Origin: Marinicella algicola
GTDB taxonomy: Bacteria > Pseudomonadota > Gammaproteobacteria > Xanthomonadales > Marinicellaceae
Length of the DNA: 64,000 nucleotides
Assembly: GCF_028401385.1 (NCBI RefSeq)
Contig: NZ_JAQOMR010000001.1
Coordinates: 2,730,501 to 2,794,500 of the forward strand
Direction: 5' to 3'
The notes under the pieces were generated by a model, which saw nothing but the letters and a program-made list of their open reading frames with translations, had not been told where the DNA came from and did no database searches. A program made the translations under genes and the position numbers. Shown in pieces: positions 1 through 64,000 of the stretch. How positions within the stretch are numbered: position 1 is the stretch's first letter; every line of letters starts with the position of its first letter.

Positions 1-1258
1 GCGACAAGGATGGCGAGCGCGCGATCCAGGCGTTCCGCATCCAGTTCGCCTCTGGCTTTGAGATCGTCGGGCTATCATCCGCGCCGCGCACGCTTCGCGG
101 CAAGCAGGGTGTGGTGATGATCGACGAGGCGGCCTTCGTCGACAGCCTGGAGCAACTCCTCAAGGCGGCTCTCGCCTTCCTGATGTGGGGCGGACAGGTG
201 ATCGTCTGCTCGACCCATGACGGCTTCGAGAACCATTTCAACGAGCAGGTACAGGATATCCTCGCCGGCAAGTCCAGCTATGCCCATCTTCGGATCGATT
301 TCGACGATGCGCTGCGCGACGGGCTTTACGAGCGCATTTGTCTCGTCACCGGCAAAGAATGGTCGCCGGAGGCCGAGGCCGCCTGGCGCGCCTCGATCAT
401 CAAGTTCTATGGCAGCGGCGCGGACGAGGAGCTGTTTTGCATTCCTCGCTGTCATCGGGAGCCTATCTGTCGCGGGCGCTGATCGTCTCGCGGATGAAGG
501 ACGAGATTCCGGTTATTCGCTGGCATCCGCCGGCAGGCTTTGTCGACTGGCCGAAGGATTTGCGCGAGGCGGAGGTCGAGGCCTTTTGCAAAGAGCAGCT
601 CCTGCCGCATCTTGCAAAGCTCGACCGGCATTACCGCTCCTGCCTCGGCCAGGACTTCGGGCGCACGGCGGACCTTTCCGTTATCCACCCGCTGCAGGTA
701 AGGCCGGACCTGACGCTGGCAACCCCGTTCATCCTCGAGCTTCGGGACGTGCCTTACACGTCGCAGTTCCAGATCGTCTGCTTCATCAAGGCGCATCTGC
801 CACGCTTCTTTCATGCGGCGTTTGATGCGACCGGCAATGGTGCTGCGCTTGCCGAGCTGGCGCGGCAGGAGTTCGGCGCGGTCTATGTCTCGGAGATCAA
901 GCTTTCGGAGGTCTGGTACATGGTCAACATGCCGAAGCTGAAGGCCGCCTTCGACGACGGGCTGATCGAGCTTCCGAGGGATGACGACATCCTCAATGAC
1001 TACCGGGCGCTGAAGATGCAGCGCGGCATCGCCAAGGTACCGGTCGATTTTCACAATATGGGCGCCGACGGTTTCGAGCGGCATGGCGATGCGGCTCCGG
1101 CGGGCCCGCTCGCGGTGTTCGCCAGCGAGCAGGATAGCGGCGAGATCGGCGCGGGCACCACGGGGTCGCGGGCGAGCGCACCTGTCATTGACGACTTCGG
1201 CAAGGGCTTCAACCTTGGCAACCGGCTCAACGATCTCTTCAGTTTCATGAGGTTCTGA
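1..1258 (+). CDS. Phage terminase large subunit, Mu gp28-like (5' partial)
   Basis: The large terminase is the ATP-driven motor and nuclease that packages phage DNA into the prohead. The reading frame is already open at the first base, so the N-terminus with Walker A lies outside the window. A Walker B-like VVMIDEAAF is seen at 109-135, followed by a CSTHDG coupling-type motif near 212. The nuclease half contains QDFGRTADLS near 650-680. Around position 444 the frame steps by one missing base (pieces 3-443 and about 446-1258). The joined product matches the Mu gp28 family and is followed two bases later by a gp29-type portal. The frameshift is probably a sequence error. Family call is confident. 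Confidence 0.85.
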
Positions 1259-1259
1259 C

Positions 1260-2738
1260 ATGGCAAAACTCGAACGCGCCGAAATCGCCACCGCCGCAAG
1301 CGATCCGTTTATCCCGTCGTTCCAGGGTGTGCTGCAGCCAATGGACGAGGTACTTGCCGCGCGCGGCGGCGCAAGTGCGCTGAAACTCTATGACGAGATC
1401 AGGCGCGATCCGCATGCCCATGCGGTGCTTTCCAAGCTGAAGCTTGAGGTCGTCTCGCGCGAATGGGCGGTGTTTCCAGCGTCTGAGAAACGCCCGGACA
1501 AGAAGGTCGCCGAGGCGGTCGAACAACAGCTCAAGGCAGTCAACTTTGACCGGCTGACACGCGGACTGCTCGGTGCGATCCTGAAGGGCTTTTCTGTCGC
1601 CGAAATCATCTGGATCAACGACGACGGCGTCTGGAAGGCCGGCGCCGTCAAGGTCAAGAAACAGCGGCGCTTCCGCTTCACCGTTGACGGCGAGCTGCGC
1701 ATGCTGACCCGCGCCAGCACGATGGATGGCGAGGCGGTTCCTGATCGCAAGTTCATTGTCCACCGCCATTCGATCGATGATGACGACGATGATCCTTATG
1801 GCGTCGGGATCGGCTCGGTTCTGTTCTGGCCGGCCTGGTTCAAACGGCAGGTGCTGGCCCATTGGCTGCGCGGCACGGAGAAGCACGCCACGCCGACGAC
1901 ACTTGCGCAATATAGCGGCGGCTTCGACCAGGCCAAACAGGATCAACTGCTCGATGCGCTGCGCCGGATGGCAGGCGACACGGGGCTTGCCGTTCCCGAC
2001 ACGGTGAATGTCAGTCTGCTCGAAGCAAAGAGCGCTGGCGGTGGCGATGTCTATGAGGCCTTGTCGCGTTACCTCGACGAACTGATGAGCGAGGCCGTGC
2101 TCGGCGAGACGCTGTCGACCAATTCCGGCGAACGTGGCGCACGGTCGCTTGGCGAGATCCACAACGAGGTCCGCATCGCGATTGCCAAGGCCGCCGCCGA
2201 TCTCGTCTGCGAAACCGTGCGCGATACGCTGGTGCGATGGTTCGTCGAGGCCAACTGGCCGGGGGCTGCAATCCCAGAGGTTTGGCGCGATTTCTCGGAG
2301 GCCGAAGACCTCAACGACAAGGTCGCGCGTGACAAAACGATCTACGAGATGGGCTATGAGCCCAAGGATGAGGACTATTTCAACGAGACCTATGGCGGCG
2401 CGTGGGTGAAGCGAAAAGCGCCGGAACCAGTTACTGATCCCGAAGGCAAACAGTCGCCAGCGGCCGATGACGAGACCGACTTCGCCGAGCATACGCATCC
2501 GCCAGATACCGCTTCGGAGATCGCCGGTCAGATGGAAGAACTTAGCGATCCGGTCATCGCGGCGATGATCGAAGAAATCCGTAACCAGGTAAACGCGGCC
2601 ACCGACTTCGACGATCTGTCGCTCAGACTCGCGCGGCTTTCGGCCGAGATGGACGCCGACGGGTTTGCGGAGCTGATGGAACAAGGCATGACACTGGCCC
2701 GCCTTGAGGGTCACGGTAGCGTGAGCTCCAATGGCTGA
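1260..2738 (+). CDS. Phage portal protein, DUF935 (Mu gp29-like)
   Basis: This 492-residue protein would form the dodecameric portal ring through which DNA enters and leaves the capsid. Its length and sequence fit the DUF935/Mu gp29 portal family: an N-terminal region with LKLYDEIRRDPHAHAVLSKL, a central FWPAWFKRQVLAHWL helix and the GETLSTNSGERGARSLGEIH segment typical of the family. The C-terminal 100 residues are acidic and low in complexity. The gene is intact, starts directly after the terminase stop and overlaps the next gene by 8 bases, so translational coupling is likely. Confidence 0.88.
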   Translation: MAKLERAEIATAASDPFIPSFQGVLQPMDEVLAARGGASALKLYDEIRRDPHAHAVLSKLKLEVVSREWAVFPASEKRPDKKVAEAVEQQLKAVNFDRLTRGLLGAILKGFSVAEIIWINDDGVWKAGAVKVKKQRRFRFTVDGELRMLTRASTMDGEAVPDRKFIVHRHSIDDDDDDPYGVGIGSVLFWPAWFKRQVLAHWLRGTEKHATPTTLAQYSGGFDQAKQDQLLDALRRMAGDTGLAVPDTVNVSLLEAKSAGGGDVYEALSRYLDELMSEAVLGETLSTNSGERGARSLGEIHNEVRIAIAKAAADLVCETVRDTLVRWFVEANWPGAAIPEVWRDFSEAEDLNDKVARDKTIYEMGYEPKDEDYFNETYGGAWVKRKAPEPVTDPEGKQSPAADDETDFAEHTHPPDTASEIAGQMEELSDPVIAAMIEEIRNQVNAATDFDDLSLRLARLSAEMDADGFAELMEQGMTLARLEGHGSVSSNG

Positions 2739-3967
2739 CCAAATCCCGTTCAACGAAGCGATCAATTTCCTTTCCGGCAAGGTCAATCTGCCGACACGCC
2801 GTCATGATGACCTGAGGCATGCCGCTCATGTGCGGGCCTTTTCCGTCGCCGGCGTGACCCGCGACGACATGCTTGCTGATTTCCGCGCAGCGATCGCGAA
2901 GGCAAGGGCAGCAGGCACTGGGCTCAAGGAGTTCCGTAGGGATTTTGACGCGATCGTCGACCGGACGGGCTGGCGCTATAATTCGCACGGCAAGACCGAG
3001 GAGGAACGGCGCGCCTGGCGCGCCCGGATCATCTACACGACGAACATGCGCACCTCTTATATGGCCGGGCGCTACAAGCAGCTCACCGATCCGGATGTGC
3101 TGAAATACCGGCCTTACTGGAAATACGTTCATTCGGGCGCGCTCCATCCGAGGAAGCTCCATCTCTCCTGGAACGGGCTTGTGCTTGCGGCAACCGATCC
3201 GGCCTGGCGGATCATGTTTCCGCCGAATGGCTGGGGCTGCGGTTGCGACATCGAGGCGCTGTCGAAACGGCAGTTGAAGGCGCTCGGCAAGGATGGTCCC
3301 GACCAGGCGCCGGACCTGAAGCCCTATGAGGATACCGACCGCCGCACCGGCGAACCGGAAACCCGTTATCCGGGGATCGATCGCGGCTGGGCCTATAATG
3401 CCGGCGAGGAATGGCTGAACGGCTTGGTCCCGCCGGAGCTGCATAGGCCGCTCAAACCCTACGGCACGGAGATCAAGTCTACGGCTGACCTTCCTGCCCT
3501 GCCTGAGCCTGTCAAGGCGCGCGCCGCCGATCTGATGGCGACCGGGCTTGCGCCTGAAACCTATGTCGAGGCCTTTTGAAGGCCTTTCAATTCGAGGGTG
3601 ACGGCGGCTACTTCCGCGACAAAGCGGCGGCATCATCACGATCGGCCGAAGGATGTTCGAACAACGCAATGCTGATGGCGAAGTGCTCGGCCTGAAGGCC
3701 GACAAGCGCGGCCGGGGCGCCTACACGCTGCTTCTTGCCGACGCCATCAAGGAACCGGACGAAATCTGGGTGGATTGGGCGGCAGTCAAAAGCGGTATCG
3801 TGCTGCGCCGGGCCTATCTGAAGCGGGTCATCCTGCCGGACGGCCGGTCTCTTCTGGCGCGCTTCGAGTGGACATCGAAAGGCTGGACGGCCGTGACCGG
3901 GTTCGACACGGCCGACGCCTATCTCTCGCAATTCAGGAAGGGCGCGCTGCTCTACAGGCGCAAATAA
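2731..3967 (+). CDS. Mu F-like minor head protein with C-terminal PBECR2-like nuclease domain
   Basis: The first 282 residues are a Mu gpF-like head morphogenesis domain with ARIIYTTNMRTSYMAGRY and the cysteine-containing PPNGWGCGCDIEAL motif. The reading frame then stops at 3579, but adding one base in the TTTT run near 3576 and one near 3624 joins it to a downstream block (3653-3967). That block reads ADAIKEPDEIWVDW...VLRRAYLKRVIL...LLYRRK. This tail resembles the phage Barnase-EndoU-ColicinE5/D-RelE-like nuclease 2 domain often fused to head morphogenesis proteins. The fusion is inferred from the reading frames; the nuclease function is a family expectation and was not tested here. Alternatively the tail is a separate small ORF starting at 3653. 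Confidence 0.75.
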
Positions 3968-3992
3968 AACGCGCCGTTTCGGGCGGCGCGTT
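3968..3992 (+). terminator. Hairpin after the F-like gene
   Basis: A perfect 9-bp inverted repeat, AACGCGCCG and CGGCGCGTT with a 7-base loop, directly follows the stop codon of the head protein. No clear T-run follows, so it may be an RNA-processing or pausing structure rather than a full terminator. Confidence 0.45.
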
Positions 3993-4070
3993 CGGTATCC
4001 GGTCTACGGAGGGCTCCCGAAAGCCTCGACCAGACACCCACAATATAAGGCAGGAGGCCTTGGTTCGCAA

Positions 4071-4574
4071 ATGGCCGCAGCGACACTGACGATCCGCGAT
4101 GAGAGTATCGATACCGGGCTGACGCGCCTTTACCAGGCCGCAGCCACGATCACCCCGGCGTTGAAGAATATCGGCGAACACGAGGCGCGGGTCACGCGCG
4201 GCCGGTTCGTTGACGAGAAAGACCCGGAGGGCAAAGCCTGGAAGCCGCTCAATCCGCTCTACCAAAAGACCAAGAAGGGTTCGGGCATCCTCAAAGGCGA
4301 GAGCGGCGACCTTGCCAGGATCATTTGGCAACTGGTCGATGACGCCTCGGTCGAGGTCGGATCGAACCAGATCTATGCCCGCATCCACAATGAGGGCGGC
4401 GTGATCAAGGCCAAGGACGCGCCAGCGCTGGTGTTCTCGATGGGCGGCAAGACCATCAAGGTGAAATCCGTCACGATCCCCAAGCGTCAGTTTCTCGGTC
4501 TCTCCGAAAAGGACCGCGCCGATATTCTCGATATCATCCAGGACCATTTCGAGCCGTTTGCAAGCGTCGAATAA
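4071..4574 (+). CDS. Phage virion morphogenesis protein (Mu gpG-like)
   Basis: This 167-residue protein belongs to the phage virion morphogenesis family of Mu gpG, which acts in head-tail assembly. Supporting motifs are the WKPLNPLYQKTKKG region, YARIHNEGG and the C-terminal IPKRQFLGLSEKDR typical of the family. It lies between the F-like head gene and the protease, the same order as in Mu. The ORF is intact. The 235 bases that follow (4575-4809) hold no convincing gene; a small GAGCCC/GGGCTC hairpin lies near 4736-4753. Confidence 0.85.
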   Translation: MAAATLTIRDESIDTGLTRLYQAAATITPALKNIGEHEARVTRGRFVDEKDPEGKAWKPLNPLYQKTKKGSGILKGESGDLARIIWQLVDDASVEVGSNQIYARIHNEGGVIKAKDAPALVFSMGGKTIKVKSVTIPKRQFLGLSEKDRADILDIIQDHFEPFASVE

Positions 4575-4809
4575 AAACCCTCATATTTGCCTCAGGACGC
4601 GCGAGGCATCCCTGCCCGCTTCGTCATCCGTAAATTTTGGCCGCGCGCGCCCAGCGGCTTTGAAAGGGCTTCGAATTTGATCCGGCAGATGATTGTCAGG
4701 GGCGGTTTGCCGGTTTAAGACTGGAAACGGCCCGTGAGCCCAAATACGGGCTCTCTCGCAAGGCGCTTGTGAATGTTTCGGCTGACTGCCCGCTGGCATT
4801 GTCGGCGCC

Positions 4810-5914
4810 ATGAAAACATTCGAAATCTTCCGCACCGGCACCCATACCACATCGAAGGGCGAAACGCTCTCCTTCGGTGACGCCGATCTTGGCGCGATTG
4901 CATCCGGCTACGATCCGGATGGCCATCTCGCCCCGATCGTTGTCGGCCATCCGAAACAGGATGCACCGGCCTATGGCTGGATCAAAAGCCTGAAGGTCGA
5001 GGCCGGCCGGCTGGTGGCCGAACCCGATCAGCTCAATCCCGATTTCGCCGAGCTTGTGCGCTCCGGAGCGTTCAAGAAGGTCTCGGCGGCGTTCTATGCG
5101 CCGGCAAGTGCCGGCAATCCGACGCCCGGCCGCTATCACCTGCGTCATGTCGGTTTCCTCGGCGCCCAGCCGCCGGCCGTCAAAGGTCTAAAGCCAGTCG
5201 AGTTCGACGATGGCGACGCGGTGGTGTTCGAATTCTCCGACAGCGATCTCGTGTTCCGCAATGCCTGGGCGCTTGAAAGCCTTTCCAAGCTGTTTCGCGG
5301 CCTGCGCGACTATTTCATTGAAACCACGGACGCCGAGACGGCCGAGAAGTTTTGCCCGACTGGGAGATCGACGATCTGGCACGGGCAGCCGCCGACATGC
5401 GCGCCGAGGGCCGAGCGCTGGAGACGCGGCCCACCTTTTCCGAGACCACAACCGAGGACAACACCATGGATGAGAATGCCGAGAAGCGGCAGGCAGCACT
5501 TGATGCGCGCGAAGCCGAGCTGAAGAACCGCGAGACCACGTTTGCGGAAACCGAGCGCAAACGGCGCGCCGATGACGACGCCGCCTTTGTCAGCGAAATC
5601 GTCAAGGATGGGCGTCTGCCCGTCGGATTGAAGGGGCGGCCACGGCGCTGTTTTCGGAGCTTGGCGACGACGACCTCACCTTTTCCGAAGGTGATGAAAA
5701 GGTCGAGACGTCGCCGCGTGCGGCCTTCCGCGACCTGCTTTCCAAGCTGCCGAAACCGCTGATGACCGGCGAGCATGCGACCGGCGACGGTCCCGACTTT
5801 TCCGACCCGGTCTATGTCGCCAGCGCCATCGAAACCGAAATCGCCAAGGCGGCTGAAAAGGGTGAAGTCCTTTCGCCAGCCGCCGCCGCCATGCGTCTGA
5901 CGGCGCGCAACTGA
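4810..5914 (+). CDS. Phage head maturation protease/scaffold (Mu gpI-like)
   Basis: The N-terminal 180 residues (MKTFEIFRTGTHT, VVGHPKQDAPAYGWI, GAFKKVSAAFY) match the Mu gpI protease family, which cleaves capsid and scaffold during head maturation. The C-terminal half is charged and predicted helical (EKRQAALDAREAEL), as expected of the scaffold part that Mu expresses as Z. Two frameshifts interrupt it, in a TTTT run near 5350 and a GGGG run near 5630; restoring one base at each gives one continuous protein ending at 5914. A start at 5466 (MDENAEKRQ) could give a separate scaffold product, as known in Mu, but this is inference. Confidence 0.82.
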
Positions 5915-5924
5915 GGATTTTTCA

Positions 5925-6308
5925 ATGACTGCTCGTATCGTCAAGACCTTCGTCGCAGCCGGCGCCATCGCCCACCGCCATCTCGTGACCTTCACCGCCA
6001 ATGATGGCGAGGTGGCGCTTGCCACGGACCCAACCGATCCGATCGCCGGCGTCGTCGACTTTCCTTCCGGCGCTGAAGCCGGCCAACGCATCGACGTCGT
6101 GCTGTTCGGCCCGGCCGAAGTTGTCTGCGGCGGCGATATCAATCCCGGCGATCCGATCACGGCCGATGCCAATGGCGCAGCCGTTGCCGCAGCACCGGCC
6201 GAAGGCGCGAATGCCGTAACGGCCGGCTATCTCCTCACCGGCGCGGAAAGCGGCGATTTCGCCCGCGCCATCGTCCAACGCGGCACGCTGACTGGCGTCG
6301 CGGCCTAA
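5925..6308 (+). CDS. Phage head decoration protein (DUF2190-like)
   Basis: A 127-residue protein rich in Ala, Gly and Val, with GDPITADANGAAVAAAP and AGYLLTGAESGDFARAIV. It resembles DUF2190/capsid-stabilising decoration proteins that bind the outside of the expanded head. Placement between the gpI protease and the capsid gene supports this. The gene is intact and starts 10 bases after the protease stop. Confidence 0.7.
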   Translation: MTARIVKTFVAAGAIAHRHLVTFTANDGEVALATDPTDPIAGVVDFPSGAEAGQRIDVVLFGPAEVVCGGDINPGDPITADANGAAVAAAPAEGANAVTAGYLLTGAESGDFARAIVQRGTLTGVAA

Positions 6309-6332
6309 TCCAAACACCATCAGGAGCAATCA

Positions 6333-7264
6333 ATGTCCGGTCAGCCCTTTCCCGTCGATCCCGTCCTTGTCGGTATCGTCCAGGCCTACAAGAACGGCAC
6401 GCTCATCGCCGATCAGGTTCTTCCGCGCCTTAACCCGTTGCTGCCACGCGAGCAGTTCAAGTGGTGGTTCTTCGACTTCGGTCAGTTCATCACGCTGCAC
6501 GACACCAAGGTCGGCCGCAAATCCTCGCCCAACGAAGTCGAGTTCGAGGCGAAGGAAAAAGAAGATCGCACCGAGGACTACGGCCTCGATGACGTCGTGC
6601 CGATCGCCGACAGCGCCAACGCGCCGGCGGGCTACGATCCGAGGGCCTTTGCCGCCCAGCGCCTGATCGATCTGGTGCTGCTCGACCGCGAGGTCCGCGT
6701 CGCCAACAGGGTTTTCGATCCCGCGCTTTATGGCGACGACAACAAGGAGGCTCTTGCCGGAACCGACAAATGGTCAAGCCCGGACTCAAAGCCGATCATC
6801 GCCTTTGCCGAAGCGGCCGACAGCATGGTCATGCGACCGAACAACGCTGTGATGGGGCGCGGCGCATGGACGGCGCTTCGCACCAATCAGAGCGTACTGC
6901 GCGCGCTCACCCCTCGGGTGCGGCCGATGGCTACGCCAACAAGCGTGCGGTCGCCGATCTGCTCGAACTCAATGACATCATCATTGGCGAAGGTTGGGTC
7001 AATATCGCCAAGCCTGGTCAGCAGGTTCAGCGCCAGCGTTGCTGGGGCAATCACTGCACCCTGTTGCATAAGGCGCCGCTCGCCGACAGCGTTTCCGCAA
7101 CGCCGACCTTCGGCTGGACAGCGCAGTTCGGAACGCGTGTTTCCGGCTCGATCCCCGAGCCGAAGATCGGCCTTCGCGGCTCCGACCGGGTGCGTTCCGG
7201 CGAGAGCGTCAGGGAAGTCATTTCCGCTCCGGACCTTGGCTACTTCTTCGAAAACGTCGTCTGA
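6333..7264 (+). CDS. Phage major capsid protein
   Basis: This is the likely shell protein, about 310 residues. It begins MSGQPFPVDPVLVGIVQAYKN and contains VLPRLNPLLPREQFKWW and the KVGRKSSPNEVEF loop seen in capsid proteins of Mu-like prophages with this gene order. One frameshift near 6907 splits it; restoring a base joins TALRTNQSVLRA to DGYANKRAVADLLELND and on to the stop at 7264. A strong AGGAG lies upstream of the ATG. Position after protease and decoration protein supports the assignment. Confidence 0.82.
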
Positions 7265-7330
7265 GGCCAAACCAGGCGTGCCCGGTGAACTTCGCCGGGC
7301 GTCACCAATCCAAAACACCAGGAGGCCATC

Positions 7331-7843
7331 ATGGCAGGACGGAAAAAGGCGACGAAGCCGGAGACCGAGGAAAACACCAAGGCGGACACCAAGGCCGAGG
7401 ACACGCAGAGCCCAGATGCGAGCGATGGTTCCAGCTCCGATGAGAAAAGCCTGCACACGGAGGCAGAAAAGTCTTCAGTCGCTCCCGACGATCAGGAGGA
7501 ACCGGTGACCGGCACAGAAACCGACGCAAGCGCCGATATATCTGCTGGCAACGCGTCAGACGATGCAGATGCAGCCGAAGCCTCCGAAAGCCAGCAGGGG
7601 TCGAGCAGCGACAGCAGCGGAAGCCAGGATATTTCGAACCAGGCCGCCGTCAACGAGCCTCCTGCGGTTTCGACGAGCGCCAATTTTCGCCGCTTTGTCG
7701 TCTTCAAGCCTGTCCGTTTCAACGGCAATCGTATTCCGCGCGGCGGCCGGGTGATTGTCACCCGTGCCGGCCACGACGAACTTGCCGGCATGGGCGCGAT
7801 CTCGTCCGTCTGGGAACACGGCGAACCGGTCGAGGCCGAGTGA
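7331..7843 (+). CDS. Hypothetical phage protein with low-complexity acidic N-terminus
   Basis: The first 115 residues are a disordered stretch dominated by Lys, Glu, Asp, Ser and Ala. The last 50 residues are a compact segment (FRRFVVFKPVRFNGNRIPRG) that may be the folded part. It sits between the capsid and the gp36-like gene, where Mu-like phages carry small head or head-tail joining proteins. I do not recognise a specific family. The start is supported by CAGGAGG at 7319. Confidence 0.65.
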   Translation: MAGRKKATKPETEENTKADTKAEDTQSPDASDGSSSDEKSLHTEAEKSSVAPDDQEEPVTGTETDASADISAGNASDDADAAEASESQQGSSSDSSGSQDISNQAAVNEPPAVSTSANFRRFVVFKPVRFNGNRIPRGGRVIVTRAGHDELAGMGAISSVWEHGEPVEAE

Positions 7844-7845
7844 CC

Positions 7846-8271
7846 ATGGACTATGCGAGCCTCGACGACCTGATCGAACGCGCCGGCCAGGACGAAATCC
7901 TGATGGTCGCCGATCGCGACGGTGATGGCGTTGCCGATCCGGATGTGGTCGCCAAGGCACTCGGCGACGCGACGAGCGCAATCAACGGCTATCTCGCTGT
8001 TCGCTACCGTTTGCCGCTGCAGGTCATCCCGTCGCAGGTCAATGGCTGGGCGGTCTCGATCGCCCGCTATTACCTTCACCGCGATGGCGCGCCCGATCAC
8101 GTCGTGCGTGACTGGAAGGCGGCGCTCTCCGATCTCGAAAAGGTCTCGTCTGGCCGGATCAGACTGCCGCTTCCAGACGGTGACGATCCGTCGTCATCGA
8201 CGTCCGGCGATTTCGGTTTCACCGGGCCGGAGCCGGCTTTCTCAAAGGACAAGCTGGGAGGCTGGCTGTGA
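7846..8271 (+). CDS. DUF1320 head-tail protein (Mu gp36-like)
   Basis: This 141-residue protein begins MDYASLDDLIERAGQDEIL and contains DVVAKALGDATSAINGYLAVRYRLPL, the hallmark of DUF1320 (Mu gp36), a presumed head-completion or connector protein. ATG at 7846 is preferred; a GTG at 7840 overlapping the previous stop is also possible. It overlaps the next gene by 4 bases. Confidence 0.83.
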   Translation: MDYASLDDLIERAGQDEILMVADRDGDGVADPDVVAKALGDATSAINGYLAVRYRLPLQVIPSQVNGWAVSIARYYLHRDGAPDHVVRDWKAALSDLEKVSSGRIRLPLPDGDDPSSSTSGDFGFTGPEPAFSKDKLGGWL

Positions 8272-8693
8272 TTTCGGAGATCGTCACCCGCCTGAAATCT
8301 GCTGCCCCCGATCTCGCCGACGTGCTGCCGGCAGAAGATATCGAGCGTCTGACAAAGGCGACCGCGCCCAAGAGCGGCACGGCCTTTGTCCTGCCCTATC
8401 GCGAGTTGGCAGAACCGAACCAGCGCGCGACCGGCGGGCATCTGCAGATAGTCGCAGTCCAGCTGCTCGTCGCCTTCGTCATCCGCCAGTACGACGCGCG
8501 CGGTGGCAAGCGGGTGCTTGCGTTCGACGACTTCAGGTCCGCGATCGAGCAGGCGCTTGCAGGCTGGACGCCGCCCTCGGCCGAGGAGCCTCTGGAACTG
8601 GTCGGCGGACAGGCAACCCCGCTTGGCAATGGCGCCAGCATTTATGTCCAGACCTGGCAGACCAGCCGTTTTCTTGAAGGGAGCGACCAATGA
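8268..8693 (+). CDS. Mu gp37-like tail terminator/joining protein
   Basis: A 141-residue protein starting with GTG inside a GTGA overlap with the previous gene. The sequence (FVLPYRELAEPNQRATGGHLQIV, AFVIRQYDARG) resembles the DUF1834/gp37 group that lies after gp36 in Mu-like phages and probably completes the tail end near the head. The gene is intact and overlaps the next by 4 bases. Confidence 0.72.
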   Translation: MISEIVTRLKSAAPDLADVLPAEDIERLTKATAPKSGTAFVLPYRELAEPNQRATGGHLQIVAVQLLVAFVIRQYDARGGKRVLAFDDFRSAIEQALAGWTPPSAEEPLELVGGQATPLGNGASIYVQTWQTSRFLEGSDQ

Positions 8694-8856
8694 AACGACC
8701 GATCAAAGGCGGATGCTACGTCCGCGATGCGAAGACAGGAAACCTCAAACCCGCGCCCAATCCCAAAGCGCCGGCAAGCGAAGAGGAAAAGACCGAAACC
8801 AAAGCTGACACCGGGAGCAAGGCTCCGGCCGAGGCGACCGCGAAAAAGGAGCCTGA
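8690..8856 (+). CDS. Small phage protein before the tail tube gene
   Basis: An ATGA overlap starts a short Lys/Ala/Glu-rich protein, MKRPIKGGCYVRDAKTGNLKP. Small proteins beginning MKRPIKGG occur before the tail tube or sheath gene of Mu-like prophages. As printed the frame runs past the tail tube start. Restoring one base in the AAAAA run near 8845 gives a stop at 8854-8856, three bases before the next ATG, which is the natural arrangement. The function is unknown. Confidence 0.55.
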
Positions 8857-8858
8857 CC

Positions 8859-9788
8859 ATGGCTGTTCGCCGCTACAAGAAAATGGCCGCGCTGGCCAAG
8901 ATCGAAGACACCTACGCGGTCGATGCCGAGCCGACCGCCGCAGAAGCTTTGATCATGACCAATGTGACCTTCACGCCGATTGAAGGCGACGAGGTCAGCC
9001 GCGACCTGATGCTGCCCTATCTGGGCAACCAGGGCATGATCATCACCGGTCAGTATGCGACGCTTTCGGGTGAAATCGAAATTGCCGGATCCGGCACGGC
9101 CGGAACCGCCCCGAAATATGACAGCGTGCTGCGCGCCTGCGGCCTTGCACAGACTGTGACCGTCGACACCTCCGTCGAATACGAGATCGTCGAGGACGGC
9201 GAGGAAGCGGCTTCGATCTACTTCATCTCCGACAAGGTTCAGCACGTGCTCCTCGGCGCGCGCGGCAATGTTTCGCTCAATTTCACGCCCAAGCAGATCC
9301 CGCGTTTCACCTTCACGATGACCGGCCTGCTCGGTGTGATCGAGGACATCGTCGCGATGCCGGCCGTCACACTTGCCGGCTGGGAAAAGCCGTTGCCTGT
9401 CTCCAAGGCCAACACCACGATGTCGCTACATGGCTGGAGTTCGGTTGCCGAAAGCCTTGCGCTCGATCTCGGCAACACGGTGACGCCGCGCTTCCTGATC
9501 GGCGATGAGTTGATCGCCATCACCGATCGCGTTGGCACCGGCACGGCGGTGGTCGAGGCCAAGAGCCTTGCCGAGATCAACTGGTTTGCCGCCGCGCAGG
9601 ATCGCACACGCGGCGCGTTGTCGCTTGTCCATGGCAAGACTGCCGGCAAGATCGTGGAAGTTTCGGCGCCGGCCGTCGAGATCGGCAAGCCGAGCCAAGG
9701 CCAGACCAACAACATCGTCAACTATTCGCTGCCGCTCGGCCTTTGCCCGGTCGCGGGTCTCGACGAGTTGAAGATCACCGTCCGTTAG
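8859..9788 (+). CDS. Phage tail tube protein
   Basis: A 309-residue intact protein starting MAVRRYKKMAALAKIEDTYA. It contains beta-rich segments such as ITGQYATLSGEIEIAGSGTAGTAPKYDSVL and PRFTFTMTGLLG, a pattern typical of tail tube subunits of Mu-like siphophage-type prophages. No sheath gene is seen before the chaperone genes, so the tail may be non-contractile, unlike Mu itself. This inference depends on the rest of the module, where no sheath or baseplate wedge genes appear. Confidence 0.75.
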   Translation: MAVRRYKKMAALAKIEDTYAVDAEPTAAEALIMTNVTFTPIEGDEVSRDLMLPYLGNQGMIITGQYATLSGEIEIAGSGTAGTAPKYDSVLRACGLAQTVTVDTSVEYEIVEDGEEAASIYFISDKVQHVLLGARGNVSLNFTPKQIPRFTFTMTGLLGVIEDIVAMPAVTLAGWEKPLPVSKANTTMSLHGWSSVAESLALDLGNTVTPRFLIGDELIAITDRVGTGTAVVEAKSLAEINWFAAAQDRTRGALSLVHGKTAGKIVEVSAPAVEIGKPSQGQTNNIVNYSLPLGLCPVAGLDELKITVR

Positions 9789-9847
9789 GCGTGTTCAAGC
9801 GCCTTTCAAAACCCGTTTGAAGTCCTTTCGAAGACAGGAAAGCACCG

Positions 9848-10222
9848 ATGAAATTCATCCTCGCCGAAACCTCCCGCTACTGGTGGCCCGTCAAGGTCCA
9901 GATGCCGGACACGGAAAATCCCGGCAAGTTCGTCACATACGAACTGGAAGTCCTGTTCGAGCCGGAAAGCCAGGACAAGGCAATCGACCGCGTCGAGGAA
10001 GCTGCGAAGCTGACGTCGCCGAGGGCGCGCATGGAGCATGAACGCAAGCAGCTCGCCGATGTCTGCAAGGACTGGCGCGGCGTCGAGGACGCAGATGGCA
10101 ATGCCTACAAGTTCTCAGACGAGAATTTCCGGCGGGCGATGAACCAGTCCTGGTTCCGCCGCGCAATCTACTCAGCTTATGCCGACAGCCTGAACGGCGA
10201 GGAAGCACGCCTGGGAAACTGA
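9848..10222 (+). CDS. Tail assembly chaperone, short (G) form
   Basis: A 124-residue protein, MKFILAETSRYWWPVKVQMPD, with FSDENFRRAMNQSWFRRAIYSAY near its end. It lies exactly between the tail tube and tape measure genes, where tailed phages encode the G/GT chaperone that coats the tape measure protein during tail assembly. Its stop TGA at 10220 immediately follows a G GGA AAC slippery heptamer in the correct phase, so part of the ribosomes should continue into the downstream ORF. Confidence 0.75.
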   Translation: MKFILAETSRYWWPVKVQMPDTENPGKFVTYELEVLFEPESQDKAIDRVEEAAKLTSPRARMEHERKQLADVCKDWRGVEDADGNAYKFSDENFRRAMNQSWFRRAIYSAYADSLNGEEARLGN

Positions 10223-10240
10223 AGCGCGCGGCGCGCGCTT
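10213..10240 (+). promoter_or_regulatory. Programmed -1 ribosomal frameshift site (G-GT chaperone)
   Basis: The heptamer GGGAAAC (10213-10219) is in the X XXY YYZ phase relative to the short chaperone frame (codons GGA, AAC, then stop TGA). Slippage by -1 enters the open downstream frame (CTG AAG CGC). Three bases further lies a strong hairpin, AAGCGCGC (10222-10229) pairing with GCGCGCTT (10233-10240), which could stimulate slippage. Conserved frameshifting at this position is established for tail chaperones of dsDNA phages. A missing base would change the frame in the same direction, so expression data are needed to be certain. Confidence 0.75.
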
Positions 10241-10587
10241 GGGCGTTGGCGCGCGTCGGTAAGACGGACGCAGAGGTGCCGGCCACGGTCGACGACGACC
10301 TGGCCGCACAGTTTCGGCAAATGGGCGCGGTCATCGAGGCCGCGCCGGAAGACACCACAAACGAGGCAATCGAGATCATGGCGGTAAATCGCGACAGCAT
10401 GCTTGGCTTTCTGGCCGTCGATACGCAATGGCGTGTCGCCGCGACCATGGCCGGCATGATCTGGATTGGCCTCGACTATAACGCCGTCGATGTCGTCATG
10501 CGCCGGCAGGCACTTCCAGATACCGTCTTCTCCGATCTCCAGACGATGGAAACCGAAGCGCTTTCCGTCCTGAACGGAGACGGATGA
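10219..10587 (+). CDS. Tail assembly chaperone, frameshift-made T extension
   Basis: This frame is open from before the slippery site and encodes LKRAARAWALARVGKTDAEV followed by a compact helical domain ending LQTMETEALSVLNGDG. It is best read as the C-terminal T part of a G-T fusion made by -1 frameshifting, which binds tape measure and recruits tail tube subunits. An internal ATG at 10378 exists, but no good ribosome binding site precedes it. The stop overlaps the tape measure start (ATGATG at 10584). Confidence 0.68.
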   Translation: MKRAARAWALARVGKTDAEVPATVDDDLAAQFRQMGAVIEAAPEDTTNEAIEIMAVNRDSMLGFLAVDTQWRVAATMAGMIWIGLDYNAVDVVMRRQALPDTVFSDLQTMETEALSVLNGDG

Positions 10588-13500
10588 TGGCCCAGCCCAT
10601 GAAAGCCTCAATCCTTCTGGCCGTCGACAATTCCGATGCCCGGCGCGGTCTGAAGGAGACACAAACCGATTTCGACGCGACCGGTGCTGCGGCACGGTCG
10701 GCCGAACCGCATGTGCAGCGTCTGGTCGAGGCAACCACCGGGCTGAGCCGGGCCCAGACCACGAGCCGCAATCGCGGTGAGGATATCGCCGCCTATGGTG
10801 CCGAACTCGACCGGCTTCGCGGTAAATACAATCCGCTGTTTTCCGTGATTACCCGCTACCGGCAGGAGGTCACGGAGATCCGCCAGGCACAGCAGCTCGG
10901 CGCGATCTCGACGGATGAAATGACGGCGGCGATCAGTCGTCAGCGTCAGGCAACGCTGGCCTCGATTGACGCGATCAAGGGGCGCAATGCCGCTGCCGTT
11001 CTGGGCGGTGGCATGGCAGGTCTTAATGACAATAGTTCGCGGTTTCGCCGCCAGAACCTGACGTATCAGCTCTTCGACATCGGCCAGACGGCCGCCATGG
11101 GCATGAACCCGGCGATGATCATGGCACAACAGGGTCCGCAGATCGTCCAGCTCTATGCCGGTCAGGGCGGTGCCAACATGGCGTTGAAAGATTTCGGGTC
11201 GATCCTCGGCGGGCTGACACGACTGATCAATCCCGTAACGATCGGGATCGGCGGTTTGACGGCGGCAACGCTGGTGGGTGTTGCGGCCTACAGCAGCTAC
11301 CTTTCGTCGACGAAACAGGTTGAGACCGCATCAGCCGGTCTTGGCCGTGCCGTCGCAGGAACCGCTGCCGAAATGGAGGCCTCGGCGGAGGCCGGCGCGG
11401 CAGCCGCGGGCATTTCCGTCGCCGCCGCGCGGACGATGCAGACGGCGTTTCTGAGAACCGGAAAGATCGGCTCGGAGAATTTCGAGACGCTGATCGGGCT
11501 TTCCGACGACTTTGCCGCGACGATGGGGATGGCCGCAGATGACGCCGGCGACGCGCTTGCAGATCTGTTTTCCGATCCAGCTAAGGCCGCCGATACGCTG
11601 TCGAAACAGTATAACCTGATCGATGCAGCGACGGCCCGGCAGGTGCGCAACCTTGCCGCCCAGAACCGTCTGATCGAAGCCCAGGCGCTGATCATCGATC
11701 AATTGCCTGGGAAACTGGCCAATGCGAACGAGGCCTCGACGCGTCTCGGCCGTGCCTGGAAGTCGATGCGGCAAGATGCGGCCAATCTTTTGGCGCGGTT
11801 GGCGCGGGCGTCAACTATGTGATCGACGGCCCGACGGACGAGAACAAGCTGGAGCGGCTGCGCGAGCAGCAAGCCGAGCTTTATGAGCGAATTCAGCGAC
11901 CCGATGACGGTCCTCTGGCCGGCGCTTTTCGCGCGCAGATGTATCGGGACGTCGCGGAAATCGAACTGCGGATCGGCATTCTGACTTCGCGTTTGAATGC
12001 GGAGGAGACAAAACGAACGGAAGCCGAAGCGCGCCAGCGCGTAACCGCTGCCTCGACGATCGCCGACGCCTCGCCCGCGCTGTCGACCATCAACCAGGTC
12101 GAGCGCTACCAGAACCAGATCACTGCATTGCAGACCGGCCTCGGTAGCCTGTCGCAGGCCGACATCGATGCCGGCGAAGGCGACCGGATCAACAAAGCGC
12201 TGGAGGCCAAGGAACGCGCGCTCGACGCCATTCTCGGCAAACAACAGCGGCTCAATGAGCTCGACCGGCTGGATATCCGGATTGCCAATGAGCGCAACCC
12301 GCTTCTGCGTGCCGAGCTGGAGGCGCAGCGCAAGAAGCTCGAGCTGCAAGGCCAGGAGATGGACCAAGCTACAGCCGACGCGGAAGTGCAGCGCGCCTAT
12401 AACCGCGTGATCGAAAGCACGATCGCCAGCACTCAGGCTCAGATCGACCAGATCAATGCGGAAACCGACATTCGTGCCGGTCTCAATGCCCAGGTTGCGG
12501 CCGGAGCAATTTCGGCTTCTGACGCCAACCGCATCCTGCAGGAAGAGCTGCAGCTCAGGCCTCTGATCGCGGCGGCAGCTGAAGCCGAGGGGGAGGAAAA
12601 GCAAAAGCTCGAGGCGATCGTCAATGGCCTGGAACAAGCCTATGCCGCAGCGGCCGACGAGGCAAAGCGGGCGGCAAGCGAGCAGGCTCTCCTTGCCGGC
12701 AGCCAGGAGCTGGAGCGGCTGAACGCACAGATCGGGCTTGTCGGTGAAAGCGAGGCCGCGCGCCGGCGTGAGCTTGCCGTCCTGAAAGAACGTCAGAAGC
12801 TTGAGCAGGAAGGGATCAAGGAAGGCGCCGAAACCTATGCCGAGCGCATCGAGCAGGCCAAAAGGATCGCCGATGCCCAAAGCCAACTCGACCGTACGGA
12901 AAGCAATCGCGATGCGATCCGGACGCGTCAGGAAAGCATCGAAAGCCTGAAGGTACAGTTGGCGCTGATCGGGGCGACGGAGGCCGAGCAGCGCCGGACG
13001 CTTGCAGTGCTTGAGGAAAGGAACCGGCTGACGCGCGAGGGCATCGTGCTTGATAGCGAGGCCGGTCGCACGCGGCTGGCGCTCGCGGCTGCCGAGGCGG
13101 AACTGACAAGCGCGTTGGAACGCCGCCAGGCACAATATGAGGCGCTTCGCAGTCAGGGCGAGGATGCAAAGCGGCTGCGCGCTGAGATCAATCTTGTCGG
13201 CGCGAGCGAGGCCGTGCGCCGGCGGGAACTCGCCGCGCTGGAGGAAATGCAGGCATTGCGCCGTGAGGGTCTGTCGATCGGCGATCGTGAGTCGCAGCAG
13301 CGCCTGCAGAACGTGCGCGCGCTGGCGGACATGGAAGCGCAACTGGAGCGTCAGCGCGATGCCTGGGGCGAGATCCAGTCGACGCAGGAAGACGCGATCG
13401 ACAGCATCTTCGACTTCAAAAACTGGCCTCTGGTGACTTTGGCTCGATCCTTGAAGACATGGCCAATAGCGTCGGCCAGATGATGCTGGATCTCGGTGCC

Positions 13501-14838
13501 AAGAACCCGCTCAAGAACGCGCTGCTTGGCACCAATTACGGCACGTTCGACGATCTCCAAAAGCCCGGCGAAAACATCCTGTCCACAATCTTCGGCGGCG
13601 GGCAGTCGGTCGGTGCGATGAACGTCCAGGCGGCAACAGTGATCGTCAACGGTGGTGTCGCTGCGGGCCCGGCCGGGCTGATGTCCGGTTATGGTGCCAA
13701 TGACAATTTCGGCGGGACAGGAGTGGGCGGCAATGTCGCCTCTGCCGGCGTCGATCGCGCCTTTGGCCTTCTGGGTGCGACCGAGGGCAACGGGCTTGGC
13801 GACATCAACGCCTTTCTCGCCGCCGGCGGCGTCGACATCAATGCGGCGGCGACGAAATGGTGCGCCGGCTTCGTCAACTCGGCGCTTGCACAAGTCGGCA
13901 TTGATGGCAGCGGCTCGCTGATCGCGAACAGCTTTCAGGATTGGGGCCTGCAGATCGATCCATCGCAGGTGATGCGTGGTGACGTTCTGCTGAATTCACG
14001 CGGTCTCGGTGCGAATGAGATGGGCGGCCATGTCGGTCTTGCGACTGGCGCTTCAAGAATGATGGGCGGCGACCTGCAGCTTCAGATGCTCTCCGGCAAC
14101 ACCGGCAACGGCGTCGGCCTTGGCTGGCAGAATGCGGCCAACCTGCAGGTGCGTCGCGCGTCCGAGGCTCTTGGCGGTCTGGCGCAGAACGCCGGCATCG
14201 CCAATCAGGGTCTCGGCGTGTTCGGCGACGGCCTCGGTCAGCTCGGCAATGCCTTTTCCAATGTCCAGATCGGCGGCGCTTCCGGTGGTGGTGGCGGTCT
14301 GTTTGGCTGGCTTGGCAGCCTCTTTGGCGGCATCGGCGGCGGATCGCAGTTGCAGATCGCCCAGGCGACCGTGGCGTCAGGGGCATGGACGGGACTTTAT
14401 GCAGAAGGTGGTCCGATTGTTGGTCCTGGCGGTCCGCGCGATGACATGGTGCCGATCTGGGCATCCAATGGCGAATTCATGGTCAACGCCCAAGCGACGG
14501 CAAAGCATCGACCAATCCTCGAAGCCATTAACAGCGGGCGTCCGTTCGGTCGCTACGCTTCAGGCGGCGCTATCGAAACCGGCCCGGCCTACTGGCCGCA
14601 GGCCGGCAACAGCAATGCCGGCGCGACGGCGGATATGCGCCCGATGATCCAGGTCATTAACAATTCTTCTGCTCCGGTGACCGGCGAAGTCGAGGAAACG
14701 ACCGATGCGCAGGGCCGCAGATCCTACCGCATGGTGCTGTCCGATATGACTGCCGACGGTTTGAGTGCGCGTGACGGCAAAGCCCGGAAAGTCATGCGCG
14801 AGAGTTACGGCGTTCGAAAGCTGGGAGTGGCACGATGA
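10584..14838 (+). CDS. Phage tail length tape measure protein with C-terminal peptidase domain
   Basis: About 1,415 residues after two apparent frameshifts are repaired (near 11798 in TTTTGG and near 13425 in TGGCC). The N-terminal 400 residues match the prophage tape measure family (LTYQLFDIGQTAAMGMNP, hydrophobic IGIGGLTAATLVGVAAY). The middle is a long charged coiled coil in which a module around AEINLVGASEAVRRRELAAL recurs at 12715-12820, 12946-13060 and 13180-13290. The C-terminal third holds a CHAP/TIGR02594-like peptidoglycan hydrolase with WCAGFVNSAL and GGHVGLATG supplying Cys and His. Near the end is a Gly-rich EGGPIVGPGGPRDDMVPIW segment. Its length sets tail length, and the hydrolase would help DNA cross the cell wall. 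Confidence 0.85.
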
Positions 14839-15257
14839 CGATCCTCACCTGGCCGTCCGAACTCCCGAAACCCGACCGCGATGGCTATCAGCGTCAGATC
14901 GATGATCCGCGTGGTGAGCGTCCACGCGATACCGGCCCTCGCGGTTGGAAACGGCGCTGGTCATCGGTGAGCAAAAGCGTTTCGCTGACCATTGATGTCG
15001 ACCGCAGCCAGAAGGCTGTCTTTGACCGGTTTTACGAGGACAATGCGGACTTCGGTTCGAGCCTGTTCTGGATGCCGGATCCGACGACCGATGGCTGGCC
15101 GCTTCTGATGCCGGATGGCCAACCGCTTCTGATGCATGATGGCACGCCGCTTCTGATGGCCGCGCGCTGGCTCTGCCTGTTCGGCAAGCCGGTTCCGAGC
15201 GAAACCGTCAGAGGCATCCGCTTCAAGATCGCGTTTAACGTGACGGTGATGCCATGA
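14835..15257 (+). CDS. Tail protein with internal tripled G-x-PLLM repeat
   Basis: A 140-residue intact protein starting in an ATGA overlap with the tape measure gene. It resembles small tail proteins found between tape measure and tail tip genes. Near residue 85 the motif (D)G-x-PLLM is repeated three times from three 24-bp tandem units. The rest (WSSVSKSVSLTIDVDRSQKAVFDRFYEDN) has no catalytic features. I do not know its function; it may be a tail tip connector. Confidence 0.65.
   Translation: MTILTWPSELPKPDRDGYQRQIDDPRGERPRDTGPRGWKRRWSSVSKSVSLTIDVDRSQKAVFDRFYEDNADFGSSLFWMPDPTTDGWPLLMPDGQPLLMHDGTPLLMAARWLCLFGKPVPSETVRGIRFKIAFNVTVMP
15087..15158 (+). repeat. Three 24-bp coding tandem repeats
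   Basis: Units at 15087-15110, 15111-15134 and 15135-15158 each end in CCGCTTCTGATG or close to it and encode eight residues ending G-x-PLLM. The units keep the reading frame, so copy number could vary without breaking the gene. Confidence 0.8.
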
Positions 15258-15778
15258 GACGTGTCAGCTTTAACGCCAGAACCGCATTCGATGCCGAGAC
15301 CGGCGGCGACATCGAGGTCGCGCTGTTCGTGTTCGAGCACGCCCTGTTGCCGGAACCGATCCGTCTTTCAACGGACCCGACCGAGCGTATTTCCGCTGAA
15401 CCGCTGATCTATGGCACGCGGTCGATCTGGAACGGCGCAAACCCGGTGGTTGATCCGTATCTCTTCGTTCTGGCGAGCGCTGAAGTGCCCGGCGATATGG
15501 AGGATGCGCCGGCGGCAGCAACGCTGGTGCTCGAAAACGTCGACAACGAAATCGCCTCGGTGCTGCGTTCTTTTGTCGACTACGCGACGGTGCACATGGC
15601 CGTGGTGCTGGTCGGTTCTCCTGACCTTGTCGAGGTCGAATACCGAGACATGAAGCTCGTCTCCGCCGACGGCGATGCTGGCGAGGTCCGGATCGCCATC
15701 GGCCGCCGTCCGATCGAGGACGAGCGCGTACCGATGGACCGCTTCACCAAAGACAGATTTCCGGGGATTTATCGATGA
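15254..15778 (+). CDS. DUF1833 minor tail protein
   Basis: A 174-residue protein overlapping both neighbours by 4 bases. ALLPEPIRLSTDPTERIS, PYLFVLASAEVPGD and a C-terminal FPGIYR are consistent with DUF1833, a family placed between the tape measure and the NlpC/P60 gene in many prophages. It is probably a distal tail protein bridging tube and tip. Confidence 0.75.
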   Translation: MRRVSFNARTAFDAETGGDIEVALFVFEHALLPEPIRLSTDPTERISAEPLIYGTRSIWNGANPVVDPYLFVLASAEVPGDMEDAPAAATLVLENVDNEIASVLRSFVDYATVHMAVVLVGSPDLVEVEYRDMKLVSADGDAGEVRIAIGRRPIEDERVPMDRFTKDRFPGIYR

Positions 15779-16179
15779 GCTGGTCCGACAGATATCTTGG
15801 CATTCCGTTTTGTGACCTTGGCCGTGATGCTGCCGGCTGCGATTGCTGGGGGCTTATCCACCTGGTCTATGCCCGTGAGTTGAAGATCGCGCTGCCCACC
15901 TATCGCCACGCCTATAACTCGACCGATGAACGCGCCGAGATCGAAGGCCTGATCGGCACGGCGGCCGCATCCAGCACATGGCACCGCCAGGGCGAACCGC
16001 AAGCCATGGACGTGGTGCTGTTCCGGCGCGGTCAGGTGACCTCGCATATCGGCATTGTGGTGCGCCCGAACTGGATGCTGCACATGGCCGAGACCGGTGC
16101 GCGCGTCGAATGCTACGGCATGCCGTCCTGGAAACAGCGGCTGCGCGGCATCTATCGGCACGAAAGGCTGATGGCATGA
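15775..16179 (+). CDS. Tail-associated NlpC/P60 peptidoglycan endopeptidase
   Basis: A 134-residue single-domain cysteine peptidase that would cut peptide bonds in murein during entry. The catalytic cysteine is in CDCWGLIHLVY (residues 22-32), the first histidine in TSHIGIVV and the second polar residue in WMLHMAE. Length and position between DUF1833 and the tip protein match gpK-type tail peptidases. It overlaps both neighbours by 4 bases. This is a second murein hydrolase in addition to the domain in the tape measure. Confidence 0.83.
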   Translation: MSWSDRYLGIPFCDLGRDAAGCDCWGLIHLVYARELKIALPTYRHAYNSTDERAEIEGLIGTAAASSTWHRQGEPQAMDVVLFRRGQVTSHIGIVVRPNWMLHMAETGARVECYGMPSWKQRLRGIYRHERLMA

Positions 16180-19100
16180 ACGGTCTTGTCCAGCTCACCA
16201 CAGCGCCGGTCATCGATCCCGGATCCGCGCGCCTGGACATGACCGTGCCGGCCGGGGCCACGATCGATGACATGATCACGATCGGTCTGCCTTCGCTGGC
16301 CGTCATCGACCGCAAGCATCTGCGCGTCACGCTCGTCTCGGCCGAAAGCATGATGCCGGTTCCGCAGCAATTCTGGAAACAGGTTCGCCCGAAAGCCGGT
16401 GTACGTGTCGTCATCCGGGTGGTGCCGGGCAAAAACGCTGTGCGCTCGATCCTGATGGTTGTCGTGTCAATCGCTGCCTTTGCCCTGGCACCGGCCATTG
16501 CGGGCGCATTCGGCTTTACGGCGGCATCGGCTGGTTTCGGGCTGGTCAAGGGCCTGATCACGGCCGGACTGACGGCGATTGCATCGCTTGCGATCAACGC
16601 ACTGATCCCGCCGCCGCAGGCCAACAACAATGACGGTGAGAAGCGCAACACGTTTCAGGTATCCGGCTGGCGCAACCGGGTGCCGGGCGACAGCGAACCG
16701 GTGCCTATGTTGTTCGGCACGCATCGTGTCGCGCCGGTCTTTGCCGCCACGACCTACACCGAGATTGTTGGCGACGAGCAGTTTGTCCGTGGGCTGTTCA
16801 CGTTCGGCTATGGCGCTCTGTCGCTCTCGGATATCCGCATCGGCGAAACGTCGATCGACGAATATGACGAGGTCGAGATCGAAACCCGTTCCGGATATGC
16901 CGGCGATGGTCCGGTCACGCTTTATCCGCGTCAGGTCATCGAGGAAGCGACCGGCATCGAGCTTGTCCGGCCACTGCCGCGTGACGATGCCGGCGAAGTG
17001 ATCGAGGGCCAGCCGGCCGAGGAAAACCGGTGACGCGGGCAACCGCGCTCGACAGCGCCAGCACCTCGGTGATCATCGCCATGCCGTCCGGCCTGTTCGA
17101 GGTCGACGACAACGGCGAGGTGCGCCAGCGCACGGTCTCTGTCCGTATTCGCCAGCGCCCGGTTGGAAGCCCGGACTGGCAGGGTGTCGCCACGCTCGAA
17201 ATCAGCGCCGGCAAGCGCGAGACCTTCTTCCGCCAGCACATGTGGGATTTTCCGGCACGCGGCAAATACGAGATCGAGGTCACCCGGATGACGGACGAGC
17301 AGACCTCGACCCGCATCTCCGACCGCGTCACCCTTGCAGCCGTGCAGTCGATCCGGCCGGAATACCCGGTCAATTTCAATAAGCCGCTTTGCCTTCTGGC
17401 GATGCGGATCAAGGCGACCTATCAGCTCAACGGCGCGCTCGACAATGTCAACGCCATGGCGACCCGGCTTGCCGAGGCTGGCGAACTGCCCAACACCAGC
17501 AACCCGGCCGCAGCCTATGTGAAAGCGCTCACCGGGCCTTGCAATGCTTATCCGGTGTCTGCCGCGTCGATCGACATGGATGCGATCAACGACTGGTACC
17601 AGTTCTGCCAGACCAAGGGTCTCAAATATGACCGGCTGCATGATGCTGCCGAGAACCTCGGCGAGATGCTGCTGGCCATCTGTGCGGCCGGGCGTGCGAC
17701 GCCGCGCCATGACGGCGTCCGCTGGACGGTGGTGATCGACCGCCCGGACGATATGGTGATCGATCATATCAGCCCGCGAAACGCCTCGGACTTCCAATGG
17801 TCGCGGACCTATTTCGAGCCGCCGCATGCCTTCCGCGTCCCGTTTTTCGATGCGACGAACGACCACAAGCCCGCAGAGCGGATCGTGCCCTGGCCGGGCC
17901 ATACAGGTCCGATCGACCGGACCGAACAGATCGAGATGCCGGGCAAAACCGATCCGGCCGAGATCTGGCGGGAGGCGCGCCGGCGCCAGTACGAGCTGAT
18001 CTACCGGCCGGACAGCTATCGCGCCATGCAATCGGGCGCGGCGCGTGTGGCAACGCGCGGCGACCTCGTCGCGCTGTCCTCTGACGTTTTGACGCGCACG
18101 CAGATCTCGGCTCGCGTCCGCGCGGTTCAGGGTGCGATCGTCGTGCTTGATGACATCGTCACGATGGAGGCAGGCAAGACCTATGCAATCCGGTTCCGGG
18201 TCTTTGCCAATAGCGAGGATGAGATTGGCACCTCGCTGGTACGCCAGGTCGAGACCGGCGCAGGTCGATGGAAGACGCTGATTGTGGAAGACGCATCGAC
18301 GCTGCCGAAGATCGGCGAACTGATCCACTTCGGCGAAATGGACACGGTCTCCTCGCTCATGAAAGTAAAGGGCATAGAGCCGGGACAGGACTTTGCCGCG
18401 ACCATCCATATGATCGATGCCAGCCCGGTTATCGATGACCTGACGGATGCCGAAGTGCCGCCCGCCTGGGACGGCCGTGTCGGTGGCGAAATCGCGAACT
18501 ACGAGGTCTCCCCGGCCGCACCGCGCATTTCGCAGGTTTATTCCGGACTTGCGGGGACCGACAGCGAAAACGGCCTCGCCATCCTGATCGCGCCTGGCGG
18601 TGGATCGGCCGCAACGCTTTCAAGCTACCGGATCGAGCACCGCCTTTCCGGCGGCGGATGGGCAAACTTCAGCATTCCCGTAGCCAATGGCGGCGCAGCG
18701 ATCGTCGGATATGCAAAGGGCCAGACCGTCGACATCCGTGTTTATGCGATCGGTGGCGGTGGCACTGAAGGGGCTGCGAGCGGCACAGTTGCCGTTACCA
18801 TCGGCGCAAACGACCCTGTCATTCCAGGAGCGCTCAACACAGGTTCGATCACGGCCGCCGGAGGTCTCGGCTTTGCGCGAGTCTCGCTGGTCACGACGGC
18901 CGATGAGGCCACGGCCGCGCTTCAGCTTTATCGCGTGCCGGCAGGTGGCACTCTCGATCGTGATATCCATCGCACCGGCGCACCTGTTGCTGTCGTGCCA
19001 TCAAGCTCTATCAATCTGGCTGATGGCGATACGACACGCGCAAGCCTGATCAACAACGGCGCATTCTCAAGTGCTGACACCTGGTCGCCGGAAGGCGGCT

Positions 19101-19501
19101 GGTCGATCTCCGGCGGTAAAGCGACGCATACGGCCGGAACTGCCGACCTGATCAGCCAGGCCATGACGCTGACAGCCGGCAAATACTACCGGATGGCGTT
19201 TGCGATCTCCGGCCGGTCGGCCGGATCGGTGACGCCGCAGCTTGCAGGCGGATCAACCGCAACCGGCACGGCCAGATCCGCCAACGGTTATCACCTCGAC
19301 CGCATCCGGGCCGTCTCTGGAAACAACGCGTTGGCGCTTGCCGCCTCGGCCGACTTCGATGGCGCGATCGATGACGTGGTGTTGTTCGAAGAGAGCGGCG
19401 CATCGATCGGACAGGGGATCTACGACTATTACATCGAACCTCTGAACGAGACCGGCTCGGCCGGACCGGTCAGCGGACCATTCACCGTAACGATTGTGTA
19501 A
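16176..19501 (+). CDS. Tail tip/host specificity protein, TipJ (gpJ-like) family
   Basis: About 1,108 residues after adding one base at an AACCGG run near 17030, where the frame otherwise stops. The first 130 residues include a tip-attachment domain and a conserved hydrophobic hairpin (ILMVVVSIAAFALAPAIAGA, LITAGLTAIASLAINAL) seen in TipJ/gpJ-type proteins. The centre (YPVNFNKPLCLLAMRIKATYQ) matches the phage tail hub region. The C-terminal 350 residues are beta-rich, with a fibronectin-like stretch and a carbohydrate-module-like segment that probably contacts the host surface. It starts in an ATGA overlap with the peptidase. Confidence 0.83.
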
Positions 19502-19514
19502 CAGGTGGCATGAC

Positions 19515-21405
19515 ATGAACGGACTCAAGACCAACGATCTCGACAATCTTGAACTGATTGATCAGCTCATCGGCAATTATGACGGCAACACCGGCGTAAT
19601 CTCGGGTGACAGGCTGATTGCGCTGTTCAAAGCGTCGGCCGGCCCGACCTATGAGGCGCGCGCTGAACTTTTCGCCGACCTAGCCTGGCCAGCCGGTGCA
19701 ATAGCCTCGGTATGGGGCGACGCGACAGTTGTGTTCCGGGGAACATACAAGAAAGCCGGCGCAGTCGGAACAGGCGGGTGGGCCCGGATCGGCGACCTGC
19801 CCTTGAACGCGGCCACGCAATCCGCGCTGGACGCAAAGGCGGACAGAAACGACGCGCGCCTCGGCCGACGCGCTATTGCAGGCCGATATTGACGGCGAGA
19901 TTGCCAATCGGCAGGCTGTGTCCGGAAGCAAAAATCGTGTCTATGAAGACGAGCGCCACGAGCGCAGCGGCTACGATTTCGCTGAATTGGGAAGCGACTG
20001 GAGGCTGATCCGATCTATTATTGATGGGGTCGTTACGCACTCCGGACCACATGAAATAGGAAAACTCAACGGCATTACCTTCAGGACGGATGGACGATAC
20101 GAACGGTCAGGCTATGCAGCGGTTTTGCTGGGTTCTGACGATACGCTGATCGCGGGAGCGCAGAAGAAAGAAGATGCCGAGGCGGCGGTCGACCTGAGTT
20201 TGCCGGTTCCACTCAATTTCGCCGGACGCTACGAGCGCTGTGGATATGCGGCCGTCTGGATCGGCAGCGATTATAGATACATCATAGGTAACGAGCCGGA
20301 GGTGAGCGTTGCCGTCGCTGAGGACGATGCTGTCCCGATCGCCTATATCGATGATGACGGCGGAGAGGCCGCTGTCTTTATCGAGGCCCCTGCGTCTGGT
20401 CAGCGCAAGCGCTTGTCATCGGCTGGATCAGACGCGAGCGGTCTACAGTATGACGGGCGTGGGCATGTTCTATGGACCGCGCCGGACAATGCGATAGGAG
20501 CGCCAGGCGGCCAGTATTACAGCGGTCTCTCTGCGCCTGAAGAACATGCTGTCAGGCCAGTGCGAAAGCTTGCATGCTGGGGCGATTCAATTACTGCACA
20601 AGGCTGGATGAGCTATCTGGCAGCGGCCGGAACCACGAACACCTTTTATAATTTCGGGCGGTCTGCCGACACGTCACTTGCGATCGTGAGCAGGATGGGC
20701 GCGCTCAAGAACTATTATAGTGTTGATGGTGGCGCAATCCCGGCGAGTGGAAGCGTGCTGTTAACCCGTTCCGGGCCGGGCGATCCCTTAAGGAAGTATG
20801 CCGGGGTCAACGCATCTGTTCAAGGCTACCTCTCCGGCATTTGGGGCACATTATCTAGTATCGGCGGCGTTGTTTCCTTCACACGTGCGTCGGCTGGGTT
20901 GACGATCACGGGATCGACGGCAGAATTTAAGTGGGGCTACTCGGCCACCGCAGACAACGACCCTGCGGACGAAACTATGCTGATCACAGCAGCGCCGGAA
21001 ATGACGCATATCGTCATGATGGGTCGAAACGATGCGGCCGAGATAGACGACATTTTCCGCCACTACGAAGCTGCGTTTGATTGGATGCAGACACTCACCA
21101 GACGCTTCGTTTTTGCGCCGTACTTTCCGACGAGGTCCGAAACCAGCACGTCCTCGGCGTGGATGACGCGCGCGCGGTTGGTCGACAAAATGCTCGTGCG
21201 ATGGCCGAACAACACGCTTGATCTACTGCCCCTGCTATTGGCGGCTTATGACCCCGAGACGCCGCAGGACGTGACGGATGTTGCAAACCAGGTACCGCCG
21301 TCAACCTTGATGCAAGGCGACGGGATCCACCCCAATGATGCAGGAAAGGCCGTAGTCGCCACTGCATTTGATAATTTCATTACGACCAAAGGAACACTGG
21401 CATGA
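19515..21405 (+). CDS. Tail fibre with three GRYER repeats and an SGNH hydrolase domain
   Basis: The N-terminal 120 residues (MNGLKTNDLDNLELIDQLIG) look like a fibre attachment region. Near 19857 the frame shifts into a second ORF; unlike the other shifts here this needs two bases added or one removed. Residues after the shift carry three diverged repeats with core RYERSGYAAV-x-x-GSD (first copy RHERSGYDFAELGSD) near 19960, 20095 and 20225. The last 280 residues are an SGNH hydrolase: WGDSIT (Ser nucleophile), NFGRSADTS, MMGRND (Asn block) and GDGIHPND (Asp/His). It probably removes acyl groups from surface polysaccharide during adsorption. Confidence 0.75.
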
Positions 21406-22249
21406 GCAATCTTGTAATGCAGATCAATACACCCGGTCTCGGTGAAGTCGTCTATCCATATAAGGCAATGGATGTCGGGACGCGGGCATTTATCGACACA
21501 ACGTCGGTCTGGGCCTGGGGCGGATCACTGCCTGCCGAGGGGGCGACGATCAGCGGAGGTCAGGGGCCGAAAAACAACGCTCGAACAGAAGACGGATGGG
21601 CAGATGGTGCCGCCACCGTTGCGCAAGACCTCCTGTACTCCAAAGGGGAGTAGTGCTCTCATCCGACGATCACAGGATCAATATGCCGGCTGGTTTCTTT
21701 CCAACGTCCAGCGATACCCATCTTGGTTGGATTTTCTGGGTTACCAGCGATGACAAACCGGACGCTGTGACCGGATCGGTGTTTAACAACTCGGTTTTTG
21801 GTACCTATTTCGGCGGCACCGAGCAGTTCCTGGTTCGTACCATTTATAATGGCGGCGTGATTGACAACGTCGAATTACGCTGCAGAGGCGCCAGCACTTG
21901 GAGCAATATATTCCTGCTGGAAAGTGCTCTCAAGAGCGGCGCACTGGAACAAATCGGCTTCGAAATTCACCGTCATGGTGACGGAACCATGACACAAAAA
22001 GTGTTTCGAAACGGCGTCATCATTCAGGAGCGCGTCACAAATGACACGGCGGGGTGGGGTAGCCCAACAGTCGGTGACACTTTCACTGTCGGGCGCCATC
22101 CTACTTACCCGAATTATGGGATGTACGGGACCTTTTGGCAGGCGATGGCGTGTCAACTTGACATTGAAGGCGCGCGCGATTTTGCCGATACAGTCTCAAT
22201 CGACTTTGAACTGACGCAACCTCGCATCGCAGCGCTGATTGCAGCGTAA
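21402..22249 (+). CDS. Concanavalin-like tail fibre/appendage protein
   Basis: A 282-residue protein if one base is restored in the GGGG run near 21646, joining YSKG to VLSSDDHRINMPAGF. It contains beta-strand-rich segments typical of lectin or glucanase-like jelly rolls (HLGWIFWVTSDD, IYNGGVIDNVELRC, FEIHRHGDGTMTQKVFRNG). It follows the SGNH fibre with a 4-base overlap and is probably part of the same receptor-binding apparatus. The domain assignment is by pattern only. Confidence 0.6.
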
Positions 22250-22291
22250 GCGGTATCAACGGCAGGTGGCCAGGGCCTCACGGCTCTGGCG

Positions 22292-22370
22292 CGGCGGGGT
22301 CTTAGTTTGGCGACCAGACCCGCCGGGCAGCACATTACGATAACTGCCACACCCGCCCCCTTAGGGGCGG
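22292..22370 (+). terminator. Two hairpins ending the tail operon
   Basis: An inverted repeat pairs 22292-22302 with 22316-22325 (GGTCT against AGACC, one bulged base). A second pairs CCGCCCC (22353-22359) with GGGGCGG (22364-22370). Neither has a long T-run. They lie between the last tail gene and the methylase and may end or reduce late transcription. Confidence 0.4.
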
Positions 22371-22402
22371 CGTGAATGTGGCTGAGTCGTGAGATATTTG
22401 AA

Positions 22403-23215
22403 ATGGTAAATCAGCGCCCGGTCACACCGGCCGTTCCCGCCGCCGGTTACATCGGCGGCAAGCGCATCCTGTCGAAGACCGTAATCCGCAAGATCAACGC
22501 GATCCCGCATGACGGCTATGCCGAGCCCTTCGTCGGCATGGGCGGCGTGTTCCTGCGCCGCGATCGCCAGCCGAAGACGGAGGTGATCAACGACATCAGC
22601 GGCGATGTCGCCAACTTCTTCCGCATCCTGCAGCGGCATTTTCCGCAGTTCATGGATACGCTCCGCTTCCAGATCTCCGGCCGCCGCGAATTCGAGCGAC
22701 TGATGAAAACCGATCCCACGACGCTAACCGATCTCGAACGCGCCGCCCGCTTCCTTTATCTTCAGCGTCTGGCCTTCGGTGGCAAGGTCTCCGGCCGCAA
22801 CTTCGGCGTCAGCAAGACCACCGGCGCGCGCTTCAACCTGGTCAAGCTCGCCTCGACGCTGGAGGATATCCATGAGCGCCTTGCCGGCGTCGTCATCGAA
22901 TGCCTGCCCTGGCAGGACTTCGTCCGCCGCTATGACCGGCCGGGCATGCTGTTCTATCTCGATCCGCCCTATTGGGGAAACGAGGCCGATTATGGCGCCG
23001 GCGTCTTCGGCCGGGAGGATTTCGAGACGATGGCGGGCGTCCTGGACGGGCTTAAAGGCACTTTCATCCTGTCTTTGAACGCGGTTCAAGGCGTCTTCGA
23101 AACCTTCTCACGGTTCGACATCGAGGAGGTCGACTGCACCTATTCGATCGGTGAGGGGAATGGGAAGGGCGTGAAGGAGGTCATCATAACGCCAGTCGAA
23201 ACGTCGTTCGCATAA
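22403..23215 (+). CDS. Phage D12-class adenine-specific DNA methyltransferase
   Basis: About 270 residues with the D12 class (Dam-like) architecture. GYIGGKR (motif X) near residue 18 and AEPFVGMGGVFL (motif I, SAM binding) are followed by LDPPYWG (motif IV, catalysis) near residue 187. It would methylate N6 of adenine, possibly protecting phage DNA from host restriction. ATG at 22403 is chosen because homology begins after it; an upstream ATG at 22376 is also in frame. No partner restriction gene is nearby, so it is an orphan methylase. Confidence 0.85.
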   Translation: MVNQRPVTPAVPAAGYIGGKRILSKTVIRKINAIPHDGYAEPFVGMGGVFLRRDRQPKTEVINDISGDVANFFRILQRHFPQFMDTLRFQISGRREFERLMKTDPTTLTDLERAARFLYLQRLAFGGKVSGRNFGVSKTTGARFNLVKLASTLEDIHERLAGVVIECLPWQDFVRRYDRPGMLFYLDPPYWGNEADYGAGVFGREDFETMAGVLDGLKGTFILSLNAVQGVFETFSRFDIEEVDCTYSIGEGNGKGVKEVIITPVETSFA

Positions 23216-23320
23216 ATGGAACGGGGTTGATCGATGCTGATTTTGCCCGTTCGCAGTTGACCAACTCCACTGTTTTAGAAGAATCTAAATCGATGTCGGT
23301 TCTAGGTGGAGGCGTAACAC

Positions 23321-23527
23321 ATGCGGCAACAGATTTTCTGGGGGATAGTCGGGTTGCTGATTGGCGGATTTTTGGGCGCAGGAATAGGCATCGCAGGGGC
23401 GTTTGGCGCCTTCAACGGGATGTACATCTGCGCCGGCCTCGGCTTCATCCTTGGCTATCTTCTACCGCCGGAGGTATCGCGACGTTGGCATCGTCTAAGA
23501 TCTGTTGTCTACCGTTGGAGATCATGA
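23321..23527 (+). CDS. Small membrane protein, two predicted transmembrane helices
   Basis: A 68-residue protein with hydrophobic helices at about residues 4-30 (IFWGIVGLLIGGFLGAGIGIA) and 33-49, then a short basic tail RRWHRLRSVVYRWRS. A ribosome site-like GGAGG lies 10 bases upstream. The family is unknown. Its place at the end of the prophage next to other small accessory genes suggests a moron or host-interaction role. Confidence 0.55.
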   Translation: MRQQIFWGIVGLLIGGFLGAGIGIAGAFGAFNGMYICAGLGFILGYLLPPEVSRRWHRLRSVVYRWRS

Positions 23528-23702
23528 CGCCAGCAAAGACTTTACGCGCGGCGGCCAAATAGGGCCGGTGGCAGCAAAACTGATTCACGCCTGGCGGAAA
23601 GAGGCGCGCCGATTGCTCGTCTTCGGCCACCACGAGAGCGAGCGGCTGGCATCGCTGCTGGCGGCGGCACGGGCCATTCATAGGGTCGTGCCGCTGGATT
23701 GA
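23524..23702 (+). CDS. Small hypothetical phage protein
   Basis: It starts in an ATGA overlap with the small membrane protein (MTPAKTLRAAA) and, with one base restored near 23560, continues as IGPVAAKLIHAWRKEARRLL to GRG-free end RVVPLD. The result is about 59 residues, basic and probably helical. The overlap and a terminator just after its stop support a real gene. The function is unknown. Confidence 0.45.
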
Positions 23703-23710
23703 AGGCACAA

Positions 23711-23735
23711 AGCCCGCCTCTGATTGGGGCGGGCT
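23711..23735. terminator. Intrinsic terminator between convergent genes
   Basis: An 8-bp stem AGCCCGCC/GGCGGGCT with a 9-base loop lies 9 bases after the plus-strand ORF and 20 bases before the end of the minus-strand Abi-alpha-like gene. It may serve both directions. Confidence 0.6.
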
Positions 23736-23755
23736 AAACACTCATTTCTTGACGC

Positions 23756-24475
23756 CTAATTGCCGTTCGGTTCCTTCACGGAATCTCTGAATAACAGAAG
23801 CAAAGCGGTGGCCCGAAAGTCTCCGAGATCCGTTTGGACGGTCACGTTGCAGGCAACGCTAACTTCATCTGATGTAGCAAAAACCATTGAGGCGTTATTT
23901 TCATGGGAAAACAGCCCGAGAGCCTGAAACCTTGCCATCGTAAATGAAAGCGATCTTTCAGCGATGTCGAAGCTTGCACTGCTGAGCTCCACCTCATCGC
24001 TCCGCAATTCCAGAAGACCATCTTGAAAAAGATATCGAAGGATCGGCAAATCAACCGGCTCTAGTGCTGCGATCACGTTTGTTATGATTTGTGTTATCCC
24101 AATATCCAATATGTTTGGGTCCATCGCATTGACGACATACTCGGCCCAGAGTTCTTGAACATCCGGGTCATCTTCGAGTGCTACTGGCTTTACGATGCGG
24201 AAGAATTCTCGCTCTTCGAGCTTCAGATAAGACTCATCTATCCCGCGCTTCTTGAGCAATCGCAGTATCCTGTCTCGACCGTTAATGATGTTTCTGATCT
24301 CAAACTCAGCGGCTCGAACCGGGCCATCGCCTGACAGATAACGAATACGATTATCAAATATTTCTGCCAAATAGGAGTTAGCGTTTCCTATTTGCGAACC
24401 TGTTTGTGTTGCCAGCTTGAACCCCTCCTGAAGAGCCTTCGCTATTTCCTTCGCTGACTCGGCTTCTTCGCTCAT
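23756..24475 (-). CDS. Abi-alpha-like protein (DUF4393), putative phage exclusion
   Basis: A 239-residue protein whose centre, LEDDPDVQELWAEYVVNAMD, is the characteristic motif of the DUF4393/Abi-alpha family. It is followed by an ITNVIAALEPVDLPILRYL segment also usual there. Members are linked to abortive infection, but the mechanism is unclear. The gene is opposite to the late genes, has its own promoter region and is visibly lower in GC than the phage and host genes around it. These are signs of a recently acquired lysogenic-conversion (superinfection exclusion) gene. Start ATG at 24475. It is intact. Confidence 0.7.
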   Translation of the reverse strand: MSEEAESAKEIAKALQEGFKLATQTGSQIGNANSYLAEIFDNRIRYLSGDGPVRAAEFEIRNIINGRDRILRLLKKRGIDESYLKLEEREFFRIVKPVALEDDPDVQELWAEYVVNAMDPNILDIGITQIITNVIAALEPVDLPILRYLFQDGLLELRSDEVELSSASFDIAERSLSFTMARFQALGLFSHENNASMVFATSDEVSVACNVTVQTDLGDFRATALLLLFRDSVKEPNGN

Positions 24476-24721
24476 TGATGACTCCCCAATCCGGTAAATT
24501 CAGTTGCTTGCTGAAAATACCACTTTTTGTCGTCTAGCCGCATTTAATTCACTGCCCCAGGCCAATCGGCTGACCGACTGGCATCCCAATAGCGAACTGA
24601 TATACCTCGGTGAAGCAGCGTGATCGCCATGGAATAGCATTTTCAGAGGTGGGTAGCTCTGCTGCCAGTAGATGTTGCGCGCGGCGCCATCCGATTTCGC
24701 GCGCTACACGAGTCTCCTGTT
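24476..24721. other. Intergenic stretch without a recognisable gene
   Basis: No supported coding region is seen here on either strand. It includes the upstream region of the Abi-alpha-like gene and is moderately AT-rich near 24485-24550. Confidence 0.5.
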
Positions 24722-24942
24722 CTAGAACCTGATGGTGGGTATTGTTGTGTAAGAGCCACGAGCTACCCGAATAAAAAGCTCTGTATTACGATCCGGATTA
24801 CCGCGGGCGTGCTTTGATAGGAACGTGTGATAGGTTCGCGGTGCCCAACCGGGGCAGGCAATTTTACCGTTGCCGCAGAAAAGGGCTGACTCAATTTTCC
24901 GCACCGGACGGCGTTATAGATCTGCGTACCGAACGTCTTCAT
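24722..24942 (-). CDS. Small hypothetical protein with CPGW motif
   Basis: A strong AAGGGAGCGACA precedes the ATG at 24942. The product starts MKTFGTQIYNAVRCGKLSQP and, after one restored base near 24875, continues KIACPGWAPRTYHTFLSKHA to SYTTIPTIRF. The pattern (small protein, SQPF, CPGW, TYHTFLxKH, GNPxxNTELF) resembles a widespread family of unknown small bacterial proteins of about 75 residues. It lies between the prophage and the tRNA, and its owner (host or phage) is not clear. Confidence 0.5.
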
Positions 24943-25034
24943 TGTCGCTCCCTTTCAATCTCATTTTTGAAGCTTACGAGATCGAATGCGAAAAATCGAT
25001 TGCTGCAAAACCAGCTGTCAAAATTGCAAAACCG

Positions 25035-25071
25035 CGCGTCACGCTACACGCGTCACGCTACACACGCTACA
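25035..25071. repeat. Tandem 14-bp repeats near the prophage/host boundary
   Basis: CGCGTCACGCTACA occurs twice back to back (25035-25048, 25049-25062), and a third partial copy CACGCTACA follows (25063-25071). They lie between the small minus-strand gene and the tRNA. They could be operator or transposase-binding sites at a Mu-like phage end, or simply promoter-associated repeats. Confidence 0.6.
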
Positions 25072-25125
25072 GTCGCAAAGTCGGCGTTTCCGTGTCGGAC
25101 GACAACAACAATCAAAACTCAAGGG

Positions 25126-25201
25126 TGGTGGGCCTGGAGGGACTCGAACCCCCAACCAAGCGGTTATGAGCCGCCGGCTCTAACCATTGAGCTACAGGCC
25201 C
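25126..25201 (-). tRNA. tRNA with CAT anticodon, probably tRNA-Ile2 (lysidine type)
   Basis: The minus strand folds as a full cloverleaf: acceptor GGGCCTG/CAGGCCC, encoded ACCA end, D arm GCTC/GAGC, anticodon loop CTCATAA and T arm with GGTTCGAGT. The D-arm and anticodon-arm sequence (GGTTAGAGC, CTCATAA, CGCTTGGT) closely follows E. coli tRNA-Ile(CAT) rather than elongator Met. C34 would then be converted to lysidine to read AUA. Many automatic tools would label it tRNA-Met. Confidence 0.85.
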
Positions 25202-25367
25202 GTCCGGATGCCCTGTCGGACAGGTGTTATGCCGGAGCCGCGCTGGCAATGGCTCCTTGCGCGGTCACTCCGACTACCCCAAAATCTTGTGCGCGGCAAG
25301 TCTTGCCGCATTGGCTTCACAATTGCCGCACATTAGTGCTTCAGGCATTCTCAAGGAGGGACTTCTC

Positions 25368-26102
25368 ATGGCCAATCTTCCGGTTCGCATCGCAGCCGCC
25401 GGGCTTTTCTTCGCGCTTCCGCTCGCAGGCGGCGCAGCGCTTGCCCAGTCGGCGGACAACCCGGCGACCATTTCCATTTCGGCAGACGGCGATGCAACGC
25501 TGGTGCCGGACATGGCAACCGTCTCGCTTGCCGTTGTCAGCCAGGCTGACGACACCGCCACCGCCATGACCGACAATTCGACCGCCATGCAGAAGGTGAT
25601 CGCTGCACTGAAGGAGGACGGAATTGCCGAAAAAGATATCCAGACCGCCAATTTCTCCGTCAGCCCGCGCTATCAGCAGGTCAAGGCCTCCGACGGCTCG
25701 ACAGAGAGCCAGATCGTCGGTTATGAGGTGCGAAACGCGCTCAGCGTGAAGGTGCGCGACCTTGCAAAGCTTGGCGCCGTTCTGGACCGCGCAGTCGAAC
25801 TCGGGGTCAATGCCGGCGGCGGCATCGCGCTTTCAAACAGCGATCCGTCGGCTGCTGAAGACGAAGCCCGGCGCGAGGCTGTGGCCAACGCTCTTGCCAA
25901 GGCCAAAACACTTGCCGAAGCTGCCGGTGTTTCTGTCGGTGACGTGCTGTCAATCTCAGAGCAGAGTTCGATGCCTCAGCCGATGATGTTTGCTCGCTCC
26001 GACATGATGATGGCAAAGGCCGAAGGGGCGCCGCCGATTGCTGCCGGCGAAAACACATACTCGATCACCGTCAACATGACGCTGGCAATCGAGCAGGAAT
26101 AA
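25368..26102 (+). CDS. SIMPL-domain periplasmic protein (BP26/OMP28-like)
   Basis: A 244-residue exported protein with a signal peptide ending AALA-QSADN, followed by a SIMPL (DUF541) domain (ISISADGDATLVPDMATVSL, GYEVRNALSVKVRDL, LAEAAGVSVGDVLSISE). It is the counterpart of Brucella BP26, which forms channel-like oligomers in the periplasm. AAGGAGGG lies 9 bases before the ATG. An intrinsic terminator follows. Confidence 0.85.
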   Translation: MANLPVRIAAAGLFFALPLAGGAALAQSADNPATISISADGDATLVPDMATVSLAVVSQADDTATAMTDNSTAMQKVIAALKEDGIAEKDIQTANFSVSPRYQQVKASDGSTESQIVGYEVRNALSVKVRDLAKLGAVLDRAVELGVNAGGGIALSNSDPSAAEDEARREAVANALAKAKTLAEAAGVSVGDVLSISEQSSMPQPMMFARSDMMMAKAEGAPPIAAGENTYSITVNMTLAIEQE

Positions 26103-26119
26103 TCCGAAGACTACAGGCC

Positions 26120-26153
26120 ATGCCGGTTTCCCGTTCGGGAGGCCGGCATTTTC
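26120..26153 (+). terminator. Intrinsic terminator of the SIMPL gene
   Basis: ATGCCGG (26120-26126) pairs with CCGGCAT (26143-26149), with an additional inner CCCG/CGGG pairing, and is followed by TTTTCTTT. It sits 18 bases after the stop codon. Confidence 0.75.
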
Positions 26154-26157
26154 TTTG

Positions 26158-26580
26158 CTACGCAGAAAGATGCAGCACAATCTCGCGGCGGTGCGGGCGG
26201 TCGCGGTGTTCAAACAGATAAAGCCCCTGCCAGGTGCCGAGAACGGGCCTGCCATCTGCCACCGGCACGGACAGCGAAACCTGCGTCAGCGCCGTTTTGA
26301 TATGCGCCGGCATGTCGTCTGGTCCTTCCAGACGGTGCACCAGATAGCTCATGGCGGGGTCATCGGCGCGCGGGGCAAGCCGCGAAAAATAGGCCGAAAG
26401 GTCGCGCTTGACGTCCGGGTCGGCATTTTCCTGGATCAACAGCGAACAAGAGGTGTGCCGCACGAACACGGTCAACAGCCCCTCGCTGTCGCTATTGCCG
26501 CGCACAAAACGGCAGGCTTCGTCGGTAAATTCGTAAAGGCCTTGCCCATGGGTCTGAACGCTCAGGCGGGTCTGCGGCAT
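26158..26580 (-). CDS. yjbQ: YjbQ family protein (UPF0047)
   Basis: A 140-residue intact protein with VRHTSCSLLIQENADP and the conserved GTWQGLYLFEHRDRPHRREI. Members have weak thiamine-phosphate synthase activity and an uncertain main role. GAAGGAAGGACATC precedes the ATG at 26580, so this start is preferred over the upstream in-frame one. It stands downstream of, and apart from, the etf operon in the opposite orientation to the SIMPL gene. Confidence 0.85.
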   Translation of the reverse strand: MPQTRLSVQTHGQGLYEFTDEACRFVRGNSDSEGLLTVFVRHTSCSLLIQENADPDVKRDLSAYFSRLAPRADDPAMSYLVHRLEGPDDMPAHIKTALTQVSLSVPVADGRPVLGTWQGLYLFEHRDRPHRREIVLHLSA

Positions 26581-26634
26581 GATGTCCTTCCTTCGCCGCA
26601 CCGGCCCTTTGACAAAAGACCGGTGCGAGGTGCG

Positions 26635-27564
26635 CTAAAGCGCCTTTTCAAGCTCCGGCAGGATTTCGAACAGATCGCCGACAAGACCGTAATCGGCCAC
26701 CTGGAAGATCGGGGCCTCCTCGTCCTTGTTGATGGCGACGATGACCTTCGAATCCTTCATGCCGGCCAGATGCTGGATGGCACCGGAAATGCCGCAGGCG
26801 ATGTAGAGATCCGGCGCGACCACCTTGCCGGTCTGGCCCACCTGCCAGTCATTCGGCGCGTAACCGGCATCGACAGCGGCGCGCGAGGCACCGACGGCGG
26901 CGCCCAGCTTGTCGGCCACCGGCAGGATCACCGCCCGGAATTTCTCCGAAGACCCCAATGCGCGACCACCCGAAATGATGATCTTTGCCGAGGTCAGCTC
27001 CGGGCGCTCAGATTTCGCGATCTCGTTCTTCACGAACGTTGAAAGGCCGGGGTCAGCGGCGGCGCCCACCGTTTCGACAGTTGCCGCACCGCTCATGCCG
27101 GCGGCCTCAAAACCGGCGGTTCGCACGGAAATAACCTTCCTGGCGTCGTGGGATTTGACCGTTTCAATCGCATTTCCGGCATAGGTCGGGCGTTTGAAGG
27201 TATCGGGCGCGATGACGTCGGTAATCTCTGAGATCTGCATCACGTCCAGAAGTGCTGCCACACGCGGCAGCACGTTCTTGCCGGTGGAGGTCGCCGCAGC
27301 CATGATCACGTCATAGCTTTCGGCAAGACCGAGAATGGTGGCGGAAAGCGGCTCGGCCAGGCTTTCGGCAAGGGTGTCGCTTTCTGCAAGCAGCACCCTG
27401 GAAACGCCATCGATCTTTGCGGCGTCGTCAGACGCCGCCGCGCAGCCCTTGCCGGCGACCAGCACATGAATGTCTCCGCCAATCTGGGCGGCAGCGGTTG
27501 CAGCTTTGGCGGTCTGGTCGGAAACGGCCGCGCCGTCATGTTCTGCAATGAGAAGAATGGTCAT
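26635..27564 (-). CDS. etfA: Electron transfer flavoprotein alpha subunit
   Basis: A 309-residue protein with the FAD-binding C-terminal domain signature [19 protein letters not shown] and [20 protein letters not shown]. The EtfAB dimer takes electrons from acyl-CoA and other dehydrogenases and passes them to ETF-ubiquinone oxidoreductase. It follows etfB by 15 bases in one operon. Length and motifs are complete. Confidence 0.95.
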
Positions 27565-27579
27565 GGTCTCGATATCCCC

Positions 27580-28329
27580 TTACAGCACGCCAGCTTCGTT
27601 TTTCAGCTTGTCGACCAATTCGGCGGCACTGGCCACCTTGATGCCTGCCTTGCGGGCGTCCGGCTCCTCGGTCTTAAGCACTTCCAGACGACGGGCGATA
27701 TCGACGCCAAAGTCCTCGGGCGTCTTCTTGTCGACCGGCTTTTTCTTGGCCTTCATGATGTTCGGCAGCGAAGCATAGCGCGGCTCGTTGAGGCGCAGAT
27801 CCGTGGTGATGATCGCGGGAAGCTTGACGGTGATGGTCTGTAGTCCGCCATCGATCTCGCGGGTGACGGTGACTTCACTTTCGCCGACTTCAAGCTTGGA
27901 CGCATAGGTGGCCTGGCTCCAGCCAAGCAGCGCCGACAGCATCTGGCCGGTCTGGTTGCTGTCATCGTCGATCGCCTGCTTGCCGAGGATGATCAGGCCG
28001 GGCTGTTCCGCTTCGGCCACCTTTTTCAGCAGCTTTGCAACGGCAAGCGGCTCGACGGTCCCGTCGGTGGCGATCAGGATGCCTCGGTCAGCGCCCATGG
28101 CGAGCGCTGTACGGATGGTTTCTTCCGCCTTGGCCGGGCCGATGGAAACGGCAACCACTTCGGTGGCGATACCTGCTTCCTTCAGCCTGAGGGCTTCTTC
28201 AACCGCGATCTCGTCGAACGGGTTCATCGACATTTTCACATTGGCGAGTTCAACGCCGGTGCCATCCGGTTTGACGCGAATCTTGACGTTGTAGTCGACA
28301 ACCCGCTTTACCGGGACCAGAACCTTCAT
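27580..28329 (-). CDS. etfB: Electron transfer flavoprotein beta subunit
   Basis: A 249-residue protein starting [17 protein letters not shown]. It holds the AMP-binding region ([39 protein letters not shown]) and the recognition loop [19 protein letters not shown] that docks partner dehydrogenases. It is first in the etfB-etfA operon. AGGAGGTAGAAG lies before the ATG. It is intact. Confidence 0.95.
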
Positions 28330-28514
28330 CTTCTACCTCCTGGATCAGGGCCAGACGGCCTCAATCGAGACATTTGGAGCCGGAACGGGCATCCCGGCCT
28401 AGGGTGAGATTGCGGCCTTTCGACCGCGCTCGCTTGCCAATGGGCGACATGAATAATTTCATTTGCCTGTTTTGACAAAGAATCATTGCCCGAAACCACG
28501 TATTTTTCGGGAAA

Positions 28515-29086
28515 TCACCGGTTTTTCCCGGCACCCACAAAATGTCGGCGCGGCCACAGTCATTGGCATGGCGGGCGGCTACGAAAAGGTAATCGGAAAG
28601 GCGATTGATATAGCAAAGCGCGGGTTTTCCGACCTGTTCTTCGGCGCCAAGCGCCACCATGGCGCGCTCTGCCCGCCGACAGACGGTGCGGGCCATGTGA
28701 AGGCCGCTGGCAAGCCGGCTGCCGCCGGGAAGAATGAAGGAGGTGAGCGGCGAAAGCGCCGCATTCAGCCGGTCGATCTCGCCCTCCAACCACGCGACCT
28801 GCGCGCTCACAATTCGCAGCGGTTCATAGGAGAGCGCCTCATCGGTCTCCGGTGTGGCCAGATCGGCACCGAGGTCGAACAGGTCATTCTGAATGCGCTT
28901 CAGAGCATCGGCCATCGCGCTTTCGCTATCCACCTCAAGCCGCACGAGGCCGAGGGTGGCGTTGGTTTCATCGACATCGCCGATGGCATTGAGCCTGAGA
29001 TCGGACTTGTTGCGGCGCGGGCCTGTGGCAAGCCCGGTAGTGCCGCCATCACCGGTGCGGGTGTAGATCTTGTTGAGTTTGACCAT
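28515..29086 (-). CDS. Corrinoid (cob(I)alamin) adenosyltransferase, PduO type
   Basis: The protein starts MVKLNKIYTRTGDGGTTGLA and contains RLNAIGDVDETNATLGL, ILPGGS and AERAMVAL. These are the ATP-binding and catalytic segments of PduO-type adenosyltransferases that convert cob(I)alamin to adenosylcobalamin. As printed it runs on to 28361 with an unusual tail. One base restored in the AAAAA run near 28523 gives the normal ending WVPGKNR and a stop at 28515, so I take that end. The next gene upstream on the same strand is the small membrane protein, 11 bases away. Confidence 0.85.
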
Positions 29087-29097
29087 GCTTAAATAAA

Positions 29098-29295
29098 TCA
29101 GTGTCCGGACTGGAGGAGCCAGAGGGTGAACATGATGAGGACGATCGCGATCGCCTGAAAGGCAACGCGCCCCTGCATCATCTTGTTGGAGAATCCGCCG
29201 CTGCCGCCCTTCATCATGTTGATCAGGCCGCGCACCAGAAAGAACACGACCAGCATCATGAAAATGATTGTCACGAATATGAAAAAGCTGGACAT
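29098..29295 (-). CDS. Twin-transmembrane small protein (HIG1-like)
   Basis: A 65-residue protein with helices at residues 4-25 and 43-62 separated by a short loop, RGLINMMKGGSGGFSNKMMQ. This matches alphaproteobacterial twin-transmembrane proteins related to the HIG1 domain, found in the inner membrane and linked to respiratory complexes in other organisms. Its stop is 11 bases from the adenosyltransferase start, which suggests one operon. AGGAGGAGAACC precedes the ATG. Confidence 0.8.
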   Translation of the reverse strand: MSSFFIFVTIIFMMLVVFFLVRGLINMMKGGSGGFSNKMMQGRVAFQAIAIVLIMFTLWLLQSGH

Positions 29296-29489
29296 GGTTC
29301 TCCTCCTTCATTCCCGCTTCGGCAGGAAAGCGCATCAGACGACAAATTATGTGTTCGTGCAAGGGCCAGACAAAACGAGGTAGCTGCAATCGCCAGCAAC
29401 CGCGGTCCCAATCCACAAGTGAACCATTGCCGGCGTCGACCGTAACATCGCCTGGGTGACGGAAAGCTCACCCGTGCTGCCGCTACTCT

Positions 29490-30341
29490 TCAACTCATGC
29501 GGCCCATCAGGCGATAAAACCAGTCGGCGGGCATCAGCCGTTTCAGGATCGCGCCCTGTTTTGCCGGTGTGGTCACCAGATAATGCGGCTTCGGCCGCTT
29601 GGCCGTCAGTGCTTTCAGCAACACGGCATGGACGGCGTCGGGTTCCAGCTTGTGGCGGTTGGGCGGGCCGGAACCGTCAAGCCGGGCAAGCTGTTTGCGG
29701 TAATCCTCAGCATGCACGGACCCTTCGATGTCGATACTGGCCTTGATATGTTTCAGCGCATTGGCGGTAAACTTCGAGGCTATCGGCCCCGGCTCGATCA
29801 GGCTGACGAAAATACCGCTGCCCTCAAGTTCCATGCGCAATGTCAGCGAAAGGGCTTCCAATGCGTATTTCGAGGCCGAATAAGGTCCGCGAAAACGATA
29901 GGGTAAAAGCCCCAGGATCGAGGAACACTGGACGATACGGCCGTGCCCCTGCGCACGCATGACCGGTACGATCTGCCGGGTCAATTCGTGCCAGCCAAAG
30001 ACATTGGCCTCGAACTGGGCCCGCAACACATCGGTTGACACATCTTCCACCGCGCCGGTCTGGCCATAGGCGCCGTTGTTGAACAGCGCATCAAGTGTGC
30101 CGCCGGTGCGCTGAAGCACGGTTTCGACCAGGGCGGTAATCGAGGCCTCGTCGGTGTAATCCAGATAAAGCGCCTCAAGGCCATCGGCGGCAAGTGCTGC
30201 GAGATCCTGTTCACGGCGCGCTGTGGCAAACACCCGCCAGCCCTCATCCTTCAGTGCGCGAGCGCAGAAAGCGCCGATGCCGCTTGAACAGCCGGTGACG
30301 ATTATCGTGGATTTCTCGGCCAATTGCTTCTCCCCGTACAT
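29490..30341 (-). CDS. SDR family oxidoreductase
   Basis: About 283 residues of the classical short-chain dehydrogenase/reductase fold. Key motifs are TGCSSGIGAFCARAL (cofactor binding), NNGAYGQTGAVEDV (NNAG-like), catalytic Ser in CSSILG and YSASKYALE (Tyr-x-x-x-Lys). The substrate cannot be told from sequence. ATG at 30341 (MYGEKQL) is chosen because the upstream extension overlaps the divergent promoter. The gene is divergent to the YihY gene. Confidence 0.85.
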   Translation of the reverse strand: MYGEKQLAEKSTIIVTGCSSGIGAFCARALKDEGWRVFATARREQDLAALAADGLEALYLDYTDEASITALVETVLQRTGGTLDALFNNGAYGQTGAVEDVSTDVLRAQFEANVFGWHELTRQIVPVMRAQGHGRIVQCSSILGLLPYRFRGPYSASKYALEALSLTLRMELEGSGIFVSLIEPGPIASKFTANALKHIKASIDIEGSVHAEDYRKQLARLDGSGPPNRHKLEPDAVHAVLLKALTAKRPKPHYLVTTPAKQGAILKRLMPADWFYRLMGRMS

Positions 30342-30417
30342 CAAAACGATCTCAGTCCTATATAAGGGTGCCGGGTGCGCTACAAATACTCTGACACAAC
30401 AACCGCCATTGGGAGAC

Positions 30418-31335
30418 ATGATGAAGACGCCGATCCGGATGACGTTCAAGGTCGCCTACGACGCGCTCTATCACTTCAGCGAGGATGACGGCTGGGCCAT
30501 GGCCAGCCATGTCGCGCTTTCGACCCTGCTGGCGCTGTTTCCCTTCCTGATCTTCGGCACCACGCTTGCCGGTTTTCTTGGTGCCGACGAATTCGCCAAT
30601 GTCGCCATCAACTTCATCGTCGGAGCCTGGCCGGAAGCGATTGCCGAGCCGGTTGCGAACCAGATCCGCGAGGTTCTGACGGTACCGCGTGGCGGGCTTT
30701 TGACCGTTTCGGTGCTGGCGGCGGCCTATTTCGCCTCCAACGGAGTTGAGGCCGTCCGGCTGTCACTCAACCGTGCCTACCGGGTTGAGGAAACGCGGAC
30801 ATGGTGGTGGCTCAGAATCCGCAGTCTGGGGTTTGTGCTTCTGGCATCGATCATCTTTGCCTTTCTCAGCATCATGTTCGTGGTGGTGCCGGTCGCACTA
30901 CACTTCGCCGAGCGCTGGTTTCCCTGGCTGGAAGAAGCCCTCGAAGTGCTGTCCAACGCCCGCCTGTTCGGCACATTCCTGTTTTTGATGTTCGGGCTCG
31001 TTATTGCCCATCTGTTTCTGGCGGCCGGTCGCCGCCGGCTTGTCGATGTGCTACCGGGCGTCATTCTGACGCTGGTGGTCTGGTCGCTGTTTGCATCGGG
31101 CTTCGCCTATTATCTCGGCACTTTCGCGCAGTACAGCGCCACCTATGCCGGTCTTGCGACGCCGATGATCCTGCTGGTGTTTCTCTATTCGATCGGCGTG
31201 ATCCTGCTTTTGGGGGCGGAGGTGAATGCCGCTCTTTTGAAATACAAGGTCATCAAACACGCCCCGTGGAGCCGCCACCATGCCCGCGCGGCAAAGCATT
31301 CAGAAACCGCAAAGGACCCGAATATCGGCGGGTGA
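30418..31335 (+). CDS. YihY/UPF0761 family inner membrane protein
   Basis: A 305-residue protein with about six hydrophobic segments. It has the family pattern EDDGWAMASHVALSTLLALFPFL near the start and YAGLATPMILLVFLYSIGVILLLGAEVNA near the end (YihY/BrkB-like). It is an inner membrane protein of uncertain function. The start is at tandem ATGs (30418/30421) after a GGGAG. The last 36 bases overlap the 3' end of gluQ on the other strand. Confidence 0.88.
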   Translation: MMKTPIRMTFKVAYDALYHFSEDDGWAMASHVALSTLLALFPFLIFGTTLAGFLGADEFANVAINFIVGAWPEAIAEPVANQIREVLTVPRGGLLTVSVLAAAYFASNGVEAVRLSLNRAYRVEETRTWWWLRIRSLGFVLLASIIFAFLSIMFVVVPVALHFAERWFPWLEEALEVLSNARLFGTFLFLMFGLVIAHLFLAAGRRRLVDVLPGVILTLVVWSLFASGFAYYLGTFAQYSATYAGLATPMILLVFLYSIGVILLLGAEVNAALLKYKVIKHAPWSRHHARAAKHSETAKDPNIGG

Positions 31336-32177
31336 CACGCCGCTAGCGCGCAGTTCGGCAAGTGCCGTGTCCCGGTTCGATTTGGAAAGCTTGCGCCCGT
31401 CATCGCCCAGCATCAACCTGTGGTGGTGATAGACGGGCGCGGGCAAGCCAAGAAGCTCCTGTAGTAGCCGCTGGACAGAGGTTGCGTGGTAAAGATCGAT
31501 GCCGCGCACGACATGGGTCACTCCCTGTGCGGCATCGTCAGTGACAACCGACAGATGATAGCTTGAAGGCGCATCCGAGCGCGACAGCACGATGTCGCCC
31601 CAAACGTTCGGTTCGGCTTCTATGCCGACAACACCGTCGCCGGTTTGTTCCCGCCAGAAAAGCGGCCTGCCAACAGCCTTGATCGCCGCCTCCATGTCGA
31701 GCCGCCAGGCATGCCGCATGCCCGAACCCAGCAACTCCTGTCGCCGCAGTAAATCCAGCCGCCGATCGCGATCGGGATAGAGCGGCGCGCCATCCGGATC
31801 GCGGGGCCATGCCCTCCCTGCCCTTCGCTTTCGCCGACATGCCTTTTCACTTCGCTGCGGGTCATGAAGGCCGGATAAGCGAGCGCGCGGTCGATCAGGC
31901 TTTGCAGCATGGACTGGTAGTCGGCGAAATGCTCCGACTGGCGAAAAACAGTCCCGTCAAAGCTGACGCCGAGCCATGTAAGGTCTTCAACAACACCTGC
32001 CTCCAGCTCCGGTGTACAGCGGGCGCGGTCGATATCCTCGACCCTGAGCAGCAGCCTGCCATCAACCGCTTGTGCCCGCTGCTGGTTTTCAAGCGCCGAA
32101 AGCGCATGGCCCAGATGAAGCCGGCCGTTCGGGCTCGGGGCAAAGCGGAAAACGGGTCGAGCAATGTTCAAATTCAT
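31300..32177 (-). CDS. gluQ: Glutamyl-Q tRNA(Asp) synthetase
   Basis: This enzyme activates glutamate and attaches it to queuosine at position 34 of tRNA-Asp. FRFAPSPNGRLHLGHA is the HIGH-type motif, RVEDID follows, and KLSKSN is the KMSKS-type motif. The tRNA anticodon-binding domain of true GluRS is absent, as expected for GluQ. One base missing in the GGGG run near 31803 breaks the frame; the repaired protein is about 293 residues. Confidence 0.88.
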
Positions 32178-32221
32178 GCGATGACAATCCGTGTCCAGAA
32201 TTCACGAAAGGGGTAAGGCCG

Positions 32222-32865
32222 ATGAAGCGCCTGCGCAATGCCGCCGATCTTGATAGTGCCGTGCAAGGGTTATGCGAAAGCACGCCCGCGATGGCAAGGA
32301 TCGTGGCCAAATGTGGCGCAATCCCGCTCAGGCTGCGGCCGGGCGGTTTCGAAGGCCTTTCCGAGGTCGTGGTCGGCCAGCTGATTTCCAAACAGGCAGC
32401 TGCGGCGATCTTTGCCCGGCTGACAACAGCCTGTGACCCACTGACAGCAGATACCTATCTTGCGCTCTCGCCTGAAGCGCGCGGCGGCCTCGGGCTCACC
32501 CGCGCCAAGCAGGCAAGCCTTGAGGCGGTTGCCTTTGCGATCGCCCGCGGCGATCTCGATCTCAACCGTGTTGCCGAACTGCCGAGCGAGGAAGCAATCG
32601 CCGCGCTTGTCGCATATCGCGGCATCGGGCCATGGACGGCTGAAGTCTATCTGATGTTTTCGGCAGGCCACATCGACATCTTCCCGGCTGGCGATCTGGC
32701 GCTGCGCGCGGCGGCTGCACACGCTTTCGGCCTTCAGGAACGACCGGACCAGAAGTCACTGCGCACACGCGCTGGCGACTGGCGCCCATATCGGGCGGTC
32801 GCGGCACGCATTCTCTGGGCGTATTACGCCAAAGCCATGAAAAAGAAGTTCTACCTGTTAGCTGA
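32222..32865 (+). CDS. DNA-3-methyladenine glycosylase II (AlkA-like)
   Basis: A helix-hairpin-helix glycosylase of about 214 residues that removes alkylated purines from DNA. LISKQAAAAIFARL, AYRGIGPWTAEVYLMF (HhH) and the catalytic aspartate in DIFPAGDLALRAA are visible. As printed the frame runs to 33034, past the usual end. One base restored in AAAAAG near 32842 gives the common C-terminus KKEVLPVS and a stop at 32863. The start follows AAAGGGG. Confidence 0.85.
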
Positions 32866-32981
32866 AGAATTGTGGCGGCTTTGCACACTGCATTTATGGC
32901 CTCGATTTAACAGGCTTCACAATGCTGTAACAACAAGCCTAATATACAGAGAAAGGATGCCGAATCGATCAGGAGAGCAAC

Positions 32982-33538
32982 TTGACGATTGCAGTCTCGC
33001 CGCAGGCCTTGCCGGCACTCGTGCTGAATGCTGATTACAGGCCACTGAGCTATTACCCCTTGTCGCTATGGTCCTGGCAGGACACGGTCAAGGCCGTCTT
33101 CCTTGATCGTGTGAACATCATCGCCGAGTATGATCAGGCTGTGTCCTCGCCCAGCTTTTCCATGCGGCTGCCAAGCGTTGTCTGTCTGAAAACCTATATC
33201 AAGCCTTCACGTAACCCGGCCTTTACCCGTTTCAACGTATTTCTTCGGGACCGGTTTCAGTGCCAGTATTGCGGCACCCATGAAGAACTGACCTTCGACC
33301 ATGTGATCCCGCGCTGCCGCGGCGGCCAGACCACCTGGGAGAACGTGGTTGCCGCCTGCTCGCCCTGCAATCTAAAAAAGGTTCGCGCCTTCCCAAACAG
33401 GCCAGCATGATCCCCGCCCACAAGCCCTTTCAGCCGACTGTGCAGGACCTCCACAACAACGGCCGCGCCTTCCCGCCGAACTATCTGCACGAAAGCTGGC
33501 TCGACTATCTCTACTGGGACAGCGAGCTGGAGCCGTGA
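32982..33538 (+). CDS. HNH endonuclease (conserved alphaproteobacterial type)
   Basis: An HNH nuclease of about 185 residues beginning TTG after AGGAG. It has the zinc and active-site pattern [22 protein letters not shown]...[10 protein letters not shown]. The frame breaks at TCTAAAAAAGG near 33376; with one base restored it continues [14 protein letters not shown] to [18 protein letters not shown], the normal end of this family. The gene's 3' end lies 18 bases before a Tn7-like element and may be its attachment site. Confidence 0.85.
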
Positions 33539-33551
33539 GCCACAGCCACCC

Positions 33552-33624
33552 CTGTTTGTGTAAATGCACCCATAAAAGTCACCAAATGGCGGGTTTTGGT
33601 TCCGATATGAAGCATCGGATTCAC
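33552..33624 (+). repeat. 73-bp direct repeat, copy 1 (CTGTT target duplication plus left end)
   Basis: This 73-bp sequence is identical to 40654-40726. It consists of CTGTT (33552-33556) followed by 68 bp of a transposon left end starting TGTGTAAATGCACC. Subterminal sites are GCACCCATAAAAGTCAC and CCGATATGAAGCATCGGATT. Confidence 0.9.
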
Positions 33625-33817
33625 CGACCGGGTGGCATGCGTTGAGTATTGCGACTGGAGGGAAGGTTGCTTGGGATCTATTTTCCCTCCGTTTTTTGGA
33701 GAACACGAGGATGATTCCAGTGCGCCAGCTACTCCGCCGGAATGCGATCCTCGCTGCGCGGCAGCTGAGTGTTGGAACTCCACAACGTGAGGCCCCCAAG
33801 GCTTGTTCGTCTGCAGC
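33625..33817. other. Element interior without a gene
   Basis: Between the left end and the cargo fragment I see no supported coding region. GGGAAGGTTGC/GCTTGGG near 33660 and an imperfect AT-rich stretch near 33685-33705 are the only features. Confidence 0.4.
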
Positions 33818-34399
33818 CTATTTCCTGAACAGATAGATCCGAATACCGTCGCCGAAGACGCCCTTGACCTTGCTCCAAGACGATATGATTTTCCGTGACT
33901 TCAACCATGTTACGAAATCGACGTTTACCTGTGTGTTTGCAAGTCTCGGCGCCCCCAACCCGGTTTGATCTCAGGAAGCGGTGAGGGCATTGACTGCAGG
34001 ATGTCCTGCACTTGCTCGACGTCGAACATCATGTGGAACCGGTTCAGCAGCGAGATTTGAGTTGCGGCGGGGCGGGAGCCCAATATCACAGCACGTACGG
34101 CATCGGCGTCAAGGTTGTCGATCTTGGTTCCCGTGCGAACCAGTATTTCGCCGACGAGCACAGCTCGGGCGCGTAAGCCCGTGAAGATGCCAAGGTCCAT
34201 CGTTGCCAGAATTCTGAGCCGGTTCCCGTCGCCGATGTCGGCTTCCAGCAGCTTCTGCATGAAATCATCGTCCAGGTCGCATTCGTCCTGCACCTCTAGA
34301 AATTCGTCTATGTTGTTCTTAACGAAGGCTACACCCAGAGCGGGGCTGTCTGCTAGTCGGGACAAATTCTCGGCGGAGAAGACCACCAGCTCTCGGTTA
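33818..34399 (-). pseudogene. 3' fragment of a large YobI-like P-loop NTPase (cargo)
   Basis: The fragment reads HNRELVVFSAENLSRLADSP into FMQKLLEADIGDGNRLRILA and ILQSMPSPLPEIKPGWG. With one base restored in the GGGGG run near 33950 it continues RLANTQVNVDFVTWLKSRK and IISSWSKVKGVF and stops at 33818. The order (a PYSEIA-like motif, then an N-x-x-x-N helix, then ISS) resembles the C-terminus of YobI-type NTPases of about 1,200 residues, which occur in defence-rich loci. The N-terminal 85 percent is missing, cut exactly at the IS21 boundary (34400). The family call is tentative. Confidence 0.45.
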
Positions 34400-34522
34400 T
34401 GAGAACGGCGGTGCAAAAGTCGGCCACGAAAGCGGCGGAATAATCTCGTCCGCGGGCGGAGTAAAATCCGGCCACCTATCTTCCTTCTGCAATGAGCGCA
34501 GGAGGGACAGAGGATTTACACC

Positions 34523-36874
<2,352 letters not shown>

Positions 36875-37077
36875 AACCCTTCAGAAAATCGCTACGCAGG
36901 TATGAGGCCCCCGCTCGGGCTACGCCCTCCCGCGGGCCTCATACCTGCGCCCGAGGTGGCCGACTTTTGCTCCGCCCCGTGGCCGGTTTTTACACCGCCG
37001 TTGACACCCCTCGCAATCGTTCAAATGACGCCCAAGCAGAAGCAGCGATGGAGGCTGGTAACTGCTCGAAACAATAA

Positions 37078-38008
37078 GAGCCCGATTTAAAAGTTGTTGA
37101 GTGATATCAGAAGGATGTGATTCAACCACCTCTGCCAAGAACGTGGAGGATCGCATGCCCTGGACTGATATCACCCGCCTGCAGCATAACCGGGATCGCC
37201 TTCGCTATCCAACCGATTTGACGGACCGTGAGTGGGCTGTAATTGCTCCACTGATACCGCTGGCCAAGCCCGGCGGGCGGCCACGGAAAACGAATATGAG
37301 GGAAGTGGTGAACGCGATCCTTTATATTGCGGGCAGCGGCAGTCAATGGCGGGCTCTGCCGAAGGACTTCCCTCCGGTCTCCACGGTGCGAGGCTATTTC
37401 TATGGCTGGCGCGACATCGGCCTTTGGCAGACCATCAATCATCTGCTCGTCTGCGCTACGCGCGAACTGGAGGGGCGCGAGGCCTCGCCCACAGCCGGTG
37501 TCATCGACAGCCAGAGTGTCAAGACCACCGAAAGCGGCGGGGTTTCGGGCTACGACGCCGGCAAGAAGATCAAGGGCCGCAAGCGCCACATCATCACCGA
37601 TACGATCGGGCTGATGCTGTTCGTGCTTGTCCATGCTGCCGATATCCAGGACCGCGACGGTGCGCCCGATGTCCTGAAAGCCATCCGCTACCGTTTCCCC
37701 TGGTTGCGCCATGTCTTCGCAGATGGCGGCTATGCCGGGCAGAAGTTGCGAAAAGCGCTGCGCGGATGCGGCCAATGGAACCTTGAAATCATCAAGCGCT
37801 CCGACATAGCGAAAGGCTTTGAGGTTCTGCCCCGCCGATGGGTGGTGGAGCGCACCTTCGGCTGGTTCGGACGATGCCGTCGGTTGGCCAAAGATTGGGA
37901 AAAGTCCATCGCAAGCGCCACAGCATGGGTCAACATCGCCAGCATCAGGGTGATGACCAGACGCCTCGCACGATATTGTTTCCCATCATGAACTTTTGAA
38001 TCCGGCTC
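37078..38008 (+). mobile_element. IS5-family insertion sequence
   Basis: Terminal inverted repeats GAGCCCGATTTAAAAGTT (37078) and, from the right, GAGCCGGATTCAAAAGTT (38008) are flanked by a 3-bp duplication TAA (37075-37077 and 38009-38011). Length 931 bp and one transposase gene fit an IS5-family copy. It is inserted into the tniB remnant. Confidence 0.92.
37155..37991 (+). CDS. IS5-family transposase
   Basis: An intact DDE transposase of about 278 residues starting MPWTDITRLQHNRDRLRYPT. DDE-region motifs include AGVIDSQSVKTTESGG (first D), VFADGGYAG (second D) and RRWVVERTFGWFGRCRRLAK (third acidic residue with the Y-R-K-like spacing). Nothing suggests inactivation, so this is the most likely still-mobile piece in the island. 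Confidence 0.92.
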   Translation: MPWTDITRLQHNRDRLRYPTDLTDREWAVIAPLIPLAKPGGRPRKTNMREVVNAILYIAGSGSQWRALPKDFPPVSTVRGYFYGWRDIGLWQTINHLLVCATRELEGREASPTAGVIDSQSVKTTESGGVSGYDAGKKIKGRKRHIITDTIGLMLFVLVHAADIQDRDGAPDVLKAIRYRFPWLRHVFADGGYAGQKLRKALRGCGQWNLEIIKRSDIAKGFEVLPRRWVVERTFGWFGRCRRLAKDWEKSIASATAWVNIASIRVMTRRLARYCFPS

Positions 38009-38011
38009 TAA

Positions 38012-38577
38012 GAAGCAAGTCCGAGCCGGTAAATCTGTTCCTGAAGACCCTGTTGCAGGACGGGGGCGGCGTATGCCTGATCGTCATCGGCACGGAAAAA
38101 CTGCGGGATTTCATTTATGATATGCCGGAAAATGAAGAGCTGGCCGGCCGGCTTCTTGACTTTCGGCTGGATCCGTTTTCGCGGAAACAGGCCATTGACC
38201 TGATAGCTCTTGCAGTAAGCAAATATGCAGAAAGTGCCCAGCTGAAGCTAGCGCGCAGCATTACCCGCGACGTCTATTTTCATGATCGGATTTATGACGG
38301 ATGTCGAGGCAGCTATGGTCGTTGCATGCGCCTGATCGCAACGTCGGTAATACAGGCGTTCGAACAAGGGGCTTCCTCGCTGGAACTTGCCGACTTCGAG
38401 GCCGTCTTCGATCTTCAATTCCTGCATTTCAACTCAGAAAACCCTTTCAGGGCCGACTATCAACCAGGCTCGGTGACTTCCAGTTCCGTTTCAGATTTAA
38501 CGCAGTTGTCCGGAGACATCGATGATGGCAGCAGCCCTCCCAAAACGCCGGGCAGGAAGCGGAGGGTCAAGAAATGA
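38012..38577 (+). pseudogene. tniB: tniB/tnsC-like AAA+ transposition regulator, 3' fragment
   Basis: The frame TCC GAG CCG GTA onward encodes SEPVNLFLKTLLQDGGGVCL, IVIGTEKLRDFIYDMPENEE and RLLDFRLDPFSRKQ. This is the C-terminal half of a TniB/TnsC ATPase (sensor and lid region). The Walker A and B part is lost; only 68 bases remain between IS21 and the IS5 copy (37007-37074). It ends inside the start of tniQ (56-bp overlap). In intact elements this ATPase links the TniQ-bound target to the transposase. Confidence 0.75.
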
Positions 38578-40498
38578 CGCTCCCCGGTTGGAACCGCAAC
38601 TGCCCTTTTATGACGACGAGCTCGCGCAAGGCTATCTTGCGCGGAGCGGCCAGTTTCATACTGGCGCCAGTTTATCGCAATTTCGCGGCTACTGGGATAT
38701 TGGGGTAAAGGATATCCGCGACGGAACCGAAGATTTAGTACAAGCCTTATCGGCATTGTCCGGCGTTGAAGCCGATCATATTCGGTATAACACTTTGGTT
38801 GCAAAACCTGATGGCAATTTCACGTTGCGCGGGGAAACCTTTAACCTTCCGTTTGTTCGGCGTGGGTCGGTAACCGCCTGTCTTGAGTGTTTGGCTGACG
38901 ACCATTCACAGGCAGGCTGGAACCCGGGTTCTCGAAGGTTTCGGTGGCAATGGCTGCTGAGACCCGTTGTGTGCTGTGCGCTGCACCAAACCCAGCTCGT
39001 TGAGTTCCGCCTCAAAGACTGCCTCGATCTTTTCGATGTCGAGCAGTTGCTCGCGCTAAATGACTTTGAGCCCGGCGTCATTGCAACGTCCGTCGACAGA
39101 AGTCCCGGCCTTCTGCAACAGTACGTCTCCAGGCGGTTCTCCGCGACTGACAAGTGCGAAGATTGGCTGGGCTCTCAGACTATCTCCGGTGTTGTCAAGG
39201 CATCCGAAATGCTCGGGGCTCTTTTGGCGGACGGTCCTTCTGCGCCGATCAAGGAGTATGTGACTTCCGACTGGGCGCGGGTCGGGGATGTCGGCTTCAA
39301 AACTTACTCGGCAGGAACCGAGGCCATCCTGACCGAGTTCAAGCGACTGTGCATCGATTCCGGATGCAGTAGCGGCCGCGCGGGCCCTCAAGCAGCATAC
39401 GGTTATTTCTTCAGGTGGCTGAAGAAGCGAAACATGGTCGACGGCATGGAGCCACTGCGGAGTATCCTCAGGACCGCCATAGTGGAAAACTTCGCCCTTG
39501 ACGCAGGTGAGGTCGTGCTCGGAGAGACATTACCAGTCCGGCGGATGCACTCTGCCAACTCACTTGCGAGCGCAACCGGTATATCAAAAAGCAGGATTTC
39601 CATGCTGATGCGCAAAGCCGGCATGCTCCCGGCCACAGCCAAAGGTGCCTCTCTCAACCGCTGGGCATTCCCGGCAGATGCAGCGGAAAAGGTGATCGCT
39701 AGAACTCAGGAGGCGGTAAGCTTGCGGCAGGTCCGAAAGATTCTCGGATGCAGCGCAACGCAGGCTGAAAGATTGGCGCATTCGGGACTTATCAGTCCGA
39801 TCATTCCTGTAACAGAGGGACAGCATGGGATCCGCGCAGGAGGCTACGTGAAGGAGGAACTGGAGCAATTCCTCGCGAATATATGCAATAGCTGCGGCAA
39901 AATAGATGACGAAGTCGAAGGTTATCGCTCGCTGTGGGGCGTAACTTGCGGAAGGTCATCTACAGAACAAATCTTGGAATTTCAACTAAAAGGGGAATTT
40001 AGGGACACCAAGCTCATAAAAGGCATAAATAGAATTGATCACCTGCGCTTTAATACATCTGAGGTGAAAGCTGTATTAGAGGCGCTTGACCCGGATCATA
40101 CGATTTCAGCGAGCGAAGTGGCACTTATACTAGGAGTTGTGTCCTCTACGCCGCACCGGCTGGTTTCTCCAGAGCATGGCGGCCCCTGGATGCATGAGGT
40201 TGATCAAGCTGAATATCGGCAACGGAAGGGCAAGCTCCGGTTTTCACGCATCGAACTTCAGAAGTTTCAAGAGCGCTACATGACGGCGAGTGCGATAGGC
40301 AGGTTGCTTGGCATCTCGCACGTGGAGGCCAAGAAACTGATGACGAATACGGGAATTCTTCCGATTGCTGATCCTGTTTGGATGGGAGCGTGGCTCTACA
40401 AGCGAAAGGACGTGTTGCGCCTCATCGATAATCTGGATGAAACCGCTTTCCCTACCTCGGAGCTAAAAGGCGCTGCACGCGAGTGGCCAAATCGATGA
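38522..40498 (+). CDS. tniQ: TniQ/TnsD-like target selector, long form
   Basis: A 658-residue intact protein. The N-terminal TniQ domain begins LPFYDDELAQGYLARSGQFH and includes a zinc-binding set (CLECLADD near residue 120, then WLLRPVVCCALHQTQL). The remaining 450 residues are a series of DNA-binding-like helix-turn-helix units (ATGISKSRISMLMRKAGMLP, SLRQVRKILGCSATQAERLA, ISASEVALILGVVSSTPHRL, SAIGRLLGISHVEAKKLMTN). A long, HTH-rich C-terminus is typical of TnsD-type proteins that recognise a fixed attachment site. This fits the insertion next to the HNH gene. Confidence 0.82.
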   Translation: MMAAALPKRRAGSGGSRNDAPRLEPQLPFYDDELAQGYLARSGQFHTGASLSQFRGYWDIGVKDIRDGTEDLVQALSALSGVEADHIRYNTLVAKPDGNFTLRGETFNLPFVRRGSVTACLECLADDHSQAGWNPGSRRFRWQWLLRPVVCCALHQTQLVEFRLKDCLDLFDVEQLLALNDFEPGVIATSVDRSPGLLQQYVSRRFSATDKCEDWLGSQTISGVVKASEMLGALLADGPSAPIKEYVTSDWARVGDVGFKTYSAGTEAILTEFKRLCIDSGCSSGRAGPQAAYGYFFRWLKKRNMVDGMEPLRSILRTAIVENFALDAGEVVLGETLPVRRMHSANSLASATGISKSRISMLMRKAGMLPATAKGASLNRWAFPADAAEKVIARTQEAVSLRQVRKILGCSATQAERLAHSGLISPIIPVTEGQHGIRAGGYVKEELEQFLANICNSCGKIDDEVEGYRSLWGVTCGRSSTEQILEFQLKGEFRDTKLIKGINRIDHLRFNTSEVKAVLEALDPDHTISASEVALILGVVSSTPHRLVSPEHGGPWMHEVDQAEYRQRKGKLRFSRIELQKFQERYMTASAIGRLLGISHVEAKKLMTNTGILPIADPVWMGAWLYKRKDVLRLIDNLDETAFPTSELKGAAREWPNR

Positions 40499-40653
40499 TC
40501 GCTCGACCAGAAAGCTGCGAAGGGCCGAATTTGGTGAATCAGATGCTTTCATCCGGTGAATCTGATGATATCTACAAAAACTACAGCCATACCAGAATGC
40601 AATAAAAACAATCACATAGCGCGCTGAAATGTGCTTTTATGGTGCTTTTAACA
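40499..40653. other. Right end of the Tn7-like element
   Basis: It contains two copies of GGTGAATCWGATG (40533-40545 and 40555-40567) and the terminal TTTTATGGTGCTTTTAACA ending at 40653. These are mirror images of the left-end sites, as expected for transposase-binding sites. No gene is present. Confidence 0.7.
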
Positions 40654-40726
40654 CTGTTTGTGTAAATGCACCCATAAAAGTCACCAAATGGCGGGTTTTG
40701 GTTCCGATATGAAGCATCGGATTCAC
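40654..40726 (+). repeat. 73-bp direct repeat, copy 2 (left end of an older tandem element)
   Basis: Identical to 33552-33624: CTGTT followed by the same left-end sequence. Because it follows the right end of the first element and its CTGTT duplication, it is best read as the left end of an earlier insertion at the same site, now deleted beyond position 40726. Confidence 0.8.
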
Positions 40727-40817
40727 AAACCGGCCCGGATCAGGACTATGCTGCGCGAAAATATCGACCCTCAGACAACGGGATCGATGTATCAGCCAGC
40801 AAGCAACATTCTCTCAT

Positions 40818-42205
40818 CCTAACACTACTTTGGCATTCTTGAGCTGAGCGTTTTTACGATTCCCATGACGGGTTTTCAATGATTCATAGGAGGTCGTTTT
40901 TGGAGGGACCGGCCATGGACAGGAACTGGCAAGATGACCTGGAGCGCTGGCTGACGCCATTCTCCTCTGCGCTGCGGCACAAGGCGCGGGTGCGGATGGG
41001 CCCGGCCTATGTTGCCGGGTTGATAGGCCCCGGGATCGCAAGAACACTCATCCGATTGCGGCGCGAGACGGCGGCGCAAGCTACAACCAGCTTCATCATT
41101 TCATCGGCAGTGGCGTGCGGGATGCAGCCCGCTCGAAGCGGCGCTTCTCGCTGAAGCCGATAAGTTGGCCGGCGGTGATCGTTCGTGGTTGATCATCGAT
41201 GGTGAGCCGGTTCAGTGAATCATTCACCCGACAAACGCATTGCCGAAGAAGGGCCGGCATTCTGTTGGCGTTGCGCCACAATATGCCTCCGCACTTGGGA
41301 AGACCGCCAATCGCTGGTCTCGGTGACACTTGCGGCGCGCGAGGCGCCGGTCATGGTGGGGCTGCGGCTGTTTCTGCCCGAGACATGGACGAACGATCCA
41401 GAGCGCATGATGCGGGCCGGCGTGCCGAAGGTTCGTCAGACTGCTCTGACAAAGCCGGAAATCGCCATCGAGGAGATCGACCGTGTCATTGCCTCCGGCG
41501 TGCGCTCCGGTTGTGTCCTTGCCGATGCAGGATATGGATCAAGCAGCCCGTTCCGTCAGGCCCTGAGCGAGCGCGGCCTCAACTGGACGGTGGGCCGGTC
41601 ACGGCGTCAGAATGTCTATCCGGGCGATGTCGCCCTGGTCTTTCCGGTCGCCAGAGCCGGAAACCGCCGCAAATACCATATTCCCGACCGGCCAGCGATT
41701 TCCGCCGAGACGATGTTGACCGGGGAGAAATGGCGAAAAGTCAGTTGGCGGCAAGGCACCAAGGGGCGATTGTCCTGTCACTTCGCCACTGCCCGCGTCG
41801 GGCTCGCCGAAGGCCACAGACACCGGATGCTCGATGGCCGCGTTCAGGCCATGCCGGGCGATGCCTCCATCAAGATGCTGGCCGCTGCCATCAAGGCCAG
41901 ATGGATCTGTGAGCAGGCGCACCTGCAACTCAAGGAAGAGCTTGGGCTCGACCACTTCGAAGGCAGATCATGGGCATCGCGACATGCGCTGATGACGATG
42001 ATCGCCTACGCCTTTCCCCAGTCCCGCCGCCTCAAAGCAGAGCGACGGAAAAAAGGAATCACAGGTCCGCCGCCAAAACCAACCATGCCGGCCATCAGAC
42101 AGGCCATTCTTGATCTCTTTGCACGGCCTCCGCCTATGCGATCCCCACACCGTGCAAGGATCATCGCCGAACCCGTAAAACCTAAAATCCCAAAGTAGTG
42201 TTAGG
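40818..42205 (+). mobile_element. IS701-like insertion sequence (degenerate)
   Basis: Perfect 16-bp terminal inverted repeats CCTAACACTACTTTGG (40818) and CCAAAGTAGTGTTAGG (42205) bound a 1,388-bp element with one transposase gene. No convincing target duplication is visible (CTCAT on the left, CCGTT on the right). Confidence 0.88.
40915..42198 (+). pseudogene. IS701-like DDE transposase, broken
   Basis: It starts MDRNWQDDLERWLTPFSSAL after GGAGGG, as IS701-like transposases do. It has several frameshifts between 41030 and 41280 and then runs on as [28 protein letters not shown] and ARWICEQAHLQLKEELGLDH. About 30 residues normally found between the GHRHRMLDGRVQAMPG region and ASIKMLAAAIKARW are missing. 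The gene is therefore decayed beyond a single sequence error. Confidence 0.85.
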
Positions 42206-42435
42206 CCGTTTGTCTTTGTATTTCCGCAACGAAAACCGAAGTGTTTCTCTACTTTCGTTTCAATTTGTCTCTTCACGTCGACAGCAGAAACGGACGGAAT
42301 GACACGCAAATGGATTGACACGAAAACGTATGCACACGAATACTTATAATTGCAGAAATGCAAACTCATTGTAGTGAGCCAGCAGGGGTGGTCGGCTGCA
42401 TCAATTGAAGCGCGTTACGCTAGGGGAACAATAAA
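42206..42435. repeat. Upstream region of the permease with three 16-bp tandem repeats
   Basis: Three units at 42295-42310, 42311-42326 and 42327-42342 share the pattern GGATTGACACGAAAA (CGGAATGACACGCAAA, TGGATTGACACGAAAA, CGTATGCACACGAATA). They could be regulator or transposase-binding sites left by a mobile element. The rest of this stretch is AT-rich with no gene. Confidence 0.5.
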
Positions 42436-44042
42436 ATGGCAATGCGACGCGAAATTGGCCTTGTCGGTCTTACCTTTGTCGCCGTCGGTGGCGTTCTGGG
42501 ATCTGGGTGGCTGTTTGCGCCACTCGATACAGCGCAACTAGCGGGGCCAGCCTCGATTATCTCATGGTTGATCGGCGCGGTGGCGATGCTGCTCATCGCC
42601 TTGACCTATGCTGAAAACTCAACCCTGTTTCCAATCGCAGGTGGTATTGCTCGAATTCCGCAGTTTTCCCACGGGCGCCTTCTGGCGCTGGCCATGGGCT
42701 GGAGCGCCTGGGTGGGCTACTGCACCACCGCGCCGATCGAAGTGAAAGCCTCGCTCGGCTATGCCTCGTCCTATCTGCCGTGGCTGACCGACAGCGCCGG
42801 TGGCCTGACCTTTTCGGGGTACGGCGCCGCAGCGGTCTTCCTTGCGGTGCTGACGGTGGTGAACGTTTTCGGCGTTGCCTGGTTTGCGCGGATCAACACC
42901 ACGATGACCTGGTTCAAGCTGATTGTTCCGGTGATTTTCATCGTGGTCGTCGTTGCATCAAGATTTGAGCCTTCGAATTTCACATCAGCCGGCGGCTTTG
43001 CGCCTTTCGGTGTTCCCGGCATTTTCGCAGCGGTTTCCACCGGCGGTGTCGTATTCGCCTTTATTGGCTTCCGGCACGCTATTGACCTGGCCGGTGAGGT
43101 CAAAAATGCGCAAAAGTGATCCCGATGGCGCTGATCCTCTCCGTGCTGATCTGCCTTGCCGTTTACGTTGGTCTGCAGATCGCGTTTGTCGGTGCCATCG
43201 ATCCGGCTTCGCTTGCAAAGGGGTGGCAGACGATCGAGGCCAATCATGAACTCGGCCCGCTTGGCGCGCTTGCTACATCGATCGGTGTTCTCTGGCTGCT
43301 GAGCATGCTGAATGTCGCCGCCGTGATTTCACCGGCCGGCAGCGGCCTCGTCTCGGTCGGCTCCAATGCCCGTCTTGCGCTTGCGATGTCGAACAACGGC
43401 GTATTTCCGCGCCTTTTCGCCAAGCTGAACGAGTTTGGCGTACCGCTCTGGGCGCTGATCCTCAATTACTTCGTCGCGCTTTTCATGCTGATTGTCCTGC
43501 CGTTTCAGGAAATCCTCGCGCTCAACAGTGCGGCCGTGGTCCTGTCCTTCATTGCCGGTCCGGTGTCGATGGTCGCTTTCCGCTATCTTGCGCCAAACGC
43601 TCACCGTCCGTTCGTAGTGCCGGCAGCAGGGGTTATCGGAGCGCTGGCTTTCATGATCGCAACACTGATGATCTATTGGTCCGGCTGGAGCACGATCTGG
43701 GTTCTGCTCGCACTGCTGGCCGTGGGGGCGGCGCTTTTCTTCGTCAGGTTTGCGGTGATCGGGCGCGAAGACCTCGAGCCGATGAGTGCAGTATGGTTCG
43801 GCGTCTACATGGCCGGTGTTGCCATCATCTCTTATCTCGGCGGCTATGGCGGCGGCCTTGGTGTCATTCCGCATCCAGTCGACTCGATCCTGGCCGCGCT
43901 GTTTTCGATCGCGGTTTTCCTGATGGCTGTGCGTGGCCGCGTCTCGAAGGAAGCGTTCGACCGGTTCCGCAGGGAACAGCACGATATCGAGCTACAGGAA
44001 TATGACGGTGACGATGTCGAGGACGTGATGTCGCGCGACTGA
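42436..44042 (+). CDS. APC-family amino acid permease
   Basis: About 536 residues with twelve or more hydrophobic segments. It begins MAMRREIGLVGLTFVAVGGV with the APC glycine-rich helix 1 (GGVLGSGWLFAP). VVFAFIGFRHAIDLAGEVKN is the conserved helix 6 region. The frame breaks at GCGCAAAAGTG near 43112 by one missing base and resumes VIPMALILSVLICLAV. Distribution of segments resembles proton-coupled aspartate/basic amino acid permeases, but the substrate is not determined. It follows the mobile-element island directly. Confidence 0.85.
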
Positions 44043-44068
44043 CACCACTGCATTAACACAGACAAATG

Positions 44069-44098
44069 CCGCTCTTCCTTGCCGGGAAGGGCGACCTT
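44069..44098 (+). terminator. Probable terminator of the permease gene
   Basis: CGCTCTTCC and GGGAAGGGCG form an imperfect hairpin with a TTGCC loop, followed by ACCTTTGTTGTTT. It is located just after the permease stop and before the convergent apaG. Confidence 0.55.
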
Positions 44099-44112
44099 TG
44101 TTGTTTCGCGCT

Positions 44113-44505
44113 TCAGTGGTGCGACCGGTCTTCGTAAGGCGAGTCCAGCGAAAACGGCGGGATCACCACCCGCAACAGCCGGTTGTCGCCGGTGCGCAGG
44201 ACATAATGGCCGACCATGATGCCGGAAGGCGTGTCTAGCGGGGCTGCCGACTGGTAGGCAAAGCGTCCGCCGCTCTCAAGCACCGGTTGCTTGCCGGCGA
44301 CGCCGGGGCCGTTGACGGTCTCGACAATACCGTCGGCGTTGGTGATGGTCCAGTGGCGGGCAATGATCTGGACCTCGATCGCCCCGTGATTGACGATCTC
44401 GATATCGTAGGCCCAGACAAACTGGTCATCCGCCGGGGAGGAATGCTCGTCCAGAAAACGGGTCTCCACCTTGATCTCTATGTCGTCCGTCGTTTCGCTG
44501 TCCAC
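44113..44505 (-). CDS. apaG: ApaG family protein
   Basis: A 130-residue beta-sandwich protein with the family pattern VETRFLDEHSSPADDQFVWA, IIARHWTITNADG, VNGPGVAGKQPVL and GIMVGHYVL. ApaG is linked to Co2+/Mg2+ homeostasis and Ap4A metabolism, though its activity is not settled. It is intact and lies downstream of metZ in the same orientation. Confidence 0.92.
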   Translation of the reverse strand: MDSETTDDIEIKVETRFLDEHSSPADDQFVWAYDIEIVNHGAIEVQIIARHWTITNADGIVETVNGPGVAGKQPVLESGGRFAYQSAAPLDTPSGIMVGHYVLRTGDNRLLRVVIPPFSLDSPYEDRSHH

Positions 44506-44579
44506 TGGCCGGCTCCGGAAATGTCCTGCCCGGCCGGTGTCGGTGGTCGCCGGTCGGTCCTGATCCGCAATTCTGACGC

Positions 44580-45762
44580 TTATGCCGGCAGTTTTGCAAG
44601 TGCCGCTGCAAAATCGTCGATCAGATCGTCGCTATCCTCGATACCGGCCGAAAAACGGATCGTGCCGCCGGTAATACCAAGTTCGGCGCGCGCCTCGTCG
44701 GAGAGGTTCTTGTGGGTTGTCGTCGCCGGATGGGTGATCAGGCTCTTGGCATCGCCGAGATTGTTGGAAATCGAGACGATGTCCAGCGCATCCTGAAGCG
44801 CAAAGGCCGCATCCTTGCCGCCCTTCAGTTCGAAGGCGATCAGCGACGATCCGGCTTTCATCTGCTTTTTGATGATGTCAGCCTGCGGGTGATCGGCGCG
44901 GCCGGGATAGATCACGCGGGCGACCTGTTTCTGATCGGCAAGGAAATCCGCAATTCTTGCGGCACTTTCGGTCTGCTGGCGGACGCGCAACGGAAAAGTT
45001 TCCAGCCCCTTCATCAACAGCCAGGCGTTGAAGGGCGACAGCGCAGGGCCGGTGTGGCGGAAATAGTCCTGCAGTTCTTCCTCAACCCATTCCTTGGACG
45101 ACAGGACAACGCCTCCGAGGCAGCGGCCCTGACCATCGATATGCTTGGTTGCCGAGTAGACGACGACATCCGCACCGAGTTCGAGCGGTTTCTGGTAGAG
45201 CGCGGTGGCGAATACGTTGTCGACCACCAAACGGGCACCGGCCTGATGGGCAAGCCGCGCGACACCGGCGATATCGATCACTTCGAGTGTCGGGTTGGTC
45301 GGGCTTTCAATGAAGAACAATTTTGTGTTCGGGCGGATTGCGGCCTCGAAATTGGCAAGCGCGCGACCGTCGACCAGTGTGCATTCAATGCCATATTTCG
45401 GTGCAAGCGTTTCGACCACCCAGCGGCAGGAGCCGAACAGCGCGCGCTGCCACGATATGGTCACCGGCCTTCAGTTGGCATAGGATTGCGGCGGAAACGG
45501 CGGCCATACCGGAAGCGGTGGCGCGCGCATCTTCCGCGCCTTCAAGCGCGCACATACGTTGTTCGAACATGGCGTTGGTCGGGCTGCCATAGCGGGCATA
45601 GATAAAGCCCTCATCCTCGCCCTTGAAGCGGGCCTCGGCGGCGGCAGAATTTTCGTAGAGAAAGCCCTGCGTCATGAAGATGCCCTCCGACATCTCGCCA
45701 TACTGCGAACGCAGGCTGCCTGCGTGAACGAGCTTGGTTTGCGGACGCCAGGACTGCTTCAT
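44580..45762 (-). CDS. metZ: O-succinylhomoserine sulfhydrylase
   Basis: A Cys/Met-metabolism PLP enzyme that makes homocysteine from O-succinylhomoserine and sulfide. It has RYGSPTNAMFEQRM, FFIESPTNPTLEVIDI, VVDNVFATALYQKPL and the PLP lysine in YSATKHIDGQGR. One base is missing near 45447, where VAARA should lead into LFGSCRWVVETLAPKYG; the repaired protein is about 395 residues. A SAM-II riboswitch and an intrinsic terminator lie upstream, placing it under methionine/SAM feedback. Confidence 0.93.
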
Positions 45763-45777
45763 CTTTTCTCTCCAAAC

Positions 45778-45805
45778 AAAAAAACCGGTCGCGAAGGGAC
45801 CGGTT
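45778..45805 (-). terminator. Intrinsic terminator of the metZ leader
   Basis: Reading the minus strand, ACCGGTC and GACCGGT form a 7-bp stem with a CCTTCGC loop, followed by seven T. It lies between the SAM-II aptamer and the metZ start, so it is the likely expression platform. Confidence 0.8.
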
Positions 45806-45810
45806 ACCCG

Positions 45811-45866
45811 GCCTTTTAGCTATTTGTTTAACGTGGCTGCAAGCCGACCGGCCAAATCACCACAGG
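45811..45866 (-). ncRNA. SAM-II riboswitch upstream of metZ
   Basis: The minus-strand leader contains the SAM-II consensus: GTGGTGATTTG, then the P1 loop region CGGCTTGCAGCCACGTTAAA, then a short loop and GCTAAAA, which pairs back as the H-type pseudoknot. SAM-II elements are known upstream of metA, metZ and metX in alphaproteobacteria. They bind S-adenosylmethionine and switch expression off. Confidence 0.93.
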
Positions 45867-45874
45867 GATAATTC

Positions 45875-45903
45875 GGCATATTCCCTATCAGCGCTTGCGT
45901 CAA
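45875..45903 (-). promoter_or_regulatory. Probable promoter of metZ leader
   Basis: On the minus strand TTGACG (45903-45898) is followed after 17 bases by TATGCC (45880-45875), a sigma70-type arrangement just upstream of the riboswitch. It shares the intergenic region with the divergent dcd gene. Confidence 0.5.
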
Positions 45904-45943
45904 TTCTGAAACATTGGTTTTGTCGGCCAACAGGAGCAAAACC

Positions 45944-47031
45944 ATGTCAAATAAGCCCGGAATACTGGCCGATCACGCCATTGCCGCCCTGCTGGAGCAG
46001 GGCGATCTGGTTGCCGCAAAGCCACTCGACCACGACCAGATCCAGCCCGCCAGCCTCGATCTGAGGCTCGGGGTGAAGGCCTATCGTGTGCGGGCAAGTT
46101 TCCTGCCCGGCCCGCGAAATCATGTGGCCGACAAGCTGTCGCATCTCAGCATGCACGAGATCGATCTGACGCAGGGGCGGTGCTGGAAACTGGCTGTGTC
46201 TATATCGTGGAGTTGATGGAAGCCCTCAGGCTGGGCGAAGCGATGGCAGCCTCGACCAACCCCAAAAGCTCGACCGGAAGGCTGGATATTTTCACGCGCG
46301 TGATCACCGATTTCGCTCAGGAGTTTGATATCATTCCGGCGGGTTACGAAGGGCCGCTTTATCTGGAGATTTCGCCGCGCACCTTCCCGGTGATCGTGCG
46401 GCAGGGCTCCCGGCTTTCGCAGATCCGTTTCCGTTCTGGCCATGCCGTTCTCGCCGAAGATGCGCTGATGGCACTGCACCGCGCCGAAACGCTGGTTGCC
46501 AGCGACATGCCCAATATCTCCGATGGCGGGATTGCGCTTTCCATCGATCTGGAGGGTGAGGGGCTGGTCGGTTATCGCGGCAAGCACCACACCGGCGTCA
46601 TCGATGTCGACCGCAAGGCTGGCTACGACATTCTCGATTTCTGGGAGCCGATCGAGGGACGCGGCAAGGGCGAACTGATCCTCGATCCGGATGAATTCTA
46701 CATCCTGGTTTCGCGCGAGGCCGTGCATGTACCGCCGCTCTATGCCGCCGAGATGACGCCGTTCGATCCGCTGGTCGGTGAATTCCGCGTGCACTATGCA
46801 GGCTTTTTCGACCCAGGTTTCGGCCATGCGCAAGCCGGCGGCAGGGGCGCGCGTGCCGTACTGGAGGTCAGAAGCCACGAAGTGCCCTTCATTCTCGAAC
46901 ACAGCCAGATCGTGGGTCGTCTGGTCTACGAGCACATGATGGATCCGCCGACCGCGCTTTATGGTTCAGGTCTCGGCTCGAACTATCAGGCGCAGGGGCT
47001 TAAGCTCTCCAAGCATTTCCGGGTCGGGTAG
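45944..47031 (+). CDS. dcd: 2'-Deoxycytidine 5'-triphosphate deaminase (long form)
   Basis: About 363 residues. The N-terminal dUTPase-like fold begins MSNKPGILADHAIAALLEQG with IQPASLDLRLGVKAYRVRAS. After one restored base in GGGG near 46178 it continues VLETGCVYIVELMEALRL, SSTGRLDIFTRVITD and EISPRTFPVIVRQGSRLSQ. The long two-domain form is usual in Rhizobiales. It deaminates dCTP to dUTP for thymidylate synthesis. CAGGAGC precedes the start. Confidence 0.9.
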
Positions 47032-47044
47032 GAACAGTCCAGAA

Positions 47045-47072
47045 AAACCGGCCACGAAGCGACCGGCTTTTC
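47045..47072 (+). terminator. Terminator after dcd
   Basis: ACCGGCC and GACCGGC flanking a short loop ACGAAGC form a GC-rich hairpin followed by TTTTC, 14 bases after the dcd stop. Confidence 0.6.
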
Positions 47073-47104
47073 GATGGCATTCGGAATTGCCGGAACGGCT
47101 TCGT

Positions 47105-47443
47105 TCAGTAACCCGGCGGCAACACGGCCAGTTCGTTGCAGGTCTCTTCATTGCCGACCAGCGTGTCTCGAATTTGCGCCTGCTGGCGTGCCCGTAGACG
47201 TGCGTCGTCGATATCGGACTGATCGGCGCCCATCGCCCTCGCCTTGGCATAGATTTCCTCGGATGCATCCTTCAGCTTGGCGTCGCCACGCAGGCTGATG
47301 TAGCTCTCGCACCTCTGTGCTCCAAGCTCTGCACGTGCGCCCTGATCGAGCAGTTCCTGAAGGGACGTCTCCGGTGGTGCCGTCTGACAGCCGGCGAGCG
47401 CTACCACAGTCATAAATGCCGCGATTCGGATCAGATTGATCAT
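47105..47443 (-). CDS. Putative lipoprotein
   Basis: A 112-residue protein whose N-terminus MINLIRIAAFMTVVALAGC is a lipoprotein signal with lipobox LAGC, so the mature protein would begin at Cys19. The rest is helical and charged (LQELLDQGARAELGAQRCES, DDARLRARQQAQIRD). The family is unknown; similar small lipoproteins are common in this order. Convergent to dcd. Confidence 0.75.
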   Translation of the reverse strand: MINLIRIAAFMTVVALAGCQTAPPETSLQELLDQGARAELGAQRCESYISLRGDAKLKDASEEIYAKARAMGADQSDIDDARLRARQQAQIRDTLVGNEETCNELAVLPPGY

Positions 47444-47588
47444 GATTCATTCTCCCAATTGGTTCTTGCCGCTCATAATAGCGGAAAATGCCGACGTCGG
47501 GTCGGCTTTCTTGCGCCGGAGCGAAAACCGGGACGATGAAAGATACGTGTTTTCGCGGACTTGAAGTCGGTGTTGTATCAATTAAAAG

Positions 47589-47620
47589 AAAAGGGCCCGG
47601 TTTTGCATGACCGGGCCTTC
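47589..47620 (-). terminator. Terminator of the iron-binding protein gene
   Basis: GGCCCGG (47611-47617 read on the minus strand) pairs with CCGGGCC (47594-47600) around a 10-base loop and is followed on the minus strand by CTTTTCTTTTAAT. It lies about 30 bases after the gene's stop. Confidence 0.8.
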
Positions 47621-47648
47621 TGTGTTTATCAAAGTAGAACTCGGTTAC

Positions 47649-48680
47649 TTACGGGCCGTCGTTGAAACCGACCTTGTCGACGAGTTCGGATGCTTCACGC
47701 CGGTGGTCGGCGATTTCGGCAAGTGACAGGTCGTCGGGGTGGATTTCGCCGAAGGATTGAACAATCTCGGAAGCTTCTGCGCCCGGCATCACAGGGTATT
47801 CAAAGACCTGTTCGGCATAGATTTCCTGCGCTTCGGACGAGGCGAGGAATTCCATCAGCGTCAAGGCGTTTTCCGGATGCGGCGCGTGTTTTGCCATCGC
47901 CATGCCGGAGACATTGACATGGGTGCCGCGGCCATCGGCGTTGGGAAACAGGATGTCGATCGCGGCTGCCCACTCCTTCTGCTCGGGCTCTTTGTCGTTG
48001 GTCATCATCAGCCCGACATAATAGGTGTTACCAAGCGCAATGTCGCATTCGCCCGACATGATGGCCTTGGCCTGGCCCCGGTCGTTGCCGTTCGGGCGAC
48101 GGGCGAGATTGGCCTTGAGGCCTTTGAGCCATTCCTCCGTGTATTCGGCGCCGTGATGGGCGATCATCGAGGCGATGAGCGCAATATTATAGGGGTGTTG
48201 ACCGTCGCGAATGCAAATCGCGCCTTTCCATTTCGGATCTGCCAGTTCCTCATAGGTGATCGGCACCTGACCGATACGATCTTTCGATGCGTAGACCACA
48301 CGACCGCGCTTCGTCAGCGCAAACCAGTTGCCGTCGGGGTCACGAAACTGCGCGGGAATATCGGTGTTGATGATCTCGCTTTCGACCGGCTGCGTAACTT
48401 CTGCCTCCTTGGCTTCGGTCAATCGCCCGATATCGACGGTGAGGATCACATCGACGGGCGAATTGGCACCCTCCGCCTTGATCCGTTCGACAAGGCCGGT
48501 GTCCAGAAACAGCACATTGGTATTGATACCGGTCTCGGCCTCGAAAGCCTCAAGCAGCGGAGCGATCAGTTCCGGCTGACGGTAGGAATAGATGTTGACA
48601 TCCTCAGCCGACGCCGGGGCGCAGACGCCGGCGATGCCGAGTGCCAGAAAAGAACCGGCAAGTGCTTTGAGCCTTGTCAT
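47649..48680 (-). CDS. Ferric-iron ABC transporter substrate-binding protein (FbpA/FutA-like)
   Basis: A 343-residue periplasmic protein. The signal peptide MTRLKALAGSFLALGIAGVC ends near PASA-EDVNIYSYRQPELI. The body matches the FbpA class: FLDTGLVERIKAEGANSPVD, NWFALTKRGRVVYASK, RPNGNDRGQAKAIMSGECDI and GNTYYVGLM, where the paired tyrosines are the expected iron ligands. GGAGAATTCA precedes the ATG. Permease and ATPase genes do not follow; a terminator does, so it is an orphan binding protein. It is divergent from rirA, which suggests iron control. Confidence 0.88.
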   Translation of the reverse strand: MTRLKALAGSFLALGIAGVCAPASAEDVNIYSYRQPELIAPLLEAFEAETGINTNVLFLDTGLVERIKAEGANSPVDVILTVDIGRLTEAKEAEVTQPVESEIINTDIPAQFRDPDGNWFALTKRGRVVYASKDRIGQVPITYEELADPKWKGAICIRDGQHPYNIALIASMIAHHGAEYTEEWLKGLKANLARRPNGNDRGQAKAIMSGECDIALGNTYYVGLMMTNDKEPEQKEWAAAIDILFPNADGRGTHVNVSGMAMAKHAPHPENALTLMEFLASSEAQEIYAEQVFEYPVMPGAEASEIVQSFGEIHPDDLSLAEIADHRREASELVDKVGFNDGP

Positions 48681-48779
48681 TGAATTCTCCATGTGATGCT
48701 TTAACTTGAATTCGTTCATCAGGTATTAGGGCTGTGCTGTCAACCGTGCGCGTTTTAGACTTGAGTGGAAATTTCTTCT

Positions 48780-48796
48780 TTTGGAATTGTTCCAAA
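48780..48796. promoter_or_regulatory. Perfect inverted repeat in the fbpA-rirA intergenic region
   Basis: TTTGGAA (48780-48786) and TTCCAAA (48790-48796) with a 3-base centre form a perfect 17-bp dyad between the divergent iron-binding protein gene and rirA. It is a good candidate operator for control of one or both genes. Confidence 0.5.
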
Positions 48797-48844
48797 GTGA
48801 GAAACGCGCTATAAACATGGAAACATTCTAAAGAGGAAATTGGA

Positions 48845-49312
48845 ATGCGCCTGACAAAGCAGACGAATTATGCGGTACGCATGCTCATGTATTGCGCGGC
48901 CAATGACGGCAGGCTGAGCCGTGTCCCCGAGATCGCAAGGGCTTATGGTGTATCCGAGCTTTTCCTGTTCAAGATTATCCAGCCACTGCACAAGGCCGGG
49001 ATCATGGATACGGTGCGCGGTCGAAATGGTGGGGTTCGCCTCGGTCGCCCGGCATCCGAGATCACGCTTTTCGATGTCGTCTGCGTGACAGAGGAGAATT
49101 TTTCCATGGCTGAGTGTTTTGACGAGGGCAATGATTCGGATTGCCCGCTGGTCGATAGCTGCGGCTTCAACGAGGCGCTCAGAAAGGCGCTGAACGCGTT
49201 TTTCTCGGTGCTCGCTGATTATACGATTGAGGACCTGGTGCGGCGGCGTGTGGATATTTTCAAGCTGCTGAGCATTGAAGGAGGCAAGAAGGTCGAGACC
49301 TCTGCCGCGTAA
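48845..49312 (+). CDS. rirA: Rrf2-family iron regulator RirA
   Basis: A 155-residue Rrf2 protein beginning MRLTKQTNYAVRMLMYCAAN with a winged HTH (RVPEIARAYGVSELFLFKII) and the wing GRNGGVRLGRPA. The three cysteines that hold the iron-sulfur cluster are in ECFDEGNDSDCPLVDSCGF. RirA represses iron-uptake genes when iron is plentiful in rhizobia and relatives. The neighbouring ferric-binding protein is a natural target. Confidence 0.9.
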   Translation: MRLTKQTNYAVRMLMYCAANDGRLSRVPEIARAYGVSELFLFKIIQPLHKAGIMDTVRGRNGGVRLGRPASEITLFDVVCVTEENFSMAECFDEGNDSDCPLVDSCGFNEALRKALNAFFSVLADYTIEDLVRRRVDIFKLLSIEGGKKVETSAA

Positions 49313-49321
49313 AGGCGTTTC

Positions 49322-49341
49322 GCGATCACATTTGTGATCGC
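49322..49341. repeat. Palindrome after rirA
   Basis: GCGATCACA and TGTGATCGC separated by TT form a perfect 20-bp palindrome ten bases after the rirA stop. It resembles an FNR/CRP-type half-site pair, but its position after a gene makes a regulatory role uncertain. Confidence 0.45.
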
Positions 49342-49371
49342 ACAGGCTGATTTGATGATTTTAGATGCAAG

Positions 49372-49398
49372 CGCCGGGATATTTCCCGGCGTTTTTGT
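49372..49398 (+). terminator. Intrinsic terminator of rirA
   Basis: CGCCGGGA (49372-49379) pairs with TCCCGGCG (49384-49391) and is followed by TTTTTGTTG. A classical Rho-independent terminator. Confidence 0.88.
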
Positions 49399-49607
49399 TG
49401 TCCGGCGATCGTCCCCAACGAAGTTTTCCGGTGGCAAATGTGCCTTGTGCTTGTCACTGGAAAGATGTAGCAAAAGGACGCTAACTCGTAACAGCATACG
49501 TGCAAAGCCAGAACGACCTGGCTTCGGGTGGCGACAAGAGGCGGCGAACAGCTGCCCTGTTTGAAAAAGAACACGGAGATGCTCCGTTTCGGGGCAGGGA
49601 GAGAGCC
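49399..49607. other. Intergenic region before the FGGY kinase
   Basis: Some 200 bases with no supported gene. AGGGAGAGAGCC before 49608 is the kinase ribosome binding site, and the region probably holds its promoter. Confidence 0.4.
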
Positions 49608-51239
49608 ATGAGCAGTCATTTCATCGGTATCGATGTCGGAACCGGCAGCGCACGCGCGGGTGTTTTCGACGAAAGTGGTCGTCTCCTCGGTGTCGGCAAG
49701 AAGGACCTCACGCTTTGGCGGGAAGCAGGCGATATCGTCGAGCAGTCCTCAACCGATATCTGGAGCGCCATCTGCTTTTCTACCAAGACCGCGCTGGCCG
49801 AGGCTGGCATCGACCCGGCAAGCGTCAGAGGTCTCGGCTTCGATGCGACCTGCTCGCTGGTTGTGCTGGACGGAGCGGGCAAGCCGCTGGCCGTTGGGCC
49901 GTCGGAAGACCCGGAACGCAATATCATCGTATGGATGGATCATCGTGCGATCGACCAGGCCAACCGCATCAATGCCGGTGGCCATGATGTTCTGCGTTAT
50001 GTCGGTGGACGGATTTCACCCGAGATGGAAACCCCGAAATTGCTCTGGCTCAAGGAAAACAGGCCGGAGACTTTCGCGGCCGCCAGCCATTTCTTCGACC
50101 TAGCTGATTTCCTGTCATGGCGTGCGACCGGCGCGACCGACCGTTCGGTCTGCACCGTGACCTGCAAATGGACCTATCTGGCGCATGAAGGTCGCTGGGA
50201 TGCTGAATATTTCAGGGCGATCGGTCTTGAGGAACTCGCAGAAAACGACTTTGCCCGGATTGGATCGCAGGTTGCCGATATTGCAACACCGCTTGGCAAG
50301 GGTCTGACGGAGGCCGCTGCCGCCGAGCTTGGTCTTGTTGCCGGAACACCTGTCGGCGCGTCGCTGATCGATGCGCATTGCGGTGGTGTCGGCACCTTTG
50401 CCTGCGAGGGGCCGGATGGCGAATATCTGCCGCCGGAAACCCAGATGGCACTGATCATGGGCACCTCTGCTTGCGCCATGACGCTGGCGCAGGAGGCCAA
50501 TTTCGTCGACGGTGTCTGGGGCCCCTATTTCGGTGCCATGGTGCCGGGCTTCTGGCTGCTGGAAGGTGGCCAGTCTGCCTATGGCGCCGCACTTGACCAC
50601 CTCGTTACCCTGCATCCGGCCTATCCTGCGATCCGCGAAAAGGCCGCAACGGCGGGGCTTCCGGTGCCTGTCTATTTGGAAAAGCGCGCCATCGAAAAAG
50701 CCGGTTCGGCGGAGCAGGCTGCTTATCTTGGTCGCGATATCCAGGTGGTCCCGGAATTTCTTGGCAATCGCGCCCCTTATGCCGATCCGCAGGCAACCGG
50801 CGTTGTCAGCGGGCTTAAGCTCGATGCCGGCGAGGACAGCCTGGTGGCGCTCTATGTCGCGGGTCTTTGCGGCCTGTGCTACGGTACCCGCCAGATCATC
50901 GAGGCGGAGAAAGCCAAGGGGCTGCCGCTTGAAACCATAGTGGTCAGCGGTGGCGCCGCCCAAAGCAGCCTGCTGCGGCGCATTCTTGCCGATGCCACGG
51001 GCCTCAAGGTCGCATTGCCCGATACGGCCGAACCGGTGCTTCTCGGCGGTGCCATCATCGGGGCGGTTGCTTCGGGCCATCACCGCGATATCGAACAGGG
51101 CGCGCGTCAGATGTCTTCCATCCGGGAGATCATGGCACCTGCCGGCGGCGCGGTGGCCGACCTGCATGCGGCAAAGTTCGAAGCCTTTTCGTTGCTGCAG
51201 GATGCCGACCGCAAGATCAGGGCTGCAATGAACACGTAA
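49608..51239 (+). CDS. FGGY-family carbohydrate kinase, D-ribulokinase-like
   Basis: A 543-residue sugar kinase. HFIGIDVGTGSARAGVFDES is the N-terminal phosphate loop, IIVWMDHRAIDQANRIN the family signature, and VVSGGAAQSSLLRRILADAT the C-terminal ATP-binding block. Its length and the GTSACAM...GPYFGAMVPGFWL region resemble D-ribulose/ribitol kinases of the YDR109C group. It would phosphorylate a ketopentose or pentitol. The LacI regulator downstream is probably co-regulated. It is intact. Confidence 0.85.
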   Translation: MSSHFIGIDVGTGSARAGVFDESGRLLGVGKKDLTLWREAGDIVEQSSTDIWSAICFSTKTALAEAGIDPASVRGLGFDATCSLVVLDGAGKPLAVGPSEDPERNIIVWMDHRAIDQANRINAGGHDVLRYVGGRISPEMETPKLLWLKENRPETFAAASHFFDLADFLSWRATGATDRSVCTVTCKWTYLAHEGRWDAEYFRAIGLEELAENDFARIGSQVADIATPLGKGLTEAAAAELGLVAGTPVGASLIDAHCGGVGTFACEGPDGEYLPPETQMALIMGTSACAMTLAQEANFVDGVWGPYFGAMVPGFWLLEGGQSAYGAALDHLVTLHPAYPAIREKAATAGLPVPVYLEKRAIEKAGSAEQAAYLGRDIQVVPEFLGNRAPYADPQATGVVSGLKLDAGEDSLVALYVAGLCGLCYGTRQIIEAEKAKGLPLETIVVSGGAAQSSLLRRILADATGLKVALPDTAEPVLLGGAIIGAVASGHHRDIEQGARQMSSIREIMAPAGGAVADLHAAKFEAFSLLQDADRKIRAAMNT

Positions 51240-51289
51240 ATGGGGTTGTGCCGGACATTGACGGCGCAAAGGTGAAATGTCGGCTTACA

Positions 51290-51310
51290 GTGCGCCCGTA
51301 AAGGGCGCAC
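51290..51310 (+). terminator. Hairpin between kinase and LacI gene
   Basis: GTGCGCCC (51290-51297) pairs with GGGCGCAC (51303-51310) around a 5-base loop. CTTGCTCTTG follows rather than a pure T-run, so it may be a weak terminator. Confidence 0.55.
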
Positions 51311-51394
51311 CTTGCTCTTGCTGCGGAGATAGCAGCAGCCGGCGTTGAGCGGCACCCTTGTGGAAGACTGCCTGATAGCGGAGAAAAACAGGCT

Positions 51395-52394
51395 ATGGCG
51401 AAAACGATATCCGAGATTGCTGCGGAAACCGGCTATTCCCGGACCACGATCACCATGGTGCTGAGCGGGCGGGCCTCCGAATACCGGATCAGCGAGCGCA
51501 CTCAGAAAATTATAGGTGAGTACGTCGCCGAGCATGGTTACACGATCAACCAGACGGCGCGTAATCTGAAGACCCGGCGCAGCCATACGGTCGGTTTCGT
51601 GGCACCGGAGATCGCCAATCCGTTCTTCGCCCGTTTCATGGCGCATCTTGAAGCATGCTGCAGGGCAGAGGGGCTTGTGCTGATCACCACGTCGAGTGGC
51701 GAGGATCCAGCCGTGGAGAGGCGCGCGCTTCAGAGTCTGCTTGAGCGCGGCGTGGATGCGCTGGTGCTGGCGCCTTGTGCACCGCGTCCGGCGGTTTCGG
51801 CCAAAAGCGCAACACACGCACGCCCATGGTGGTGATCGACCGTCATTATCCGGGCGACAGCACGGCGGTGATTACCAGCGACCACAAGGAGAATGCCAGG
51901 CTCCTGACCGCTGCTGTGATGGCATCGGGCGCGCGCGATATGGCGTTTTCTGCGGCCACCCGGACAATCCCGCGATCATCGCGCGTATCGACGGTTTTCG
52001 CGAAGCCGCCGGCAACGGCGAAAACACCCGCGTTATGACAGCAGCAGACGATAATGTGGCCGCTGGCGAAACCATGATGCGGACGCTGTTGCATGAGGGC
52101 GGGGCACTGCCCTCGGCGCTGCTGTGCTCGTCGCTGCTGGTGCTTGAGGGCGCGCTTCAGTGTCTCAAGCGCGAACGCTCCGCGGTGCCACCCGGCATGA
52201 TCATCGGCACCTTCGATTATGATGGTTTTCTTGAGCTCCTGCCCAATACGGTGATCGTCATCCGGCAAAACGAGGAGGCGCTGGCACGTGCCGCCTTCCA
52301 CTCGATTACCGCCCAGATTCGAGGCGAGGTGGCGGCAGGTGAACCGCGCACGGTTGTTGATGCCGAGCTGGTTTACCTCAACGCACCCGTATAG
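51395..52394 (+). CDS. LacI-family transcriptional regulator
   Basis: About 334 residues after two restored bases (near 51795 and in TTTT near 51954). The N-terminal HTH is ISEIAAETGYSRTTITMVLS, followed by hinge NQTARNLKTRRSHTVGFVAPE and the periplasmic-binding-protein-like ligand domain (IANPFFARFMAHLEACCRAE, RTPMVVIDRHYPG, FCGHPDNPAIIARIDGF). It probably senses the sugar handled by the adjacent FGGY kinase. Confident at family level. Confidence 0.88.
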
Positions 52395-52423
52395 GGCCTG
52401 CCAAACCCGGTGAAGCGAAGCCG

Positions 52424-52500
52424 CTAGTGGTCCGATTCCAACATTTGGTTCCCCTCGCTGCGACCTCATCAGCAAATGTTGGAATCATAGGGACCACTGG
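52424..52500. repeat. 77-bp palindromic element, unit A
   Basis: The arms are CTAGTGGTCC followed by GATTCCAACATTTG (52424-52447) and, on the other side, CAAATGTTGGAATC followed by GGGACCACTGG (52473-52500). The loop contains GCGACCTCATCAG. A related element in the opposite orientation follows at 52515-52592. The pair fills the space between the convergent LacI and glutamate-synthase-like genes. Confidence 0.75.
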
Positions 52501-52514
52501 CAAGGATATGTTTT

Positions 52515-52592
52515 CTAGTGGAATTTTAGAATTTGACAGTTGACGGATGAGGTCGTTGAAACGGGACTCAAATGCCAAATTCATCCCACTAG
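52515..52592. repeat. 78-bp palindromic element, unit B (diverged inverted copy)
   Basis: Read on the minus strand it starts CTAGTGGGATGAATTT, contains AACGACCTCATCCG in the middle and ends AAATTCCACTAG. This is the same plan and length as unit A. Its outer arm includes the TAG stop codon of the minus-strand gene. Confidence 0.6.
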
Positions 52593-54202
52593 ACACTGCT
52601 TGCCCTGAGCATGACGAGGTCCTCGACCGGACGGAAGCTGTCGGAACTTGCCGCACGCCACCAATCACCATAGATCGTCGAGTCGGGATCCGAAAGCAGA
52701 ACACCCTCGGCCAGGAAGGGATGAAGCTTGTCGAGCGGCACGGAATCATGCGAGCCCACGCGGTGCATGATGTGATGTGGCTGAAGGTCCTGTGGGTGGG
52801 CGAAACCGCAGGCAGCAACGATATCAGCGAGCGCTTCGAGGGTTTTCCGGTGGAAGCGCGCTGCATGCTGTCCCTGTTCCTCGGGCACAAGCGCGCGCTG
52901 GCGCCACTTGTCCTGGGTGGTCACACCGGTCGGGCAGGTGCCAGTGTGACAGCGCTGGGCCTGAATACAGCCAACAGACATCATGAAGGCGCGCGCGGCA
53001 TTGCACCAGTCCGCGCCAAGCGCAAGATTGTGCGCGAGGCCCATGCCGGAAAAACCTTGCCGCTGGCAGCGAGCCGCACATGCTTTTTCACGCCGGCGCC
53101 GACCAGAGCGTTGCGCATCAGCACCAGCCCGTCCCAAAGCGGCATACCAACCCAATCGGCAAGCTCAAGGGGGCTGCACCGGTTCCGCCTTCAGCACCGT
53201 CTATGACGATGAAATCGGGATAGATACCGGTGGTCAGCATCGCCTTCACCAGCGCGAAGGGCTCGTGCGGCTGGCCGACGCAAAATTTGATCCCGACCGG
53301 CTTGCCACCGGAGAGCTCGCGCATCGAGGCGGCGAATTCCAGCATCTGCGCCGGTGTCGAAAATGCGGAATGACCGCGCGGCGACAGACAGTTCTCATAA
53401 ACAGGAACGCCGCGCACCTCTGCAATCTCGGGCGTGACTTTCGAACCCAGAAGCATGCCGCCATGGCCGGGCTTGGCGCCCTGGCTGATCTTTATCTCCG
53501 TCATCTTAACCGCTTCGTTGGCGGCCTTGTCGCGGAATTTTTCCGGATCAAATTTGCCATCCTTGTCGCGCGCGCCGAAATATCCGGAGCCGATCTCCCA
53601 AACGAGATCACCGCCATTTTCAAGGTGATGCCTGCTGAGGCCGCCCTCGCCTGTGTCCTGATAAAAGCCGCCGTCGCGGGCGCCGATATTCATGGCCTTG
53701 ACCGCATTGGCTGAGAGAGCGCCGAAGCTCATCGCCGAAATATTGAGTATTGAGGCCGAATAGGGCTTCGAAGACTGCTCATTACCGACGGTGATGCGGG
53801 GCGAAAGGTCCGGCTCGCGTTCGGGCGCCATCGAATGCGATATCCAATGGTGCGGATCCTCGTAAACGTCCAGCTCGGTGCCAAACGGGATTGTGTCGGC
53901 CAGACCATGAGAGCGGGTTTTAATCAGCTGGCGCGCCGCATAGGAATAGGGCGTTCCGTGGGTGTCATCCTCCACCGCATAGGCTCGAATGAAGGGCCTC
54001 AGCGAAAGTGCCAGCCAGCGCAAACGACCCGCAACGGGATAGTTGCGCGTGATTGTCCAGGATGACTGAAACCAGTCATAGGCCGCCACAGCAAGCGCCG
54101 GAATGGTAAAAGCAGGATCCAGAACCACCCGGCAGCGATGGCAACGATGGTGAAGAACGCGGCGGCGATCGGTATGATGCACCGCATGAGCATATCGAGC
54201 AT
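52589..54202 (-). CDS. FMN-binding glutamate synthase family protein
   Basis: About 537 residues after three restored bases (near 54118, 53155 and 53056). The N-terminus is a hydrophobic membrane segment (MLDMLMRCIIPIAAAFFTIV). The body is the GltS FMN-binding domain: SILNISAMSFGALSANAVKA, ENGGDLVWEIGSGYFG, KISQGAKPGHGGML, IVIDGAEGGTGAAP and CHTGTCPTGVTTQD. Members are not full glutamate synthases; the partner and substrate are unclear. GGGGAGG precedes the start. Confidence 0.87.
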
Positions 54203-54420
54203 GCAACCTCCCCTTGTTTTATTCATGCGCTACCAGAACGCGCGCATTCTGACCAGCAATACGGATGACATTTGGACCGGATTGTACAGCGCAGTGACTG
54301 TGAAAGTCATTTCTACGCATCAAAGGCAGAAAGCCAATACAAATTTCCGGCTACGCCACCGAAGGAAGTCGGATTCGCACCCCTTGTTCCGGGAACGTAA
54401 TGAAATCACTCCTCACCGTG

Positions 54421-55283
54421 TCACTTGAGCCGCTTGATCAGGCTCGATGTGTCCCACCGGCCGCCACCCTGCTTCTGAATATCAGCATAAAACTGATCGA
54501 CAAGTGCAGTGACCGGCAGTGAAGCGCCATTCCGGTTTGCTTCTGTCAGGCATATATTCAGATCCTTGCGCATCAGGTCGACGGCAAAGCCGAAGTCGAA
54601 TTCTCCGGCATTCATCGTCGTGCCGCGGTTTTCCATCTGCCACGACCCGGCCGCCCCTTGGTGATGATGTCGAGAACGATGTCGACATCGATCTCGGCTT
54701 TCTGGGCGAAGTGAATGCCCTCAGAAAGCGCCTGTACCAAACCGCCGATGCAGATCTGATTGACCATCTTGGCAAGCTGTCCGCTGCCAGCTTCACCAAC
54801 TCGCCGCACCGAACGGCCATAGCTTTCCATCACCGGCCGGGCGCTTTCAAAATGTTCTTCGTCCCCGCCGCACATCACCGTCAGTACGCCGTTGACCGCA
54901 CCGGCTTCACCGCCAGAGACCGGCGCATCAATGAAAGCGATGCCTTTTTCGGCCGCAGCGGCGTAGAGTTCTCGCGCGACCTCTGCCGATGCCGTCGTAT
55001 GATCAACGAAGATCGAACCTGCTCTCATGCTCGAAAATGCACCGCCTTCGCCGAGGGTGACGGCGCGCAGGTCATCATCATTGCCGACACAGCAAAACAC
55101 GATGTCCTTGGCCGTAGACGCGCCAGCCGGAGTCTCGGCCACGCTGCCGCCATTCTCGTCCGTCCATTTGAGCGCTTTTGCCAGCGTCCGATTATAGACC
55201 GTGACGGCATGCCCGTTTTTGACCAGGTGCCCAGCCATCGGATACCCCATCACACCCAAACCGAGGAATGCAACATCTGCCAT
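54421..55283 (-). CDS. NAD(P)-dependent 3-hydroxyisobutyrate dehydrogenase-like oxidoreductase
   Basis: About 288 residues. ADVAFLGLGVMGYPMAGHLV is the Rossmann loop (GLGVMG), FVDHTTASAEVARELYAAA the cofactor region, DAPVSGGEAGAVNG the substrate-binding motif, and GSGQLAKMVNQI holds the catalytic lysine. One base missing near 54650 joins DIITKG to the C-terminal helical part (FDFGFAVDLMRKDLNICLTE). The family includes hydroxyisobutyrate and tartronate semialdehyde reductases; the exact substrate is open. Confidence 0.87.
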
Positions 55284-55618
55284 TGCGTCTGCCTTTCGTC
55301 TCTCAGGTACTTGATCCCATCGGGAAAGCGCGCCGCTGCAACAGCCCTCCCCGAACAGGCAAAATCATCACCGATTGCCCGGCTTATGCCTAAATGCAAA
55401 CATCCCGATTTGACAGGTTTTCGCAAGGCCGATGCGAACCCCAGCGTACGGGCCGCAATAACAGACTGAAAATATTCCGTTATTATATGGCCGAAAGAGG
55501 CTTACGATACAGGTAAGCTCTCTTTGAGAGGTTTGTCGGCATCACGCTCGAATTTAAGCTCTGTATTGCGACGGAGGCCAGTTGTCGGCAGGCATCGGGA
55601 CCCTTGCAAGGTCCGTGA
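55284..55618. other. Intergenic region without a supported gene
   Basis: About 335 bases between two minus-strand genes. It includes the promoter region of the dehydrogenase (AT-rich stretch near 55468-55490, minus strand TATAATAACGGAATA) and the downstream end of the catabolic operon. I see no coding region. Confidence 0.5.
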
Positions 55619-56374
55619 TCAGCGCCGCAAGGCTTTTGCGGTATGATCGAGCAGCACCCTCCCCTTCTCGGCCGTGGCAAGACCAGCATCGCCGGTCACA
55701 CCGTCTGTATTGAGGTCCTGCGCTTTCCAGCCGAGACCACCGGCGCGACCGCCACCTGGATTGGCCGAAAGCTGCTGCGTTGACGCCTCGATGGAGTCGA
55801 CCGACGAACGAAAGTCTCCGAAATGCTCCATCACCACAAGCTCCGGATGCAGCGCCAGCATCAGCGATGTCTCGATATCGCCACCGTGAAAGCCGGTGCG
55901 GATCTCATCTTCGCAGAACAGCCCATCCGGATAACCGGCATCAAACCATGTGGCATAGGCACCGAGAATGTTGTGTCGCACGCGCTGATCGAGCGCGACA
56001 GCCGCCAGCAGACCCGATTGTCCGCCATGGCTATTGAAGATCAGGATGCGCTTCAGCCCGGTGGAGAGCACGGCGCAATCGAGCACCCGGGTCCAGGACT
56101 GCATCAGGTCGGGCGCAGCGTGGGCCAGCGAACCTGCGTAATCGAGATGTTCCTGCGAGGCCCCGACCGGCTGCAGCGGCAAGACAACGGCAGGGATATC
56201 ATCGCCGAGCTTTCCGAGGGCTGCAGCCACGATCCCGTTGTTGATCAGGCAATCGGTTCCGACCGGCAGGTGCGGGCCATGCTGCTCGGTCGCCGCGACC
56301 GGCAGAACCGCAACAGTGTTGCCCGCAAGAGCGGCATGTTCCGGCGATGTCATTTCCAGCCAGTAGCGTTTCAT
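55619..56374 (-). CDS. Creatininase-family amidohydrolase
   Basis: A 251-residue metal-dependent hydrolase. ATEQHGPHLPVGTDCLINNG holds the metal ligands (E, H, D), and IFNSHGGQSG and FHGGDIETSLMLAL are the other conserved blocks. The family opens lactam rings or hydrolyses formamide-type bonds in several pathways (creatinine, mycofactocin, riboflavin and F420 precursors). MKRYWLEMTS is the likely start, after GGGGGCACACCC. As printed, the upstream ADP-ribosylglycohydrolase frame runs straight into it without a stop. Confidence 0.85.
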   Translation of the reverse strand: MKRYWLEMTSPEHAALAGNTVAVLPVAATEQHGPHLPVGTDCLINNGIVAAALGKLGDDIPAVVLPLQPVGASQEHLDYAGSLAHAAPDLMQSWTRVLDCAVLSTGLKRILIFNSHGGQSGLLAAVALDQRVRHNILGAYATWFDAGYPDGLFCEDEIRTGFHGGDIETSLMLALHPELVVMEHFGDFRSSVDSIEASTQQLSANPGGGRAGGLGWKAQDLNTDGVTGDAGLATAEKGRVLLDHTAKALRR

Positions 56375-57420
56375 GGGTGTGCCCCCGATCATCTTGGCGT
56401 TAAAGGTGGCAAGCCCCTCAGCAACGACTGCAAGCTCCAGCCCGTTCACAGCCGAAACCTCATCGATCAGGGCTTGCGGAATACTCTCGGCTCCAGTCCA
56501 GGCCGCAGCCACCGCGCCCGCGATCATGGCAATCGTGTCGCTGTCATTGCCGCCATTGACTGCTGCGACGATCGCTTTCCATGGATTGCCGTCGACTGCC
56601 GCGACAAGCCCGAAAGCATGAGGCACAGCCTCCGCCATGGCAACGCCATTGCCGATTACTTCGATCAATTCCGCCCGGGCCGCCTCGATATCCGCCCTGT
56701 AGCGGGTACCGATCTCGACGGCGATTTCGATCCGACGGGAAACGCCAGCGCCCCCGACAATGCGGCCGCTTCTGTGGGCCTCCACCTCGCCGAGCCGCGC
56801 GCCCTCAAGTGCCGCCTCGGCAAGGGTCATCGATCGTTCGGACGAGAGCCCGACGGCGATAGCACCCGCAACGGCGGAAGCTCCGGCATAGGCGATCTGG
56901 GTATTATGGGTCGGCGCCGACATCAGGCAGGCCATGCGCACGGCCTCGGAAGGTCGCCTGCCGCCGCGCAGCCTGCCGTCGGCGCGCGCATTGCCCCGCC
57001 ATTTGAGGTACCGAACATACAGGAGTAGCTTTCGGGCGTGGCCACCGCCTCGGCGGGCGCACCGGCACGCATGGCCTCAACGGCGATACGGGTCGTCGGA
57101 CCGGCAAAGCGCTGGAACATTTCCTCGTCATGCGACCAGTCGATGAACCCGGCAATCGCATCAGCGGAGACCGGTGCGCGTTCCAGCCCGATCACGCGTC
57201 TGGCCATAGCCAGCATCTGCGTGGCATCATCCGTCAGCCGGCCCGGCGCCAGCCCCTTGGCGAAGGGTGATTTTTCCGGCGGCGTTTGAAAACTGGTCAC
57301 TGGCCCGCCAAAAACGCGGATAATCTCGTCGGGATGCATGCATTCGGTGGCGGCTCCCAGCGCATCGGCTACACAGGCGGCCGACAGCACGGCCTCGATT
57401 GCTTTCGATTTGGTTGCCAT
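56375..57420 (-). CDS. ADP-ribosylglycohydrolase family protein
   Basis: About 348 residues after one restored base near 56963. The dinuclear magnesium site of the family is visible: VADALGAATE (GDxxG-like), GRLTDDATQM (TDD) and NGGNDSDTIAMIAGAVAAAW (GxDxDT). It would hydrolyse an N- or O-glycosidic bond of an ADP-ribose-like substrate. It lies 2 bases after the PfkB kinase stop in the same operon. No stop codon separates it from the creatininase gene; either a real fusion or an indel near 56380. Confidence 0.85.
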
Positions 57421-57422
57421 GT

Positions 57423-58353
57423 CTACAGTTTTCCTTCATCTTGTCTTTCAGCAGCGCCTCTGCGCCCGCCTCATCGGCCAATCCCGTTTCCAGGAAACAG
57501 CTGCCGCGGCCGTGGCAAAGGCTAGCGTCTTTTCAAACCGGAAACCTCGCCGGGTGGCGGCGGCAAGGCCCGCCAGAAACACATCGCCCGCACCGGTCGT
57601 GTTGCGGGGGTCACCTTGAAGGCATCAAGGCGATGGACGCTATCGCGATCCGTGGCGACAAGCCCATCCGCGCCGAGCGTGACAATGGCCTTGCGGGCGC
57701 CTGCGCCGGACAGGAAGCGGGCCAGTGCTTCGGCAGCATCAGCACGTGGCAGTGTATTGCCAGTCCGCGTCATCCAGGTCTCCAGAACCTGCCGGTTGGT
57801 GATGACCACCGAGGCAAATGGCAGGATCTTTTCCATCCCCTGCCAACCCCAGCGCTCGATTTCGGGCAGTTCCAGATCGATCATCCGTTCGATGCCTATT
57901 GCCGCCGCCCGGTCGAACATACGCGCCACCGCTTCCGGGTGGAAAAAGTTCGCGATCACCGTATCGTCCGGCTGCAGCTTCACCGTGTCGCCGATGATCG
58001 CCAGCGTATCAACAGGGACGGGATCGATCAGGATCGCCTTTTCTCCGGTACGATCAACGATAATGGTGGCAGAGGCCGTCACACTGTCGGCTTTCACATC
58101 GACGGCCTCGGTGCTCATATCCCGCTCGGCAAGCCACTGCATCAGGCGAGCTCCTCGCCATCATCACCGATGGTCGAGACCAGCCGGGCATCCGCGCCGA
58201 GCCGCGTCAGCGCCCAGGCGCAGTTAAGCGGGGCCCACCGGCGCGTTCTTCCTTTTGCTTGATAAAGGCCTTCTCGTCATGCCCCGGCAGATCGTCAACC
58301 GTGAGCACGCGGTCGAGCACCAGCGGGCCGAGGCAATAGATTGCACCACTCAT
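57423..58353 (-). CDS. PfkB-family sugar/nucleoside kinase
   Basis: About 310 residues after four or five restored bases (near 58236, 58143, 57610, 57505 and 57430). It begins MSGAIYCLGPLVLDRVLTVD and contains AGGPPLNCAWALTRLGADA, VTLGADGLVA and the catalytic signature NTTGAGDVFLAGL with the base aspartate. It ends ALLKDKMKEKL. It starts in an ATGA overlap with the ABC ATPase. In this operon it would phosphorylate the sugar or nucleoside released by the other enzymes. Confidence 0.8.
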
Positions 58354-59450
58354 GGAAGCGCCACCTTCGCGCCGGTATCGGGGTCAAACAGCAGCGTCTC
58401 GGCCTCATCGATGCGGATATGCACCGCTTCGCCGAATTGAGGTGGCTTTGCGCGCGTCGGCACGGCGATCCGGTGTTCGCCAAGCGCCACATGCACCAAC
58501 CAGGAGCCTCCGATATATTCACTGGAGTGAACCTCCCCGGTAATCGTCAACGGCCCCGCCTGATCAGCAAAGGACAGCCGGTCCGACCTGAGACCAAGCA
58601 GCACCGGCTTGCCGTTTTGAAGATCGATTGCAACGGAAAGCGTCTTCGACGGCATGAAGGCCGTGCCGCCGATACCGTAGCCATCAGGTGTCTTTTCCAC
58701 CGGCAGCAGGATCGCCGGCGGACTGCCGACAAAAGTTGCCACGAAGGCGGAAGCCGGGTGCTCGTAGATCGTCTCCGGGGTATCGTGCTGCAGCACATAG
58801 CCATTGGCCATAACGGCCACGCGGTCGGCCATGCTCATTGCCTCTTCCTGATCATGTGTGACCATCACCGTGGTCAGCCCGATGCGCTCATGCAGCTCGC
58901 GGATATCGACACGCACGCTTTTCCTCAGCACCGCATCGAGATTGGAGAGAGGCTCATCAAGCAACAGAAGCTTCGGACGGATGACAAGTGCGCGGGCAAG
59001 CGCCACACGCTGCTGTTGCCCGCCGGAAAGAGCGTTCGGCATTCGGCCAGAAAGCCCCTCGAGCTTGACCAGTTCAAGCACTTCGGCAATGCGCTGATCC
59101 GCCTCATCGCCCTTGATGCCGCGCATATCGAGACCGAAGCGGATATTGGCGTCCACCGTCATGTGCGGAAACAGCGCATAGGACTGAAATACAATACCAA
59201 TGTCGCGCTTGTAGGTCGGGATGGCATCAAGCCCCTCGCCCGCCAGCGCCATCTGCCCCTCGGTGGCCTTTTCAAGGCCTGCGATGATCTTCAACAGCGT
59301 GGTCTTGCCGCAGCCGGATGGGCCAAGCAGCGCCAGAAACTCGCCCTTGCGTACGTTCAGTGACACGCTTTTTAGCGCCGGTTCTGAACCGCCGTAGTTC
59401 TTCATGACTTTCTGGATCACCAGATGGTCGGGTGCGCGCTTTTCAGCCAT
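58350..59450 (-). CDS. ABC transporter ATP-binding protein (PotA-like)
   Basis: A 366-residue importer ATPase. LLGPSGCGKTTLLKIIAGLE is Walker A, SGGQQQRVALARAL the signature, LLLLDEPLSNLD Walker B and VMVTHDQEEAMSMADRV the switch. The C-terminal 120 residues are the TOBE-type regulatory domain. It belongs to the spermidine/putrescine-iron-thiamine class. ATG at 59450 follows GGGAGGATGCCA. It overlaps the phosphorylase gene by 8 bases. Confidence 0.93.
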   Translation of the reverse strand: MAEKRAPDHLVIQKVMKNYGGSEPALKSVSLNVRKGEFLALLGPSGCGKTTLLKIIAGLEKATEGQMALAGEGLDAIPTYKRDIGIVFQSYALFPHMTVDANIRFGLDMRGIKGDEADQRIAEVLELVKLEGLSGRMPNALSGGQQQRVALARALVIRPKLLLLDEPLSNLDAVLRKSVRVDIRELHERIGLTTVMVTHDQEEAMSMADRVAVMANGYVLQHDTPETIYEHPASAFVATFVGSPPAILLPVEKTPDGYGIGGTAFMPSKTLSVAIDLQNGKPVLLGLRSDRLSFADQAGPLTITGEVHSSEYIGGSWLVHVALGEHRIAVPTRAKPPQFGEAVHIRIDEAETLLFDPDTGAKVALP

Positions 59451-60270
59451 TGGCATCCTCCCGGCAAAGGCGGGCGAGCGCCGAAAGGCCAACCCTGATT
59501 GCGGCCGTCTGGCCGGAGCCGGATTTGTGCAATTCGCCGGTCACAACATTGTCGCCGACCGAGCAGATCGCGCCGCCGCGCCTGTCGTAAAGGCTGCAAA
59601 GCGTCAGGATCGCGGCGCTTTCCCGGTCGGTGTTGAGCACACCCGCGCGGCTCCAGTAGTCGATGATCTGCTTGTGATCGTCCTGCAGATAGCCATTTGG
59701 CCCCGGCTTGCCCCAACCGCAATATTCACTGTCGCCGGAACGCGTGATACCGATGTGATAAGGGTGACCGACACCGTCAGCAGCCGCCTTCATGGCCCCC
59801 ACGACCTGCCAGTCGGCAACGGCTGGATATTCGGTTCGCACATGGGACTTGGTCATGCCCTCGTCACGCACGGCACCGGAGGAAATCACAATATCGCCGA
59901 CACCGACCTTAGGGCTCCAGGCACCGCATCCACCAATACGGATGACTGTCGAACAATCAGTGAAATTGAAGAGGTCCATCAGCGCAAGCTCGGCTTCAGG
60001 CGAACCTGAGCCGCCGGAGACGATAGAGATCGGCGCGCCTTCGTAGGTGCCGGAGACCGTGGTGAACAGCCCCGTCTTTGCCGAGATTTCGGCATTGTCC
60101 AGGGCTGCGGCAAGGGAATCTTCTTCGGCGCCATCGCCCACCACCAGCGGATCCTTGACGGCAAGCACCACGTAAGGGGCGATGCGATCGCGTTTGAAGC
60201 CGGTGAGCAGCGGAATGCCGTCGCGCACGAAATGCGGCATGGTTTTGAGATAGCGGTATTCTTCGGACAT
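59443..60270 (-). CDS. Nucleoside phosphorylase (uridine phosphorylase-like)
   Basis: A 275-residue member of the NP-I family. ISIVSGGSGSPEAELALMDL is the phosphate/ribose region, TVIRIGGCGAWSPKVGVGDI the family signature, and VLNTDRESAAILTLCSLY the ribose-binding segment (M-E-A-type position). It would split a nucleoside with phosphate to base and ribose-1-phosphate. Position inside an ABC importer operon suggests it acts on the imported compound. Confidence 0.88.
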   Translation of the reverse strand: MSEEYRYLKTMPHFVRDGIPLLTGFKRDRIAPYVVLAVKDPLVVGDGAEEDSLAAALDNAEISAKTGLFTTVSGTYEGAPISIVSGGSGSPEAELALMDLFNFTDCSTVIRIGGCGAWSPKVGVGDIVISSGAVRDEGMTKSHVRTEYPAVADWQVVGAMKAAADGVGHPYHIGITRSGDSEYCGWGKPGPNGYLQDDHKQIIDYWSRAGVLNTDRESAAILTLCSLYDRRGGAICSVGDNVVTGELHKSGSGQTAAIRVGLSALARLCREDANG

Positions 60271-60283
60271 TAATCTATCTTTC

Positions 60284-61078
60284 TCAAAGACGGCGTGACC
60301 ATTTGAACATGAATTCGCCGATCAGCGCGGCAACCAGGATGAAGGCGACGATTGCTGAGCCGATGGCAAGCGTGATCGGATCGATGCCCTGGCTTCGAAG
60401 CTGGGCGTAAAGCCGCACCGGAAAAGTGATCCAGCGCGCGCCTGCGATCAGCGAGGATACGATCACGTCGTTAAACGAAATCAGCACAGAAAAGGCGGCG
60501 GATGAAACAAGGCCGGGCATGGCAAGCGGCAGGGTGACGCGGCGCACCACGTGGCCGGGCGACGCGCCAAGCGTGGCAGCAGCCTGCTCCAGCAGCGGAT
60601 CGAGATCAGCGAAGGTTGAAACCATAATCCTTACGGAAAACGGCATGGTGATGACCGCATGAGCCAGCACCAGCGCCGGCAGCGTGCCGGACATTCCGAG
60701 TTTCGAATAGATCTGCAACAGCGCAATCGCCCAGACGATCAACGGCAGCACCAGCGGCGTCATCAAAATTGCCTCGACGATCCGGCCGCCGGCAGGCCGG
60801 TAGCGCACCAGCGAGAAGGCCGCCATGGCACCGAAGATGACGGCGATAAACCCGGCCAGGAGCGCAACCAGCAGCGAAACCGATAGCGCGCTTCGATACT
60901 CCCCGCTCTCAACGGCGGCCTCATACCAGCGCAGCGAGTAGGCTTTCGGCGGAAAGCGGAAGAAACTGGCATCGTCGAAGGAGGCGAAGATCAGAACCGC
61001 AATCGGCGCCAGCAGGAAGACATAGGCGAGCAAAGTCCAGATGAAACGGGCGGAAACGGCAAAGCCATAGGTTTTCAT
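60284..61078 (-). CDS. ABC transporter permease (PotC-like)
   Basis: A 264-residue permease with six transmembrane segments and the EAA loop LLEQAAATLGASPGHVVRRV that docks the ATPase. It overlaps the upstream permease gene by 4 bases (ATGA). Intact. Confidence 0.92.
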   Translation of the reverse strand: MKTYGFAVSARFIWTLLAYVFLLAPIAVLIFASFDDASFFRFPPKAYSLRWYEAAVESGEYRSALSVSLLVALLAGFIAVIFGAMAAFSLVRYRPAGGRIVEAILMTPLVLPLIVWAIALLQIYSKLGMSGTLPALVLAHAVITMPFSVRIMVSTFADLDPLLEQAAATLGASPGHVVRRVTLPLAMPGLVSSAAFSVLISFNDVIVSSLIAGARWITFPVRLYAQLRSQGIDPITLAIGSAIVAFILVAALIGEFMFKWSRRL

Positions 61079-61923
61079 GCAGGCCTCCGTGCGAGCAGTT
61101 TCAAGGCAAGCGAGCCGACGGCAAGGCCGAGCGCGAGGATCGCCAGCATGACAACAGCGACTGCGGACGCGAACGGCCAGTCCAGCACCAGCGAGGCCTG
61201 CTGGTAGGCCATGGTGCCGAAAGTCGCGATCTTGCCCTGACCGAGAATTTGCGGCGTCACGAAGGAGGTGAGCGAGGCGCAGAACACCAGAACAGAACCG
61301 GCAATGATGCCTGGCGCAACCAGCGGCAGGATCACCCGGCGCCAGACGATATGGGTCGGAGCACCAAGTGTTTCAGCCGCGGCCTCAACATCCTTCGGCA
61401 GCCTTGAAAGGGCATTGACCAGCGGCAGCAGCATCAGCGGCAGAAAGGCCTGAACAAGGCCGATAATAACGCCGGGAACCGTGCCGAGGAATTTCACGCT
61501 TTTGGTGGTCAGGCCGAAGTCCTTGAGGATCGAATTGATAACACCAAGCGGCCCCAGAAGATGCAGCATGCCAAGCGTGGGCAGCAGAGCGCCGGAGACG
61601 AGCGGCACCAGGATGAGGGCAAGCAGAAGCCCCTTGGCACGACCGGCGCTGACAGCGATCTGACGCGCCATGGGCAATGCAATCACGAGCGAGATGACGG
61701 TTGCCGCCGCACTCATCCACATTGTTCTGAAAAAGACTTCGGCAAAATAGCTGTCGGAGACCAACCGGGCATAATTCGCCGCGGAAAAACCTTCCGCCAT
61801 CAGCAGCGAGCCTTCTCCCTGAACCCTGAAACTGGTGACGAACAGCCACAGAAAGGGCAGCAGAAAGACGATGCCCGACAGGATCAGTGCCGGCAGCAGC
61901 AGCATGAGCGCGCGTTTGTTCAT
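61075..61923 (-). CDS. ABC transporter permease (PotB-like)
   Basis: A 282-residue permease with six hydrophobic segments and the EAA loop DVEAAAETLGAPTHIVWRRV. It forms the membrane channel with the PotC-like subunit. Intact, and separated from the binding-protein gene by 84 bases holding a hairpin. Confidence 0.92.
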   Translation of the reverse strand: MNKRALMLLLPALILSGIVFLLPFLWLFVTSFRVQGEGSLLMAEGFSAANYARLVSDSYFAEVFFRTMWMSAAATVISLVIALPMARQIAVSAGRAKGLLLALILVPLVSGALLPTLGMLHLLGPLGVINSILKDFGLTTKSVKFLGTVPGVIIGLVQAFLPLMLLPLVNALSRLPKDVEAAAETLGAPTHIVWRRVILPLVAPGIIAGSVLVFCASLTSFVTPQILGQGKIATFGTMAYQQASLVLDWPFASAVAVVMLAILALGLAVGSLALKLLARRPA

Positions 61924-61966
61924 AAGATCACATCAACCGGAGGACCGAAAAGCCAAAAAGCCTTAG

Positions 61967-61992
61967 CCGCCGCGCCGCAAGTGGCGCGGCGG
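61967..61992 (-). terminator. Attenuating hairpin between binding-protein and permease genes
   Basis: CCGCCGCGCC and GGCGCGGCGG pair around GCAAGT; on the minus strand CTAAGGCTTTTTGG follows. Such structures after binding-protein genes commonly lower expression of downstream permease genes. Confidence 0.65.
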
Positions 61993-62007
61993 TCAAACCT
62001 TTACGGT

Positions 62008-63039
62008 TTACTGCTCAAGCAGCTCCTTGTTCCAGCGCTGAGTCCAGTCGCTGCGCTGCTCGATGACATAGGGCCAGTCGAGCTGGACCAGGCTTTCGAC
62101 CTCTTCCGGCGTATCGATTACGTCGGCGGAGGCTTCCTCTGAAAGTTCGACCATTGAATTGGTCGGGCCGAAGAATATCTGCTCGGCATAGTCGGTCTGG
62201 TTTTCAACGCCGAGCGCCTTTTCGGCAAACATCTTGGCAAGCTCGGGCTCGGGGCTGTCTTTCACCAGGCAGAGCATATCACGCACCAGAACCGGGCCGG
62301 GATCGCTCGGGAAGGAAAAGCCGATATCGGGATGCTCCTTCAGCGCCGACAGGACGTAACCGGAAATCATCGGCGCCATGGCCACTTCGCCGGCGTCCAT
62401 CATCGCGAATATTTCATCAAGATTGGTGTAGGTCATGGCGATCGGTTTCAGTCCCTGAAGCTTTTCGAAGGCGACATCGGGATCATGCTCGTCGGCACCG
62501 GCAAGACGTGCGGCAATGCCGATCAGGCCGTCACCTTCCGAACCCGGATACTGGGCAACAGCGATCATGCCGCTATATTCCGGATCCCACATGTCCGACC
62601 ATTCCGGCGCTTCGGGAACGATGTTCTTGTTGTAGGCAATGCCGAGGCCGACCAGCGACATGGCATAGCAGCCATTGTTCATACCGTCCCAGATGGCCTT
62701 GTACATGCCGCTCTCCGGATCGGGCGACGACACGATGCCATCGGAGAGCGCCTGGGGCGCCTCATACATGTTGAGGAAGGCGACATCCATGGTCGGATTA
62801 TCCTTTTCCGCATAAATGCGGGCCATGCGATCGCCCGTGCCGCCAAGCACGAATTCGACCGAAGCGCCGGTTTCCTCTTCAATCGGATCAGCAACGTTTT
62901 CGCGCAGCAGGCGTTCAATGTCGCCGCCCCACACACCGACAACCAGCGTGTGGCCGGAATAGTCATCGGCAGCGAAAGCACCGGCGGCGGGAAGGCCGAT
63001 GGCGCAGGCGAGAAGGGCTGTGGTCAGTTTCTTCAGCAT
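62008..63039 (-). CDS. ABC transporter substrate-binding protein (PotD-like)
   Basis: A 343-residue periplasmic protein with signal peptide MLKKLTTALLACAIGLPAAG ending FAA-DDYSG. The body (LVVGVWGGDIERLLRENVAD, GTGDRMARIYAEKDNPTMDV, YPGSEGDGLIG, YTNLDEIFAMMDAGEVAMAP) is of the polyamine-type extracellular solute-binding class. It is the first structural gene of the operon. The ligand cannot be read from the sequence. Confidence 0.92.
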   Translation of the reverse strand: MLKKLTTALLACAIGLPAAGAFAADDYSGHTLVVGVWGGDIERLLRENVADPIEEETGASVEFVLGGTGDRMARIYAEKDNPTMDVAFLNMYEAPQALSDGIVSSPDPESGMYKAIWDGMNNGCYAMSLVGLGIAYNKNIVPEAPEWSDMWDPEYSGMIAVAQYPGSEGDGLIGIAARLAGADEHDPDVAFEKLQGLKPIAMTYTNLDEIFAMMDAGEVAMAPMISGYVLSALKEHPDIGFSFPSDPGPVLVRDMLCLVKDSPEPELAKMFAEKALGVENQTDYAEQIFFGPTNSMVELSEEASADVIDTPEEVESLVQLDWPYVIEQRSDWTQRWNKELLEQ

Positions 63040-63262
63040 GTTGTTCCAATTCCCTTGTTTGTATGATTGGTTGTGACCCGGATCGCGAACCACTTGGCCG
63101 CTTGCCGCGCATCGAGAAGAGGTCAACTGCGGACCCGCCTCTCTCAAACCAATTAAACGGCAGGAAATGATGTTTCATAAGATCCTTGACCCCAATAGAC
63201 TCTATTAGTCTCCACGAATGGGTTCGCGCCAAGTTTCACTTGATGGACGGGGGAGAATTCGC
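63040..63262. other. Region between LysR gene and binding-protein gene
   Basis: About 220 bases that probably contain the promoter of the transport operon. The LysR coding frame may extend into it: with one more restored base the protein would continue to about 63205. Confidence 0.4.
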
Positions 63263-64000
63263 TTATCTCTTTGGCAACCCGGCGCAACAATTTCCTGAAC
63301 CACTGGTTGCCGGGGAGAGATGCGACCGTTCATGCCACAGCGTATAAAAGCTCATGCGAGCCAGTTCCTCCGGCGCACCGACAATCGAGAAGGCGCCCGA
63401 CTGCGCCATCTGCTCGGCAAAGGGGCGGCTGCTGGTGAACACCAGATCGGTGCGCGCCAGCATGTGTGGCACCAGTGTGAACTCGGACACAGACATGGCG
63501 ATCTCCCGCTTGGCGTCAAGCTGAGCGAGCTGCCCGTCAATCGGACTGATGGCCGGGCTCGTATGCGGGGTCGGCGACAGGTGGTCGAGGCTCATATATT
63601 CCTGAAGATCGATACGGGTGCGGCCGGCGAGCGAGTGCTCGTTGCGCATCACCAGCACAATGTCAGTCTCAAGCAGTGGTGCAAAACGCAAATAGTCGCG
63701 CGGCATCGGCCAATTGCCGATCACCATGTCAAGCTTGCCTTCCTCAAGCTCGGTAAATATCCGCGATTCCTCAGGGATTGTGCAGAAATCAAGCGGCATG
63801 TTTGGTGCCTCGCGGCGGACGAGGCTCGCCGATGCGCGGCATGAAGAAGGTGCCCAGGCAATTGGCGGCGTAAAGACGGAAACGGCGATTATAGCGCCAT
63901 GGGTCGAATGTATCCTCGGAAACCGCGAGCGCATCGATCTCACGCAGGATATGCGAGACTTGGGCTCTGAGCGCGAGCCCTTTTCCGTCGGAATCAGTTT
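63263..64000 (-). CDS. LysR-family regulator, effector domain (N-terminus beyond window)
   Basis: The effector-binding domain reads RAQVSHILREIDALAVSEDT, then RFRLYAANCLGTFFMPRI, LDFCTIPEESRIFTELEEGK and LDMVIGNWPMPRDYLRFAPL, with a typical ending FYTLWHERSHLSP. Frameshifts near 63960, 63825 and 63325 break the frame. The HTH part lies past position 64000. It lies directly upstream of the transport operon on the same strand and is the likely regulator. Confidence 0.75.
   Translation of the reverse strand, partial: KLIPTEKGSRSEPKSRISCVRSMRSRFPRIHSTHGAIIAVSVFTPPIAWAPSSCRASASLVRREAPNMPLDFCTIPEESRIFTELEEGKLDMVIGNWPMPRDYLRFAPLLETDIVLVMRNEHSLAGRTRIDLQEYMSLDHLSPTPHTSPAISPIDGQLAQLDAKREIAMSVSEFTLVPHMLARTDLVFTSSRPFAEQMAQSGAFSIVGAPEELARMSFYTLWHERSHLSPATSGSGNCCAGLPKR

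Follow-up and report, generated by a model that had tools for sequence, protein, structure and literature searches.

Immediately behind an HNH endonuclease gene in the window, the 64,000-nucleotide stretch of the Marinicella algicola genome analyzed here, lies what is very probably a decayed Tn7-like element, whose TnsD-like TniQ homed repeatedly to the 3' end of this gene through a predicted binding to it. As identified through its intact relatives, the window copy is evidently a relic, a worn-out relative of Tn7: of its transposition genes, tnsA and tnsB are gone, as is the 5' portion of tnsC, so that tniQ and the 3' portion of tnsC alone remain.

Ends and content of the window element

The initial annotation had described inverted ends, shared subterminal sites, and a CTGTT on either side of the element, all of which were recovered (Table 1). 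An exact 73-bp repeat occurs at positions 33552-33624 and 40654-40726, its first copy opening the tniQ element and its second directly following the element's end; as a direct repeat it extends to 80 bp at 98% (33552-33631 and 40654-40733). The right end terminates in ...TTTTAACA at 40653, followed by CTGTT and then by the second left end, which is identical to the first in 68 of 68 bp (33557-33624 versus 40659-40726), as had been claimed. The subterminal site GCACC(C)ATAAAAG lies close to the tip of both element ends. A further motif, GATTCACC, has one copy in the left end and two inverted copies in the right end, the only three in the whole window, where 1.7 are expected from base composition; the copy number is thus not striking, and only the placing of the motif is notable. 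Left ends elsewhere read TGTAAATG, except for the degraded stubs TGTAAACG and TGTGAATG, and TGTGTAAATG as a left-end start is found only in the two window copies. The window may thus have either the duplication CTGTT next to a left end with two additional bases or a duplication of 7 bp.

Table 1. Features of the HNH-linked element and its surroundings, in window coordinates
Feature	Position	Strand	Basis or remarks
HNH endonuclease gene, proposed attachment site at 3' end	32982..33538	+	Pfam HNH 1.1e-13; frame broken near 33380
Target duplication CTGTT, left copy	33552..33556	.	CTCGG (M. limonii), GCGGC and ATTGT (G674) at corresponding places
HNH-proximal ("left") end	33557..33631	+	Repeat and comparison with other copies
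Cargo gene remnant	33925..34416	-	Portion of C-terminal half of 1203-aa protein (M. limonii)
IS21-type insertion sequence, istA and istB remnants	34400..37006 (borders approximate)	+	Pfam IstB 2.6e-32, Mu-transpos_C_2 6.7e-11; inverted terminal repeats
IS4/IS5-type insertion sequence, flanked by TAA	37078..38008	+	Pfam DDE_Tnp_1 1.9e-37, DUF4096; terminal repeats
tnsC (TniB-like), 3' part	38009..38577	+	DNA 93.7% to M. limonii
tniQ/tnsD-like target selector	38522..40498	+	Pfam TniQ 1.6e-14; 90% protein identity to M. limonii TniQ
Distal ("right") end	40499..40653	+	90.5% to M. limonii; 91.7% to both G674 right ends
Target duplication CTGTT, right copy	40654..40658	.	Sequence read
Second left end, stub without the rest of its element	40659..40733	+	40659-40726 = 33557-33624
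Third insertion sequence (DDE_5 transposase), adjoins stub	40817..42207	+	Pfam DDE_5 1.2e-37; terminal repeats

From the left end through the cargo remnant, the DNA is 94.8% identical to that of Martelella limonii over 844 bp, and the N-terminal half of the 1203-aa cargo protein of that species matches the PADLOC model of the defence protein Tmn (1.4e-70, residues 37-638). No Pfam family was matched by the window's 3' part of tnsC, and positions 40727-40818 had no significant match among the relatives' loci compared.

Insertion position and related elements

Orthologs of the HNH gene are present in 229 of the 247 genomes of M. limonii's family. In the window, the listed open reading frame ends at 33410, behind the frame break, and the relatives' stop falls in another frame; comparison with relatives places the stop codon at 33536-33538. 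From there, 18 bp separate the gene from TGTG at 33557, the distance originally reported, and 20 bp from TGTAAATG at 33559. Across the four genomes with an end at this place (the window, M. limonii, and two others, G674 and G715), the distance from stop to end is 20, 21, 21, and 19 bp, respectively, and the end facing the gene has the same orientation in all four, while the intergenic sequence behind the gene is otherwise unconserved among the loci compared; in that comparison, the identities of the inner G674 end and of a stub at C1:141698 in the window's genome were set aside, their alignment being shifted by one or two bases.

Behind the same HNH gene, M. limonii carries an intact tnsA-tnsB-tnsC-tniQ element with open frames (19.6 kb, duplication CTCGG), and G674 carries a nested array of elements with the 5-bp duplications GCGGC and ATTGT; TGT...ACA ends accompany the 5-bp duplication in the M. 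limonii element and in both G674 elements. More than one insertion took place at the G674 site, where the inner element sits about 180 bp inside the outer element, not at the primary site, and where the first three bases of the following end stub (TGTGAATGCACCCATA) already form part of the duplication ATTGT. The outer and inner elements hold other sequence between similar ends, a difference of the kind that the initial annotation had predicted, and the outer element is a mosaic, matching the inner one at 99.2% over a 388-bp tniQ piece and at 90.2% in its right end. G715 retains a bare end stub of about 28 bp. Since the elements are mutually 92 to 95% identical, compared with 75 to 82% for the host flanks, they arrived independently.

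The transposition proteins could be characterized mostly from the intact M. limonii element, which encodes a TnsA-like protein as well as a TnsB-type DDE transposase that is absent from the window copy. This TnsB matches those of Tn6677 (phmmer, 8.7e-18) and Tn7 (1.2e-8) and has relatives in Rhodobacteraceae with 55 to 57% identity; it yielded no Pfam transposase domain, and D336, D436, and E472, invariant in 11 sequences, are read as its putative DDE residues. TnsC scored 33 bits against Pfam TniB (cutoff, 22.4) and had no relevant sequence match in the PDB. TniQ scored above the Pfam TniQ cutoff, and residues C103, C106, C135, and H138, which show zinc-finger spacing, are invariant in 15 sequences; its profile had no sequence match in the PDB. 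The structure model of M. limonii TniQ, of middling confidence (mean pLDDT, 72.3; pTM, 0.54), matches TniQ and TnsD structures, with high rmsd among the ten best matches (6 to 13 Å) and with Z levels that can, for helical proteins, mean a mere common arrangement. Weak matches to small winged-helix domains of the MerR/excisionase-like kind are spread over about five consecutive segments of its C-terminal half.

The right side of the HNH gene showed no synteny in any of 15 pairs from six genomes. The permease was rejected as a stable right neighbor of the gene, and the HNH-permease pair assumed in the initial annotation is not conserved, the two genes being adjacent in none of four relatives. 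For three relatives, sequence upstream of the permease was retrieved; in all of them the permease adjoins the counterpart of the window's gene at 52.6-54.2 kb, which suggests that the 42.2-52.6 kb stretch was rearranged. The permease neighbor is not ancestral.

Proposed repeated homing and its alternatives

We propose that the element represents the decayed remains of a Tn7-like transposon with a TnsA and TnsB transposase, a TnsC ATPase, and a single TnsD-like TniQ. TniQ would read the conserved 3' end of the HNH gene, a predicted binding that the position, the orientation, and the conservation fit. By analogy with the cut-and-paste steps of Tn7, it would then recruit TnsC, and TnsAB would insert the element about 20 bp past the stop, with the constant end towards the gene and a 5-bp duplication. 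The recognized HNH sequence would be left intact, so that the site could be used again, and a newer element would separate the gene from whatever was left of an older one. Starting from the gene, one would then read a duplication, the newer element, the second copy of the duplication, and the old left end. The TnsD/TniQ-type homing first proposed from the window is supported by the independent copies in M. limonii and G674, together with the window itself and the G715 stub.

We infer that the second left end of the window is a leftover of an earlier insertion. It is also conceivable, if somewhat less than probable, that the element homes to the HNH gene and that this second end stems from local duplication or gene conversion, for example, by recombination with a tandem or circular copy. 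The identity of the two window ends over all 68 bp, including the extra TG missing from other left ends, would be explained by such a duplication no less well than by two arrivals, longer end copies elsewhere being 84 to 95% identical to the window ends; moreover, the mosaic outer element of G674 indicates that copies at the HNH site do recombine. However, the offset junction of G674 (ATTGT/TGTGAATGCACCCATA) is what a new insertion 3 bp away, unlike a duplication, should produce, and the picture in the window would likewise arise if conversion followed a separate insertion. Successive insertion at one site, as originally read from the window, is therefore clearest in G674, while the window's second end may also be a local duplication.

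A chance or general insertion hotspot behind the HNH gene, with no selector involved, is very unlikely. The nonsyntenic right side of the gene is generally variable, and the window's own genome has four end copies, two of them at other places (C1:141698 and C1:3169701), which may mean either that targeting is not absolute or that stubs were moved by rearrangement. Yet a hotspot would hardly account for gaps of 19 to 21 bp and a single orientation in all four genomes, or for the finding that the four end copies detected in 394 related genomes all lie at the HNH gene. Nor do distant TniQs point to a hotspot: 27 genomes of the family hold only a distant TniQ (≤30% identity), and for 17 of these both places are listed, with no TniQ known to lie near the HNH gene (15 have the two on different contigs of drafts, and 2 have them on the same contig, at least 158,795 bp apart). 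In this mostly draft set, homing to the HNH gene as a property of every TniQ element in the family is likewise unsupported.

That the 73-bp sequence is native to the region behind the HNH gene, its apparent ends being coincidental, is so improbable that we discarded it: an end without tniQ, named at the outset as contrary evidence, appears weakly in G715, whose roughly 28 bp come with no TniQ match at E ≤ 1e-20 and are read as decay, but the sequence is absent from all 29 other HNH loci among those fetched (the best-scoring 30 of 229, the remaining one being that of M. limonii), marks the tips of one M. limonii element and two G674 elements, all bordered by perfect 5-bp duplications, and is surrounded by otherwise unconserved intergenic DNA.

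A TniQ search of phage records gave no match, and one of viral contigs was likewise unproductive. Plasmid matches of TniQ were all below 60%, with about 21 to 29% identity among the 20 matches listed, and those of TnsB were all below 60%, none covering 80%. In the order to which the window is assigned (398 genomes), no HNH ortholog at E ≤ 1e-40 was found besides the window's own, and a search with both ends, which scored few candidates per genome and missed the two other stubs of the window's own genome, returned only that genome and one 24-bp match in another. The window is nevertheless syntenic with M. limonii.

It is tempting to speculate, tentatively and against the greater likelihood, that these elements form an undescribed Tn7-like family with an HNH homing site, a TnsD with about five winged helices, and weak target immunity leading to pile-up, in which arrays and bare stubs would mark past occupations. 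The HNH gene adds a candidate to the attachment genes of Tn7-like elements, together with a selector amenable to mapping of its DNA reading, and homing can be tested directly in the laboratory with the intact copies of M. limonii and G674. Reuse of the site beside a short remaining end bears on how long transposition immunity lasts during element decay. A phage-defence protein has a relative among the cargo.

Comparison with known transposons

The element resembles Tn7 in its TnsA, TnsB, TnsC, and TnsD-like selector with zinc-finger-spaced Cys and His residues, its 5-bp duplication, its single orientation, and its insertion behind the stop of a conserved gene, Tn7 inserting about 20 bp after glmS (attTn7). 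Tn7 likewise faces its tnsA side to the target gene. In contrast to Tn7, the target is an HNH endonuclease gene, there is one tniQ, the similarity of TnsB is distant (1.2e-8 to Tn7 TnsB), and, in a departure from the Tn7 layout, the cargo is placed between tnsA and the end next to the gene. Tn5053/Tn402 elements (TniABQR) are not known to carry TnsA, use the resolvase TniR, and insert near res sites; unlike them, the HNH-linked element has a TnsA-like protein in its intact relative and the HNH gene as its site. With regard to CRISPR-associated transposons, the M. limonii TniQ matched a PADLOC TniQ model listed under I-F, and a PADLOC scan of four M. limonii cargo proteins detected no Cas effector.

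In the literature listings and main-text passages searched, no HNH gene came up as an attachment site of Tn7-like elements, and "HNH" does not occur in the main texts of PMC10293859, PMC8649781, and PMC11406308. In other protein-guided Tn7-like elements, such as those with tRNA- or parE-targeting TnsD, a selector with a long C-terminal extension is described as reading the chromosomal site (PMC10293859, PMC11406308). The HNH-linked element shares the long C-terminal part of the selector with these elements and differs in its HNH site and in the weak winged-helix matches over about five segments. With Tn6022-type elements, which carry TniQ and TnsF and target comM, it has TnsA, TnsB, TnsC, and TniQ in common (PMC10293859); however, Tn6022 inserts within comM via TnsF, whereas the HNH-linked element inserts behind its gene.

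A decayed element and its paired left ends

The interior of the window element is heavily decayed between its ends, as judged from ORFs, domains and sequence comparison, and tniQ, the gene of the TnsD-like target selector, and a 3' fragment of tnsC are among this decayed content. The initial annotation placed a second, identical 68-bp left end directly after the right-hand CTGTT, and we confirmed this as a perfect direct repeat of 73 bp (CTGTT and the 68-bp end; 33552-33624 and 40654-40726): the first copy opens the element, which terminates in ...TTTTAACA at 40653, and the second follows immediately. The 83 bp between the second left end and the third insertion sequence had no significant match among the loci compared.

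Features of the window element and end stubs on C1 of the same genome
Feature	Position	Strand	Remarks
HNH stop codon	33536-33538
Cargo gene remnant	33925-34416	minus
IS21-type element	about 34400-37006
IS4/IS5-type element	37078-38008		TAA either side
tnsC	between IS4/IS5-type element and tniQ		3' part only
tniQ	38522-40498
Second left end	directly behind the element's right end		stub, ~75 bp
Third insertion sequence	40817-42207
End stub	C1:141698-141763 (L005 7699-7764)		95% over 66 bp
End stub	C1:3169701-3169749 (L006 7702-7750)		84% over 49 bp

A number of genes are broken across two frames (a gluQRS-like gene, 31300-32177; HNH about 33380; istA 34523-36117; istB 35985-36874; permease 42436-44042), and the expected tniQ start, 38574, is not in frame; this looks like either assembly indel errors or widespread decay.

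The surroundings proved less stable than the HNH-permease pairing of the initial annotation implied: the permease on the right is not a long-standing neighbour of the HNH gene, being located elsewhere in all four relatives. In the three relatives whose permease region was compared, it adjoins the gene found at 52.6-54.2 kb of the window, which makes 42.2-52.6 kb look inverted here (about 10 kb within 42206-54262, relative to three related genomes). A repeat near 52426-52592 recurs at C1:3153771-3153937 (92% identical). On the right-hand side of the HNH gene or array, no pair among six genomes was syntenic over the 12-24 kb compared: 10 of the 15 pairs had nothing in common, and each of the other five had a single match (232-536 bp, 65-73% identity).

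Carriers and separate arrivals

TniQ matches at E <= 1e-20 were found in 29 of 394 genomes of the family of Martelella limonii; only M. limonii itself, which carries an intact relative (tnsA-tnsB-tnsC-tniQ), and the related genome G674 (92%) hold a close TniQ, the other 27 lying at 30% identity or below. Searching the same 394 genomes with the outermost 24 bases of the end, allowing up to 3 mismatches, returned four sites in three genomes (M. limonii, 1; G674, 2; G715, 1), all of them behind the HNH gene, and none with the reversed pattern as control. G715 retains about 28 bp of the end alone, 19 bp past the HNH stop, and had no TniQ match at E <= 1e-20. The HNH gene is common (229 of 247 genomes), and among the best 30 of the 229 HNH loci compared the end was present only in M. 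limonii. TnsB relatives at 52-61% identity occur in metagenomes and Rhodobacteraceae genomes, so this transposon family extends beyond Martelella. In the 398 genomes assigned to the window's order, the window's own HNH gene was the sole ortholog at E <= 1e-40; despite this, the window is syntenic with Martelella, and the grouping of its genome looks odd.

Over the 6 kb of chromosome up to the HNH stop, identity is 75.0% (window-M. limonii), 82.3% (window-G674) and 74.9% (M. limonii-G674). The 2.6 kb of element left in the window is 93.7% identical to that of M. limonii and 92.5% to that of G674, and the latter two share 95.2% over 11.0 kb. Since the elements are far more alike than their flanks, they are much younger than the host split; judged from these identities, the copies at the HNH gene in the window, M. 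limonii and G674 are separate arrivals.

By its gene-proximal end, the M. limonii element encodes a protein of 1203 aa; PADLOC matched its N-terminal half to the defence protein Tmn (1.4e-70), and the window retains part of its C-terminal half. Four of ten metagenomic TniQ proteins (P0002, P0003, P0005 and P0011, of P0002-P0011) have the C-terminal sequence ...FGESDD, followed by two or three more residues; this tail could be the translated GGTGAATCTGATGA repeat of the right end, in which case those tniQ genes may extend into the end of the transposon.

Stacked copies at one site

In G674, an outer element with an ATTGT duplication begins 21 bp past the HNH gene and retains tniQ as two pieces only. 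Beyond the outer right end and ATTGT lies another end stub, TGTGAATGCACCCATA, whose first three bases ATTGT overlaps. An intact inner element (tnsABC-tniQ; duplication GCGGC) lies inside the outer one, ~180 bp from the outer end, which shows an additional insertion close to the HNH site. Identity between outer and inner element (L101/L102) is mosaic, at 99.2% over a 388-bp tniQ piece and 90.2% at the right end, which points to recombination among copies stacked at this site.

The proposal of successive insertion at one site therefore stands for G674, where outer element and further stub indicate at least two hits, but less so for the window pair itself. Between the left ends of the window there is no difference over 68 bp, and both contain two additional bases absent from every other copy, an identity not expected of two arrivals from a pool differing by 5% or more; conversion or local duplication was likely involved.

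Two of the four end copies in the window's genome lie away from the HNH gene, and no HNH gene was recognised among the ORFs listed beside them. The stub at C1:141698 sits between an apparently truncated regulator gene and an apparently truncated transporter gene, and reads CACA, as does the window stub, where intact ends read CACC. The stub at C1:3169701 precedes a sugar kinase gene that in the related genome G620 lies ~17 kb behind the HNH gene.

A proposed Tn7-like homing site

The intact relative displays the testable Tn7-like features and is a Tn7-like element. The end lies 19-21 bp past the HNH stop across carriers, and mean conservation (33 sequences) is 0.84-0.94 in the HNH coding sequence up to its last codon versus 0.38-0.39 behind it; we therefore propose that TniQ would bind and read the 3' end of the HNH gene. 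The recognised sequence would be kept after insertion, leaving the site reusable. In Tn7, target immunity normally inhibits repeat insertion, according to PMC11406308. Of the older copy only a stub is left, 68 bp long in the window and 16 bp in G674; either it was already short at reinsertion, with immunity lapsed, or it decayed afterwards. No description of an HNH gene as a Tn7-like target was found in the literature searched, making this a candidate target gene not found described for such elements. The spacing resembles that of Tn7, which, as outlined in PMC2918618, binds the end of glmS via TnsD and inserts about 20 bp past the stop with a 5-bp duplication, compared with 19-21 bp here.
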